From NCBI RefSeq assembly GCF_900142475.1, contig NZ_FRAY01000013.1, positions 1 through 43,605 on the forward strand: 43,605 nt of DNA, read 5' to 3'. A program made the translations under genes and the position numbers. Under the pieces are notes generated by a model. The model was not told the DNA's origin and made no database searches. It saw only the letters and a program-made list of their open reading frames with translations. Within the stretch, counting starts at the first letter, position 1. The number at the start of each line of letters is the position of its first letter. Source of the DNA: Fibrobacter sp. UWH4 (lineage in GTDB: Bacteria; Fibrobacterota; Fibrobacteria; Fibrobacterales; Fibrobacteraceae). This document shows positions 1 to 43,605 of the stretch, piece after piece.

Positions 1-94
1 AAGTCGGGTCGATATTCTTGAGGCCGGCCTTGCCACCGCAACCAATGAGGGAGAGGGAAGCTGCGCAGAGGAGAAGCGCTGCAAATTTTTTCAT
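1..94 (-). CDS. Lipoprotein, N-terminal part only
   Basis: The gene starts at an ATG at 94 and runs off the left edge, so only about 31 residues are visible. They form a lipoprotein signal peptide: MKKF, then a Leu/Ala-rich stretch, then the lipobox L-I-G-C, with Cys at residue 19. A clear AGGAGG ribosome-binding site sits 8 bases upstream (103-108). The mature start (GGKAGLKNIDPT) is too short to name a family. The protein would be exported by Sec and lipidated on Cys. Function is unknown. Confidence 0.8.
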   Translation of the reverse strand, partial: MKKFAALLLCAASLSLIGCGGKAGLKNIDPT

Positions 95-257
95 GGTAAA
101 GTCCTCCTAATGGGGATTTTTTTAGAAAACGACATTGTTTTCTTGACGGCACAAGATAGAAAAATTTGTTTCAAATTGGAAACTTTATATGAATTGTTTA
201 CAAATTTGTGAAATTTATATGAATTAAACTATAATATGTTGATCTTAAACAAAAAAA

Positions 258-281
258 ATCCCTGCAGAGAACTGCAGGGAT
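258..281 (-). terminator. Intrinsic terminator of pfp
   Basis: Perfect 10-bp inverted repeat (ATCCCTGCAG / CTGCAGGGAT) with a 4-base loop, followed on the minus strand by a U-run (A8 at 251-258 on the plus strand). It lies 26 bases beyond the pfp stop codon. Confidence 0.85.
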
Positions 282-306
282 CGAAATTCAAGACGATGTT
301 TATCGC

Positions 307-1971
307 TTACTTGACTTTAAGGGCGCCGCGTTCGAGCTTGATCGTGAAGTTCGTGACGTCGCAAACTTCGCTGGGACCCCAGTACTGGATCGGACCCGGG
401 TAGGTGTAGGATTCAGTCTTAGCCCAAACTTCGCGGTTCTTGGCGAAGAACTTGAACGGAGCACCGTCGAGTTCCACGAGAGCCTTCTGGATCACCGGCT
501 TGTCGGCACCGTGACGACGTTCGATGTTCATCATCATGGTGATAGGAATGCCACCGGCAGTCCACTTTTCGATACCCTTCGTGAGGTCACGCACAGAACT
601 CATGTAGCCGTTCATCTTGTTGAAGGCGAGCACGGAGGCGGTGTAACCGAGGCTGTAGCAGTAGTCGGCGTCGAAGTTCGACGGAGCGGCGCAGCGGCCT
701 TCGTAACCGAAGAAGTGGTTGAGGGCGCTGAACTTGCCCTTGAAGTTCTTGCGGCTCTTGAGTTCCTTCTTCACCATTTCGATGACGAGCTTTTCGGTTT
801 CGATGAGGGAAACCTGCACGTTGCCGTGGCTGTCGCGGTCGAGCATCAGCTGACCCTGAGTGGTGGCGGGGAGGCTCTTGAGGACTTCGGCAGAAGCCTT
901 GGAAATCCAGTTGCAGAGCTTTTCAACCTTGGCGGCGGTGTCGAGGCCTTCGACTTCCTTTTCGTGGTGGGCGAGGGCTTCGGAGAGTTCAGAAATGAGC
1001 ACGCCGACATCCGGGATGAATTCGAGGAGGCCTTCCGGAATCAGGCTGACGCCGAAGTTCTTGCCGTCAGCAGCACGGGCAGCGACGATGTCAGCCACGT
1101 ACTTGATGACCTGCTTCAGCTTCATCTTCTTGGCCTTGACTTCTTCAGAGATCAAGCAGATGTTCGGGTGGGTCTGGAGAGCGGCTTCGAGAGCGATGTG
1201 AGAAGCGCTACGGCCCATGAGCTTGATGAAGTGCCAGTACTTCTGAGCGGAGTTGGCATCGCGCATGATGTTGCCGATGAGTTCGGAGTAGGTCTTGACG
1301 GCAGTGTCGAAACCGAAGGAGGTTTCGATGTATTCGTTCTTGAGGTCGCCGTCGATGGTCTTCGGGCAGCCGCAAACAACGCAGCTTGCGCCGTTGGCCT
1401 GGAAGTATTCACCGAGAACGGCAGCGTTGGTGTTGGAGTCGTCACCACCGATGATCACGATAGCGTCGAGCTTCTGAGCCTTGGCGACAGCCATGCACTT
1501 CTTGAACTGTTCTTCAGTTTCGAGCTTGGTACGGCCGGACTGGATGATGTCGAATCCACCAGTGTTGCGGTAGGAGTCCATGATCTTTTCGTTGATCACG
1601 ATGAACTTGCCGTTTTCGAGGCCGGACGGACCGCCGAGGAAGCCGAGGAGCTTGGAATTCTTGCTGATGCTCTTGATACCGTCGAAGATACCCGCGATCA
1701 CGTTGTGTCCACCAGGAGCCTGGCCACCGGAGAGCACCACGCCCACGTTCAGAGCCTTACCGGCAGCAGCCTTGGTAGCCTTCTTCATGGAAATGTACGG
1801 TGCACCGTAGGTGTTCGGGAACAGAGCCTTGATCTTGGCCTGGTCGCGCACGGATTCGGTTGCCTTACCCTTGTTGAGAGTGACCTTGAGAGCGCCGTCG
1901 CGGAGAGCGGCGGGGAGTTTCGGCTGGTAGGCCTTGCGGGCCTTGCCGAGGACGGACAGATTGTCAGCCAT
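307..1971 (-). CDS. pfp: Pyrophosphate--fructose 6-phosphate 1-phosphotransferase
   Basis: A 554-aa phosphofructokinase of the long PPi-dependent type. It interconverts fructose 6-phosphate and fructose 1,6-bisphosphate in glycolysis with PPi instead of ATP. Visible motifs are SGGQAPGGHNV (81-91), GGDDSN (175-180, where ATP enzymes have GGDGS), the catalytic PKTIDGDL (203-210) and MGRSASHIALE (252-262). The GGDD signature and the length (about 550 residues) match the plant-beta/spirochaete-like PFP group. An AAGGA box precedes the ATG. The gene is a single unit with its own terminator. The plus-strand ORF opposite it is a codon-bias shadow. Product identity is secure. Confidence 0.97.
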   Translation of the reverse strand: MADNLSVLGKARKAYQPKLPAALRDGALKVTLNKGKATESVRDQAKIKALFPNTYGAPYISMKKATKAAAGKALNVGVVLSGGQAPGGHNVIAGIFDGIKSISKNSKLLGFLGGPSGLENGKFIVINEKIMDSYRNTGGFDIIQSGRTKLETEEQFKKCMAVAKAQKLDAIVIIGGDDSNTNAAVLGEYFQANGASCVVCGCPKTIDGDLKNEYIETSFGFDTAVKTYSELIGNIMRDANSAQKYWHFIKLMGRSASHIALEAALQTHPNICLISEEVKAKKMKLKQVIKYVADIVAARAADGKNFGVSLIPEGLLEFIPDVGVLISELSEALAHHEKEVEGLDTAAKVEKLCNWISKASAEVLKSLPATTQGQLMLDRDSHGNVQVSLIETEKLVIEMVKKELKSRKNFKGKFSALNHFFGYEGRCAAPSNFDADYCYSLGYTASVLAFNKMNGYMSSVRDLTKGIEKWTAGGIPITMMMNIERRHGADKPVIQKALVELDGAPFKFFAKNREVWAKTESYTYPGPIQYWGPSEVCDVTNFTIKLERGALKVK

Positions 1972-2037
1972 TGTTTTTTCCTTTTGATTTAGCCCGTCAA
2001 CAGTATATGCACGGGCCGGGTTAAAAAATACGCACTA

Positions 2038-2066
2038 AATATAGCTAAATGAATTCATTCGTATCC
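2038..2066 (-). promoter_or_regulatory. Probable pfp promoter and leader hairpin
   Basis: On the minus strand a TATATT -10 box (2038-2043) lies 17 bases from a poor -35 (GGATAC, 2061-2066). The spacer contains the palindrome AATGAATTCATT (2048-2059). Between this site and the ATG there is an inverted repeat GCCCGT / ACGGGC (1992-2016) that would form a leader hairpin. Assignment rests on the -10 box only. Confidence 0.4.
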
Positions 2067-2132
2067 AAAATAAGAAAAAAAAGTTTTCAAAATGGCTAAA
2101 AAAACTAATTTTACGCAACTTGGTTTGGAAAT

Positions 2133-4097
2133 ATGAAAAAAATTAGGGGCCTGTTTACTAATTTCCGACTTCGCAAGCGCTTGCTTGCGCTTTCGGATGC
2201 ATTTATTATCGTGGTGGCGGGGTTGCTCGCCAACTTCCCGATTCCCGTATATGCAGCGCGTATCGGTCGCCCCGACTTGTTTGCCTTCTTGTCAACTTGT
2301 GTTATCTGTTGCTTTGCGACCCTTTTGCTGTTTGGGGCTTATAACAGACTCTGACGCTATTTTGACCGCAACGATTACCTGAATTGCGTCAAGGGTGTCG
2401 TGACGGGATATGTCGTTGCTGTCGGACTGTATTACATATTTACCTATACGGTGTACTGCCGCTTTTCTCTGTTGACCTGCGCTCTTTCGGTGGCGGGAGT
2501 ATGTGCATTCCGCTACTTGATCAAGGATGCTTTCGCTACCCTCGTCGAAACCGGTCGCAAGGATGCCGCCTACAAGCGTACGATGATTATCGGAGCGGGA
2601 CGCGCCGGAAAACTGCTCATGACCGAAATTGCAAATCGCGGCTTGGGCGAATCGGGTGAGGGTGGAAAACGCGGGAGCCGTTCCAAGATTTTGCCCGTAT
2701 GCGTTATTGATGACGACCGCAGTAAAATCGGTCGTCGTTTTTGTGGAATTCTCGTAGCCGGAGGCACGGCTGATATCGGAAAAATCGCAAAAATCGAAAA
2801 TATTGAACAAATTATTTTCGCCATTCCCAGCTGCCCGCCCAAGGATCGCCGCGTCATTCTTGGAATTTGCAACAAGACGGGGCTCCCGGTAAAGGTACTT
2901 CCGTTCATCGGTTCTGCCCTCGGCGATTCCATGTACAATGATTCGGGACGAAGCTTTGCAAGCCAGATCCGCGACATCAACGTAGAAGACCTTTTAGGGC
3001 GTGAACCGGTCAAGTTCGACAACAAGGATATCCGTGACTTTATCGAGGGCAAAGTCTGCATGGTTACGGGTGGCGGTGGCTCTATCGGCAGCGAACTTGT
3101 ACGACAGATTGCGAAATACTCCCCCAAACAGCTGATCATTGTCGATATTTACGAAAATAACGCCTACGAAATCCAGCAAGAAATGGTGATGGAATACGGC
3201 GGCTCCCTGAACCTGGTGACGCTGATTGCAAGTGTGCGTGACTACCAGCGCATGAATCATATTTTCAAGACCTACAAACCGGATGTCGTGTTCCATGCGG
3301 CGGCTCACAAGCATGTGCCCCTGATGGAAAGTAGCCCGATGGAAGCGATTAAGAACAACGTGATGGGAACCTTCAATGTAGCCTTCCTTTCGCTGTTCAA
3401 TAAGGTCCAGAAGTTTGTGATGATCAGCACCGACAAGGCGGTGAACCCGACGAACGTGATGGGTGCCTCCAAGCGCTGCTGCGAAATGATCGTACAGTAC
3501 CTGGCGCAGCAAAAGGCGAGTACGGCTGAATTTGTATGTACCCGTTTCGGGAACGTTCTCGGTAGTAACGGCTCCGTGATTCCTTTGTTCAAAAAGCAAA
3601 TTGAGCAGGGCAAGCCCGTGACGGTGACGCATCCCGATATCATACGCTACTTTATGACCATCCCCGAAGCGGTGAGCCTGGTGATGGAAGCGGCGAGCAT
3701 CGCGAAGGGTGGCGAAATCTTTGTTCTCGATATGGGGCAGCCGGTAAAGATTGTAACCTTGGCCGAAAACCTGATCCGCATGTACGGAAAGGTGCCCTAC
3801 ACCGATGTCGAGATCAAGTTTACCGGACTTCGGCCCGGCGAGAAAATTCGCGAAGAACTGCTGATGAACGAAGAAGGCCTCGAAAAGACGCGTAACAAGC
3901 TTATTTTTATCGGCAAACAGCTCGAAATCGACGGCGATCACTTTATCAAGCAACTTTGGAATTTGAAAAATTCGGCGGAAAAGAACGATGATGCCGAGGC
4001 GATTCGTGCACTCCACGAAATCGTACCGACATTTACCACGCCGGAACAATATAACTCCAAGGCAATTTCTAACTTTGTCGCTCCTTCTAGAGGTTAG
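2133..4097 (+). pseudogene. CapD/PglF-like UDP-sugar 4,6-dehydratase, interrupted by in-frame TGA
   Basis: Reading straight through gives a 654-codon protein of the long membrane-bound nucleotide-sugar dehydratase family (WbpM, CapD, PglF): four N-terminal membrane segments, a first Rossmann-like domain (TMIIGAGRAG) and a catalytic SDR domain with TGGGGSIGSE (about 312-321). The catalytic segment is STDKAVNPTNVMGASKR, with Met in place of the usual Tyr as in WbpM-type enzymes. The family converts UDP-GlcNAc to a 4-keto-6-deoxy sugar. Codon 74 (2352-2354) is TGA, exactly where relatives have the Trp of an L-W-R-Y motif; the reading frame is intact on both sides. Reinitiation at a GTG at 2400, with AAGGG four bases upstream, would give 565 aa that lack two membrane segments but keep the whole catalytic part. 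Nonsense mutation, readthrough or sequence error are all possible. Confidence 0.85.
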
Positions 4098-4115
4098 GTC
4101 TATAGGATAAAAACA

Positions 4116-6047
4116 ATGAAAATACGTTTTTTAAGCTCTTTGATTTTGGTGGTTGCGGTAGTCTGTTTCGCCCAGACAGGTTTGATGGGCGGCTCCGACG
4201 GTATTCACCAGATTAATACAAGAACTCTGGGAACGGGGCAAATCATTGCTGGTACCGGTGGTAATATCACACTTGACCCTTGGGCGCTTTCGCGTGGGGG
4301 TATTTATTATAATGATGGCGAAGAAAATCATTTCCATCATTACAAGCTTTCGGCCACGGGTAACTTTTTTGGCGGAATAGGCCTTACGGAATATGTGGAT
4401 ATCGGTGCCGCGCTCAATATCAACTACGACATGGCCTATGCCGATGGTTATTGGGATGCCGCCAGTAAAATCAGGCAAGGCGACTTGGCCTTGTGGGCGA
4501 AGGCGCGTGCGCCCTTTGGCGATTCGAGTGTTTTCACCCTTGCGGGGCAATTTGAACTGTATTTGCCGATAGGCGTGCGTTCTGCGGGTGTCCGCCCGCG
4601 TCATGCGTGGTATATTCGCGGAAACGGAGAAACGCATCCGTTTACGGCGGACGAAGTGGTTGTCGGGATGAACGCGATTACGACAGTAGACCTCTCGAAA
4701 GTGAATATTCCGGTGCGCTGGAACGCCAATATCGGCTTTGTATACGCTGACGAAGGTGCGAATACCGTAGTTTATGGAACGGGCCTTGACTGGGATGTTT
4801 TCTCGTGGGCGACCCCGTTTGTTGAATTCAGTGGCGAATTCCGTGTCGAAGATAACGGCATGCCGATCGACATCATGGAAGACCCGATGCTCCTGACGCC
4901 GGGCCTCAGGCTCCATTTGCCGTGGAATATCGAATTGGCGGGCGGTATCGACCTGTCGGTCCGTATGCTCCGCAACCGTTACAATACAGAAAAGGAAATG
5001 AAGAATACCGATGCCTACACGATTGGCTATACCGATCAGAAGGGGTATCATAAGACCTACGGCTATACACCCACGGTAACCTATGCCTTGACGGGGGTGC
5101 TGACTTGGAAATTCGGCTTTGCCGATGCCTTGGCCGAAAGGGAATGTCCGCAGGGCCTGCCCCGCGTAGATACCTTGGTGAAGGTTGACACGTTGTTCAA
5201 GGTCGATACGGTCGTGGTGACGGATTCTATCAAGGATGCCGACGGAGATGGCATTATTGATTCTCTTGACATGTGCCCCAATACCGAGGCCGGAGTCGAG
5301 GTCGATTCTATGGGATGCGTGAAGGACTTTGACAAGGACGGTGTCGAAGATTTGCGCGACCAGTGCCCCGATACAGAACAGGGCGCCACTGTTGGTCGTG
5401 ACGGTTGCCCGTTGGATTTTGACCAGGACGGTGTTCCCAACTATAAGGACATGTGCCCGAATACGCGCCCCAATACGGGAGTTGATTCTCAGGGTTGCGA
5501 CAAGGACGAAGACAAGGACGGCGTAGCCGATGGACGCGATCAGTGTCCGCTCACACCGAAGAATGCTCCTGTAGATACGACTGGTTGCCCCATGGACACC
5601 GACAAGGATAGCATTCCGGATTACCTGGATAAGTGCCCCAATTCGGTGCGAGGTGTAAAGGTGAACAAGGATGGTTGCCCCGTAAACAAGAAAGAAGACC
5701 TTGATAAACTTAAGACGGGTATTAATTTTAAGAGCGGCTCCACGATTTTGACGAAGCCAAGCTATGGAACGCTTGACGACATTGTCTACTTGATGCAAAA
5801 GTTTGCCGATGTGAATCTTGAAATCCAAGGACATACCGATAACGTCGGTGACACCGAATACAATGAGAATCTGTCTCAAGGACGAGCCCAGTCGGTAGTC
5901 GACTACATGATTCGAAAGGGCATCAAGGTCAATAGGCTGCGTGCTGTTGGATATGGTCCGCACAAACCGATTGCCGACAACAAGACCAAGAAAGGGCGTG
6001 CCAAGAACCGTCGTGTGGAACTGGTGCCGTTCTATATGGACGAATAA
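4116..6047 (+). CDS. OmpA-family outer membrane protein with thrombospondin type-3 repeats
   Basis: A 643-aa protein in three parts. A signal peptide (MKIRFLSSLILVVAVVCFAQ) is followed by a beta-barrel-like region to about residue 350. A calcium-binding thrombospondin type-3 stretch follows (about 370-535) with repeated D-x-D-x-D-G-x-x-D units and paired Cys such as DADGDGIIDSLDMCP. The C-terminal OmpA/MotB peptidoglycan-binding domain (about 540-640) has GHTDNVGDTEYNENLSQGRA and ends in the family-like NRRVELVPF. It probably ties the outer membrane to peptidoglycan. An AGGA box lies 8 bases before the ATG. It sits between the dehydratase and aminotransferase genes in the same orientation with short gaps, so it is probably co-transcribed with glycan genes. 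Confidence 0.92.
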   Translation: MKIRFLSSLILVVAVVCFAQTGLMGGSDGIHQINTRTLGTGQIIAGTGGNITLDPWALSRGGIYYNDGEENHFHHYKLSATGNFFGGIGLTEYVDIGAALNINYDMAYADGYWDAASKIRQGDLALWAKARAPFGDSSVFTLAGQFELYLPIGVRSAGVRPRHAWYIRGNGETHPFTADEVVVGMNAITTVDLSKVNIPVRWNANIGFVYADEGANTVVYGTGLDWDVFSWATPFVEFSGEFRVEDNGMPIDIMEDPMLLTPGLRLHLPWNIELAGGIDLSVRMLRNRYNTEKEMKNTDAYTIGYTDQKGYHKTYGYTPTVTYALTGVLTWKFGFADALAERECPQGLPRVDTLVKVDTLFKVDTVVVTDSIKDADGDGIIDSLDMCPNTEAGVEVDSMGCVKDFDKDGVEDLRDQCPDTEQGATVGRDGCPLDFDQDGVPNYKDMCPNTRPNTGVDSQGCDKDEDKDGVADGRDQCPLTPKNAPVDTTGCPMDTDKDSIPDYLDKCPNSVRGVKVNKDGCPVNKKEDLDKLKTGINFKSGSTILTKPSYGTLDDIVYLMQKFADVNLEIQGHTDNVGDTEYNENLSQGRAQSVVDYMIRKGIKVNRLRAVGYGPHKPIADNKTKKGRAKNRRVELVPFYMDE

Positions 6048-6060
6048 GTAGGAGAGTCGT

Positions 6061-7242
6061 ATGCGCTTTGAGAAAAAGGTATGGCTTGCAAGCCCCACGA
6101 TGCATGGCGATGAACTCAAGTACATGCAAGAGGCTTATTCCACCAACTGGATGAGTACCGTCGGCAAGAATATCGACGAGGTCGAAAGGTTGGTGGCCGA
6201 AAAGGTCGGTTGCAAGTATGCGGTTGCCTTGGGCGCAGGAACGGCGGCTCTCCACCTGTGTACACGCCTGGCGGGGGAGGCCCTTTACGGTCGCGCTCCG
6301 GCGGGGAAGGGTTCTCTTTCGGGGCACAAGGTCTTTTGCAGTGACATGACCTTTGCGGCGACCCTGAATCCAGTTGCTTACGAAAATGGCGAGGCTGTGT
6401 TCGTTGATTCCGAACGCGATACCTGGAATATGGATCCCGTGGCGTTGGAAAACGCTTTTGAAAAATATCCCGAAGTGCGTTTGGTAGTACTCGTTCATTT
6501 GTATGGAACTCCGGCGAAAGTGGACGAAATCCGCGCAATATGCGACCGTCACAAGGCGCTTTTGATAGAAGATGCCGCCGAAAGTCTCGGTGCGACCTAT
6601 AAGGGGAAACAGACGGGAACCTTTGGCGACTATTCTGCCATCAGTTTTAACGGCAACAAGATTATTACCGGCAGCAGCGGTGGAATGTTCCTGACCGACT
6701 CCGAAAAAGATGCCGCGCAGGTACGCAAGTGGAGTACCCAGAGCCGCGAACCCAGACCGTGGTACGAACACGAAGAAATTGGCTACAACTACCGTATGAG
6801 CAATGTGATTGCGGGCGTGGTACGCGGGCAGATTCCGTATCTTGAAGAGCACATCGCGCAGAAAAAGGCCATTTATGAACGCTACAAGGCCGGGTTTGCC
6901 GGACTCCCGGTGACCATGAATCCCTACGATGCTGCAAATTCCGTGCCGAATTACTGGCTCAGCTGTATGCTGATTGATGAGTCGGCTGTGAAGCGTGTTT
7001 CGCCCGAAAAGATTCTCGCGGTCCTGACCGAAATGAACGCTGAAGGTCGACCCATTTGGAAACCGATGCACATGCAGCCCGTATACAGGGAACATTCCTT
7101 CGTGACCGCCGCAGGAATAGACGTGGGTGCCGATATCTTTGCCCGCGGTCTCTGCCTCCCGAGCGACAACAAGATGACCCCCGACCAGCAAGACGCTATC
7201 ATCGCTGCAATCCGCGAATGCTTCGCCGCATCAAAAATCTGA
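6061..7242 (+). CDS. DegT/DnrJ/EryC1/StrS-family sugar aminotransferase (PglE-like)
   Basis: A 393-aa PLP-dependent aminotransferase of the nucleotide-sugar class. Key features are the VHLYGTPAKVDEI segment (145-157), IEDAAESLGA (169-178) with the PLP-ring Asp171, and FNGNK (196-200), where Lys200 should carry the PLP. GYNYRMSNV (241-249) is the usual substrate-loop motif. Such enzymes aminate a 4-keto-6-deoxy sugar with glutamate as donor, which fits the dehydratase encoded upstream and the PglC-like transferase downstream. It lies 13 bases after the OmpA-like gene with AGGAGAG before the ATG. The exact sugar cannot be read from sequence. Confidence 0.92.
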   Translation: MRFEKKVWLASPTMHGDELKYMQEAYSTNWMSTVGKNIDEVERLVAEKVGCKYAVALGAGTAALHLCTRLAGEALYGRAPAGKGSLSGHKVFCSDMTFAATLNPVAYENGEAVFVDSERDTWNMDPVALENAFEKYPEVRLVVLVHLYGTPAKVDEIRAICDRHKALLIEDAAESLGATYKGKQTGTFGDYSAISFNGNKIITGSSGGMFLTDSEKDAAQVRKWSTQSREPRPWYEHEEIGYNYRMSNVIAGVVRGQIPYLEEHIAQKKAIYERYKAGFAGLPVTMNPYDAANSVPNYWLSCMLIDESAVKRVSPEKILAVLTEMNAEGRPIWKPMHMQPVYREHSFVTAAGIDVGADIFARGLCLPSDNKMTPDQQDAIIAAIRECFAASKI

Positions 7243-7254
7243 GTTTTGTGGCTG

Positions 7255-7298
7255 CCGTCATTCTGGAGCCCGATAGGGCGACGGAATCCAGGATGGAG
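7255..7298. repeat. Dispersed REP-like element
   Basis: Begins GTCATTCTGGAGCC and continues through CGATAGGGCGACGGAATCC. The same vocabulary (CTGGAGCC, GATAGGG, GTC-AT-CTG) recurs inside the glycosyltransferase gene near 10517 and downstream of aspS, so this is a family member and not unique spacer. Confidence 0.6.
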
Positions 7299-7365
7299 AA
7301 CCTTTAAGAAAAAGTTTTTTTTATATTAATTCCTAATGTACGCCCATTGCCTGAAACATCCTAAA

Positions 7366-7392
7366 TGTCATCCTGAGCGAAGCGAAGGATCC
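7366..7392. repeat. Dispersed REP-like element upstream of the PglC-like gene
   Basis: Contains TCATCCTGAGCGAAGCGAAG, a motif seen again near 10518 and 28700. It ends only a few bases before the AGAGG ribosome-binding site of the next gene, so it lies in that gene's leader. Confidence 0.65.
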
Positions 7393-7403
7393 AAAGAGGC
7401 TTA

Positions 7404-8090
7404 ATGTATCAAAAGTTCTTTAAGCGTTTCTTAGATTTTTGCTGTGCCCTGGCGGCCATTTGTTGCCTGAGTCCTTTGCTCCTTTTTTTGACGGTAGTGG
7501 GCGCCTACAAAATGAAGGGCAATCCGTTCTTTACGCAGCCCCGCCCCGGTAAAGATGAAAAAATCTTCAGGCTCGTCAAGTTCCGCACCATGACCAACGA
7601 GAAGGACGCCAACGGCAAGCTGCTCCCTGACGATGTTCGCCTGACTGCATACGGAAAATTCCTGCGCAGCACAAGCCTTGACGAACTCCCCGAACTCTTC
7701 AACATTTTAAAGGGCGACATGGCGGTAATCGGCCCGCGCCCGCAACTCGTGCGCGACATGGTCTTTATGACCCCGGAACAGCGCAAACGCCACACCGTAC
7801 GGCAGGGCCTGAGTGGACTTGCCCAGATTAACGGCCGCAACGCCGTGACCTGGGAAACCAAGATCGCCTACGACCTTGAATACATCAAGAAAATCACTTT
7901 CTGGGGCGATGTGAAAATCATCCTCACCACGCTCAACAAGGCGTTCATCAAGCGTTCCGACATCACCGAAGAAAATTGCGATACCGCCACCGACCTCGGC
8001 GATTACCTGCTGGCAAGCGGGCGCATTACCCGCGAAGAATACGACCGCGGCCAAGAAGAAGCCAAAAAGCTTATTGCGGAGGCGGGGTGA
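7404..8090 (+). CDS. Monotopic phosphoglycosyl transferase (PglC/WcaJ catalytic-domain type)
   Basis: A 228-aa small-type phosphoglycosyl transferase. It moves a sugar phosphate from a UDP-sugar to undecaprenyl phosphate and so starts the lipid-linked glycan. It has one N-terminal re-entrant hydrophobic helix with the helix-breaking Ser23-Pro24 pair known from PglC, then KFRTM (59-63), the catalytic Asp93-Glu94 dyad in SLDELPELFN, GPRP (110-113) and GLSGLAQINGRN (135-146). The length is close to Campylobacter PglC, unlike the long WbaP types. AGAGG lies just before the ATG. With the upstream dehydratase and aminotransferase it argues for a bacillosamine-like initiating sugar. Confidence 0.93.
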   Translation: MYQKFFKRFLDFCCALAAICCLSPLLLFLTVVGAYKMKGNPFFTQPRPGKDEKIFRLVKFRTMTNEKDANGKLLPDDVRLTAYGKFLRSTSLDELPELFNILKGDMAVIGPRPQLVRDMVFMTPEQRKRHTVRQGLSGLAQINGRNAVTWETKIAYDLEYIKKITFWGDVKIILTTLNKAFIKRSDITEENCDTATDLGDYLLASGRITREEYDRGQEEAKKLIAEAG

Positions 8091-8114
8091 TGCGTTGGAG
8101 TTTTGCAAAAAAAA

Positions 8115-8134
8115 ACACCCTTGAATAAGGGTGT
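8115..8134 (-). terminator. Intrinsic terminator of the rpn-like gene
   Basis: Stem ACACCCTT / AAGGGTGT with loop GAAT, followed on the minus strand by a U-run (A-run at 8107-8115 on the plus strand). It lies 35 bases past the stop of the minus-strand nuclease gene. Confidence 0.85.
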
Positions 8135-8168
8135 GCGTGCGAGAAATATCAAACGAATGAATCTTGAA

Positions 8169-9116
8169 TCACTTAGTCAAGAGTGCCTTGCGCTTGAGAA
8201 TTTCTTCCTTGGATACACCAGAAATAATAGAAATTTCTTCTTCGGAATAGTTTCTAGAAAGCATAGCATCCACCATTTCGAAACGAGTCTCAATTTTGGC
8301 TCCAGCCAGGCGGCATTCGATTTCTTCTTTAGTAACCATTTCGTGCTCCATAGCTTTCAAGGTTTCGTCGTCCAAGTTGTCAATACGGATTCGTTCCAAG
8401 GCATCCTCGATAGCGCTATTCCCAAAGGTGGGAATCTCGTTTTCGGTGCCGGCGTTCTTGAGCAAGTACAGCCAGGCATCCGTTGCCGTCTTGACCTCGC
8501 TTGCGGACTTGTTGTAATTCGCAAGACTGACAATAATATACTTATTTTTAGCGAAAACAGGTTCTTTTATTCTATTTTCCATCGAGTTACGGCTGTAAAT
8601 TGCCCATTCGTCAATGTATTTTCCGCAAAGTTCGGGCAAATCAAAGTTGCAAATCCAGATGGAGATACATTCTGGGAGCTGGTAACGCCTGTACTCCTTC
8701 TCTTCCTTGGAAAGAGCTTTGAATTCAGCTGCGGCATCCATCTGCTGCTTGCCCTTGATAACGAGGAACGCCTTGTACAGTACTGCTCGGTCGATAAAGA
8801 AACTGTGTTCTGCACGCTGCATCTCGATGTCCAAAAATCTGCCAGAGCCAGTCGTCGCAAACGCATCCATGATGATTTTGCGGCTCTGAGGCACCCGAAA
8901 TCGGCTTGTGTAATTGAAGGTGTATTTGAGCTCCTTGATCTGGTCGTTACCGTGCAAATCAAGGAGCCCGTCAAGGAAATCTTTGAGAGCCTTGGGACTG
9001 TCGAACAGCTCCTGAAAACCAGTGTCGTAAGTGGGATCAATGAAAGCCTGTCCGACAAGTTTAGCGGGAATGGGTTCCTTGCGTATAACATTCTTTCTTT
9101 TGGGAGAAACCTTCAT
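8169..9116 (-). CDS. Rpn-family recombination-promoting nuclease / PD-(D/E)XK transposase-like protein
   Basis: A 315-aa protein of the Rpn/PDDEXK_2 group. The start chosen is the ATG at 9116 (MKVSPKRKN), which has AGGA about 9 bases upstream; the frame stays open to an ATG at 9182 without such a box. Family features are FIDPTYDTGFQELF near the N-terminus and GSGRFLDIEMQRAEHSFFIDR, where D-x-E-x-Q forms the nuclease core, then a YRRYQLPECISIWICNF strand. These proteins cleave DNA and promote RecA-independent recombination; they spread by transfer. Here it lies antisense between the PglC-like gene and the GNAT gene, breaking what would otherwise be a continuous glycan operon. It has its own terminator. 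Confidence 0.88.
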   Translation of the reverse strand: MKVSPKRKNVIRKEPIPAKLVGQAFIDPTYDTGFQELFDSPKALKDFLDGLLDLHGNDQIKELKYTFNYTSRFRVPQSRKIIMDAFATTGSGRFLDIEMQRAEHSFFIDRAVLYKAFLVIKGKQQMDAAAEFKALSKEEKEYRRYQLPECISIWICNFDLPELCGKYIDEWAIYSRNSMENRIKEPVFAKNKYIIVSLANYNKSASEVKTATDAWLYLLKNAGTENEIPTFGNSAIEDALERIRIDNLDDETLKAMEHEMVTKEEIECRLAGAKIETRFEMVDAMLSRNYSEEEISIISGVSKEEILKRKALLTK

Positions 9117-9170
9117 AAATTTGTTCCTATAATCAGTTTGACGAACAAATCTACAAACGAAAATCCGGAA

Positions 9171-9194
9171 CTTTGCAAACACGTGTTTGCAAAG
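9171..9194. promoter_or_regulatory. 24-bp perfect palindrome upstream of the rpn-like gene
   Basis: Two exact 12-base arms (CTTTGCAAACAC and its complement) with no loop. It lies between the divergent rpn-like and GNAT genes, about 55 bases before the chosen rpn start. It could be an operator or a hairpin in a longer leader. Confidence 0.5.
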
Positions 9195-9250
9195 AGTTGT
9201 AAAAAGTTTTTTGCGGGAACGCCATGTATGAACTATAGGGAGGCTGCGTA

Positions 9251-9850
9251 ATGCTTTACAAATTAGCTCATATTCTTCGTGATCGCTTCGGCTTTATTTG
9301 GAATTTGGTCGAGTGGGGGAATGCTCTCGTCTTTGCATTGACCCATAAGGCAGCGTTGAAAAAGATTCCCGCCATTTTGCGGGAATGTTCTGGAACGTAT
9401 ATATTGCGATTGGCTGAACTAGCAGATGCCCCGGCACTTGCCACTTTTTTTGCGGAACAGCCCGATGATGCCTTCAAATTTTTTAAACCGCACGCTTTCG
9501 ACGAGAAGACCCTCTCGAAAATCATCAGGAACAGGGCGTTCCTCACGTTCCTCGTGCTTGACGGCGAAAAGATTGTGGGCTACTTCTTCTTGCGCTGCTT
9601 TATGAACGGGAAAAGCTTTAGGGGTAAAATTGTAGATTTCCGCTACAGGGGCAAGGGTATCGCGAAACTCCAGGGACTTACCGCCACAAAAGTTGCCTCC
9701 GCATTGGAAATGCGAGTTTTCGGCACGATTTCCCCGGAGAATTACGCCTCGCTGGCATCTTCCAAGGCCGTAAACGAAGTAAGGATTGTGGAAACACTGG
9801 AAAACGGCTACTACTACATCGAATATTTGCCGAAAAAGGACGAAAAATGA
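9251..9850 (+). CDS. GNAT-family acetyltransferase, probably acting on the amino sugar
   Basis: A 199-aa protein. After about 50 residues that include one hydrophobic stretch, a GNAT fold starts at YILRLAELADAPALATFF. The acetyl-CoA binding loop is FRYRGKGIAKLQG and the C-terminal part reads SPENYASLASSKAV. GNAT enzymes transfer acetyl from acetyl-CoA to amines. It stands where a sugar N-acetyltransferase is needed after the aminotransferase; in Campylobacter that step uses PglD of a different (hexapeptide-repeat) fold, while the enterobacterial WecD is a GNAT. The sugar role is therefore inferred from context. GGGAGG precedes the ATG and the stop overlaps the next start (ATGA). Confidence 0.8.
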   Translation: MLYKLAHILRDRFGFIWNLVEWGNALVFALTHKAALKKIPAILRECSGTYILRLAELADAPALATFFAEQPDDAFKFFKPHAFDEKTLSKIIRNRAFLTFLVLDGEKIVGYFFLRCFMNGKSFRGKIVDFRYRGKGIAKLQGLTATKVASALEMRVFGTISPENYASLASSKAVNEVRIVETLENGYYYIEYLPKKDEK

Positions 9851-11010
9851 AAGTCCTGATTCTGGCAAATAAATCAACCGGACTGTACAAGTTCCGTGGA
9901 GAACTTCTCGAAGCGTTGCTCGCAAATAAGCATGAAGTCCTTTTATCTGTTCCGAATGGCGATTTTATCGATGAAATGCAACAGATGGGTTGCCATTTCA
10001 TAGAAACCGAAATCTCTCGCCATGGCACGAACCCGCTCACGGACCTTGCCTTAACCAAGAAATATTGCGCAATCATCAAGTCCGTAAAGCCCGATATCGT
10101 ATTCACCTATACCATCAAGCCTAATGTCTATGGGGGCATAGCCTGCCAGTTGTGCAAGGTTCCGTATGTCGCCAATGTGACCGGCCTCGGAACAGCCGTC
10201 GAGAATGGCGGAATCCTTCAGAAAATTACCTTGGCTCTCTATAGAACCGGATTGAGAAAGGCGAAACGTGTGTTCTTCCAGAACCAGGCGAACCAGGATT
10301 TTATGCTCAGGCATAAAGTCGTGAGAGGGGCGTATTCGTTGCTTCCCGGCAGTGGCGTAAACCTTGAACGCTTTGCCCCGCTCCCGTATCCCGATGAAAC
10401 CGACGGAATCCATTTCGTTTTCATCAGCCGCATTATGCGTGAAAAAGGCATAGAACAGTATTTGGAAGCTGCAAAACACTTCAAGGTCGCTGAGCCTGCC
10501 GAAGTGCCAGACGCTCGTCATCCTGAGCGGACCCTGGAGCCGCAGGCGATAGGGGGAGTCGAAAGATCTAAACTACATTTCCACATCTGCGGTTTCTGCG
10601 AGCCCGAATACAAGGGCAAACTGGATGAATACATCAAAAAAGGCATTGTAATCTATCACGGCATGGTCCGTGATGTCCGCGAAATTCATAAGATTTCGCA
10701 TTGCACCATCCACCCGAGTTTTTACCCGGAAGGCCTTAGCAATGTACTTTTGGAAAGCTGTGCCAGTGCCCGCCCTATCATCACTACGGACCGTAGCGGC
10801 TGTCGCGAAGTGGTAGATGATGGCGTGAACGGCTATATCGTGAAACAGCGCGATAGCGAAGACCTTATCCAGAAAATCGAGAAGTTCCTTATCTTAACGC
10901 ACGAACAGAAAATGCGGATGGGACTTGCTGGCAGGGCGAAAGTGGAAAAGGAATTTGACCGCAAGATTGTCGTGGATGCGTATATGAAAGAAATGGAGGC
11001 TACGAAATGA
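9847..11010 (+). CDS. Glycosyltransferase family 4 (PglA-like), with in-frame repeat insertion
   Basis: A 387-aa GT-B glycosyltransferase. The N-terminal half (MKVLILANKSTGLYKFRG, then TYTIKPNVYGGIA) resembles PglA, which adds the second sugar to undecaprenyl-linked bacillosamine. The C-terminal donor-binding motif is PSFYPEGLSNVLLES (290-304), with the family's E-x7-E. It overlaps the GNAT stop and the next start by ATGA, so translation is coupled. Residues 214-242 or so are not family-like: this stretch is encoded by a REP-like repeat (10487-10569) inserted between AAKHFK and HFHICGF without breaking the frame. Confidence 0.9.
   Translation: MKVLILANKSTGLYKFRGELLEALLANKHEVLLSVPNGDFIDEMQQMGCHFIETEISRHGTNPLTDLALTKKYCAIIKSVKPDIVFTYTIKPNVYGGIACQLCKVPYVANVTGLGTAVENGGILQKITLALYRTGLRKAKRVFFQNQANQDFMLRHKVVRGAYSLLPGSGVNLERFAPLPYPDETDGIHFVFISRIMREKGIEQYLEAAKHFKVAEPAEVPDARHPERTLEPQAIGGVERSKLHFHICGFCEPEYKGKLDEYIKKGIVIYHGMVRDVREIHKISHCTIHPSFYPEGLSNVLLESCASARPIITTDRSGCREVVDDGVNGYIVKQRDSEDLIQKIEKFLILTHEQKMRMGLAGRAKVEKEFDRKIVVDAYMKEMEATK
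10487..10569. repeat. REP-like element inside the glycosyltransferase gene
   Basis: Contains CGCTGAGCCTGCCGAAGTG, then GTCATCCTGAGCGG, then CTGGAGCC and GCGATAGGG, and ends GTCGAAAGATCT. All are pieces of the dispersed intergenic repeats in this window. It keeps the reading frame and adds roughly 27-29 residues. Confidence 0.75.
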
Positions 11011-12104
11011 TTCGTATTCTCCATGTTTTAGGCGGCTTGGACAGAGGCGGTGCGGAAACGATGGTAATGAACCTGTATCGGGCCATCGATAAAACCAAAG
11101 TTCAGTTTGTTTTCATCACGCATACGAATCACCGTCAGGCTTATACGGAAGAAATCGAAAAACTTGGTGGAAAAATTTATTATTTTCCCAAATTTAAAGG
11201 AATCAATTATTTCCAATTAAAAGGCATCTGGAAAAATTTCTTCAAGGATCATCCTGAGTACAAAATACTGCATTCGCATGTCCGCAGTTATGCATCGCTT
11301 TATTTGCCCATTGCTAAAAAGGCTGGGCTAAAAACGATTATTCATAGCCATAGTACCTCTAATGGAAAAGGCTTGTCTTCTTTCGTTAAACAGATGATGC
11401 AGTTCCCACTGCGTTACCAGGCGGACTATTTCTTTGGATGCTCCAAAGAAGCTGGAGAATGGCTGTTTGGAAAGAAAGTTGTGGAATCGTCTAAATATCA
11501 TATTCTGAAAAATGCGATTGATACTGAAAAATATACGTTCAACGAAGAATCTCGTGCACAATATCGTGAAAAATTGAGGTTGGGAAATAAATTGACTTAT
11601 GTTCATGTAGGTCGATTTCATCCATCAAAAAACCATACTTTTTTGTTGAATCTCTTTGCTGAAATTCATAGGCGTAATCCTAATACGGTACTTTTATTGG
11701 TTGGGGATGGACCTTTGCATTCAAGTATTCAAACACAAATAGAAGAACTTTGTCTGCAAGATGATGTTTTGCTGTTGGGAAGCCGAGATGATATTCCTGA
11801 AATATTGCATGCTGCAGACTGTTTCTTGTTCCCCTCTTTGTGGGAAGGCTTCGGTATGGTAGCTGTTGAAGCTCAGGCAACCGGATTGCCTTGTATTTGT
11901 AGCGATATGGTTCCTAGTTCTGTTAAAGTAACTGATTTCTGCTATTTTATTTCTACAGATGATTTGCTTGCTTGGGTAGATATGTCTATGCAAAATACAA
12001 GATATGCCTTGTCGATGCAAAATGAAGAAAATGTGAATGGGATTGAATCTTTTGATATAAAAAAATCTGCTGCCGAATTACAATCTTTTTATTTGAACGT
12101 TTAG
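11007..12104 (+). CDS. Glycosyltransferase family 4 (EpsF-like)
   Basis: A 365-aa GT-B glycosyltransferase. The start MIRILHVLGGLDRGGAETMV is the typical acceptor-side motif of this group, followed by HSHVRSYASLYLPIAKKAG. The donor domain has YVHVGRFHPSKNH and FLFPSLWEGFGMVAVEAQ, the E-x7-E element. It would add one sugar from a nucleotide donor to the lipid-linked glycan at the inner face of the membrane. It is coupled to the upstream gene by an ATGA overlap. From about 11160 on, base composition turns AT-rich. Confidence 0.92.
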   Translation: MIRILHVLGGLDRGGAETMVMNLYRAIDKTKVQFVFITHTNHRQAYTEEIEKLGGKIYYFPKFKGINYFQLKGIWKNFFKDHPEYKILHSHVRSYASLYLPIAKKAGLKTIIHSHSTSNGKGLSSFVKQMMQFPLRYQADYFFGCSKEAGEWLFGKKVVESSKYHILKNAIDTEKYTFNEESRAQYREKLRLGNKLTYVHVGRFHPSKNHTFLLNLFAEIHRRNPNTVLLLVGDGPLHSSIQTQIEELCLQDDVLLLGSRDDIPEILHAADCFLFPSLWEGFGMVAVEAQATGLPCICSDMVPSSVKVTDFCYFISTDDLLAWVDMSMQNTRYALSMQNEENVNGIESFDIKKSAAELQSFYLNV

Positions 12105-12111
12105 GTAAAAT

Positions 12112-12972
12112 ATGTCCAATGTAGCTTGTATTATTGTTAATTATAATGATTCCAAAAGGACTTTGGACCTTTCTAAACGAATTTGCAAATATTCTTCAAT
12201 AAATCAAGTTGTTGTTGTTGAGAATAATTCTACTGATGATTCTTTGAATTATTTAGCATCTTTTGGACATCCCAAATATCATGTAGTTAAGTCATCAAGG
12301 AATGGTGGGTACGGTTATGGGAATAATTTGGGGGCTAAAAAAGCGAAAGAATTGGGTGCGAAATATATCCTGATCGCAAATCCAGATGTGAATTTCAATG
12401 ATGAAAGTGTTTCACATATGCTCCATGTGATGAAAGATCATCCAATGTGTGCTATTGTTGGAGCCAGGGAAGTTAAACTTGGTACATATGCATGGCGCTA
12501 TACATCTGCTTTAGATGATGTCCTTTCTGCAAGTGTTTTTTTGAATAAAATGTTGAAAAAAAGGTATTATAATAAAGAATTCTTTTGTGGAAAAGATTGT
12601 GTAGAAGTTGATATAATACCGGGTAGTCTACTTCTTGTGGATCTTGAAAAGTTTTTTGAAGTAGGTGGTTATGATGAATCTATTTTTTTGTATGAAGAAG
12701 AAAAAGTTCTTTATCGTCGTTTTTGTGAAAAGTATGTAACTATTGTTGATTTACAGGCTGAATACGAGCATCATCATGTAGAAAGTCATTCATATTCTGT
12801 GAAATCTGCTTTGGTTGGAAAAAAACGACTTTTAAACAGTAAATATTATTTCTTGAAGAATTACAGAAAGATTTCCCCACTTGCGTTATGCGCGTCCAAA
12901 TTATTTTTTAGATTGACTATGCTTGAAATGCTTGTATGGATTTTAGTACGCAACATTGTGAGGCCCAAATGA
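12112..12972 (+). CDS. Glycosyltransferase family 2 (rhamnosyltransferase-like)
   Basis: A 286-aa GT-A glycosyltransferase. The N-terminus VACIIVNYNDSKRTLDL, then VVVENNSTDDS and SSRNGGYGYGNNLGA, are classic for the WbbL/rhamnosyl group. IANPDV takes the place of the metal-binding DxD motif, and EVDIIPGSLLLVD marks the acceptor region. Two hydrophobic segments at the C-terminus suggest membrane attachment. It starts 7 bases after the previous stop with AGG upstream, and its stop overlaps the next start by ATGA. Codon use is AT-rich, like its neighbours. Confidence 0.9.
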   Translation: MSNVACIIVNYNDSKRTLDLSKRICKYSSINQVVVVENNSTDDSLNYLASFGHPKYHVVKSSRNGGYGYGNNLGAKKAKELGAKYILIANPDVNFNDESVSHMLHVMKDHPMCAIVGAREVKLGTYAWRYTSALDDVLSASVFLNKMLKKRYYNKEFFCGKDCVEVDIIPGSLLLVDLEKFFEVGGYDESIFLYEEEKVLYRRFCEKYVTIVDLQAEYEHHHVESHSYSVKSALVGKKRLLNSKYYFLKNYRKISPLALCASKLFFRLTMLEMLVWILVRNIVRPK

Positions 12973-13868
12973 AGTTTCTGATTTTGTATGAATGTGCTTC
13001 AACAGACTGGACTCTTTTGGAATGGAGACGAAATGATATAGATGCTCATATCATATTTCGTCCGGTGTCAAAATTTTTTAGAATGATTCGGAGATTTTGG
13101 ATAAGAAGCAATATTCCTTTTCAACATTTTTGGTATTCGAAAAAATGGAAAAAATCTGTTGCCGAGGCTGATGTTGTTGTTGTTCATATGTCGAAATTGG
13201 TGGCTTCGCTTCCATATTACATAAATAAGCTGAATCCTAAAGCGAATGTTGTTGCTTGGTATTGGAATAGCGTTAATATATCATTAGAACCATCTTTGAT
13301 TAAAGGAAAATGTTCAATATGGTCCTTTGATCCTGCTGATTGCGCAAAATATGGAATGAAATTTAACCATCAGTATTATTTTAAAAGTTTGATTCAAAAG
13401 AATTCTAACATAGATTGTGATGTGTATTATCACGGAGGAGATTCTGGAAGAGGAAAATCTTTAATTGAACTTTATAATTTGATTGTTGCAAAGAATTTGA
13501 AATGCAAGATGAAAATTGTTCATCCGATATATGACCAAATTCCAGAAGAAATGAAAAGTCCAATAATTCCTTATGCGCAAATAGCTGAAAATTCTTCAAA
13601 AAGTCGATGCTTACTTGAAGTTCTTCGCCCATACCAGTCGGGTCCCACATTGCGTTTGATGGAAGCTCTTTTTAACAAGAAAAAGATTATAACAACAAAT
13701 AAGTCTATAAAAAATGAACCGTTTTACCGCGAGGACAACATGTTCATCATTGGCGAACGGTCTGTTGATGAATTGTATGTTTTTGTCAAATCGGATTATG
13801 TGAATCCTGGTGATGAGTTCATAGATGAATATGATGTAAAAAATTGGTTGAATAATTTTGTAGAATAA
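12969..13868 (+). CDS. Putative glycosyltransferase / polysaccharide biosynthesis protein
   Basis: A 299-aa protein that starts at the ATG overlapping the previous stop (ATGA at 12969); the frame is open a further 33 bases upstream. No firm family is recognised. The C-terminal half has a GT-B-like donor segment: SRCLLEVLRPYQSGPTLRLM, then EALFNKKKIITTNKSI, which resembles Bacteroidota LPS or capsule transferases. ADVVVVHMSKLVASLPYY and VAWYWNSVN in the first half would be acceptor-domain strands. No signal peptide or membrane segment is visible. Position in a tight row of glycosyltransferase genes supports a sugar-transfer role. Confidence 0.65.
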   Translation: MKFLILYECASTDWTLLEWRRNDIDAHIIFRPVSKFFRMIRRFWIRSNIPFQHFWYSKKWKKSVAEADVVVVHMSKLVASLPYYINKLNPKANVVAWYWNSVNISLEPSLIKGKCSIWSFDPADCAKYGMKFNHQYYFKSLIQKNSNIDCDVYYHGGDSGRGKSLIELYNLIVAKNLKCKMKIVHPIYDQIPEEMKSPIIPYAQIAENSSKSRCLLEVLRPYQSGPTLRLMEALFNKKKIITTNKSIKNEPFYREDNMFIIGERSVDELYVFVKSDYVNPGDEFIDEYDVKNWLNNFVE

Positions 13869-13882
13869 GCTTCGATTTAAAT

Positions 13883-15122
13883 ATGCTTTTGTTTTGTATT
13901 GCGGGAGTTTCTTTTTTACTGCTACTTGAATTTCTGATTTACAGAAATTTAAAGACTCCTGTATTCTTATACGGTGTTGTTTGGTTACTAGTTTATTTAT
14001 CGTTGTTTGTGAAGAAAGATGAGTTTATTCTGAATAATTCCTTGCTCCCGTCTTTTCTGATTGCTACGTTGCTATTTGCGTTTGGATTTAGACTAGTTAA
14101 TTTTTATAGGGAAGAACCATTTAATCATCTCGATTATAATGTCTATTGGAATCCTGTGTTTAAAAAATTTATTTTTTTTTGCAGTCTATATTTTCTCATT
14201 TGTTGCTTTTACAAAATGCTATAGTGTCATCTCTATTAGTGAATTCTCTGCATGGCAGGCTGTTCGACAAGGTATGTCGGAAGATGAGCTGTTTCCTGCA
14301 TGGATTGGTATAATCTTTAACTTTGTCAGGATTATCTTTTTTATATCATTTGCCATCTATTTGTGTACACCAACGATAAAAAATAGATTTGAATTTCTTT
14401 TGATTCTTCCCCCAGTTCTTTTGACGTGCCTTTTTTCTGCGCGGGGGGATTGGTTTATGATTATATTGACTCTTTTGTATTTGATGTTTTTTATTAGAAG
14501 TTTTTCTAATAAAAGAATTGTTACGATAGGTTTAGTCTCGTTTATTGTCTTTCTTTTAATATTTATTTTTTCATCTCTTGATAAGTTTAGGTATGCCTAT
14601 GCCGAGATGACAGAACTTGAAAAATTGGAAATGCTTTTTAGCTCGTATTTTATAAATCCGGTAATAAATTTTTTCTACTGGTTTGCAGAAAGTCCTGAAT
14701 ATGCTGATGGCAAGTATACATTCCGATTTTTTTGGGCGATAAAATCAGCTCTTTTTGGAAATGCGGATGTTGTCCCGACCGTTTTGCCTTTTAGAACTTA
14801 TAATGGTGTCCAGTCAAATGTGTATACCTCTCTTAATTGGTGTGCTCGTGATTTTGGACTTTGGTGGGCTCTTGTAGTACAATTCTTTTTGGGCTTATTT
14901 TATGGACTTTTGTATAAACGTTTTATGAAAAATGATACATTTCATCTGGCAACAATCGTTATTCTTTGTTTGTTGATAGATCCGATTGTGAATCAGTTTT
15001 TTGATGATAAGTTTTTTTCGATCATGTCCCATTGGGTTCAGCGGGTTATATTTGTTCTTGTTTTGATAAAGACTTGCGTTCTTATAGAATCTACAAATCA
15101 AAAAAATGCATCCAATCTTTAA
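13883..15122 (+). pseudogene. Oligosaccharide repeat-unit polymerase (Wzy-like), frameshifted in a T9 run
   Basis: Two overlapping frames together make one hydrophobic protein of about 410 residues. The first (13883-14224) covers the first three or so membrane segments and ends early. The second continues as FAVYIFSFVAFTKCYSVIS to 15122, with a Wzy-like FSARGDW loop and NWCARDFGLWWALVVQFFLG. The join falls in a run of nine T (14172-14180). Eight T would give one continuous frame. Wzy polymerases link glycan repeat units at the outer face of the inner membrane, so the broken form would be inactive unless the ribosome or polymerase slips. A sequencing error in the homopolymer is also possible. 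Confidence 0.8.
14172..14180 (+). repeat. Homopolymer of nine T within wzy
   Basis: One T more than the in-frame length. Tracts like this are common sites of slipped-strand phase variation and also of sequencing error. Confidence 0.8.
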
Positions 15123-16518
15123 AAATATATCATTTACGTTTTTTTCGAATATAGTCTGTACTATTATTTCGGTACTGGTTATTTTCTTTGTTCCTAAAAA
15201 TATTGGTGTTGAAAATTATGGCTATTTCCAGTTATATTTATTCTATATCAATTATACAGGATTCTTGCATTTTGGTTGGGCTGATGGAGTGTACTTGCGA
15301 TATGGAGGGATGTATTATAAAGATTTGAACAAACCTCTGTTTGCAACGCAATTCAGAATGTTTGTTATAATGGAATTGATTTTTGCAACCGTTTTGTGTT
15401 GTTGGGCGAATTTCTTTGTAGAATCTGCGGAAAAACAGATTGTCTATTCTTTGATCGGCGTTTCAATGCTTTTTGCTTTGCCTAAGACATTTTTGCAGTA
15501 TGTTTTGCAGGGGACAAATAGAATTAAGGAATATGCAACTCTTATTATGATTGAAAGGGTTGTGTATGGTTCTTTGGCTTTGTTGATTGTGTTTGCTAGA
15601 AAAGATAGTTTTGCACTAATTATCGGAACTGATTTAGTCGGTAAATTTGTTGCACTCATTTATGCGTTTTATCATTGTCGTGATATTGTTTTGGGGCATA
15701 TGGGCTCTCTGAAGGGAGCGCTTAAAGATGCTTTGACAAATATTAGTGTCGGTGTTAAGTTGATGCTTGCTAATGTGGCTTGTCTATTGATTTTAGGTGT
15801 AGTGCGTTGGTCAATTGAGCGTGAATGGAATGTGAGTGTTTTTGGTAAGATTTCTTTGACTTTATCCATATCGAATTTAATGATGATTTTTATTCGGTCT
15901 GTGTCGATGGTACTTTTGCCAACACTGCGAAGGACTGATTCTTCTAGATATGCTTCTATATATTCAAATTTGAAAATAGGTTTTTTGGTCCCAATGTTTG
16001 GAGGACTACTATTGTATTATCCTTTGAACGTTTTTTTACGTTATTGGTTGCCTGCATATGCAGATTGTTTGGTTTATATGGCGGTGCTTTTCCCATTATG
16101 TCTTTATGAAGGAAAATTAAGTTTGCTGGTTGAAACTTATTTGAAAACGATGCGGATGGAGAAAGTGCTGCTGATGTCAAATCTGGCAACATTGATTGTC
16201 AGTTGCTTGTTGACAATCATCTTTGTTTTTGTTCTTGAAAATTTGACATTGGCTGTGTTGGGAATTCTTTTGATTTTTGCATTTAGGACTTTTTTGGGAG
16301 AATTTTTACTTTCTCGAAAAATGCCGATGCCTTTTTTTAAAGATGGAATTTTGGAATGTCTTCTTACGGCACTATTTGTGATAAACGCATGGTTCCTAGA
16401 TGATTTGATCGGGATGCTTGTTTATGGGCTTTTTTACCTGTTGTATGTACTTTTTTATAAAAAAGAACTCCTTGAACTATTTAGAATGCTCAAATTGAAT
16501 GTGAAAAAACATGCATGA
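15106..16518 (+). CDS. Polysaccharide flippase (Wzx-like, MOP superfamily)
   Basis: A 470-aa protein made almost wholly of membrane helices (about 12). It begins with FKNISFTFFSNIVCTIISVL and has NIGVENYGYFQLYLFYINYTG, the usual first-loop pattern of PST/Wzx transporters (a G-x-x-x-Y-G motif). It would flip the undecaprenyl-linked repeat unit across the inner membrane before polymerisation. The start lies 17 bases inside the end of wzy, so the two are probably translationally coupled. Strongly AT-rich. Confidence 0.88.
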   Translation: MHPIFKNISFTFFSNIVCTIISVLVIFFVPKNIGVENYGYFQLYLFYINYTGFLHFGWADGVYLRYGGMYYKDLNKPLFATQFRMFVIMELIFATVLCCWANFFVESAEKQIVYSLIGVSMLFALPKTFLQYVLQGTNRIKEYATLIMIERVVYGSLALLIVFARKDSFALIIGTDLVGKFVALIYAFYHCRDIVLGHMGSLKGALKDALTNISVGVKLMLANVACLLILGVVRWSIEREWNVSVFGKISLTLSISNLMMIFIRSVSMVLLPTLRRTDSSRYASIYSNLKIGFLVPMFGGLLLYYPLNVFLRYWLPAYADCLVYMAVLFPLCLYEGKLSLLVETYLKTMRMEKVLLMSNLATLIVSCLLTIIFVFVLENLTLAVLGILLIFAFRTFLGEFLLSRKMPMPFFKDGILECLLTALFVINAWFLDDLIGMLVYGLFYLLYVLFYKKELLELFRMLKLNVKKHA

Positions 16519-16563
16519 ATAAAAAAAATGCAGAAAATTGTATATTTTGAATGAAGGTTTGTT

Positions 16564-18702
16564 ATGATTATAGAAAAAGAAACCAAATCTAATTCGAGTA
16601 ATTCGACCCATATTTCTGGTAGCGCGATTACCATGATGGAGTTCTTGATGCTCCTATGGAGGAAAAAATTCATAATCCTCCTTTTTGTTGTGTTGGCAAC
16701 GATTTTTGGGGCTTGTTATGCAATGTGGGTTAGGCCTTCGTTTACAAGTGATGTCCTTTTGCAGGTAAATACGAAGGGTGCTAGTAGCAAATCAACCAAA
16801 GCTTTAGGTGAAATGGGTGCCGTCCTTGATTTGGCAAGCCCTGCTGATGCGGAAATTGAATTGATAAAGAGCCGGATGGTACTCAATTATGTGGTTTCTG
16901 TTGAACACCTTCATCTAAAAGCGATTCCTATTGGCTTTTGGGATCGTTTTACTCATAGTGAAGGCCGTCTAGATTTAGATTCTTTGATTATTCCAGAAAA
17001 AGCCCGTAATGGAAAGTGGACTGCTATCGTGAAAAGCGATGAATCGTATTCCGTAGTTGCTCCTGATGGAAAAGAAGTGCTTAATGGCAAGGTTGGCCAT
17101 GTTTATAAGACGAAGTATGCAGAAGACTCCTTGACGATACGCGTTAGTTATATGGATGCTAAGGTCGGACAACGATTTAAGCTTCTTCAGGGATCTTTGT
17201 TGAAAACAGAACAAATCTTGATGCGGTCCTTAAATGTCAATGAACGTGGTAAACAAACTGGTATTATTTCTGTTCGTTATAGCCATCGCTATCCTGATCG
17301 CGCGGCGTCCATTTTGAATACCATTGCCAAGACCTATTTGCGCCAGAATGTGGAAATGCGTAGTGCCGAAGCGGAAAAAACTTTGGAATTTCTTGAAGGT
17401 CAATTACCGGCTGTAAAGGCGAAATTGGATAGTGCCGAAAAGATTTTGGCTGATTACCGTTACAGCATAGGCTCTGTGGATATGACGGGGGAGACTAAGG
17501 CTCATTTGGATAAAGAAGGCCAGTTGCAGCGCCAGATTATGCAGTTGGAACAGGAACGTCAGGCTGCATTACGGTTATTCAAGGAAGAACATCCTAATGT
17601 GCAGACTATAGTAAAACAACAGAGCAAGTTGCGTGCCGAATTGGCTGCGCTCAAGAAGAATGCTGAAAAAATGCCGTTGACCCAGCAAGAAGTGAAACGT
17701 CTGCAAGAAGAAGTTGCTGTCAACAATGAAGTCTATACCAATATGCTGAATAATATTCAGCAGTTGCGTGTGGTTCGTGCTGGTGAGGTGGGTAATGTTC
17801 GTATTGTAGATTTTGCTCAGATTGAACAGAGCCAAAGTAAACCAAATAAGTCTAGAATAGTGTTGGTTTCTGCGGTTGCTGGTTTTATGTTAGGAGTATT
17901 GTTTGTCTTGTTAACGTATCTGTTACGGAACGGAGTCAAGAGCGCTTCCGAAATCGAGCGTGAAACGGGTCTCAGCGTGTTTGCGAAAATTCCGCAATCG
18001 AGGAACAGACTTCTACGTGGGCATAGGCATTTGCACCATGGCGCTCCGTTTGTTTTGCAGAATATTGATAACGGTGTTTGCGAAGCTTTCCGAGCGTTGC
18101 AGACGGCCTTGACTTTCTTGATGCCGAATCCCGAACACTGTGTCTTGCTTGTGATGGGCCTTAACCCGGGGGCGGGCAAGAGTTTTGTTTCGCTTAATTT
18201 GGCGGCGACTATGGCCACCAGCGGCAAAAAGGTCCTGCTGATTGACGCCGATATGCGCCGTGGCGTTATTCATAGCGGCTCTAAGTTTGGCTTGGCCGAT
18301 GTGTTGCTGGGCTTGGCAACATTGGATACGGCTGTTGTTTCTAAACACGACGATAATTTGTTTGTGATGAACGCGGGCAAGACAAAGCTTGCGGCCTGTG
18401 AACTGCTGCGTGGTGACGCCATGGACAAGCTGTTTAAAGAGGCTCGCCAAAAGTTCGATATGGTGATTGTGGATACTCCGCCCCTGAACTTGGTGACGGA
18501 TGCCGAACTGATTTGTCCGCTGGTCGATTATTCACTGTTTGTGTTGCATTATGGTCGTCATTCCATAGAAGAAATCAAGGAAACGATTGACAGGGTCAAA
18601 CGCTACTCGGATAAGCCTGCCGCAATCGTGATGAACCATTGCGAGCAAGAACCTGGCCGTTATGGCTACGGATATTACGGAAAGGGCTATAAAAGCAAGT
18701 GA
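16564..18702 (+). CDS. Polysaccharide co-polymerase / tyrosine autokinase (Wzc-like)
   Basis: A 712-aa BY-kinase with fused Wzz and kinase parts. A first membrane segment (about 36-56) is followed by a periplasmic Wzz region with a coiled coil (about 270-410), a GNVR-type segment and a second membrane helix (about 432-454). The cytoplasmic kinase has Walker A GLNPGAGKS (about 532-540), Walker A' LLIDADMRR (about 559-567) and VDTPP, and ends in a Tyr-rich tail (RYGYGYYGKGY) that would be autophosphorylated. These proteins set chain length and drive export of Wzy-dependent polymers. GAAGG precedes the ATG. No Wzb phosphatase or Wza channel gene is in the window. GC content recovers inside this gene. 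Confidence 0.93.
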   Translation: MIIEKETKSNSSNSTHISGSAITMMEFLMLLWRKKFIILLFVVLATIFGACYAMWVRPSFTSDVLLQVNTKGASSKSTKALGEMGAVLDLASPADAEIELIKSRMVLNYVVSVEHLHLKAIPIGFWDRFTHSEGRLDLDSLIIPEKARNGKWTAIVKSDESYSVVAPDGKEVLNGKVGHVYKTKYAEDSLTIRVSYMDAKVGQRFKLLQGSLLKTEQILMRSLNVNERGKQTGIISVRYSHRYPDRAASILNTIAKTYLRQNVEMRSAEAEKTLEFLEGQLPAVKAKLDSAEKILADYRYSIGSVDMTGETKAHLDKEGQLQRQIMQLEQERQAALRLFKEEHPNVQTIVKQQSKLRAELAALKKNAEKMPLTQQEVKRLQEEVAVNNEVYTNMLNNIQQLRVVRAGEVGNVRIVDFAQIEQSQSKPNKSRIVLVSAVAGFMLGVLFVLLTYLLRNGVKSASEIERETGLSVFAKIPQSRNRLLRGHRHLHHGAPFVLQNIDNGVCEAFRALQTALTFLMPNPEHCVLLVMGLNPGAGKSFVSLNLAATMATSGKKVLLIDADMRRGVIHSGSKFGLADVLLGLATLDTAVVSKHDDNLFVMNAGKTKLAACELLRGDAMDKLFKEARQKFDMVIVDTPPLNLVTDAELICPLVDYSLFVLHYGRHSIEEIKETIDRVKRYSDKPAAIVMNHCEQEPGRYGYGYYGKGYKSK

Positions 18703-18760
18703 TTTTGACTGCGTAATTGGTCGACTAGGTCTCCAGCTACTTGTTGCATAATCCGTTGGT

Positions 18761-18806
18761 GTCAACAATAATTGCATAATTAACTTTTTTGGCCGCGGCT
18801 ATTGAC
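18761..18806 (+). repeat. 46-bp direct repeat, left copy flanking rhuM
   Basis: Starts GTCAACAATA and ends GGCTATTGAC. The copy at 19902-19947 has the same length and differs at about five positions. The ends are themselves partly inverted. Its last bases form the -35 box of the rhuM promoter. Confidence 0.8.
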
Positions 18807-18830
18807 AACCGCCCTGCGTTTGTGTATATT
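18802..18830 (+). promoter_or_regulatory. Promoter of the rhuM-like gene
   Basis: TTGACA (18802-18807), a 17-base spacer and TATATT (18825-18830): a near-consensus housekeeping promoter 38 bases before the chosen ATG. The -35 is supplied by the end of the direct repeat. Confidence 0.75.
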
Positions 18831-18867
18831 TTGTAGTGAACAAATGTGTAGTCTTTTTTGGGGCTGT

Positions 18868-19869
18868 ATGAACGACGAGATTGTAATTTTCAAGACCGAT
18901 GACGAGACCATCAATGTGGAGGTCCGTTTCGAGGACGAGACGGCCTGGCTTACGCAGGACCAGATGTCCGTGCTGTTTAGCAAGTCTAAATCGACCATTA
19001 ATGAGCATATAAAGAATGTATTCAAAGAGGGGGAATTAGACGAAAAAGTGGTTGTTCGGAAATTCCGAATAACCACTCCGCATGGGGCGATTGAGGGCAA
19101 AACGCAGTCTCACGAGGTGAATTTCTACAACCTTGACGTCATTATTTCTGTGGGCTATCGCGTAAAGTCCCTGCGTGGCACCCAGTTCAGGCAGTGGGCC
19201 ACGAAACGCCTCAAGGAATACATCGTCAAGGGCTTTACGATGGACGATGAACGCCTGAAAAATCTTGGCGGAGGCAGCTACTGGCAAGAACTTCTGGCGC
19301 GGATTCGCGACATCCGTGCCAGCGAGAAGGTGTTCTACCGACAGGTTCTCGATATTTACGCGACGAGTATTGACTATGACCCCAAGGCGGATACTTCGGT
19401 CCTGTTCTTCAAGAAGGTACAGAACAAGATGCATTTTGCCGTGCACGGGCAGACTGCGGCGGAGGTCATCTATAGCCGTGCAGATGCCGAAAAGGTCTTT
19501 ATGGGGCTTACGACTTTTTCTGGGGACAAGCCGACTCTCCAAGAGGCGTTGATTGCCAAGAATTATCTGGATGAAAGGGAATTGCGCGCCATGGGGCAAA
19601 TCGTTTCGGGTTATCTGGATTTCGCGGAGCGCAAGGCCGAACGCCATGAACCGATGACTATGGCGGACTGGTCAAAGCATTTGGATCAAATCCTGACGGC
19701 TGGTGGCGAACAGTTGCTAAAAGGCAATGGATCTGTTTCACATGAACTGGCGGTCGAAAAGGCTACCGGTGAATATCGCAAATACCAGCAAAAGACGCTC
19801 TCGTCTGTAGAAAAGGCTTTCTTGGATTCTATCAAGACGATCGAGAATAAGACTTCGAAAAATCTGTAA
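18868..19869 (+). CDS. RhuM family protein
   Basis: A 333-aa protein of the RhuM (virulence-protein RhuM) family. The ATG at 18868 (MNDEIVIFKTDDETINVEV) is preferred, since the frame further upstream runs through the promoter. Recognised segments are WLTQDQMSVLFSKSKSTINE, the helix-turn-helix-like start; VVRKFRITTPHG; YNLDVIISVGYRVKS; and GTQFRQWATKRLKEYIVKG. The family is common in pathogenicity and defence islands, but its biochemical role is unsettled; the N-terminus resembles phage antirepressor/KilA-type DNA-binding modules. It has its own promoter and stands between 46-bp direct repeats, so it looks like a single-gene insertion. Confidence 0.9.
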   Translation: MNDEIVIFKTDDETINVEVRFEDETAWLTQDQMSVLFSKSKSTINEHIKNVFKEGELDEKVVVRKFRITTPHGAIEGKTQSHEVNFYNLDVIISVGYRVKSLRGTQFRQWATKRLKEYIVKGFTMDDERLKNLGGGSYWQELLARIRDIRASEKVFYRQVLDIYATSIDYDPKADTSVLFFKKVQNKMHFAVHGQTAAEVIYSRADAEKVFMGLTTFSGDKPTLQEALIAKNYLDERELRAMGQIVSGYLDFAERKAERHEPMTMADWSKHLDQILTAGGEQLLKGNGSVSHELAVEKATGEYRKYQQKTLSSVEKAFLDSIKTIENKTSKNL

Positions 19870-19901
19870 GCGGGACAAGAGCCCGCCCGTAATTTTTCGA
19901 T

Positions 19902-19947
19902 GTCAACAATAGTTGCATAATTAACTTTTTTTGATGCGGCTATTGAC
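19902..19947 (+). repeat. 46-bp direct repeat, right copy flanking rhuM
   Basis: Second copy of the repeat at 18761, beginning 33 bases after the rhuM stop. Its TTGAC end can again serve as a -35 box (TTGACT, 17 bases, AATAAT at 19966-19971) for the genes that follow. Confidence 0.8.
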
Positions 19948-20086
19948 TACTGATAGGGATACAGAAATAATCTCTTGTCGTCGAAATTGCCCTAAAATAA
20001 GCTCCATCAAGCGTTTAAGTGATGGGGCACACTTTACTTATAGGGCGAAAAAACCTATATTTATGTAAAAATTTGGTAGGTGAAAT

Positions 20087-21010
20087 ATGAATCTTTTCAC
20101 GAAAATCGCTATTTGGGGGCTGGTCGCTGGCCTTGCCTGTGCTTTCGCTGCCGAAGAGGGCGAAGTTCTAGGCCAATACGGAGCCATTACCGTTAAGTAT
20201 CTTAATGGTAAGAAGACCGCCATTTTCGATGCCGATTCCAAGGAAACGGTCGAAATCCCCCAGGATGTGGTGGTGGATTCCTTTTATTACGACCGTAATT
20301 TCTCCGGTGTATGGGGAAAACCGGCTACAATCATGTTCCCCTTTGCTATAAGAAATAGCTGTATGAGTTCTTGGGCTGGCATTTATCAATTAGATTCGAT
20401 TGTCAATGCTCAAACTTGGTCAATTTTTGCCAGTTATGTCGACGATACGGAAGCGAATACTCCGTATTTTTTGCGCGTTCATGCGGATTACATCTCCTTA
20501 GGTAATTATTGCTACCCGATTACCCTGAATACCACGACTGGCGGAAACAAGGCCCATACCTTTGGTCCATGGGAATTTACGGGAACATATTCCTATAAGG
20601 TTTGGGAAACCGGTGATTCTGAACTGGGCTATATTTATGGTTTTGCGGCGAAAGAAAAAGAAGTCGATGGCAAGCAGATTCAGGCTGGCCAGTTTGTCAA
20701 GGGAAAAGCCGGTGCCTACATTCGTCCTTTGCGAGCTTATTTGATTTATAATCCTAAGAAGAATGTCCTTTCTAAGGGGGCTGCTGATGTAACGGCTTCG
20801 TTGACAGCAGAAGATTTGCCTGCTACAATTGACGTAATCTTCTTGGATGAAAACGGTGAGACAACGGCAATCCATTCATTGAATACCTATACTGGTGAGT
20901 TCTCGAATAGCACTACGGGCTGGTACGACATGAAGGGCCGTAAGCTCAGTAAGAAACCGACCATAAAGGGAAATTACTTCTATAACGGAAAGAAAGTAAC
21001 CATCAAGTAG
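20087..21010 (+). CDS. Secreted protein with Fibrobacter-type C-terminal sorting-like tail
   Basis: A 307-aa protein. The signal peptide MNLFTKIAIWGLVAGLACAFA is cleaved before AEEGE. The middle is rich in aromatic and beta-forming residues and has no recognised domain. The last 30 residues carry WYDMKGRKLSKKPTIKG and end NGKKVTIK, a basic Gly/Lys tail similar to C-terminal signals of Bacteroidota surface proteins. The protein is therefore likely exported and perhaps anchored at the cell surface. AGG lies before the ATG. The next two genes follow in the same direction with a 9-base gap and then an overlap, so they may form one operon. Function unknown. Confidence 0.75.
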   Translation: MNLFTKIAIWGLVAGLACAFAAEEGEVLGQYGAITVKYLNGKKTAIFDADSKETVEIPQDVVVDSFYYDRNFSGVWGKPATIMFPFAIRNSCMSSWAGIYQLDSIVNAQTWSIFASYVDDTEANTPYFLRVHADYISLGNYCYPITLNTTTGGNKAHTFGPWEFTGTYSYKVWETGDSELGYIYGFAAKEKEVDGKQIQAGQFVKGKAGAYIRPLRAYLIYNPKKNVLSKGAADVTASLTAEDLPATIDVIFLDENGETTAIHSLNTYTGEFSNSTTGWYDMKGRKLSKKPTIKGNYFYNGKKVTIK

Positions 21011-21019
21011 GGGAAGGCG

Positions 21020-21196
21020 ATGAAGGTTGTTTTTTGGAAAAAAGAATATGTTGCGCCCAAGATGACAATCTTGGATATGCGTGGCGAAATGAGCCTGCTC
21101 GCTGGTTCAGGTCCTTTTGATGATGGTTCCGATGCCGACGAGTACGACGACGAGTTCGGTTTCAACCTTAATAAAGGGACGGACCGCCACGCGTAG
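21020..21196 (+). CDS. Small acidic peptide with LLAGSG leader-like motif (58 aa)
   Basis: A 58-codon gene with GGGGAAGG just upstream of the ATG, nine bases after the previous stop. The N-terminal half (KKEYVAPKMTILDM, then MSLLAGSG) resembles the short precursor-like peptides common in Bacteroidota, where K-K-x-Y-x-x-P is followed by a Leu-Leu-x-Gly-Ser break. The second half is very acidic (FDDGSDADEYDDEF). Its end overlaps the start of the nucleotidyltransferase-like gene in another frame. It could be a peptide substrate of that enzyme or a ribosomally made natural product precursor; neither is shown. No exporter or maturation gene is adjacent. Confidence 0.6.
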   Translation: MKVVFWKKEYVAPKMTILDMRGEMSLLAGSGPFDDGSDADEYDDEFGFNLNKGTDRHA

Positions 21197-22349
21197 TAGC
21201 GTTGTACGCGATAATCGTTTGTCCGCAGTATTTTTCGACCTGTTGCGGGCGGCCTTGGGCGATGTACCGGGTGAGTTGGTCGAGTTGAATACCGAAGAGT
21301 GGCTAGGATTGCATAAACAGGCAACCAAGCAGGCGCTCCTCGGTGTTATTTTTTATGGGTTGCAGCGGGTGTATCCCGATATAGAACAGCGGATACCGAA
21401 GGATTTATACCTTAAATGGTTTTACCAGGCCGAGTCCATTCGTGGGTTGAACCAGACCCATTACGAGCGGTCTAAAAAGTTGACGGCGCTTTTTGCCGAG
21501 CGGGGGGCGAAGTCCGTTATCCTCAAGGGCCAGGCGAATTCCCGTCTTTATCCGGACAAATTCATCCGCCAGACGGGTGATGTCGATATTTGGGTGGCCG
21601 GTGGCCGCGACAGGGTGGTCTCGCTGTTGTCGCAGATGGGTTTGCTTAAGGATGCAAAGTTTTCTGCTCACGAGGTGACTCTCCCGAGGGAGGCTTTCGG
21701 GGTCGATGTCGAGGTGCATTTCAACTATATCTACGATTGCCGGAACCCCTTTGCAAATAAACACCTGAAGCGAATTCTATCGTACGAAATCGAAAATCCG
21801 GTGGCGGTGGGCGAGGGTTTCAACGTGGCTTCGAACAAGTTCTCGATGCTGATGCAACTTTCGCATATCCGCAAGCATTTGCTCGGTCATGGAATCGGTT
21901 TACGCCAGGTTATGGATTATGCCGTGTTGCTAAGATCTTCTCTGGGATGCGAACGGGCCGAGGTCAGCATTGCCCTTGCTATAACGGGGTTAAAACCCGT
22001 GGCGGGTGCTCTCATGTGGGTACTTTCGGAGTGTCTCGGGCTAAAAGACGAGTATTTGCTTTGCTCTCCCGATGCCCGGCGAGGGCAGGTGCTGTTGCAG
22101 GCAATTTTGGCGGATGGCAATTTTGGCAAGCGTTCCCGCCGCAAGCGTGGCGGGGTGTTCCTCTGGTGGGTAAGGAACAGGCTGCATCTGCTGCGTTTGC
22201 TTCCGTTCGATTTTCCGGAAGTATCGTGGTACTTGTTGCGCTATTGGGGGGCGTTCCTGTTTTATGTTCCCAAACGGATTTACCTTTTGCGCACATATAA
22301 AAAATCCCTGACTAAGTCAGGGACGGTAAATAAGTTATCGGTTATGTAA
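21120..22349 (+). CDS. Nucleotidyltransferase-like protein (NTP_transf_5 type)
   Basis: A protein of up to 409 aa. The core reads SVILKGQANSRLYPDKFIRQ, then TGDVDIWV, where G-D-x-D is the nucleotidyltransferase metal-binding pair, then VDVEVHFNYIYDCRNPF and LMQLSHIRKHLLGHGIGLRQ. These fit the uncharacterised NTP_transf_5 family, often found beside peptide natural-product or glycan genes. The start is uncertain: ATGs at 21120, 21123 and 21132 lie inside the small peptide gene and lack a good ribosome site, while a TTG at 21219 is nearer the first family-like residues (LSAVFFDLLRAAL). The last 15 or so residues are read from the terminator of the convergent gene. Confidence 0.8.
   Translation: MMVPMPTSTTTSSVSTLIKGRTATRSSVVRDNRLSAVFFDLLRAALGDVPGELVELNTEEWLGLHKQATKQALLGVIFYGLQRVYPDIEQRIPKDLYLKWFYQAESIRGLNQTHYERSKKLTALFAERGAKSVILKGQANSRLYPDKFIRQTGDVDIWVAGGRDRVVSLLSQMGLLKDAKFSAHEVTLPREAFGVDVEVHFNYIYDCRNPFANKHLKRILSYEIENPVAVGEGFNVASNKFSMLMQLSHIRKHLLGHGIGLRQVMDYAVLLRSSLGCERAEVSIALAITGLKPVAGALMWVLSECLGLKDEYLLCSPDARRGQVLLQAILADGNFGKRSRRKRGGVFLWWVRNRLHLLRLLPFDFPEVSWYLLRYWGAFLFYVPKRIYLLRTYKKSLTKSGTVNKLSVM
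22305..22323 (-). terminator. Intrinsic terminator of the CotH gene
   Basis: Arms TCCCTGACT and AGTCAGGGA with a U-run on the minus strand (A6 at 22299-22304). It lies inside the 3' end of the convergent nucleotidyltransferase-like gene. Confidence 0.8.
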
Positions 22350-22353
22350 TCCA

Positions 22354-24543
22354 CTACTTGAATTGAGCGGTGATATTCATATTGTCCGTAATTTCGACGA
22401 GTCTCGGGTTTTCGGTTGAACCGTCTGACCATCCCGAGAAGATTCTTCCGGCGGCAGGAAGCGCTTCAAGCTGCATCTGCATTCCGGCGAAGAACTTGCC
22501 TTGGTAATTGGCACTCGGCAGTTTCATGCCGTCGACCTTGATCGTTCCGTTCCCGCTTGCGGCGATGGTGACGTTGACTTCGTTTTGCAGGTCGAACCTG
22601 TCGGCCATTTCTTGACGCACGGTTTCGCTGCGGTTTCTGGCGTAGGCAATCAGAGTGCTTCCGCTCGGGTCCCAAGTGAAGTTGCTCTGGTTGCGGGGCC
22701 AGCGCTCCTGGTCGCGCGACTGTTCCTGAGAGGGAATGGTCGCCATCATGGCCTGTACGGTCTTTTGGACCTTTTCGTAGGTCAGGTAGTCGTTCAGCAG
22801 AATGCAGGCGTTGTTGATGAACAGACGCCTGAAGTCGGGGTTGTCGAGAAGTTTCTTGAGCATTCCTCCTGGTGTACGGCTGTCGGTGGCGCCCCAGCTT
22901 CCGCCTCCGAATCCGCCCCACATGCCGCCTTGGCCGGGGTTCTGCGTGGCGCCCTGTTTGGCGCCGAGCACCCAGTCGAACATGTTCTGGTTCTGCACGT
23001 CAAAGTTGGCTATGCCGGGGGTGAATCCGAATCCGTGGTCGGTGTCGAAGGCGACGTACTTGAAGGGATTTCCGTTGCCGCCCCAGGCGCGCACGTTGTT
23101 GTTTGGCCAGTCGCCGTTGTGGAAGTACATTTCGGTGAGCATGTACTGGGCAAAGCTGTTCACGTTCATCTTGGTCTTAAGTTGTTCGTACTGCTGGTTG
23201 TTTTCGCCTGCGTAGTTGGCGCTTGAAATTTCATTGACCAGCTGCTGGTAATCGCCGGTAGAGGCGCCGTTGGTGCCGCTCGCTTCTAGGTTTGAACCTG
23301 CAATCTTGATCATGTTGATGGACTTGGAGTCGATTCCGTAATTCGTTTCGACGTAGCTCCTGTTCAGTCGTTCGCGCAAGTCGTGGATACCGAAGTATTC
23401 GCCGTTGTAGAACACCACCACCTGGCGGCTTCGCTGGTAGTCAACGTCGGTGCCTTCCATCAGGCTTGTCATCATGGCGTCGCCAATGTAGTCCGTCCAG
23501 AAACGGTTGCCGTTGTTGCGCAGGTTGAAACTCTTGATTTTCTTCGCTTCGGGGCGGGTCGTAAATAGCGAGTATTTCAGGACCTTGTCGCCGTAGTTGT
23601 CGTTGTCCATCTTGATTGCGACGCTTTTCTTGGGCTTGTAGCGGCTGTAGTTGCCGATAATCGAAATGCCGGCGTCGATTTCCCAGGTCTTCTCGGTGGT
23701 GGAACTACCTTTTTCGAAGTATTCTACATGTACGGGGAGTTCTGTATCTTTCCAGAAGTTGGCCGCCTTGCAGGGCTCGGTGCATCGAGGATTGTTGTTG
23801 TCGGTGACGTTTGCGTTTCCGCCGAAATCCCAGGTGCTTTCGCCGTTGTTGGTGAGCGGGCCGGTGGCGTAGAGTCCGTCGGTAGAATCGAACATGTCGT
23901 GATGATTTACGGTGAGGGCCACGACCGGCATCGAGACGGTTTCGTTGATAAAGTAGGTCTGCGTGGTGGTGTCGGCGGGCAGGCCGTTCACGAATTCGGA
24001 GCAGCGGATGACCGTGTTCTCGGTAATCTGTTTGGTCTGCGTAATTTGTTCAGAACCCTGGGTGGGGAAGGAGCCATCGAAGGTGCAGCGGATTTCGCCG
24101 CCTTTTTGCGGGGTGGGCGGCTCGATGGTCAGGTTCGAATAGAAGCCCGCCTTCGGGAGGAAACTTTCCTTGGGCTTGTGGTTGTCTTCGTAATCCTTGA
24201 GTCCGCTCGAAGAGGAAACTGGTTGAGCGGCAGAGGATACGGAAGTTGCCGGGGTGACTTCGGGTGTGGAATCCTGGTTGACGGGGAGCTGTGCCGTAGC
24301 GGAACTTGTGGGAATGGCGATGGCGCCGCTTGATAACGGAGGTGTGGCGGGAACGGCAACCGTGTCGCCCGAAACGGGATCGACATAGGGAATATTTGGG
24401 TCAAGTCCTGGAAGAGAATCTGACTGTTCACCGATAATGGGGACGGAATTTGCGTCAATTGGGTTCCTATCGGAGGAATCGTCCGAGCATCCGCTGAGTA
24501 GAACCCCGACAAAGGCGGGTAAAAGAAGGACTTTTTTTTGCAT
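22354..24543 (-). CDS. CotH kinase-domain lipoprotein
   Basis: A 729-aa lipoprotein. The ATG at 24543 is chosen because AGGG stands 7 bases upstream. MQKKVLLLPAFVGVLLSGC gives a lipobox with Cys19, followed by a long Ser/Pro/Thr-rich spacer. A chitobiase-C/Fn3-associated segment (about 140-210, with GGEIRCTFDGSFPT) comes next. The CotH domain (about 215-620) has YNGEYFGIHDLRERLNRSYV and the kinase-like FDTDHGFGF. The tail (about 655-729) is an InlB/Listeria-Bacteroides-type repeat with FSGWSDGSTENP. CotH proteins are atypical secreted protein kinases in spore coats; in this setting it is a surface protein of unknown target. Confidence 0.88.
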   Translation of the reverse strand: MQKKVLLLPAFVGVLLSGCSDDSSDRNPIDANSVPIIGEQSDSLPGLDPNIPYVDPVSGDTVAVPATPPLSSGAIAIPTSSATAQLPVNQDSTPEVTPATSVSSAAQPVSSSSGLKDYEDNHKPKESFLPKAGFYSNLTIEPPTPQKGGEIRCTFDGSFPTQGSEQITQTKQITENTVIRCSEFVNGLPADTTTQTYFINETVSMPVVALTVNHHDMFDSTDGLYATGPLTNNGESTWDFGGNANVTDNNNPRCTEPCKAANFWKDTELPVHVEYFEKGSSTTEKTWEIDAGISIIGNYSRYKPKKSVAIKMDNDNYGDKVLKYSLFTTRPEAKKIKSFNLRNNGNRFWTDYIGDAMMTSLMEGTDVDYQRSRQVVVFYNGEYFGIHDLRERLNRSYVETNYGIDSKSINMIKIAGSNLEASGTNGASTGDYQQLVNEISSANYAGENNQQYEQLKTKMNVNSFAQYMLTEMYFHNGDWPNNNVRAWGGNGNPFKYVAFDTDHGFGFTPGIANFDVQNQNMFDWVLGAKQGATQNPGQGGMWGGFGGGSWGATDSRTPGGMLKKLLDNPDFRRLFINNACILLNDYLTYEKVQKTVQAMMATIPSQEQSRDQERWPRNQSNFTWDPSGSTLIAYARNRSETVRQEMADRFDLQNEVNVTIAASGNGTIKVDGMKLPSANYQGKFFAGMQMQLEALPAAGRIFSGWSDGSTENPRLVEITDNMNITAQFK

Positions 24544-24796
24544 AATAATCATCCCTGACAACAAAAAATGTCATCTTCAATACACCGCTTGGTAAAGTAA
24601 TATGTTTTTTTTGAAAAAGAGCGTTTTTTATATAATCTTTACATAAAAGGGGGCTTTTTTTAGACCGATATGACGAAAATCACAAATGTTTAAATTTTTA
24701 TGTAATAAAATGTTTAAAAACTAGATTTTTGTAGAGTTTTCTCAATTTTTCGTGTAAAAATAAATGTCAAAAAGGACTGTTTGGGATAATAAAAAA
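24544..24796. other. AT-rich intergenic region
   Basis: Between the CotH gene start and the aquaporin terminator. It is very AT-rich with runs of A and T and no open frame with a ribosome site. The CotH promoter must lie here on the minus strand, but I cannot fix it with confidence. Confidence 0.5.
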
Positions 24797-24814
24797 GGCG
24801 GGCCGAAACCCGCC
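24797..24814 (-). terminator. Intrinsic terminator of the aquaporin gene
   Basis: Arms GGCGGG and CCCGCC with loop CCGAAA, followed by a U-run on the minus strand (A6 at 24791-24796). Confidence 0.8.
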
Positions 24815-24875
24815 AAAACTTTGTTCTGTTATCGCAGCGAAGTTGCCCCTTGAGCAAACTTTGTTTGCACAAGAA

Positions 24876-25607
24876 TTACTTCTTGCAGCACTTGCATTCG
24901 GCGATGCACTTGTAGCACAGGCCACCGATCACGCCGCCGAGAATCGGGGCTACCCAGAAGAGCCAGAGCTGCTTGATGGCGGCGCCGCCAACGAACACGG
25001 CCATAGCGGCAGAGCGTGCCGGGTTCACGGAGGTGTTGGTCACCGGGATAGAGATGAGGTGGATGAGCGTGAGGCAGAGACCGATGGCAATCGGGGCAAA
25101 GCCTGCCGGTGCGCGGCCGTCGGTAGCGCCCATGATCACGAACAGGAAGATGGCCGTAAGCACGGTTTCAATAAGGAATGCAGAGAGCATACCGGAGGTC
25201 TTGCCGCCAAAGGCGTTCAGGCCGTTGGTGAGGGAATCGGACCAGCCGTTGGTAGCGAATGCGCCAATGCCTGCGTTGGTGAGGTCGGGGCAGGCAATCG
25301 CGTAGAGGAGCGCTGCTGCAATGATACCGCCAATCACCTGGGCGACGATGTATGCCGGAGCTTCCTTAGCGGGAAAGCGACCGCCGGCAACCTGACCGAG
25401 CGTGACAGCCGGGTTCAAGTGGCAACCCGAAATGTGACCGATGGCGTAGGCCATGGTGAGCACCGTAAGGCCAAACGCGAGCGATACGCCCACGTAACCG
25501 ATACCGGTAGTCGGGACGCCGCATGCGAGGACAGCTGCACCGCAGCCGCCAAACACAAGCCAGAAGGTGCCGATTGCTTCGGCAATAGCGCGAGTAGAAA
25601 GTTTCAT
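24876..25607 (-). CDS. aqpZ: Aquaporin Z-like water channel
   Basis: A 243-aa member of the MIP family. The ATG at 25607 ([10 protein letters not shown]) is chosen because GGAG lies 8 bases upstream; an ATG 15 bases earlier would overlap that site. Six membrane segments are visible with both half-helix motifs: HLNPAVTLG (first NPA) and VNPARSAA (second NPA). The residues around them are of the water-selective AqpZ type. The C-terminus is unusual: [14 protein letters not shown] holds five Cys in 14 residues, which AqpZ of other bacteria lacks. Single gene with its own terminator. Confidence 0.93.
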
Positions 25608-25766
25608 TTGAATTTTCTCCATATATTGAGGGTTAAGAGTCTTTGCTCAATTTAGCAAAGCAGGGCGAATAAATTCATAAAATGAATGTGAAAAATTGTT
25701 TTCGAGCGAAAACGCACATACAAGATTTTCAATCATATGTGTTTAGGGGTAAATTTTGAAAAAAAT
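25608..25766. other. Intergenic region upstream of the aquaporin gene
   Basis: AT-rich spacer that should contain the minus-strand aquaporin promoter. No gene seen. Confidence 0.4.
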
Positions 25767-25785
25767 GCCCCGCGAATTGCGGAGC
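25767..25785 (-). terminator. Intrinsic terminator downstream of aspS
   Basis: Arms GCCCCGC and GCGGAGC (one G-U pair) around GAATT, followed by a U7 run on the minus strand (A7 at 25759-25765). It lies about 175 bases past the aspS stop, beyond the tandem repeats, which would therefore be transcribed. Confidence 0.7.
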
Positions 25786-25825
25786 ACCTTATAATGCTTT
25801 AGATTCTATCGCCTCTTCGAGGCTC

Positions 25826-25925
25826 CAGAATGACATTTCACCCTGGGGGTCAGAATGACGTTTCACCCTGGGGGTCAGAATGACGTTTCACCCTGGGGGT
25901 CAGAATGGCATGTCACCCTGGAGGC
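25826..25925. repeat. Four tandem 25-bp repeats related to the dispersed REP-like family
   Basis: Units begin CAGAATGAC and contain TTTCACCCTGGGGG. Unit 1 differs from units 2 and 3 at one base; unit 4 has several changes and runs into GAGGCCGTAGGCCGATAGGG. There are no spacers between units. Confidence 0.85.
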
Positions 25926-25959
25926 CGTAGGCCGATAGGGTCCACAGCTTTTTGTCGGC

Positions 25960-27747
25960 CTACTTCGCTGCCTTCGGCATCTGCACGGAGATGTGGATGT
26001 CCTGCAGCTGCTGGAGGTCCACTTCGCTCGGGCACTGGTCCATCGGGCTAGAAGCGCTCGTGTTCTTCGGGAACGCGATGTAGTCACGGATAGATTCTTC
26101 ACCTTCCATGGTAGCGACAACGCGGTCGAGACCGAAGGCGAGACCGCCGTGCGGAGGAGCGCCGTACTTGAAGGCATCGACGAAGAAGCCGAACTTGGTC
26201 TTCACCTGTTCTTCGGAGAGACCGAGCAAGCGGAACACCTTTTCCTGGACTTCCGGGTTGTGAATACGGATAGAACCACCACCGATTTCCACGCCGTTAA
26301 GAACAAGGTCGTAGGCTTCAGCGTTGCAATCCTTGAGGTTGCCACCGAGCATCATGTCCAGATGTTCCGGAAGCGGGTTGGTGAACGGGTGGTGCATAGC
26401 CATGTAGCGCCCTTCGGTGTCGCTGTATTCGAACATCGGGAATTCGGTAATCCAAACAAATTCACGCTTCTTCGGATCGCGGAGACCCTTGATACGGGCA
26501 ACTTCCAAGCGGAGCTGACCCATGGCGGTAGCAGCAACCTTTTCGGGGCCTGCGATGAAGAACATCATGTCGCCGCACTTGGCGCCGACAGCGTCGCGGA
26601 GTTCATTCAACTGTTCAGTTGTAAAGAACTTGCCGACCTGCGTTTCCACTTCGTCATTTTCCTTGACGCGCATCCACACGAGGCCCTTGGAGCCGTACTT
26701 GCCCACGTAAGCGGTGAGTTTGTCGATCTGCTTACGAGTAAAGTCAACGCAACCCTTAGCAGCGATACCGCGGATCTTGCCACCGGCGGCAACGCAGTTC
26801 TTGAACACGCCAAAGTTGGACTTTGCACCGATTTCGGACACGTCGTGAATTTCGAGGTCGAAGCGGAGGTCCGGCTTGTCGCTCCCGTACTTGAGCATGG
26901 CTTCTGCCCACTTCATACGGCGGATGTGACGCGGCGGTTCGAAGTTCCAAACCTTGCCCAAAACTTCAGTCACGAACTTGTCGAACATTTCCATCACTTC
27001 GTCCTGGTTGACGAAAGACATTTCAACGTCGATCTGCGTGAATTCCGGCTGACGGTCGGCACGGAGGTCTTCGTCGCGGAAGCACTTGGCAATCTGGAAG
27101 TAGCGGTCCATGCCGGCAATCATCAAGAGCTGCTTGTACTGCTGCGGAGACTGCGGGAGGGCGTAGAACTTGCCCGGGTTCACGCGGCTCGGCACGAGGT
27201 AGTCACGGGCGCCTTCCGGAGTGGACTTGCAAAGGCACGGAGTTTCAATGTTTTCAAAACCGTTAGCGTAGAAGAAATCGTACACGGCCTTGAGGAAGCG
27301 GCTCTTGAGGAGGAGCTTCTTCTGGATCCACGGACGGCGGAGGTCCAGGTAGCGGTACTGCAGGCGGAGGTCGTCGTTTTCCTTGCATTCTTCGTTCGGG
27401 TCGTTAATGGCGAGCGGAGAGGTGAGGGCGGCGTTCAGGATCTCGAGCTTGTCAGCCTTGACTTCGATTTCACCCGTGGCGAGCTTTTCGTTCGTGTTGC
27501 CTTCTTCGCGGGCGTAGACCTTACCAGTCACGTAAATAACGTATTCGTTACGGAGCTGTTCGGCAGTCTTCAACACGTCGGCGTTGTAGTCCGGGTTGAA
27601 AACGATCTGGGTCTTGCCGTACTTGTCGCGGAGGTCAACGAAAATCACACCACCATGGTCACGGCGGCGATCCACCCAACCGGCGAGTGTTACGGTCTGG
27701 CCAACATCTTCCTTGCGAAGCTGGCCGCAGTTATGTGTACGTTTCAT
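25960..27747 (-). CDS. aspS: Aspartate--tRNA ligase
   Basis: A 595-aa class II aminoacyl-tRNA synthetase of bacterial length. It has the OB-fold anticodon domain (AGWVDRRRDHGGVIFVDLRD), the class II active site with TPEGARDYLVPSR and motif 2 FRDEDLRADRQPEFTQID, the bacterial GAD insertion, and motif 3 GLAFGLDRVVATM near the C-terminus. It charges tRNA-Asp. AAGGA lies before the ATG. It is divergent from dapB. Confidence 0.98.
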   Translation of the reverse strand: MKRTHNCGQLRKEDVGQTVTLAGWVDRRRDHGGVIFVDLRDKYGKTQIVFNPDYNADVLKTAEQLRNEYVIYVTGKVYAREEGNTNEKLATGEIEVKADKLEILNAALTSPLAINDPNEECKENDDLRLQYRYLDLRRPWIQKKLLLKSRFLKAVYDFFYANGFENIETPCLCKSTPEGARDYLVPSRVNPGKFYALPQSPQQYKQLLMIAGMDRYFQIAKCFRDEDLRADRQPEFTQIDVEMSFVNQDEVMEMFDKFVTEVLGKVWNFEPPRHIRRMKWAEAMLKYGSDKPDLRFDLEIHDVSEIGAKSNFGVFKNCVAAGGKIRGIAAKGCVDFTRKQIDKLTAYVGKYGSKGLVWMRVKENDEVETQVGKFFTTEQLNELRDAVGAKCGDMMFFIAGPEKVAATAMGQLRLEVARIKGLRDPKKREFVWITEFPMFEYSDTEGRYMAMHHPFTNPLPEHLDMMLGGNLKDCNAEAYDLVLNGVEIGGGSIRIHNPEVQEKVFRLLGLSEEQVKTKFGFFVDAFKYGAPPHGGLAFGLDRVVATMEGEESIRDYIAFPKNTSASSPMDQCPSEVDLQQLQDIHISVQMPKAAK

Positions 27748-27781
27748 AGTGAGTATCCTTGAAGATAATTTTTCGGCGCAA

Positions 27782-27810
27782 AATATAGTTTTTTTTCTAT
27801 CTTGTGTCCA
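27782..27810 (-). promoter_or_regulatory. aspS promoter
   Basis: On the minus strand TGGACA (27805-27810), a 17-base spacer and TATATT (27782-27787), about 35 bases before the aspS ATG. Fits the other promoters in this window. Confidence 0.6.
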
Positions 27811-27827
27811 AAAAACTAGGAGTTATT

Positions 27828-28658
27828 ATGTCTGTACAAGTGATGGTAAATGGTATTCCGGGCAACATGGGCCGCATTGTGGCCGAAACCTGCGTGGCCC
27901 GCGGCCTCGAACTCGTCCCGTATTCTCTGACAGGTGAAATTATCGTTGAAAACGAAGCCGAAGTCGCCGGCAAGACCATCCAGCTTTTGAAGCCGAGCAA
28001 TCGCGAAGCTCGCATCGCAGAAGTTCTCGAAAAATACCCGAACGTCATTTGCATCGATTACACGCACCCGACGGCCGTAAACGACAATGCCGCTTTCTAC
28101 GTAAAGCACAAAATTCCGTTCGTGATGGGCACCACCGGCGGTGACCGCGAAGCGCTCGCCAAGCTCGTTGCCGATGCCAATCACCCGAGTGTGATTGCCC
28201 CGAACATGGCAAAGCAGATTGTCGCTTTCCAGATGATGATTGAATTCTTGGCCAAGGAATTCCCGACGGCATTCAGCGGCTACAAACTCTCCGTGGTAGA
28301 AAGCCACCAGAAGACCAAGGCCGATACGAGCGGTACCGCGAAGGCCGTGGTGGGCGACTTCCAGAAGATGGGATTTGACTTCACCGTCGACGATATCGAA
28401 AAGGTCCGCGATGAAAAGGAACAGATGGAACGCATGCACGTGCCCGAAGAATACCTCGGCGGTCACGCATTCCACACCTACAGCCTCGACAGCGCCGATG
28501 GTACGGTTCACTTTGAATTCCAGCATAACGTGTGCGGCCGCAAGATTTACGCCGAAGGCACCGTAGACGCCGTGAACTTCCTCGCATGCCACATTGCAAA
28601 CGGAACCGCAAAGCCCTTTAACATGATGGACGTCCTCCGCTCCGGCAAGATGAGATAG
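27828..28658 (+). CDS. dapB: 4-hydroxy-tetrahydrodipicolinate reductase
   Basis: A 276-aa NAD(P)H-dependent reductase of the lysine and diaminopimelate pathway. The ATG at 27828 has AGGAG six bases upstream. The nucleotide-binding loop is NGIPGNMGR at the N-terminus. FVMGTTGGDRE and IAPNMAKQIV are conserved, and the catalytic stretch is VESHQKTKADTSGTA, where the usual E-x-H-H becomes E-S-H-Q. That variant and the overall sequence are closer to the plant-like branch of DapB than to the E. coli form. Monocistronic; a repeat-rich spacer follows. Confidence 0.93.
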   Translation: MSVQVMVNGIPGNMGRIVAETCVARGLELVPYSLTGEIIVENEAEVAGKTIQLLKPSNREARIAEVLEKYPNVICIDYTHPTAVNDNAAFYVKHKIPFVMGTTGGDREALAKLVADANHPSVIAPNMAKQIVAFQMMIEFLAKEFPTAFSGYKLSVVESHQKTKADTSGTAKAVVGDFQKMGFDFTVDDIEKVRDEKEQMERMHVPEEYLGGHAFHTYSLDSADGTVHFEFQHNVCGRKIYAEGTVDAVNFLACHIANGTAKPFNMMDVLRSGKMR

Positions 28659-28660
28659 TT

Positions 28661-28735
28661 TAGAACTTAGAGCTTAGAGTTTAGAGCTTAGATAAAGTGT
28701 CATCCTGAGCGAAGTCGAAGGATCTCTAAGTTCTA
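28661..28735. repeat. Composite repeat element between dapB and the permease gene
   Basis: A 12-bp inverted repeat (TAGAACTTAGAG at 28661-28672, CTCTAAGTTCTA at 28724-28735) encloses TTAGAGCTTAG repeats and the REP-like core GTCATCCTGAGCGAAG (28698-28713). Another GAGCGAAGCGG and CTAAGTTCTA follow to 28757. Confidence 0.7.
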
Positions 28736-28767
28736 TGAGCGAAGCGGTCTAAGTTCTACCAACTGAT

Positions 28768-29784
28768 ATGAGATCCTATATCCTCCGTCGCTTACTTTTG
28801 ATGATTCCGACTCTCATCGGGATTTCTCTAGTATGCTTTATCCTTATCCAGCTGTTGCCGGGTGGACCTGTGGAGGAAATGATTTCGCGTGCGCAACAGG
28901 CTGCGGCCATGAAGGGCGGGGTAGATGCCTCCAAGGCACTCTCGCCCGACCAGATTGCGCAAATCCAGGCGTACTTCGGTTTTGACCAACCCGCCTGGAA
29001 GCGTTACCTGACTTGGCTCTGGAACGTTCTGCACCTGGACTTGGGTTCCAGTTATACCTACGGGCTCCCCGTGTGGGACGTGATTACGAGCCGTTTCCCG
29101 ATTTCGCTGTTCTTTGGAATCACTTCGTTCTTCTTGAGTTACCTTGTCTGTATTCCGCTGGGTCTCTGGAAGGCGGTGCATCACGGGAGCAAACTTGATT
29201 CGCTTTCTTCGGGCGTGATTTTCTCGGGCTACGTGATGCCGGGCTACGCTCTCGGTATCTTGCTGATTATATTCCTCGCGGGCGGCTCGTACCTGGATAT
29301 TTTCCCGCTGGGCGGCCTCACGAGCGATGACTTCGAGGACTTCACCTTCTTTGAAAAAGTGGTGGATCTCGGCCACCATTTGATTTTGCCGATTTTCTGC
29401 TACATGATTAGCGAATTCGCGTTCCTCACGTTCTTGATGAAAAATTCAGCGCTCGAAGAACTCGGCAAGGACTATATGCGCACGGCGCTTGCCAAGGGCA
29501 TGAGCTTTAACCAGGCGCTGGTTCGCCACGCGCTCCGTAACGCCTTGATTCCCATTGCCACGCGCCTTTCCGAAATCTGCACCTTGATGTTTGCGGGCGC
29601 CCTCCTTATCGAGAAAGTCTTCGATATCGACGGCATGGGCCTGCTCTACTACAACTCCATGGTGAACCGCGACTACAACGTGGTCATGGGAGTTATCTTC
29701 CTCAGCAGCTTGATGGCTATGGTGGGGCGCTTGTTCAGCGATATCCTCTACACCCTCGTAGACCCGCGCATCAAATTCTCGTAG
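28768..29784 (+). CDS. ABC transporter permease, oligopeptide type (YejB-like)
   Basis: A 338-aa inner-membrane permease. The N-terminus RSYILRRLLLMIPTLIGISL and LLPGGPVEEMIS are typical of the DppB/OppB/YejB group, with the inserted segment after GGPVEE characteristic of YejB. The binding-protein-dependent transport signature lies in TALAKGMSFNQALVRHALRN, which contacts the ATPase. Normally it pairs with YejE and an ATPase to import peptides, but neither follows here: the next gene is mscS. No clear ribosome site precedes the ATG. It either works with partners elsewhere or is a remnant. Confidence 0.88.
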   Translation: MRSYILRRLLLMIPTLIGISLVCFILIQLLPGGPVEEMISRAQQAAAMKGGVDASKALSPDQIAQIQAYFGFDQPAWKRYLTWLWNVLHLDLGSSYTYGLPVWDVITSRFPISLFFGITSFFLSYLVCIPLGLWKAVHHGSKLDSLSSGVIFSGYVMPGYALGILLIIFLAGGSYLDIFPLGGLTSDDFEDFTFFEKVVDLGHHLILPIFCYMISEFAFLTFLMKNSALEELGKDYMRTALAKGMSFNQALVRHALRNALIPIATRLSEICTLMFAGALLIEKVFDIDGMGLLYYNSMVNRDYNVVMGVIFLSSLMAMVGRLFSDILYTLVDPRIKFS

Positions 29785-29883
29785 TAGCAGCCCTTTCATT
29801 TATCAACCTGGATACCATCTCTCCTTACAGTCGTTCCAGGATGAGTTTTTCATTTAAATGATCGAATTTTTCTATTTTTCCCC

Positions 29884-30708
29884 ATGATGGATAAGTTGAA
29901 AGTTTATTTTGGTAGCTGGGTGAACCACTTGATGGATCACTCTATGTTGCAGCGTCTCTTGATGGCGCTTGTCATCTTGGTGGTTGCGAGGGTTCTGTTG
30001 GTGGTTTTAAGGCGGGCTATCGACCATGCCGAAAACAAGGGTTTCGACAAGGCGGCCAAACCGCTGATTTACTCGCTTTTTTCCTATTGCATCTACATTG
30101 TTACTTTGTTGCTAATTCTGCACGTGCTGGGTGTCAACACGGCGGGGCTCGTGGCCATGGTGGGTGCGGCGAGCTTGGCGATTGGCCTTGCGCTTAAGGA
30201 TACGCTCTCGAATATTGCGTCTGGACTTTTGCTGCTGTTCCTGCGGCCGTTCAAGGCGGGGGACTACATCGAGTGTGGCAGCATCAAGGGGAATATTGTA
30301 GGAATCGGGCTTTTCAATACTACCTTCAAGACGGTGGACGGTCTGTTCGTCTCGGCGCCGAATTCGGCCCTATGGGGGCAACCGATTGTCAACTACAGCA
30401 AGAATCCGCTTCGCAGGCTTGAAATTACGGTAGGCATCGACTACGGTGACTCCGCGGAAAAGGCGCTCGACGTCATGCGCGATGTCGTGGCGGGGGAGCC
30501 GCTTTTCATGCTGAAACCTGAACCGCAGTTCTTTGTATCTTCGCTGGAAGACAGTTCGGTGAATGTCACCTTCCGCGCCTGGGCGCGTACGCAGGACTAT
30601 TTTAACTTGCGCTGGAAGTATACCGCCGAGATCAAGAAGCGTTTTGCCGAAGAAAATATCACGATTCCGTTCCCGCAGCGCACGATTCACGTGGTAGATA
30701 GGGCCTAA
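29884..30708 (+). CDS. mscS: Small-conductance mechanosensitive channel
   Basis: A 274-aa channel of the short MscS type (an ATG one codon downstream is equally possible). Three membrane helices; the pore helix is Gly/Ala-rich as expected (MVGAASLAIGLALKDTLSN), followed by LRPFKAGDYIE, the family's P-F-x-x-G-D turn. The beta domain (GNIVGIGLFNTTFKTVDG) and the alpha/beta end (WARTQDYFNLRWKYT) complete it. It opens on hypo-osmotic shock to release solutes. No neighbour seems linked to it. Confidence 0.94.
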   Translation: MMDKLKVYFGSWVNHLMDHSMLQRLLMALVILVVARVLLVVLRRAIDHAENKGFDKAAKPLIYSLFSYCIYIVTLLLILHVLGVNTAGLVAMVGAASLAIGLALKDTLSNIASGLLLLFLRPFKAGDYIECGSIKGNIVGIGLFNTTFKTVDGLFVSAPNSALWGQPIVNYSKNPLRRLEITVGIDYGDSAEKALDVMRDVVAGEPLFMLKPEPQFFVSSLEDSSVNVTFRAWARTQDYFNLRWKYTAEIKKRFAEENITIPFPQRTIHVVDRA

Positions 30709-30818
30709 AAGGGCCCGAAGAGTCGCATATTCCTATTTGGAACGGTAAAATAGAGGCTGAAGTGGCCTCAAAAATTACTTTTTTATTAAATTTGAGTCAG
30801 ATATATCAAGGATGCGTA

Positions 30819-31784
30819 ATGTCTTCGATAAATTTTGCTACTCGAGAAATTAGTTGTAAAGTCGTTTACTATGGCCCGGGCCTTAGTGGCAAGACCACCA
30901 ATTTGCAGGTGATCCACCAGAAGATGCCCCAGGATAAGCGTACCGATATGGTGTCCCTGGCAACTGAAGGTGACCGTACGCTCTTTTTCGACTTTTTGCC
31001 CCTGAATTTGGGCGATATCAAGGGGTTCAAGACCCGTTTCCAGCTCTATACGGTTCCCGGTCAGGTTTATTATAACAGTACCCGTAAGTTGGTGCTCCGC
31101 GGTGTAGACGGTATCGTCTTTGTGGCGGACTCCCAGAGGTCCCGTCAGGCAGAAAACCTGGAAAGCCTCCAGAACCTGCGCCAGAACCTGCAGGACTATG
31201 GCATGGACCTGGACGATATGCCTTTCGTGCTCCAGTATAATAAGCGCGATATGGACAATGTGTTTACGCTTGATGAACTGAATGCGGAACTTAACCCGCG
31301 TAATGTGCCGTTCTTCCCGGCGACTGCCCATAACGGTAAGGGTGTCGTAACGACTTTGAAGACGATTGCCATGCTGGTGATTGAAAAGTTTAACGTGAAG
31401 CAGGGCTTCCTCCGTCAGGCTGCCGCGAATGTCGGTAATACCGGTGTTCACGATGTTTCCCTCACCAAGGAAGGGGTCTCGGTCAAGGCAACCCAGCCCG
31501 CCGCTCCGGCCCAGCCTGCTGCCGCTCACGCAGCCGCATCGCCTTTCCGCATGCCCTCGTTTGCAGCCAAGCCGCCTCAGCCGGCCGCCCCTGGTGCACC
31601 TGCCCAGCCTTCGACTGCCGGCGCCGGTCTGTTCCAGAAAGGTGCCACGTCTTCGCCCTTCGGTCGACCCCGTGCCGCGACTACGGTTCCCCGTATGCCG
31701 ACCTTCGGTCGCGATATCGCCAAGCCCCAAGCCGATGCTGATGACGAAATTGAATTGCGTCCGTACGTGCCTAAGAAGAAGTAA
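30819..31784 (+). CDS. mglA: MglA-like small Ras-type GTPase with long Pro/Ala-rich tail
   Basis: A 321-aa protein. The ATG at 30819 (MSSINFATREISCK) has AAGGA upstream. Residues 1-195 equal a whole MglA: P-loop GPGLSGKTT (19-27), switch LYTVPGQVYY (77-85) and NKRD (141-144). MglA GTPases set cell polarity and drive gliding or twitching motility in other bacteria. The remaining 126 residues are an unusual low-complexity tail rich in Pro, Ala, Gln and Phe, ending DDEIELRPYVPKKK. It is followed 17 bases later by the MglB-like partner. Confidence 0.92.
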   Translation: MSSINFATREISCKVVYYGPGLSGKTTNLQVIHQKMPQDKRTDMVSLATEGDRTLFFDFLPLNLGDIKGFKTRFQLYTVPGQVYYNSTRKLVLRGVDGIVFVADSQRSRQAENLESLQNLRQNLQDYGMDLDDMPFVLQYNKRDMDNVFTLDELNAELNPRNVPFFPATAHNGKGVVTTLKTIAMLVIEKFNVKQGFLRQAAANVGNTGVHDVSLTKEGVSVKATQPAAPAQPAAAHAAASPFRMPSFAAKPPQPAAPGAPAQPSTAGAGLFQKGATSSPFGRPRAATTVPRMPTFGRDIAKPQADADDEIELRPYVPKKK

Positions 31785-31801
31785 TTTAACGAGGGTGCAT
31801 A

Positions 31802-32221
31802 ATGAGCGATTTTACCATTTTTTCTGATGATGCCGAAAAAGTTCAGCGCTTGATGGTTGCCTATCAGGCGAGCGTGAAGGCTGAATATATTGTCCTTTGC
31901 CATCGTGATGGATCGATTATTGCAGAAGTAGGTTCCTTGGGAATTGATGCGACTCCGCTCGCAGTGTTGAGTACGGCTTCGTTCGACTCGGCCCGCCAGG
32001 TGGGCATGATGCTTGGCGGTGAAAATTTCCAGTCGGTTTCCTATTCTGGAGAAAACCGCTCCATCTATATTTCCCCGGTGGACCAGGCTCTCCTGCTGGT
32101 GCAGATTTTCCCGGGTTCCAAGCTGCCTAACCGTATCGAGGACTTCAACCGCCTTTTGGTGGAAAAGCTGGTCGACGCGGTGCCTGCCTTTACGCAGAAT
32201 ACTAGCCGCCTGGTTCGTTAA
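31802..32221 (+). CDS. mglB: MglB-like roadblock/LC7-domain protein
   Basis: A 139-aa protein consisting of one roadblock/LC7 domain, with VKAEYIVLCHRDGSIIAE near the start and SIYISPVDQALLLVQIFP in the last strand. Roadblock proteins of the MglB type activate GTP hydrolysis by MglA, and the adjacent gene is mglA-like. GAGGG lies before the ATG. It is followed by a GTG-start gene with 20 bases between. Confidence 0.9.
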   Translation: MSDFTIFSDDAEKVQRLMVAYQASVKAEYIVLCHRDGSIIAEVGSLGIDATPLAVLSTASFDSARQVGMMLGGENFQSVSYSGENRSIYISPVDQALLLVQIFPGSKLPNRIEDFNRLLVEKLVDAVPAFTQNTSRLVR

Positions 32222-32241
32222 GGGCTTTTCTGGAGGCTCCG

Positions 32242-32703
32242 GTGTCGAAACTCCCTCCGCTGCGTAATTTGCGGAAGACGACGGTTCTAGTTATCGCCGT
32301 TTTCTTGGGTTTCTTGATTCACTGGATCCTTGTGGCCAACTGGGGCCGTGAGACTATCCGCGATTCGGCCGAGGCGGAACTTTCGCTTGCGCAGAGTGTC
32401 GTCTGTAGCCATATCGTGAACGGTTCGCCATTCGGTGTCGATAGCGTCTTTGAAGAGGGGATGCGCCTCTATTATTATTCCACGGTTTCTACGGCGTTGC
32501 AGCTCAAGGATGACACCTTGATGCATATCTGGTTTAACGGTGCCGATACCGTGCAGAAACTTGCCTGCGACATTGCGCAGGATGTGTGCCTTACGACGAT
32601 TGCCCCTGCCATGCTGAAGGCGGGCGAGTGGAGCGTCGATCTGGTAGCGGGCCGAAAGCTCTTGTCGACGCGGCAGTTTGTTATCGAACCTAGCAACAGG
32701 TAG
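32242..32703 (+). CDS. Membrane-anchored protein with DUF2914-like domain
   Basis: A 153-aa protein starting at a GTG with GGAGG upstream. One N-terminal membrane segment (TVLVIAVFLGFLIHWILVAN) is followed by a periplasmic part. The region RLYYYSTVS, then LMHIWFNGADTV and GEWSVDLVAGRKLL resembles DUF2914, a small beta domain of unknown role. It lies in the mglA-mglB cluster and ends 5 bases before the next gene. The resemblance is from pattern, not alignment. Confidence 0.7.
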   Translation: MSKLPPLRNLRKTTVLVIAVFLGFLIHWILVANWGRETIRDSAEAELSLAQSVVCSHIVNGSPFGVDSVFEEGMRLYYYSTVSTALQLKDDTLMHIWFNGADTVQKLACDIAQDVCLTTIAPAMLKAGEWSVDLVAGRKLLSTRQFVIEPSNR

Positions 32704-32708
32704 TTGCG

Positions 32709-35597
32709 ATGTCCCGGCAGTTCTGGTTGGGACTTTTCTTGTTTGCGGTATGCGCATTCGGCATGAATGTCGATTCGCTGCCGGTGTGGGACCCGTCCCT
32801 TTTGACCCGGAATAATTCGTTTGTTCAAAATTCGGATACTGCTTCCCGGCATGATTCCATAGAGACTCACGGATACAAGACGGTGCAGGTGACCGTGGGC
32901 GATGGCGGGACGCAGGTGGATCAGGAACTGCGGCTTTCGATTACGGGAAAGTTGACCGACAGTGTCTATGTGGACGCTCTCCTTTCGGATGTGGGGCGCC
33001 GCGCGGGTGACCAGACGACGGCGACACTCCGCGAAGTGGACCAGATTTATTTCCGTGTAGAATCTCCGCATTATTTTTTGCACTTGGGTGACCTGACCTG
33101 GGTGGATTCCTCGATGGGATTTACGGGGGTGGAACGCGCTTCGTTGGGGGCCATGGGGGGCGTGCGTGGAAATTTTGGCGGAGGTTATGCGCAGGTGCGT
33201 GGCGTGGTGGGTACCGACGAGGTACAGCACTACACGTTTACCTTTAATGGCGTGAGTGGCCAGCAGCTGGGCTATTCGCTCGACGGGGCCGGGAATTTTA
33301 TTGCGGTGGTGCCACAGTCCGAAACGGTGTGGTTGAACGGGGTTCGCCTGACGCGCGGTCGCGATTACTTGGTGAATTATGCGGGCGGTATGCTCGATTT
33401 CAAGGGGGCGGTGGTTCCGAGTTTTGACGACGAAATCCGCGTGGAATACGATGCCTACGAGAATGACAATATCTACACCCTGTACGGTGCGGCAGCAAGT
33501 TACCGCCACCCGAACCTGTACCTGGATGTTTCCGGATTTAAGTTGGAAAACGATGTGGACCGTCTGAAACGCGGCGTGTGGACCGACGAGGATTATGCGA
33601 TGCTCAAGGCGGACCGTGGCGATGAATTTGTCCGTAACGATACGCTTCCGCCGCTCAATCGCCCCGACCGAACGGAACGCATGAATGCGCGCGTGCGCGT
33701 GCAGCATAACCAGCAGTTCTATGCGGACTTTGAACTGGCGTTAAACCGGAGCGACTCCAACATTGTCTCGTCGCAGGTGGGTGGCCCCGAAGGGCGTGCG
33801 TTCCGCTGGTTTGTGACGACGGACTCGACGCGTGATCTGCTGCATTTCCCCTTGGCGATGTCTGTTTACGGAAACCGCGTGCAGAAGGGGTTTGACATCT
33901 TGCAGTTCCGCGGCACCGATTTGGATTGGAACCTTTACGGACTTCGCGACCGCTGGGATTTGGCGTATGCGGATTCTTCGTTCTTGGATGACGATTTGCT
34001 GCATGACGAACTTGCGATGCGTTCGCGCTTTGCCCGGGACTGGTTCGGTTTGGCGCAGTGGGGGTACCGCCGCAATGCCGACGAGGACTGGAATTCGTCG
34101 AGGGGTGAACTCGGAGTTCAGCATCGCAACCGGTATGCTTTAGGGGAGCTCTCGCTGATTCGCGTATCGAGCCTGCAGGAGCGCGAAATGGAGCGTTACC
34201 AGGGAACGGCTAATGCGGAGTACTTGCAGGGAATGGTTCGCCCCTTTGGAACGGGGGATTTGCGCTTTACGAAAATCGATCAGGAAGGCATTCAGGACGA
34301 GGTGGTTTACGGAAAGTCATCGAGCGGTTTCGGCATCTTCTTTGATCGAGGAGAAATCCGCGAAAGCGTGGGGGGCCGTATGGCAAAACGCCGTGGTGAT
34401 ACCTACGGAGACGAATGGGCGGATTCCTTGTGGGCGTCGACCTGGGTGCAAGAGGCGAATTACAACAACCGCTATTTCACCTTGTCGCACCTGTTGCAGT
34501 ATGAACGCGTGCGGACGGATTCTTCGGAGTCAAAAAACAGTTGGCTTGCCAATCTGGATTCCCGTTTTGGTGCCGAGGAACTGGGGGTGCAGGGAAATGT
34601 TTCGTACAAGTTGGGCTTGACCGAAGAACAGATTTACACGGCGGTGTATAAGGCTGTGGCTCCGGGAACAGGCGATGTACGCTACGACAGTTTGACCGCG
34701 AGTTATATCGAGGGCGTGGACAACGGCGACTTCGTTTACGAGGGAATGGGCCGAAACGATTCCGTGGGAGCGGTGCTTTCGTCCGATGCGGAGTTCGATA
34801 TGGAATTGCGTTTTAATCCGGGGCTTGCCTTGGGAATTCGAGATGGCTTTTTGCGCGATGTGACTTTTGGCGGCTCTTATGAGGGCGAGGGGAGCGACAC
34901 GACGGGACGCAAGATTTATTTCCCGCCGGTGAATCGTTCGCAGTTGCACCGCATGACTTCGGGGCGTATGGCGGTGGAAGGCCTTGTTGATTGGCAACAT
35001 CCGTCGGGGGTGTCACTAGCCTATAAGCCGGGGGCGTCGTTTGATAAGAAGCTTTCTTCGATTTCGTACTACGAGACGTCTTATTCGCATCAGTTCGATG
35101 CGGGGTACCGAATCAACCTGGACCATTTTGTCGGTGGTGCTCTCTTGGTTCAGGAAAACGAGCTTTCGGCGATGCAGGAATGGGAGTGGAATATTTACGA
35201 TGGCTCGCTGCGATACCGTTTCGATTTCTTGCAGGGGTTCTTCGTGCAGCCACTGGGCCGTTACCGTACGGGCGAAGGCACCGACGGCTCCGGCTATGAA
35301 GTGGGAAAATTTGACGCGAATCTGTGGGAAGGCGCTTTGCGTGTTGGTTACCATAAGCAGAAAAAGGTGAATTCCTACGCGAATTTCTCGGTGGTGCAGG
35401 TGGATAGCCATGGCGACATTATTCCGTACCAGGTGATGGCGGGGTACAACGACGGAAGAACTTACCGTTTTGAATTTTCGCTGTCGGTAGATATCAATGA
35501 CTTTTTATCAATGGGTTGTCTTTATATTTTGCGTTTTGGCGATGCCGAAGAGAATATCTTCCAGAAATTGAGCACCGAGGCGAGGGCGTACTTCTAA
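32709..35597 (+). CDS. Large outer-membrane beta-barrel protein
   Basis: A 962-aa secreted protein with a signal peptide (MSRQFWLGLFLFAVCAFG). Alternating polar and aromatic beta strands run to the end, with a terminal F (EARAYF) as in many outer-membrane proteins. The part near 200-265 (VWLNGVRLTRGRDYLVNYAG, then DDEIRVEYDAYEND) resembles the repeated units of large FCB-group surface proteins. No enzyme motif is seen. It lies between the DUF2914-like gene and the Omp85-like gene, so assembly into the outer membrane by the latter is an attractive but unproven link. Confidence 0.75.
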   Translation: MSRQFWLGLFLFAVCAFGMNVDSLPVWDPSLLTRNNSFVQNSDTASRHDSIETHGYKTVQVTVGDGGTQVDQELRLSITGKLTDSVYVDALLSDVGRRAGDQTTATLREVDQIYFRVESPHYFLHLGDLTWVDSSMGFTGVERASLGAMGGVRGNFGGGYAQVRGVVGTDEVQHYTFTFNGVSGQQLGYSLDGAGNFIAVVPQSETVWLNGVRLTRGRDYLVNYAGGMLDFKGAVVPSFDDEIRVEYDAYENDNIYTLYGAAASYRHPNLYLDVSGFKLENDVDRLKRGVWTDEDYAMLKADRGDEFVRNDTLPPLNRPDRTERMNARVRVQHNQQFYADFELALNRSDSNIVSSQVGGPEGRAFRWFVTTDSTRDLLHFPLAMSVYGNRVQKGFDILQFRGTDLDWNLYGLRDRWDLAYADSSFLDDDLLHDELAMRSRFARDWFGLAQWGYRRNADEDWNSSRGELGVQHRNRYALGELSLIRVSSLQEREMERYQGTANAEYLQGMVRPFGTGDLRFTKIDQEGIQDEVVYGKSSSGFGIFFDRGEIRESVGGRMAKRRGDTYGDEWADSLWASTWVQEANYNNRYFTLSHLLQYERVRTDSSESKNSWLANLDSRFGAEELGVQGNVSYKLGLTEEQIYTAVYKAVAPGTGDVRYDSLTASYIEGVDNGDFVYEGMGRNDSVGAVLSSDAEFDMELRFNPGLALGIRDGFLRDVTFGGSYEGEGSDTTGRKIYFPPVNRSQLHRMTSGRMAVEGLVDWQHPSGVSLAYKPGASFDKKLSSISYYETSYSHQFDAGYRINLDHFVGGALLVQENELSAMQEWEWNIYDGSLRYRFDFLQGFFVQPLGRYRTGEGTDGSGYEVGKFDANLWEGALRVGYHKQKKVNSYANFSVVQVDSHGDIIPYQVMAGYNDGRTYRFEFSLSVDINDFLSMGCLYILRFGDAEENIFQKLSTEARAYF

Positions 35598-35600
35598 TGC

Positions 35601-35628
35601 GGAATTCGGAATTCAGAGTTCGGAATTT
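35601..35628. repeat. Short GGAATTC-rich repeat in the gene junction
   Basis: Two tandem GGAATTC units, then AGAGTTCGGAATTT. It sits between the stop of the 962-aa gene and the signal-peptide start of the next, and in frame adds non-signal-like residues to the longer reading. Confidence 0.55.
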
Positions 35629-35650
35629 ATTTTGTGGGCATGGCTCCTGT

Positions 35651-37024
35651 ATGGTGAAGAGCTTCCTTTTTGTTGTCACAATGTTTTTCGTCGTTGGTGC
35701 ATCTTCTGCTTCGGAAGAGTGCCGCGTTGCGGCGGTGCGGTGGTCGGGGGTGCATGAGCCTTATGACGAGTCGCAAATGGCGTCGGTTGTGGGGGAACCC
35801 TGCGAAAACTGGACTCTCGCGCGGGATCAGCTATTGCGCTATTACGAAAATCACGGATTCCTGGCAGCGAAACTTTCGGGAAGTATCGATAGCGCTGGCG
35901 TTCTGAATTTGCAGATGGAGCGCGGCTCGGCATGGGTGTGGGCGGAACCAGAGAATCTTGACTCGTCGGGAAGCAGCCCCGAGGTATTCCGTAGGCAGAC
36001 GGGAATCGTTACCGGAAATTTAGTATCAAAGCAGGACCTGGAACGCTCCGATATGAAACTGGCCCGAATCGGTTATTACGACCGTGTGGCGCCTGTGCAG
36101 ATGTACCGTGATCCGACCCGGAATCGCATTATTCCCGTTTACCGGATGCAGGCGGCGGCCGTTTCGGAGGCGTATGCGCTTCTGACTTATTCCAGTGAGA
36201 CCGACGTGTGGGAAGGCAACGTGAATGTTTCGCTTTACAATATCCGCGGGACTGCGCGCGACCTTTTCTTGCTAGGTTTCACCTCCGACGAAGCTCGCCG
36301 CCTGGAAGGCTCCTATAAGGAACCGTGGATTCTGGGGACCGCCTGGGATGTTGTCGCTCGAGGCTACTTCGACGAGGATTCTTCGACGCGCGAGGCTTAT
36401 GGTGAACTAGGTGTTTCGCGCGACATCGGCTTTGATTTTAATGTGGGCATTTTCCTGGGTGTCGGCAATAACCGCAAGACTTCGTCGCTAGAACTCTCCT
36501 ATGTTTCTCTGGACCGATTTGTGTTGCCCCATTCAGGTACGCGCTTTAAGGGCTCGGTCGTCTGGAATATGGCCCGCCCGGATTCGCTTGACAATTTCTT
36601 GCGGGCGGGCGCGAAGCTTGTTCATTATATCCCGTTCTACGGAAATTGGATGACGCGCTTCAGCGGTGCCGTCGGTGGCATTTTCCCGACCGATGCGACT
36701 CTTGACCGACTGGATTACTTTGCGCTTGGCGGTATGGATAGCTTTAGGGGAATGGACGTGCGCTTTGTGCGTAGCCGTTCCTATGGGTATTCCGAAGTGG
36801 CGTTGCTGTGGCAGTATGGTTATGACCTCTCGATCGAGGCTTTCTATCAGCCGGGACTTTATCGCGCGCTTGCTCCTGGTCATGGCTGGAAACGCGAGCA
36901 TGACTACGGTGTCGCCTTTACGCAATATCGCGGCAACTGGAGCGTAAATCTTTACTATGCGTTACGAAACGGCGAAAATTACTTGGACGGAATTATAGGC
37001 TTCGGTCTGAAAACGCTGTTCTAA
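35651..37024 (+). CDS. Omp85/TamA-like outer-membrane assembly protein
   Basis: A 457-aa protein from the ATG at 35651, which starts a clean signal peptide (MVKSFLFVVTMFFVVGASS). An ATG at 35597 overlapping the previous stop (TAATG) would add 18 residues encoded by a short repeat; which is used is open. The N-terminal part has one or two POTRA-like modules (LLRYYENHGFLAAKLSGSID). The C-terminal barrel carries the Omp85 signature LGGMDSFRGM and ends GFGLKTLF. Such proteins insert or export other barrel proteins. At 457 residues it is shorter than BamA. Confidence 0.85.
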   Translation: MVKSFLFVVTMFFVVGASSASEECRVAAVRWSGVHEPYDESQMASVVGEPCENWTLARDQLLRYYENHGFLAAKLSGSIDSAGVLNLQMERGSAWVWAEPENLDSSGSSPEVFRRQTGIVTGNLVSKQDLERSDMKLARIGYYDRVAPVQMYRDPTRNRIIPVYRMQAAAVSEAYALLTYSSETDVWEGNVNVSLYNIRGTARDLFLLGFTSDEARRLEGSYKEPWILGTAWDVVARGYFDEDSSTREAYGELGVSRDIGFDFNVGIFLGVGNNRKTSSLELSYVSLDRFVLPHSGTRFKGSVVWNMARPDSLDNFLRAGAKLVHYIPFYGNWMTRFSGAVGGIFPTDATLDRLDYFALGGMDSFRGMDVRFVRSRSYGYSEVALLWQYGYDLSIEAFYQPGLYRALAPGHGWKREHDYGVAFTQYRGNWSVNLYYALRNGENYLDGIIGFGLKTLF

Positions 37025-37035
37025 ATAAAAAAAGA

Positions 37036-37055
37036 ACCCGCTCGGGTGAGCGGGT
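37036..37055 (-). terminator. Intrinsic terminator, probably bidirectional
   Basis: Arms ACCCGCTC and GAGCGGGT with loop GGGT. The U-run is on the minus strand (A-run at 37027-37033), so it mainly ends the small barrel gene, but the hairpin also lies just after the plus-strand Omp85-like stop. Confidence 0.8.
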
Positions 37056-37078
37056 CGAAAATCGCTTGTCGGTTTTGG

Positions 37079-37705
37079 TTACCTGTAGTTGAACCAGTAA
37101 CCGATGCCGAGGCTGAGGCGGGAATTGGACCATTCGGCATGCTTGTACATATCGGTCACGCCGTAGGTGTACCTGAAGTTGAATTCAAGACCGAAGCCCA
37201 GAGTAAAACCGAGGCCTGCGCCGAGTTCCACGTTCAGGAGTTTCTGCTCGTCGTTGCTATCCCATTCTTCGGCGTAACCCGAGTACCACTGTTCGAAAAG
37301 GTTGATATCGAAGGTGGCGCCCGCTTCCATGAAGAAGCTGTTGGAAAGGTAGAAGCGTGCCATGGCGGGAATCGTGATGGCCATGCCGATGGTCATGTTG
37401 TCATCGACATCGTCGCTGCTGTGGGTGCCGTAGCCAGTGTCGTCATCACCGTTGGTAAATGTTGCGACGTTCAGCATCAGGCCAAGTCCTGTATGGAGGC
37501 CGATGCGGGAATTGAATCCGATCAAGGCGTCGAAGGCCAGCTGCGTGTACGATGCGCTGTAGTCGCCATAGTCGGGAGCATTTTTACCCTGGAAGATAAC
37601 GGAACCTTCAGTGAGGCTGGCGCCGAACACGTTGGGGCTGTTGATTGCTGCGGATGCGCTGGTAAATGCCATCAAGAAAACGGCGAGAGCGATAATTTTT
37701 TTCAT
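37079..37705 (-). CDS. Small outer-membrane beta-barrel protein
   Basis: A 208-aa protein with a signal peptide (MKKIIALAVFLMAFTSASA). Alternating strands such as FDALIGFNSRIGLHTGLGLM and LGAGLGFTLGFGLEFNFRY suggest an 8-stranded barrel of the OmpW/PorT-like kind, ending LGIGYWFNYR. AGGAG lies six bases before the ATG. No substrate can be inferred. It is convergent with the Omp85-like gene. Confidence 0.85.
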   Translation of the reverse strand: MKKIIALAVFLMAFTSASAAINSPNVFGASLTEGSVIFQGKNAPDYGDYSASYTQLAFDALIGFNSRIGLHTGLGLMLNVATFTNGDDDTGYGTHSSDDVDDNMTIGMAITIPAMARFYLSNSFFMEAGATFDINLFEQWYSGYAEEWDSNDEQKLLNVELGAGLGFTLGFGLEFNFRYTYGVTDMYKHAEWSNSRLSLGIGYWFNYR

Positions 37706-38066
37706 TTTGATCTCCTAATATCTTAAAATAATGTCACAATGATAGAAATTTTGTGATAAATTAAGATGAAAATTGTCTGTTTTTATGTTATTTGCAAAAA
37801 AGTGTGATTTCGTATACAATCTTTTTGGATGAGGGGTATCCCGCCGCCAGTCATCCTGCTCATCCCTCCCTCAGTCATCCTGTATGTCCTCCCCTCTGTC
37901 ATCCTGCATGTTCCCCCTCAGTCATCCTGCACGTCCCACCCTCTGTCATCCTGCACGTAGTGCGGGATCCAGAACTTAATGTAGACTTTTTATTTGTTTA
38001 TTATATGTAAAATATGTAAATATATCTTAAATTTTGCTTAATTGTGGACTTTTAATAAAAATTACA
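37706..38066. other. Intergenic region between the small barrel gene and the GH43 gene
   Basis: Holds the divergent promoters and the 24-bp tandem array described separately. No coding frame with a ribosome site is seen. Confidence 0.5.
37851..37953. repeat. Five-copy tandem array with 24-bp period around TCATCCTG
   Basis: TCATCCTG occurs at 37851, 37875, 37899, 37922 and 37946. Linkers are C/T-rich and similar. The last unit continues into GTAGTGCGGGATCC, as in the dispersed REP-like elements. Confidence 0.85.
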
Positions 38067-38095
38067 TTGACTTTCGCTAAAATAAAAGGTATATT
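38067..38095 (+). promoter_or_regulatory. Promoter of the GH43 gene
   Basis: TTGACT (38067-38072), 17-base spacer, TATATT (38090-38095) preceded by GG. It lies 27 bases before the ATG. Confidence 0.75.
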
Positions 38096-38121
38096 AATCG
38101 TAAACCGTCAGGGAGTGTTTT

Positions 38122-40125
38122 ATGTGCTTGGAATTTCGTGGTGCGTTGGGCGTTGCGATGGCTTTGGGTGCCACCGCAACCTTTGCGGCCGATTGGTACG
38201 CGAAGGACAATTTGCAACCCGGTCACGACCCGAGCATGGTACGGTTCGAGGACGGCTACGCCCTCATGAGCACGAACAACAATCTGCAGCTCTGGACAAG
38301 CGAAGATGCTTACACGTGGAAGGACCATCGTTCTACAGTGAGCGGGGTTCCGCAGTGGGCCTACACCTACGCGCCCAAGACCGAGGGCATCTGGGCTCCG
38401 GATATTTTCTACATGAACGGCGAGTACCGCGTTTACTACTGCGTGTCGGAATTCGGCGTGCGCAATTCGGCCATCGGCTATACCGCAACGACCTCGATTG
38501 TACCGGGTAGCAATGGCTACGGCTGGAAGGACCATGGCCATGTTTTCCACACCAAAGAAGGAACGGATAAGTACAATGCCATCGATGCCGACGTTGTGCG
38601 TGACACCGAGGGCAATTACTGGATGGCTTTCGGTTCCTTCGGGCTCGGCATTCAGCTGATTAAGTTAGATGCAACGACAGGCTACCAGGCGAGCGACGAC
38701 AAGACGGTCTACAACATTGCACGCCGTACCAGCAGCGCGAGCGGCGGAGCCGAAGAAGGCCCGAGCCTGATTGAGCATGGCGGGCAGTATTTCTTGTTTA
38801 CCGCATGGGACAAGTGCTGCCAGCAGGGCGCAAACATCGAGCAGACAACGTACAAGACGGCTTACGGCCGTGCAGACAAAGTAACTGGGCCGTACAAAGA
38901 CCGCGCGGGTTACACCATGGCGAACGGCGGCGGCACGATTCTGTTGGAACGCTACGGGCGCTATGTGGGCCCGGGCGGCGGCGAGGCCTTCCAGGACCTG
39001 AACCGCGTGCGATTTGTGCATCATTATTACGATAACGCAGGCGACAAGTTCAACCATATCCACATTCGTGATGTCGTCTTCACCGAGGACAACTGGGCTG
39101 AGATGGGACAGCCCTTCCTCGGGCGTTATTTGAGTGCCGAAGTCGAGCACGGCGTGCTGACCCGCGCCGTTTCGGGCGACCTCGCGATTACCCGCAGCAA
39201 TACGGCCTCGAACGGGGAATACCTCGCTTACGTGAATACCGAGGGTTCCAAGATTCGTCTGCCGATGAACATTATGCAGGCGGGCGATTACCTGCTGCGT
39301 TACCGCTACGCGAACGGTGGCGATGCGGCTGCAGAACACAAGGTGACGGTGAATGGCAAGTCGCAGACGGTGACGCTTCCGCCGACGGGTTCCTGGGGCA
39401 CTTTCCCCGAAAATTCTGTGGTGATGGTGCCTGCGAAACTCAAACGCGGCGGCAACTTCATCGAACTGGAACCTTCGCCGAACGGAAATTTTGCGGAACT
39501 CGACCGCATCGACTTCTTGCGCATTATCCGCGATACGATTCCGACGAACGGCTTTGACAACGGCATCCGCGTGCGTCTCACGAAGGACGACGAGTTCGCC
39601 ATCAAGGACGGCGGTTACGCGATTTTCGAGAACGTTGTGCTTGATTCGCTCAAGGATATCGGCAATGTTTTCCTTCAGGTGAAAAATGCTTCGTCGGGTA
39701 AGATCGTGATTCGCGACGGCAAGAAGGACGGGACTGCGGTCTTCACATGTGACCTGTCAAATAGATCTCTCATGGGTGGCGGCTGGTCTGCGGCGAAATG
39801 CTCGGGCGACATGGGCCTGCGCGGCATCAAGGACCTGTACCTGACGGCATCGGGAATTTCCGGCGAGGCGATTCTCGGGAATCTCATCTTTGAGCCGATG
39901 CAGGTTGTCTGCAACCAAGCACCGTGTGGTGACCCGGTTTCCAGCTCCAGCGACCCTTCGACCAGCTCAGGAACCGCTGAACCGCAGTCTAGTTCCAGCA
40001 GCGGAACGACCGCGATTGCCCCGCGTGCTGTACGCCTCGTTTCTCCGGCACCCGCCCGCAAGGCCTATCGCGACCTCAAGGGCCGAAGCTTTGAAAAGCA
40101 GATCCCGTACCGGGTGATGTTCTAA
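38122..40125 (+). CDS. Secreted GH43 endo-1,5-alpha-L-arabinanase with carbohydrate-binding-like domains
   Basis: A 667-aa secreted enzyme. The signal peptide ends at TFAA (about 23). The five-bladed GH43 domain (about 28-340) has the general base Asp36 in GHDPSMV, EGIWAPDIFY (88-97), Asp155 in NAIDADVV and the acid Glu212 in EEGPSLI; YYCVSEFGVRNSAIG is typical of arabinanases. A CBM6-like module follows (about 350-500), then another beta domain (about 515-620), a Ser/Thr linker (SSSSDPSTSSG) and a short basic tail with YRDLKGRSFEKQIPYRVMF. It would cut the arabinan side chains of pectin. AGGGAG precedes the ATG. Confidence 0.92.
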   Translation: MCLEFRGALGVAMALGATATFAADWYAKDNLQPGHDPSMVRFEDGYALMSTNNNLQLWTSEDAYTWKDHRSTVSGVPQWAYTYAPKTEGIWAPDIFYMNGEYRVYYCVSEFGVRNSAIGYTATTSIVPGSNGYGWKDHGHVFHTKEGTDKYNAIDADVVRDTEGNYWMAFGSFGLGIQLIKLDATTGYQASDDKTVYNIARRTSSASGGAEEGPSLIEHGGQYFLFTAWDKCCQQGANIEQTTYKTAYGRADKVTGPYKDRAGYTMANGGGTILLERYGRYVGPGGGEAFQDLNRVRFVHHYYDNAGDKFNHIHIRDVVFTEDNWAEMGQPFLGRYLSAEVEHGVLTRAVSGDLAITRSNTASNGEYLAYVNTEGSKIRLPMNIMQAGDYLLRYRYANGGDAAAEHKVTVNGKSQTVTLPPTGSWGTFPENSVVMVPAKLKRGGNFIELEPSPNGNFAELDRIDFLRIIRDTIPTNGFDNGIRVRLTKDDEFAIKDGGYAIFENVVLDSLKDIGNVFLQVKNASSGKIVIRDGKKDGTAVFTCDLSNRSLMGGGWSAAKCSGDMGLRGIKDLYLTASGISGEAILGNLIFEPMQVVCNQAPCGDPVSSSSDPSTSSGTAEPQSSSSSGTTAIAPRAVRLVSPAPARKAYRDLKGRSFEKQIPYRVMF

Positions 40126-40136
40126 GGGTTTATTAA

Positions 40137-40156
40137 AAAAACGACTTATCGTTTTT
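40137..40156 (+). terminator. Probable terminator of the GH43 gene
   Basis: AT-rich hairpin, arms AAAAACGA and TCGTTTTT with loop CTTA, whose last arm supplies the U-run. Eleven bases past the stop. Confidence 0.6.
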
Positions 40157-40311
40157 CTTATGTTCGGGTGTCTAAACTGATCTGATGTGGGGTGGTCGAA
40201 AAACTCGCCCTCATGTGTATTCTTACTGATTTTTAAAATAATCGGACATTTTCGTTTAATTGTCACCTTTTGACATAGATGAAATGTATATTTAGACGTG
40301 GAGGTTTTGTT

Positions 40312-41238
40312 ATGAAAAAGTCTCTATTATTTCTGCTAACGTCTTGCACACTTGCTTTTACCGCCGATCATTTCTCAATAACAGAGATGATTTTTTACGG
40401 TTTCTCTTGGCCTGAATATAAAATCTATAATGAGGTTCGCGCCATTCGAAAAAATGTACAGCGGCAAACAAGTCTAATGGAACTTCAAGCAGATGATGAG
40501 CCCGGTTGGCAAAAGTCATACATCTCGAAAGAAACAGAAATGTTCGATAATTTGCGAGAGTATTACGAAGATAAGTATGGAACGGATAGGGCTGTGGCAT
40601 ATGCTTTGTTGAAAACTGCGGAAGAACATAAGAAAAGTATTTTAGAAATTCAGCGCCTTGTTCATATGGAAACATGCCCAGAAGATGTCTTGACTGATGG
40701 TGAAATTGATGCGCAAACGATTGCAATGGTAAAAGATATTGGTTTTAGAAGTAAATCAGGATCTTGGTTTTATGATGGGATTAAAGTGAATATGGGAAAG
40801 CCTAGACCTGTACCTGCTTCTGTAAAAAAGTATCCCCGTGAAAGCAAGGTGACCTACATTTCTTTTAAGCCTCGCATTTATCCTTCCAAGGAACGTATTG
40901 CACATATCCGTGTAGAAACAAATCTTCCAGAAGGTTTTAGGGCTTATGCTAGCTTACAAAATGAAAGAATTGATAGCTTGGAGTATAGAGATACATCAGC
41001 TGTCGTGAAAAATGGCGCTTTTGATATGTTTTTTGGCACGTCAGAAAATCCTCTTGAAAAGGGACTTTATTCTTTTTCGATGAGAACTGCCGCTATGCCA
41101 ATTACTCAAGATGATAAGGATGTTTTGAAAAAGGTTGGACATAAGGGCGAATTTCTGTGTGGTCGATATTCTTACTTGCCTTGGGGGTTAGGAAATCAGC
41201 TTCGGGTGAAAAAATTGTTCCTTTTTGAAGTAAAGTAA
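40312..41238 (+). CDS. Putative lipoprotein of unknown function
   Basis: A 308-aa protein. The ATG at 40312 has GGAGG eight bases upstream; the frame is open 33 bases further. MKKSLLFLLTSC gives a possible lipobox (L-T-S-C, Cys12), otherwise a normal signal peptide. A charged, largely helical part follows (residues 30-130). The second half looks beta-rich (VTYISFKPRIYPSKERIAHI, then GLYSFSMRTAAM). No family recognised. It is AT-rich and lies between the GH43 gene and the cassette array; a TATATT box is present 40-odd bases upstream. Whether it belongs to the array is unclear, as no copy of the 37-bp repeat lies before it. Confidence 0.7.
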   Translation: MKKSLLFLLTSCTLAFTADHFSITEMIFYGFSWPEYKIYNEVRAIRKNVQRQTSLMELQADDEPGWQKSYISKETEMFDNLREYYEDKYGTDRAVAYALLKTAEEHKKSILEIQRLVHMETCPEDVLTDGEIDAQTIAMVKDIGFRSKSGSWFYDGIKVNMGKPRPVPASVKKYPRESKVTYISFKPRIYPSKERIAHIRVETNLPEGFRAYASLQNERIDSLEYRDTSAVVKNGAFDMFFGTSENPLEKGLYSFSMRTAAMPITQDDKDVLKKVGHKGEFLCGRYSYLPWGLGNQLRVKKLFLFEVK

Positions 41239-41359
41239 AATTTTGAATTTTTCCTGAAGTGTCGGGTATTCCGTTGAATGCGGAATTTCTTGTGGCAATG
41301 AAAAAATGGTGGTTCGAAATATGAAAATTGTTTCCTTTGGGCGTGCGGCTCGGGGCTTT

Positions 41360-41396
41360 AGTTTAAACTCGGCTCATAAAGAGCCTCTATAAGACT
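41360..41396. repeat. 37-bp array repeat, copy 1
   Basis: Starts AGTTTAAACTCG and contains GCTCATAAAGAGC, then CTATAAGACT. Left end of the array. In the minus strand it reads SLIEALYEP, then SLN and stop (stop at 41358-41360). Confidence 0.85.
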
Positions 41397-41416
41397 TGAT
41401 AAAATTTGACATGGGA

Positions 41417-41445
41417 TTGCAATTCCTTGGGTGAAATGGTATATT
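41417..41445 (+). promoter_or_regulatory. Promoter of array gene 1
   Basis: TTGCAA (41417-41422), 17-base spacer, TATATT (41440-41445) preceded by GG. A TTGACA stands 11 bases upstream but is too far to be the -35. Nearly identical to the next two. Confidence 0.7.
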
Positions 41446-41462
41446 AGAGAGCGAGGGTAATC

Positions 41463-41690
41463 ATGATTACGGTTGACAAAGAAACAAGAAAGATTGAGTT
41501 CTTTAAGATAGACGATAGTGATAAAATCTGGTGGGTTGATTATATTGGTCAAATTGGAATATCCGCTGTTTCTTTTGACAAGAAAAAAATTCTTTTTGTT
41601 TTTGAAGACTATCCCAAGAATTTTACCAAAGAGGAAAAAGCCTTATTCGATAAGGAGAATCCTTATTGGAAAAAATTACTTGGCGGTTAG
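41463..41690 (+). CDS. Small array protein 1 (75 aa, paralogue family)
   Basis: First of three tandem paralogues. It starts MITVDKETRKIEFFK, has DKIWWVDYIGQIG and SFDKKKILFVFEDYPKNFT, and ends LFDKENPYWKKLLGG. Soluble, no signal peptide, mixed alpha/beta, with many Lys, Asp and aromatic residues. The core (SFDKK, then DYP and FDKENPYW) is seen in small uncharacterised gut-bacterial proteins; no function is known to me. GAGGG precedes the ATG. It ends 31 bases before repeat copy 2. Confidence 0.8.
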   Translation: MITVDKETRKIEFFKIDDSDKIWWVDYIGQIGISAVSFDKKKILFVFEDYPKNFTKEEKALFDKENPYWKKLLGG

Positions 41691-41721
41691 TACAAAGCGT
41701 TATAGCCCCTGAGTGTTTATG

Positions 41722-41758
41722 AGTTTTACCTTCGCTCATAAAGAGCCCCTATAAGACT
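41722..41758. repeat. 37-bp array repeat, copy 2
   Basis: Starts AGTTTTACCTTC and contains GCTCATAAAGAGC, then CCCTATAAGACT. In the minus strand it reads SLIGALYERR and stop. Confidence 0.85.
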
Positions 41759-41769
41759 TTGACATGGGA

Positions 41770-41798
41770 TTGCAATTCCTTGGGTGAAATGGTATATT
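41770..41798 (+). promoter_or_regulatory. Promoter of array gene 2
   Basis: TTGCAA (41770-41775), 17-base spacer, TATATT (41793-41798). The spacer is identical to that of gene 1. Confidence 0.7.
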
Positions 41799-41815
41799 AG
41801 AGAGCGAGGTTAATC

Positions 41816-42049
41816 ATGATCACGGTTGACAAAGAGACGAGAAAAATTGAGTTTTATAAGAAGCATGAAGGTGATAAAATCTGGCATGTTGCTTATATTG
41901 GTCAGCGAGGTATTCATGCTGTTTCATTCGATAAGAAAAAGGTTTTGTTTCTTTTTGGCGATTATCCGAAGAATTTTACCCAAGAGGAAAGAACTTTATT
42001 TGATAAAGAAAATCCCTATTGGGCAAATTATTTTAGTGACGGAAACTAA
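41816..42049 (+). CDS. Small array protein 2 (77 aa, paralogue family)
   Basis: Second paralogue. It shares MITVDKETRKIEFYK, DKIWHVAYIGQRG, SFDKKKVLFLFGDYPKNFT and FDKENPYWANYF with copies 1 and 3; changes are spread over the protein, so these are old duplicates and not a recent copying error. Own promoter and GAGG ribosome site. A weak hairpin (CTCT / AGAG at 42093-42109) followed by T-rich sequence may end its transcript before repeat copy 3. Confidence 0.8.
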   Translation: MITVDKETRKIEFYKKHEGDKIWHVAYIGQRGIHAVSFDKKKVLFLFGDYPKNFTQEERTLFDKENPYWANYFSDGN

Positions 42050-42113
42050 TTATTTCATCTCTCCTTTGGCGTGTTGAAACATCCCAATAATTCTCTGAAT
42101 TTTTGAGAGCCTT

Positions 42114-42150
42114 TCTTTTACCTCCGCTCATAGAGAGCCCTTATAAGACT
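42114..42150. repeat. 37-bp array repeat, copy 3
   Basis: Starts TCTTTTACCTCC and contains GCTCATAGAGAGC, then CTTATAAGACT. In the minus strand it reads SLIRALYERR and stop. The most diverged copy. Confidence 0.8.
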
Positions 42151-42161
42151 TTGACATGGGG

Positions 42162-42190
42162 TTGCTTTTCCTTGGGTAAAATGGTATATT
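42162..42190 (+). promoter_or_regulatory. Promoter of array gene 3
   Basis: TTGCTT (42162-42167), 17-base spacer, TATATT (42185-42190). The spacer differs from genes 1 and 2 by a single base. Confidence 0.65.
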
Positions 42191-42207
42191 AGAGAGCGAG
42201 GTTAATC

Positions 42208-42441
42208 ATGATCACGGTTGACAAAGAAACGAGCAAATTTGAATTTTACAAGGAAAATGAGGATGATAAAGTCTGGTGGGTCGATTATTTTGATCAAACA
42301 GGTCTTCATGCAGTTTCTTTTGACAAGAAAACGATTTTATTTCTATTCAAAGATTATCCTCATAATTTCACTCCAGAGCAGAAAGTTTTATTCGATAAAG
42401 AGAATCCTTATTGGGCAAATTTTTTCCGCAAAAGGAAATAA
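42208..42441 (+). CDS. Small array protein 3 (77 aa, paralogue family)
   Basis: Third paralogue: MITVDKETSKFEFYK, DKVWWVDYFDQTG, SFDKKTILFLFKDYPHNFT and FDKENPYWANFF, then a basic end RKRK. Same promoter and ribosome-site layout as its two sisters, and followed by a good terminator. The three encode related but clearly different proteins, which suits variants kept for different partners. Confidence 0.8.
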   Translation: MITVDKETSKFEFYKENEDDKVWWVDYFDQTGLHAVSFDKKTILFLFKDYPHNFTPEQKVLFDKENPYWANFFRKRK

Positions 42442-42488
42442 TCTTTGCGATCATTACTTACCCCCTTGTGTGTTCAAATACCCTAACA

Positions 42489-42509
42489 ACTCCCTGAATT
42501 TCGGGGAGT
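42489..42509 (+). terminator. Intrinsic terminator of array gene 3
   Basis: Arms ACTCCC and GGGAGT followed by a T-run (42511-42520). It lies just before repeat copy 4. Confidence 0.75.
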
Positions 42510-42522
42510 CTTTTATTTTTTC

Positions 42523-42559
42523 AGTTTAAACTTTGCTCGTAAAGAGCCCCTATAAGATT
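42523..42559. repeat. 37-bp array repeat, copy 4
   Basis: Starts AGTTTAAACTTT and contains GCTCGTAAAGAGC, then CCCTATAAGATT. In the minus strand it reads NLIGALYEQ, then SLN and stop. Confidence 0.85.
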
Positions 42560-42573
42560 AATAGAATATTCTC

Positions 42574-42783
42574 TCAGTGCTTTATCTTGAAATAATCCAG
42601 CAGGGCCTTGTAGTTGTCCTGGGCTGTGAGGCATCGCCAAGGATATCCCAAAATTTGCCGGCATAGGCAAATTTCAGCCTTTCTTCGATCAAGAAATATC
42701 AAAAACTTGCCGATATCGACAAGTTTTTGTTTCGGAAACGCACAAAAGCCTCCTCTAGCCATCAATTTTCCAGCCCCCTCCAT
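42574..42783 (-). CDS. Doubtful small ORF, possibly a gene remnant
   Basis: A 69-codon frame ending YPWRCLTAQDNYKALLDYF, which looks protein-like, but its first half is read through two inverted repeats and no ribosome site fits its starts. It may be the remnant of a larger gene or chance. No family recognised. Confidence 0.2.
   Translation of the reverse strand: MEGAGKLMARGGFCAFPKQKLVDIGKFLIFLDRRKAEICLCRQILGYPWRCLTAQDNYKALLDYFKIKH
42651..42674. repeat. Inverted repeat in cassette 4
   Basis: Arms AAATTTGCC and GGCAAATTT around GGCATA. Confidence 0.7.
42701..42728. repeat. Inverted repeat in cassette 4, terminator-like
   Basis: Arms AAAAACTTG and CAAGTTTTT around a loop that includes the palindrome CGATATCG. 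Either strand ends in a U-run, so it could be a two-way terminator. Confidence 0.65.
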
Positions 42784-42802
42784 TTTTTTCTCAAAAATAA
42801 GG

Positions 42803-42808
42803 TATATT
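42803..42808 (+). promoter_or_regulatory. -10 box directly before the Cys-rich protein gene
   Basis: GGTATATT ends 7 bases before the ATG at 42816, so the transcript would begin at or next to the start codon (leaderless). The -35 region (CCATTT) is poor. Confidence 0.5.
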
Positions 42809-42815
42809 CGTGTCT

Positions 42816-43286
42816 ATGCGAAAGCTTATTAGAAAAATAACCTTGCTGTTAAGCTCCCTTTGTTGGTCTGATTGCGCACCCATCCTCTTAAGTTTTACAG
42901 CATTGCAACATATTGCCTGCGCTTACGGCACCGACGAACCTTGTGAAGAAAACTGCTACGATCCAGCTTTGGATTGTGTTCCAGAGATTAATTACGATGC
43001 CATGACAGGGAAAGACTATAGCGAATGCGAACAAGATATTTTAGACACGATAAAAGCACGGAGGCTCCGTAACATAAACGAATACGGCGTCTGCTTCAAG
43101 AGTCCCTGCAGTATAACTTATGAAGAGCAATGTCAAATTCGGGAGAATTGCCCTTTAGACCATATAAAGGCCGACTCCGCTTTATCGGGATATAGATGTC
43201 AAAACAGCGAATTTGTTTCTGTTGAAGAAGGCGAGAGGCGCCTAAAGCTTCTTAGTTTTACCTCGTCTCGTAAAGAGCCCCTATAA
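42816..43286 (+). CDS. Cys-rich secreted protein of cassette 4
   Basis: A 156-aa protein. The N-terminus (MRKLIRKITLLLSSLCW) leads into a long hydrophobic segment and looks like a signal peptide ending near ACAYG. The mature part has about nine Cys in a short acidic chain (CEENCYDPALDC, GVCFKSPC), so a disulfide-bonded secreted protein is likely. No family recognised. No ribosome site is visible and the -10 box adjoins the ATG. The last residues, SFTSSRKEPL, and the stop are read from repeat copy 5: the gene is closed by the repeat. Confidence 0.65.
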   Translation: MRKLIRKITLLLSSLCWSDCAPILLSFTALQHIACAYGTDEPCEENCYDPALDCVPEINYDAMTGKDYSECEQDILDTIKARRLRNINEYGVCFKSPCSITYEEQCQIRENCPLDHIKADSALSGYRCQNSEFVSVEEGERRLKLLSFTSSRKEPL

Positions 43287-43290
43287 GATC
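43254..43290. repeat. 37-bp array repeat, copy 5
   Basis: Starts AGTTTTACCTCG and contains TCTCGTAAAGAGC, then CCCTATAAGATC. It encodes the C-terminus of the Cys-rich protein on the plus strand and DLIGALYETR plus stop on the minus strand. Confidence 0.85.
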
Positions 43291-43353
43291 AGAATTTTGC
43301 AATTTTTGTCATCAATTTTAGACTTGATCATTCCTTTTCTCCGAAAAAAGAGG

Positions 43354-43359
43354 TATATT
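43354..43359 (+). promoter_or_regulatory. -10 box of the array RNA
   Basis: GGTATATT (box at 43354-43359) with a TTCCTT 17 bases upstream (43331-43336). Predicted start near 43366 coincides with the base of the RNA stem. Confidence 0.55.
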
Positions 43360-43365
43360 ACGAAT

Positions 43366-43474
43366 AAAGAACGCGCTGAGTTAGTGGAACGAGATTGGCC
43401 ACTTGGGTTACCTTGGACTTCGTGAGCCTTGAACCGTATGCAGGAGTTTGTCGCCCTGCCTCGCGTTCTTTTTT
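43366..43474 (+). ncRNA. Putative structured small RNA of cassette 5
   Basis: About 110 nt between a promoter and a U6 run. The ends pair perfectly over 10 bp (AAAGAACGCG at 43366-43375 with CGCGTTCTTT at 43462-43471), and the closing arm doubles as the terminator. Inside are three more possible stems: AGTGG/CCACT (43383-43403), GGTT/AACC (43406-43435) and GCAGG/CCTGC (43440-43459), so a multi-branched fold. There is no start codon with a ribosome site in the transcript. I do not recognise it as SRP RNA, 6S, tmRNA or a riboswitch. Confidence 0.6.
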
Positions 43475-43511
43475 AGTTTTATCCCCGCTCATAAAGAGCC
43501 CCTATAAGATT
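43475..43511. repeat. 37-bp array repeat, copy 6, at the 3' end of a gene
   Basis: Starts AGTTTTATCCCC and contains GCTCATAAAGAGC, then CCCTATAAGATT. On the minus strand this is the last 10 codons and stop of the gene that continues to the right. Confidence 0.85.
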
Positions 43512-43605
43512 GAAGGCGCCCACCGGCACGCCCCAGGCGAATCCTTCGAGGCCGTATTCCGTGCCGGTGAACTTTTCGAGCGCGATTCCTAAAGCACCGC
43601 CGCCC
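43479..43605 (-). CDS. C-terminus of an unidentified protein (partial)
   Basis: The last 41 codons of a minus-strand gene that begins outside the window. They read GGALGIALEKFTGTEYGLEG, then FAWGVPVGAFNLIGALYERG, then stop. Composition is GC-rich and Gly-rich, like the core genome and unlike the array. The chain looks membrane-associated, but no family can be named. Its final residues NLIGALYERG are encoded by repeat copy 6, making this gene the likely anchor of the array. Confidence 0.6.
   Translation of the reverse strand, partial: GGGALGIALEKFTGTEYGLEGFAWGVPVGAFNLIGALYERG

What the first reader, a model, noticed from the sequence alone, without database searches (positions are those of the whole stretch)
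41360..43511. Cassette array: six 37-bp repeats separating five independent small transcription units
Six repeat copies, all exactly 37 bp (41360, 41722, 42114, 42523, 43254, 43475), punctuate five units pointing the same way. Each unit has its own TATATT promoter. Contents are three paralogues, a secreted Cys-rich protein and an RNA. Since units 4 and 5 share nothing with 1-3 except the repeat, simple tandem duplication cannot explain the array; repeated insertion at a fixed site can. No integrase is visible and the repeats lack the GTTRRRY core of integron attC sites.
Basis: partly seen in the sequence, partly recalled or inferred. Interest (0 to 1): 0.88.

Follow-up and report, generated by a model that had tools for sequence, protein, structure and literature searches.

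The report
CRISPR-like array of gene-length inserts
In Fibrobacter and its relatives, a Cas1-Cas2 enzyme pair of the CRISPR type, without any Cas9 beside it, sits next to arrays in which 35-bp repeats alternate with captured pieces of DNA hundreds to thousands of bases long (whole small genes, host gene fragments, phage genes, even tetracycline-resistance genes), so CRISPR-style memory chemistry appears to be used to collect genes.

Summary
The repeat array is real, but it is neither an integron nor simple tandem duplication. The unit is 35 bp and occurs only in Fibrobacter among 61 genomes searched by pattern. Arrays end in a conserved leader with a promoter facing the repeats. In at least 13 genomes an intact type II cas1-cas2 operon lies next to such a leader. 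Cas9 is absent beside it; its nearest Cas1 relatives sit with Cas9 and ordinary arrays of 74-79 bp spacing. Inserts are 100-3700 bp (one recurrent 56-bp case). In the window's own genome three leader-proximal inserts are exact copies of chromosomal DNA (murJ fragment, NUDIX-gene fragment, folE-end segment), cut inside genes and flanked by duplicated repeats absent from the original sites. The window's last repeat borders the murJ copy. Identical leader-proximal repeats occur only in genomes with this cas1 (7/11 versus 0/17 genomes, p=0.0003). A complete genome of another genus carries 20 near-identical repeats, 19 inserts and cas1-cas2; one insert holds tet(M/W)-type and tet(40) genes. Best explanation: an effector-less CRISPR adaptation module that inserts long DNA at the leader and duplicates the repeat, giving an integron-like gene store. 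Architecture, host origin and cas1-cas2 linkage are shown; enzymatic causation and purpose are inferred.

The parts
41361..41395 (+). 35-bp repeat 1 (leader-distal end of the array), GTTTAAACTCGGCTCATAAAGAGCCTCTATAAGAC
41396..41722 (+). insert 1 (327 bp): DUF7675 gene 41463-41690 (75 aa) with promoter-like TTGCAA-17-TATATT upstream
   Evidence: homologues lie in the opposite orientation relative to the repeats in L060, L065, L125
41723..41757 (+). 35-bp repeat 2
41758..42114 (+). insert 2 (357 bp): DUF7675 paralogue 41816-42049 (77 aa)
   Evidence: family by likeness to units 1 and 3
42115..42149 (+). 35-bp repeat 3
42150..42523 (+). insert 3 (374 bp): DUF7675 paralogue 42208-42441 (77 aa)
42524..42558 (+). 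35-bp repeat 4
42559..43254 (+). insert 4 (696 bp): Cys-rich secreted-type gene from ATG 42816, cut off four codons before its native end by repeat 5 (ORF runs on to 43286 inside the repeat)
   Evidence: reverse-oriented 93% copy in L090 and repeat-free 91% copy in L166 show the native end
43255..43289 (+). 35-bp repeat 5
43290..43475 (+). insert 5 (186 bp): promoter-like TATATT 43354, non-coding transcript candidate with terminator-like CGCGTTCTTTTTT; no Rfam family
   Evidence: 98% identical with the same ends in L070 beside other neighbours; reversed with other ends in L146
43476..43510 (+). 35-bp repeat 6; identical 35/35 to the repeat at G000:C3:96-130, which is followed by the leader
43511..43605 (.). 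start of insert 6: exact copy of an internal piece of chromosomal murJ (mviN), original at G000:C15:35692-35786, the far side of the same gene being C11:1-95; the contig ends 95 bp in

Best explanation
These are CRISPR-type arrays built by an effector-less type II Cas1-Cas2 adaptation module that inserts long double-stranded DNA, not short spacers. Proposed steps: (1) A DNA fragment of about 100-4000 bp, from the host chromosome, a phage or another element, is taken up by Cas1-Cas2. (2) It is integrated, in either orientation, at the repeat next to the leader by attack at both ends of the 35-bp repeat. (3) Gap filling duplicates the repeat, so the array grows at the leader end. (4) The leader promoter reads into the array, so a captured gene placed the right way round is transcribed; genes with their own promoters work either way. 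(5) Useful captures are kept, others decay; arrays persist in lineages that later lost cas1-cas2, and unlinked arrays (such as the window's) are served in trans. Shown by sequence: leader-repeat-insert architecture, host origin of recent inserts, 35-bp duplication, leader-proximal position, linkage to cas1-cas2, absence of Cas9 beside it. Inferred: that this Cas1-Cas2 is the enzyme, loss of length control, and the gene-store role (integron-like in effect).
For: Three leader-proximal inserts in the window's own genome are copies of host DNA: a 244-bp piece of a NUDIX gene (array copy C1:433293-433536 = C1:266396-266639, exact over its whole length, flanked by 35/35 identical repeats); a murJ piece (array C13-C3); a C5-to-folE piece (array C10-C18); the last two exact over the 95-bp tips that could be read. 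No repeat is present in the original examined and the junctions are clean. Same pattern in G030, and older host copies in G084 (lptF/G fragment, 99%), G148 and G159. cas1 (TIGR03639, 276 bits against cut-off 120) and cas2 (TIGR01573) stand directly before the leader and point at the array. E/H/E catalytic residues are kept and the array-type Cas1 separates as a group from Cas9-linked Cas1. Cas9-linked relatives have a cas9-size gene plus, where an array was read, arrays of 74-79 bp spacing; array-type loci have neither. Identical leader-proximal repeats: 7/11 genomes with cas1 versus 0/17 without, p=0.0003. G159: 20 repeats, 19 inserts of 188-3678 bp; G148: nine identical repeats and a degenerate distal one, as in CRISPR arrays. 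Same insert in both orientations with different ends. Published: S. pyogenes Cas1-Cas2 without Cas9 integrates unprocessed substrates, and the Cas9 supercomplex trims them to about 30 bp (PMC8034620).
Against: No experiment; the role of Cas1-Cas2 rests on linkage, correlation and homology. Many genomes have arrays and no such cas1; at the orthologous locus a set of them keep only a cas2 remnant (residues about 54-100), which fits loss, but others have no trace. Classical Cas1-Cas2 integrates roughly 30-bp prespacers, and a structural reason for long substrates is not shown. Most leader-proximal inserts have no second copy in their own genome, so their source is unknown. Only 4 source junctions were read, too few to say whether a PAM exists. 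Two G000 inserts are collapsed in the assembly, so their full length and identity were not read.
Confidence: 0.85

Rival explanations
1. Integron-like cassette array: a tyrosine recombinase moves cassettes that each carry the 35-bp site as an attC-like element, with the leader as attI/Pc.
For: Outward promoter at one end of the array, small genes mostly oriented away from it (29 versus 14 reading frames), resistance genes in one insert, same insert beside different neighbours. Own genome has 5 tyrosine recombinases.
Against: No IntI over cut-off in 61 Fibrobacter genomes; the recombinases lie elsewhere; the 35-bp site is conserved in its middle and lacks the attC core; the original of captured DNA carries no site; inserts occur in both orientations with different ends; Cas1-Cas2 flanks the leader.
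Confidence: 0.05
2. Replication or repair template switching: the repeat stalls forks, nascent strands copy distant DNA and return, leaving repeat-flanked copies; Cas1-Cas2 is a bystander.
For: Exact copies of chromosomal segments, both orientations seen among inserts, with the original retained.
Against: Junctions always fall at the same two edges of the 35-bp repeat; insertion at the leader end; correlation of fresh duplications with cas1; cas1-cas2 beside the leader in more than one genus.
Confidence: 0.06
3. A conventional type II CRISPR array that has decayed: spacers replaced or enlarged by insertions, effector lost.
For: Type II Cas1/Cas2, leader, partly palindromic repeat; some inserts contain transposase-like genes.
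Against: No spacer of about 30 bp in any array scanned; recent insertions themselves are long (244 bp) and exact; repeats are identical across 8-19 long inserts in G148 and G159.
Confidence: 0.04

Closest known systems
Type II CRISPR adaptation module (Cas1-Cas2) and CRISPR arrays
   Same: cas1-cas2 operon of the type II family (TIGR03639, TIGR01573), leader with promoter, 35-bp repeat, leader-end insertion with repeat duplication, degenerate terminal repeat in G148.
   Different: Inserts are about 100-3700 bp and irregular, often whole genes or host gene fragments; no Cas9 or other effector beside it; no 30-bp spacers.
Integrons (IntI, attI, attC gene cassettes)
   Same: Array of mostly small genes at a fixed site with an outward promoter, variable content, resistance genes in one case.
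   Different: No IntI, no attC; site duplicated on insertion and not carried by the incoming DNA; both orientations; Cas1-Cas2 adjacent.
Casposons
   Same: Cas1-family integrase inserting long DNA (PMC6452270).
   Different: Casposons carry their own cas1, polymerase and terminal inverted repeats; here cas1-cas2 sits outside the inserts, Cas2 is present and inserts are unrelated DNA.
CALINs and pdif modules (from memory)
   Same: Short repeated sites between small genes without a linked integrase.
   Different: Those sites are recombined by IntI or XerCD; here the original is site-free and the repeat is duplicated.

Membership tests
CRISPR-Cas (type II) | Cas1 and Cas2 encoded at the array | tested here: met
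   (the window's array itself is unlinked; the module lies at another array of the same genome)
CRISPR-Cas (type II) | Leader next to the first repeat, with new units added at the leader end and repeat duplicated | tested here: met
CRISPR-Cas (type II) | Short spacers of nearly uniform length (about 30 bp) | tested here: not met
   118 inserts of 113-2844 bp, median 621, plus seven instances of a 56-57-bp insert; up to 3678 bp in G159
CRISPR-Cas (type II) | Cas9 effector with the module | tested here: not met
   No cas9 in G000; Cas9 over cut-off in 8/61 genomes only, at other loci; no ORF over 900 aa at the array-type loci
CRISPR-Cas (type II) | Array RNA processed to crRNA and used for interference | not testable with these tools
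   needs RNA data
Integron | IntI integrase | tested here: not met
   TIGR02249 below cut-off in 61/61
Integron | attC site with GTTRRRY/RYYYAAC boxes carried by the cassette | tested here: not met
   site GTTTTAYCYCNGCTCATAAAGAGCCCCTATAAGAY; original has no site
Integron | Outward promoter at the insertion end | tested here: inconclusive
   promoter-like leader TTGCGA-17-TATATT reading into the array; activity not tested
Casposon | Element carries its own cas1, PolB and terminal inverted repeats | tested here: not met
   cas1-cas2 lies outside the inserts; PolB and inverted repeats were not searched for by profile

The most novel reading that the evidence does not exclude
A third kind of bacterial gene-capture system, distinct from integrons and from CRISPR immunity: an autonomous Cas1-Cas2 module, freed from Cas9 and from spacer-length control, that banks gene-sized DNA in a leader-driven array and so makes new expressible cassettes (including resistance genes) directly from host or foreign DNA.
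Probability: 0.65. Interest if true: 0.97.

Novelty: new variant of a known kind. Interest (0 to 1): 0.93.

Why it matters
It would show that CRISPR adaptation chemistry can build gene collections rather than immune memory. It bears on two open questions: what fixes spacer length (here a natural Cas1-Cas2 without Cas9 whose products are long), and how gene cassettes arise (here the un-cassetted source gene, its exact ends and the resulting cassette can all be read in one genome). It also shows tetracycline-resistance genes held in such an array, and points to a natural enzyme pair that may insert kilobase DNA at a short defined site.

Tried and rejected
Integron/attC: rejected on IntI and site features. 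Tyrosine recombinases of the own genome: not linked to arrays. Recurrent neighbours of arrays (GNAT acetyltransferases, YhcG nuclease, an ATPase) as the enzyme: none looked like a recombinase; the recurrent ones mark conserved insertion loci. Phage carriage of the repeat: exact 20-mer absent from IMG/VR. Rfam for the unit-5 RNA: nothing. PAM: 4 left flanks (GATC, CCGA, ACCA, TCCA), no conclusion. Literature searches for gene-length spacers, Cas1 with integron-like capture, and CRISPR in Fibrobacter gave nothing matching; the library holds open-licence PMC papers and no preprints. No structure prediction was run because sequence homology to solved Cas1 and Cas2 was decisive.
Full report
1. What is in the window. 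Six copies of a 35-bp direct repeat lie at 41361-41395, 41723-41757, 42115-42149, 42524-42558, 43255-43289 and 43476-43510; none is expected by chance. They are 26-31/35 identical to each other. The inserts between them are 327, 357, 374, 696 and 186 bp: three DUF7675 paralogues (PF24723; also a phage protein family of unknown function, phrog_6473), a Cys-rich secreted-type gene, and a unit with promoter and terminator-like end, no ORF of note and no Rfam family. The window is the whole contig C13 of its genome (G000).

The repeat elsewhere. A pattern search with up to two mismatches finds it in 27 of 61 genomes, all in the same genus. A scan of 84,980 species genomes gives 43 stretches, all from Fibrobacter records except one Fibrobacterales MAG (L078) and one labelled Clostridia (L085). 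A weight matrix from 185 sites gives 222 strong hits (at least 30 bits) in 104 sequences, and none in shuffled sequence. Consensus: GTTTTAYCYCNGCTCATAAAGAGCCCCTATAAGAY.

Leader. In nearly every array the last repeat on one side is followed by a conserved stretch of about 70-80 bp (CCTGCTTTCTGAATATACCTTATTTTATGCGGGTTCGCAAGCGGTTTGACGCTG...), always in the same polarity to the repeats. Read on the other strand it is promoter-like (TTGCGA-17-TATATT) and points into the array. A query of repeat plus leader matches 49 of 61 Fibrobacter genomes.

2. Inserts are captured fragments. Among 138 inter-repeat stretches, the same insert in the same orientation has the same ends in different genomes and beside different neighbours (window insert 5 and L070, 98%; L060 and L087; L080 and L140). 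The same insert is also found in the opposite orientation, and then with other ends (L088/L111, L081/L154, L063/L072, window insert 5/L146, window insert 4/L090). So one source was captured more than once. Window insert 4 is cut four codons before the native stop seen in L090 and L166.

3. Recent captures are host DNA. Contigs C13 (window), C10, C3 and C18 of G000 all break 95 bp inside an insert next to a repeat. Those tips are 100% identical to tips of ordinary chromosomal contigs: C13 end = C15:35692-35786, C3 start = C11:1-95, C10 end = C5:408486-408580, C18 start = C15:1-95. The natural reading (inference) is that the inserts are exact repeats of chromosomal segments and were therefore collapsed in assembly. 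The originals are murJ (PF03023) for C13/C3, and for C10/C18 a segment running to the start of folE. A third insert needs no such inference: the 244-bp leader-proximal insert at C1:433293-433536 is identical over its full length to C1:266396-266639 inside a NUDIX gene, and its two flanking repeats are 35/35 identical. No repeat occurs around that original. All these inserts lie next to a leader. The two repeats around the murJ copy are 35/35 identical; those around the folE copy differ by a 1-bp deletion. G030 shows the same arrangement, with one mismatch between its two repeats. Slightly older host copies: G084 lptF/G fragment (346 bp, 99%), G148 insert 2 (99-100% at both ends), G159 inserts 6 and 17 (the last three matched at their ends only).

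4. The enzyme. A Cas1-family protein (PF01867) is encoded a few hundred bp beyond the leader, pointing at it, in G000 (C1:433933-434826), G030, G084, G022, G018, G072, G077 and G021; G036 has it with cas2 on a short contig, and it is broken in G031 and G007 (identity to the G000 protein is 88-98% in most, 71-72% in G036 and G021). The gene between it and the leader is Cas2. Cas1 matches the type II model TIGR03639 with 276 bits (cut-off 120) and aligns with solved type II Cas1 chains (4zkj, 5xvn), with the motifs SSNREG, IFHRN and DIMEP retained (G036, G021 and G139 have NCEG in place of NREG). Cas9 (TIGR01865) is absent from G000 and over cut-off in only 8 of 61 genomes, at other places, mostly beside its own Cas1 at 38-46% identity. 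Further hosts: G159 in another genus (96%), G145 (95%), G148 (88%) and G139 (71%), all with arrays; G166 and G167 (77-79%), where the contig ends near cas2 and no array was seen.

5. A built-in control. Fibrobacterota Cas1 proteins at 41-49% identity sit directly beside a cas9-size ORF (nine loci), and where an array was within reach its repeats are spaced 74-79 bp. The array-type loci have no ORF above 900 aa nearby, and repeats about 220-3700 bp apart. In a tree the two sets separate; the array-type Cas2 proteins also differ from the Cas9-linked ones at many conserved positions.

6. Array behaviour as in CRISPR. G159, a single-contig complete genome, has 20 nearly identical repeats and 19 inserts of 188-3678 bp over 21.7 kb; G148 has nine identical repeats and a degenerate distal one. 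Leader-proximal repeat pairs are 35/35 identical in 10 arrays, all in genomes with this cas1 (intact or broken): 7 of 11 such genomes against 0 of 17 others, Fisher p=0.0003 (genomes are related and some are incomplete, so the test is indicative). Several genomes keep only the end of cas2 (residues about 54-100) beside the leader, consistent with a shared deletion.

7. What inserts carry. The best-scoring reading frames in inserts run in the leader-to-array direction more often than not (29 against 14, p=0.03; a crude coding score). Many are small lipoprotein or membrane protein genes that start just inside the repeat. G159 insert 3 carries a TetM/TetW-family ribosomal protection gene (1307 bits, cut-off 1100) and tet(40) (919 bits, cut-off 800). 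G148 insert 4 carries phage head and neck genes. Some G159 inserts hold transposase-like genes (by eye, not tested by profile).

8. Mechanism. Insertion of site-free DNA at the leader-proximal repeat with duplication of exactly the repeat is the CRISPR adaptation reaction; a cassette recombinase would need a site on the incoming DNA. S. pyogenes Cas1-Cas2 without Cas9 integrates unprocessed substrates while the Cas9 supercomplex trims to about 30 bp (PMC8034620). A module without Cas9 is thus a plausible route to long inserts, though the published substrates were short. That Cas1-Cas2 is the enzyme and that the arrays serve as a gene store are inferences.

9. Novelty. Literature searches found no gene-length spacers, within a library that lacks preprints and most subscription papers. 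The parts are known (type II Cas1-Cas2, leader, repeat), the product is not. I rate it a new variant of a known kind that may prove to be a system of its own.

Noticed in passing
L289 about 12960-16637 (G159:C1 about 2049960-2053637): Insert 3 of the G159 array carries a TetM/TetW/TetO/TetS-family tetracycline resistance gene and tet(40) between two identical 35-bp repeats.
   Followed up: partly
L240 (G000:C6:111149-111787): A second, very divergent Cas1-like ORF of 289 aa (PF01867 E 2.8e-7), also in G004:C6; no 35-bp repeat within the 9 kb fetched; nature unknown.
   Followed up: no
L072, L055, L071, L089, L214, L083, L081, L217, L164, L165: Cas2 remnants starting near residue 54 beside the leader, with cas1 missing: an apparently shared deletion of the adaptation module.
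   Followed up: partly
L106:9542-10687: A YhcG/DUF1016 PDDEXK nuclease gene lies divergently next to cas1 in G000; similar genes recur near arrays.
   Followed up: no
L019, L088, L043, L044, L071, L081 and others: A 56-57-bp insert between a degenerate repeat and the next one, just upstream of a GNAT acetyltransferase gene, recurs at one orthologous locus.
   Followed up: no
G000:C3:96-1600 (L108): Two leader-repeat units in tandem on one contig, so arrays can abut each other.
   Followed up: no
L085 (JAFWZN010000064.1): Contig labelled as a Clostridia MAG carries a seven-repeat Fibrobacter-type array; probably mis-binned.
   Followed up: no
window 41463-42441: DUF7675 proteins recur as inserts in several arrays and also outside arrays (L167, L168, L170, L171), and match a phage family of unknown function.
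   Followed up: partly

Follow-up and report, generated by a model that had tools for sequence, protein, structure and literature searches.

Gene-sized spacers in repeat arrays of Fibrobacter, and a candidate role in DNA capture for an orphan type II-derived Cas1-Cas2

Results

A repeat array at the right end of the window

The stretch analysed here, called the window throughout, comprises 43,605 nucleotides from Fibrobacter sp. UWH4 (genome G000), a member of a genus of rumen bacteria, and its last position, 43605, is also the end of its contig (C13). Six real repeat copies, each 35 nt long, lie between 41361 and 43510 and are separated by inserts that we call spacers (Table 1). The exact repeat core has 14 matches in the 3.70-Mb genome and 0 for a reversed control, a pattern far above chance. 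With at most one mismatch the core occurs in 15 of 31 genomes, namely in 15 of the 19 from the window's genus and in none of the 12 outside it, and IMG/VR holds 0 exact matches; Rfam gave only matches far below gathering scores for the window array.

Table 1. Positions and contents of the repeat copies and spacers at the right end of the window
Feature	Position	Strand	Length	Content
Repeat copy 1	41361..41395	+	35 nt	Oldest copy in the window
Spacer 1	41396..41722	+	327 bp	Promoter-like stretch and DUF7675 gene (ORF 41463-41690, +)
Repeat copy 2	41723..41757	+		
Spacer 2	41758..42114	+	357 bp	Paralogous small gene (ORF 41816-42049, +)
Repeat copy 3	42115..42149	+		
Spacer 3	42150..42523	+	374 bp	Third paralogous small gene (ORF 42208-42441, +)
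Repeat copy 4	42524..42558	+		
Spacer 4	42559..43254	+	696 bp	ORF 42810-43286, 158 aa
Repeat copy 5	43255..43289	+		
Spacer 5	43290..43475	+	186 bp	5' end of a Phage_tail_S-type phage gene (by resemblance) and a divergent promoter-like stretch
Repeat copy 6	43476..43510	+		Identical to the leader-abutting repeat at C3:96-130
murJ-derived spacer	43511..43605	-		First 95 bp; goes on in an unassembled piece, probably towards C3:1-95

Spacer 2 is 83.5% identical to spacer 1 over 267 bp, and the three spacers with paralogous genes look like unit duplications rather than separate captures. Their DUF7675 gene (Pfam match for one of the three) is also found, in the opposite orientation, in spacers of G051 and G006. 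The ORF of spacer 4 lacks a Pfam match, and its stop codon falls inside repeat copy 5. The element in spacer 5 recurs in both orientations in spacers of G066, G074 and G081; its part at 43350-43475, which adjoins the phage tail gene start, may be a small RNA with a promoter-like stretch of its own and a T-run, and has no Rfam match.

An earlier note on this DNA had reported that all copies share a C-terminal frame on the minus strand, and this is so in all six: copies 1-3 read SLIEALYEPSLN, SLIGALYERR and SLIRALYERR, and copies 4-6 NLIGALYEQSLN, DLIGALYETR and NLIGALYERG, each followed by a stop. The plus-strand frame that it gave as ending in KEPL and a stop is found in five copies, while copy 3 reads REPL, so that only EPL and the stop are common to all. 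Since the copies are homologous, a frame shared among them is to be expected; the minus frame is open for only about 7 codons upstream of copy 5, and the consensus repeat has stop codons in five of the six frames.

The right-edge frame is a fragment of murJ

The frame that enters copy 6 reads GGGALGIALEKFTG...VPVGAF and then passes into the repeat. The window's last 95 bases are identical to the end of contig C15, and because those bases run on in C15 as MurJ (...VPVGAFIGFFALQ...), the frame in the window is a truncated murJ copy ending in the repeat. In the same way, the first 95 bases of contig C3 are identical to the start of C11. C15 codes for MurJ from about profile position 165 and C11 for its first ~98 residues (TIGR01695), with ~66 residues missing between the two parts; both matches, being partial, fall below the whole-protein cut-off, and matches to MurJ in the PDB were also found. 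The murJ gene itself thus lies elsewhere in the genome, and its parts on C15 and C11 continue without a repeat. In the window and in C3 the murJ bases run into repeats of one variant, identical at 35 of 35 positions. The simplest path, with the linking of contigs inferred, leads from C13 through a short unassembled piece to C3. On this path two identical repeats would enclose some 390 bp of murJ, and a leader would come after the right-hand repeat. The frame ending in NLIGALYERG is therefore not a gene end, and the earlier proposals that the repeat is the 3' end of a protein gene and that such a gene leaves the window at its right edge are not borne out: the anchor of the array is a leader with a putative promoter.

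An orphan cas2-cas1 locus adjoins the same repeat and leader

On contig C1 of the window's genome this repeat is again arranged in an array, and directly next to it lie a conserved leader of ~85 bp and then cas2 and cas1. The Cas1 matches the type II model TIGR03639 at 276 bits (cut-off 120) and the Cas2 reaches 36.9 bits (cut-off 24.5), and alignment of Cas1 to solved Cas1 proteins shows that the conserved E/H/E positions, which we take to be the catalytic residues, are kept. Judged by a dN/dS of 0.040-0.085 in all seven comparisons with the gene of the window's genome (L031), the orphan cas1 is under purifying selection; for cas2 the values are 0.49 and 0.25, on few changes, with one comparison saturated. 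A search of 21 genomes for Cas9 gave no match in the window's genome and one above cut-off, in G003; nor was a second Cas1 found in the window's genome.

Among 80 genomes of the genus 25 have a Cas1 match, and in 13 it has the form seen here, at least 71% identical (G000, G063, G034, G066, G018, G074, G045, G081, G050, G051 and G060, together with G086 and G038, whose frames are broken by one stop and into two pieces, respectively). None of the 13 loci has a Cas9 among the ORFs up to 6.5 kb upstream of cas1, or over fewer bases where contigs end. Repeat and leader adjoin cas2 in 12 of the 13, and the remaining one, from G060, is on a contig that stops 95 nt beyond its last cas2 match. The distance from the repeat to the cas2 stop is exactly 60 bp in nine of the 11 loci measured and 59 in one, and the cas2 of G050 stops elsewhere than in the other loci. 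At least one complete spacer is present in 11 of the 12 loci, the spacer of G063 being cut by the contig start, and the ORFs surrounding the orphan Cas1 differ between genomes. Inspection of the leaders by eye revealed a putative sigma-70-like promoter (TTGCGA-17-TATATT) that faces the array and ends at the repeat.

Repeats and leaders also occur in many genomes without an intact cas1. At the site orthologous to the C1 array, G003 and G004 have a single repeat (L049 10602-10637 and L050 9791-9826) that directly abuts the next GNAT-type gene, with leader and cas genes absent, and G014 retains the leader and a cas2 remnant. A second form of leader, with one repeat that is sometimes degenerate, was seen in L051, L054, L059 and L125, in L054 and L125 upstream of what is presumably a clpB-like gene. 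Upstream of cas1 itself, a repeat-like copy (L031 10164-10199) resembles a degenerate leader-repeat; the surrounding segment (L031 10155-10470, fold z -4.0) was considered as a tracrRNA, has no Rfam match, and is better explained as such a degenerate leader-repeat.

Seven sister Cas1 loci of the genus, 38-46% identical to the orphan form, provide a contrast. Cas9 lies directly upstream in all seven (TIGR01865, 387-643 bits) and a regular array with a period of 66-78 nt accompanies six; no regular array was detected at the seventh, L138, where the contig starts near cas2. In a tree the 11 orphan and the seven Cas9-linked Cas1 sequences separate with support 98/97, L139 forming a long branch and the broken frames of G086 and G038 being left out. 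G063 and G018 carry both kinds. The Cas9 locus of G003 was considered as an ordinary owner of the repeats and set aside: its array, with a 66-nt period, has an unrelated repeat, and the locus has no related cas1.

Spacer lengths and repeat identity

Of 65 intervals between repeats we dropped six: four measure 56-57 bp and adjoin a degenerate outer repeat at a GNAT gene, and the two others, of 681 bp, are enclosed by degenerate copies. This left 59. The arrays adjacent to cas genes (including L142, whose cas1 is damaged) contain 33 spacers of 188-3074 bp, with a median of 435, and the other arrays 26 spacers of 113-2844 bp, with a median of 645.5, whereas spacers of type II arrays are uniform at ~30 bp. 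In the cas-adjacent arrays 17 of 33 pairs of neighbouring repeats are identical, against none of 26 elsewhere and 0.7% of 2281 pairs formed between different arrays; since no neighbouring pair is identical away from cas genes, we regard those arrays as old or partly decayed. Two pairs of the window's genome that span contigs stand outside this count: the repeats flanking the murJ fragment are identical, and those flanking the C10/C18 spacer are one variant apart from one deleted base. The repeat can fold back on itself, with 88.5% of cells paired in the outer stem and 77% in the inner one over 58 distinct 35-nt copies, values that fall when the pattern is slid along the sequence; the structure was drawn from the consensus of the copies scored.

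Arrays of close genomes differ at the leader end

Two pairs of genomes reveal how the arrays change. The single spacer of G018, 317 bp long, is present at 99.7% identity in G074 as the distal spacer, and G074 has four extra spacers between it and the leader; the outer flanks of the two arrays match at about 89% over 2.2 kb. Likewise, the 881-bp spacer of G038 is identical in G045, which has one further spacer of 363 bp at the leader. In both pairs the extra repeat-spacer units stand exactly at the leader end, which, as read from these alignments, is polarised growth. The idea in the earlier note that each insertion restores the end of a target gene survives in part, in that each insertion regenerates one copy of the repeat; no gene 3' end is restored. 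The comparison with strains lacking inserts that it had suggested does find relatives with fewer repeat-insert units at the same place, at an anchor that is no gene end.

Origin of the captured DNA

Nine spacers of the window's genome were tested against that genome (four were left out), and three of them have exact copies elsewhere in it. These are the leader-proximal spacers of three arrays, derived from a nudix gene, from murJ and from folE/ECF. The nudix spacer is an exact 243-bp piece of a host gene and lies within a 704-kb contig, while the other two span assembly gaps; the ends of the C10/C18 spacer correspond to an ECF-type gene at the end of C5 and to folE at the start of C15. The host source genes have no repeat at the source. 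No copies elsewhere in the genome were found for the other six, that is, the five complete spacers of the window and one spacer of C10. Among the nine spacers of G081, one matches an internal part of recB at 97%, one belongs to a dispersed repeat (the distal 280-bp spacer, L130 18266-18544, one of at least eight dispersed copies at 72-87%), two have a 140-bp segment in common, in inverted orientation, and the other five are without a copy in their own genome. The two that share a segment are perhaps the product of a composite capture, as the 461-bp spacer in L130 starts with a 140-bp inverted copy (98.6%) of the interior of the 1560-bp spacer. A G081 spacer contains an open frame (L130 16710-17240) matching the ADP-ribosyltransferase exoenzyme family PF03496.

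Phages are a further source. The first 200 bp of an 889-bp spacer of C1 are 96.5% identical to IMGVR_UViG_3300012007_000058, and the 3074-bp spacer of G081 codes for Phage_Mu_F and Phage_tail_S proteins. Several spacers hold whole small genes in sense to the leader promoter, and a 592-bp spacer of C10 contains a whole lipoprotein-like gene whose 93%-identical homologue in G004 is free of repeats. One gene family and one phage segment were each found in both orientations. Most of 40 spacer-derived proteins have no match in Pfam, weak matches below the curated cut-off (IL7, CFAP91, STX6) being disregarded.

The leader-side flanks of four host fragments (L083, L084, L085 and L145) read TAAACAACGG, TGAAAATCGG, AATTCATCAT and ACGGCAAAGA, with A at position 6 in all; a PAM-like NNNNMAW is possible from these four, among which no convincing PAM was found. 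Capture from RNA is disfavoured by those spacers in which promoter-like stretches and the starts of divergent genes are present.

Discussion

A proposed mechanism and the alternatives

It is probable that the orphan, type II-derived Cas1-Cas2 inserts DNA of ~0.2-3 kb at the junction of leader and repeat, giving rise to promoter-headed arrays of cassettes. We infer that Cas1-Cas2 performs the insertion, acting from C1 on its own array and on arrays elsewhere in the genome. A fragment from the host chromosome or from a phage would enter between the leader and the 35-nt repeat closest to it, with duplication of that repeat at each insertion. Loss of Cas9 may have set spacer length free: without Cas9, self-derived spacers would be harmless and the fragment would not be trimmed to 30 bp. 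Alternatively, the orphan Cas1-Cas2 may itself accept long ends. As the putative leader promoter ends at the repeat, captured DNA is probably transcribed, and useful small genes could persist as cassettes.

With a type II (II-C-like) adaptation module the system shares a TIGR03639 Cas1, a Cas2, near-identical 35-nt partly palindromic repeats, a conserved leader next to cas2-cas1, growth at the leader end with duplication of the repeat, as judged by comparison of genomes, and some phage-derived spacers. It differs in having no Cas9 (in the window's genome), spacers of 0.2-3 kb of which some are self-derived, and more than one site per genome at which repeats and leaders are present. To our knowledge, the known Cas1-Cas2 complexes use short prespacers. 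In type II-A systems, according to Jakhanwal et al. (2021; PMC8034620), the HNH site of Cas9 trims prespacers to 30 bp; on that account the absence of Cas9 here would fit the lost length rule. In anatomy the locus agrees with CRISPR adaptation but for the spacer length and the missing effector, and for these two reasons we do not file it as a type II CRISPR-Cas system. A casposon has a Cas1-solo with a polymerase and terminal inverted repeats, and is a case in which a Cas1 homologue is proposed to insert long DNA; here a type II Cas1 is accompanied by Cas2, and what has been inserted is an array of varied captured fragments instead of a single mobile element.

Integrons offer the closest likeness in product, with gene-sized cassettes behind a promoter and growth beside a fixed site, and one could imagine circular cassettes that each bring an attC-like repeat and are moved by a tyrosine recombinase into an attachment site in the leader. 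The leader promoter facing the array, the whole small genes in sense and the ability of the repeat to fold back would agree with this. An integron attC, one per cassette, has the consensus RYYYAAC ... GTTRRRY; by inspection the repeat consensus lacks that form, with GTT at its outer edge, and the repeats match the local array. In three arrays the newest insert is flanked on both sides by the local repeat variant, as expected if a resident repeat is duplicated, and the inserts include fragments of unmarked chromosomal genes as well as phage DNA, in no fixed orientation. With Cas1-Cas2 in place of IntI as the conserved neighbour, we hold an integron-like recombinase to be quite improbable. The earlier suggestion of integrative elements that restore the 3' end of a target gene meets similar obstacles. 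The frame common to all copies and the repeat retained in relatives with fewer units would speak for it; the sole candidate recombinase found is Cas1-Cas2, a Pfam scan of 40 spacer proteins detected no integrase, and the frame at the edge is internal to murJ, whose two parts run on without a repeat at the source. This explanation is hardly credible.

Decay of an ordinary CRISPR system, with loss of cas9 and with arrays that survive as relics after being scrambled by recombination and insertions, would account for the several relatives in which no more is left than cas2 remnants, a lone repeat or degenerate copies, and for the diverged repeats of arrays in trans. We think it improbable in view of the strong purifying selection on cas1, the identical repeats around sharply bounded long spacers (nine of them in G081), the 100% identity of fresh spacers to host genes and the differing leader-end content of close pairs. 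An assembly artefact or a mixture of strains that joined murJ to the array deserves mention, as C13, C3, C10 and C18 each break 95 nt from a repeat, at 95-mers that they share with other contigs; yet the nudix case lies well within one contig and the same architecture recurs in 12 assemblies, which makes an artefact very improbable.

Insertion by Cas1-Cas2 at the leader is best read, on the genomic comparisons, as CRISPR-like in mechanism and integron-like in product. With more reserve, we lean towards the view that an effector-free adaptation module has turned into a gene-capture system that yields transcribed cassettes, a second, independent solution to the task of integrons and, as part of the same view, a route for copying the cell's own gene fragments or whole genes into an expression site. 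Searches of the open-access PMC literature found neither CRISPR spacers of gene size nor arrays of this kind in Fibrobacter described before. Should the proposal hold, Cas1-Cas2 is able to insert DNA of ten to a hundred times the normal spacer length; this would matter for the question of what fixes spacer length and for applications in which Cas1-Cas2 records or inserts long DNA. The system would then also be a case of adaptive immunity turning into gene capture, and provide a natural test of adaptation after loss of the effector, in which self-DNA accumulates without harm.

Other features of the window

GH43-type genes stand on both outer sides of the C13-C3 array region, one in the window (38122-40125), assigned by Pfam, and one in L032 (~1800-3670), assigned by resemblance only; the pairing suggests a segmental duplication. 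At 11000-18700 of the window the GC content falls to 0.325-0.36 in a cluster with glycosyltransferases and a Wzz/Wzc-like protein, probably a surface polysaccharide locus. Short tandem repeats were also seen at 25826-25924 and 37844-37958 of the window, with 25-bp units and GTCATCCTG-type units.
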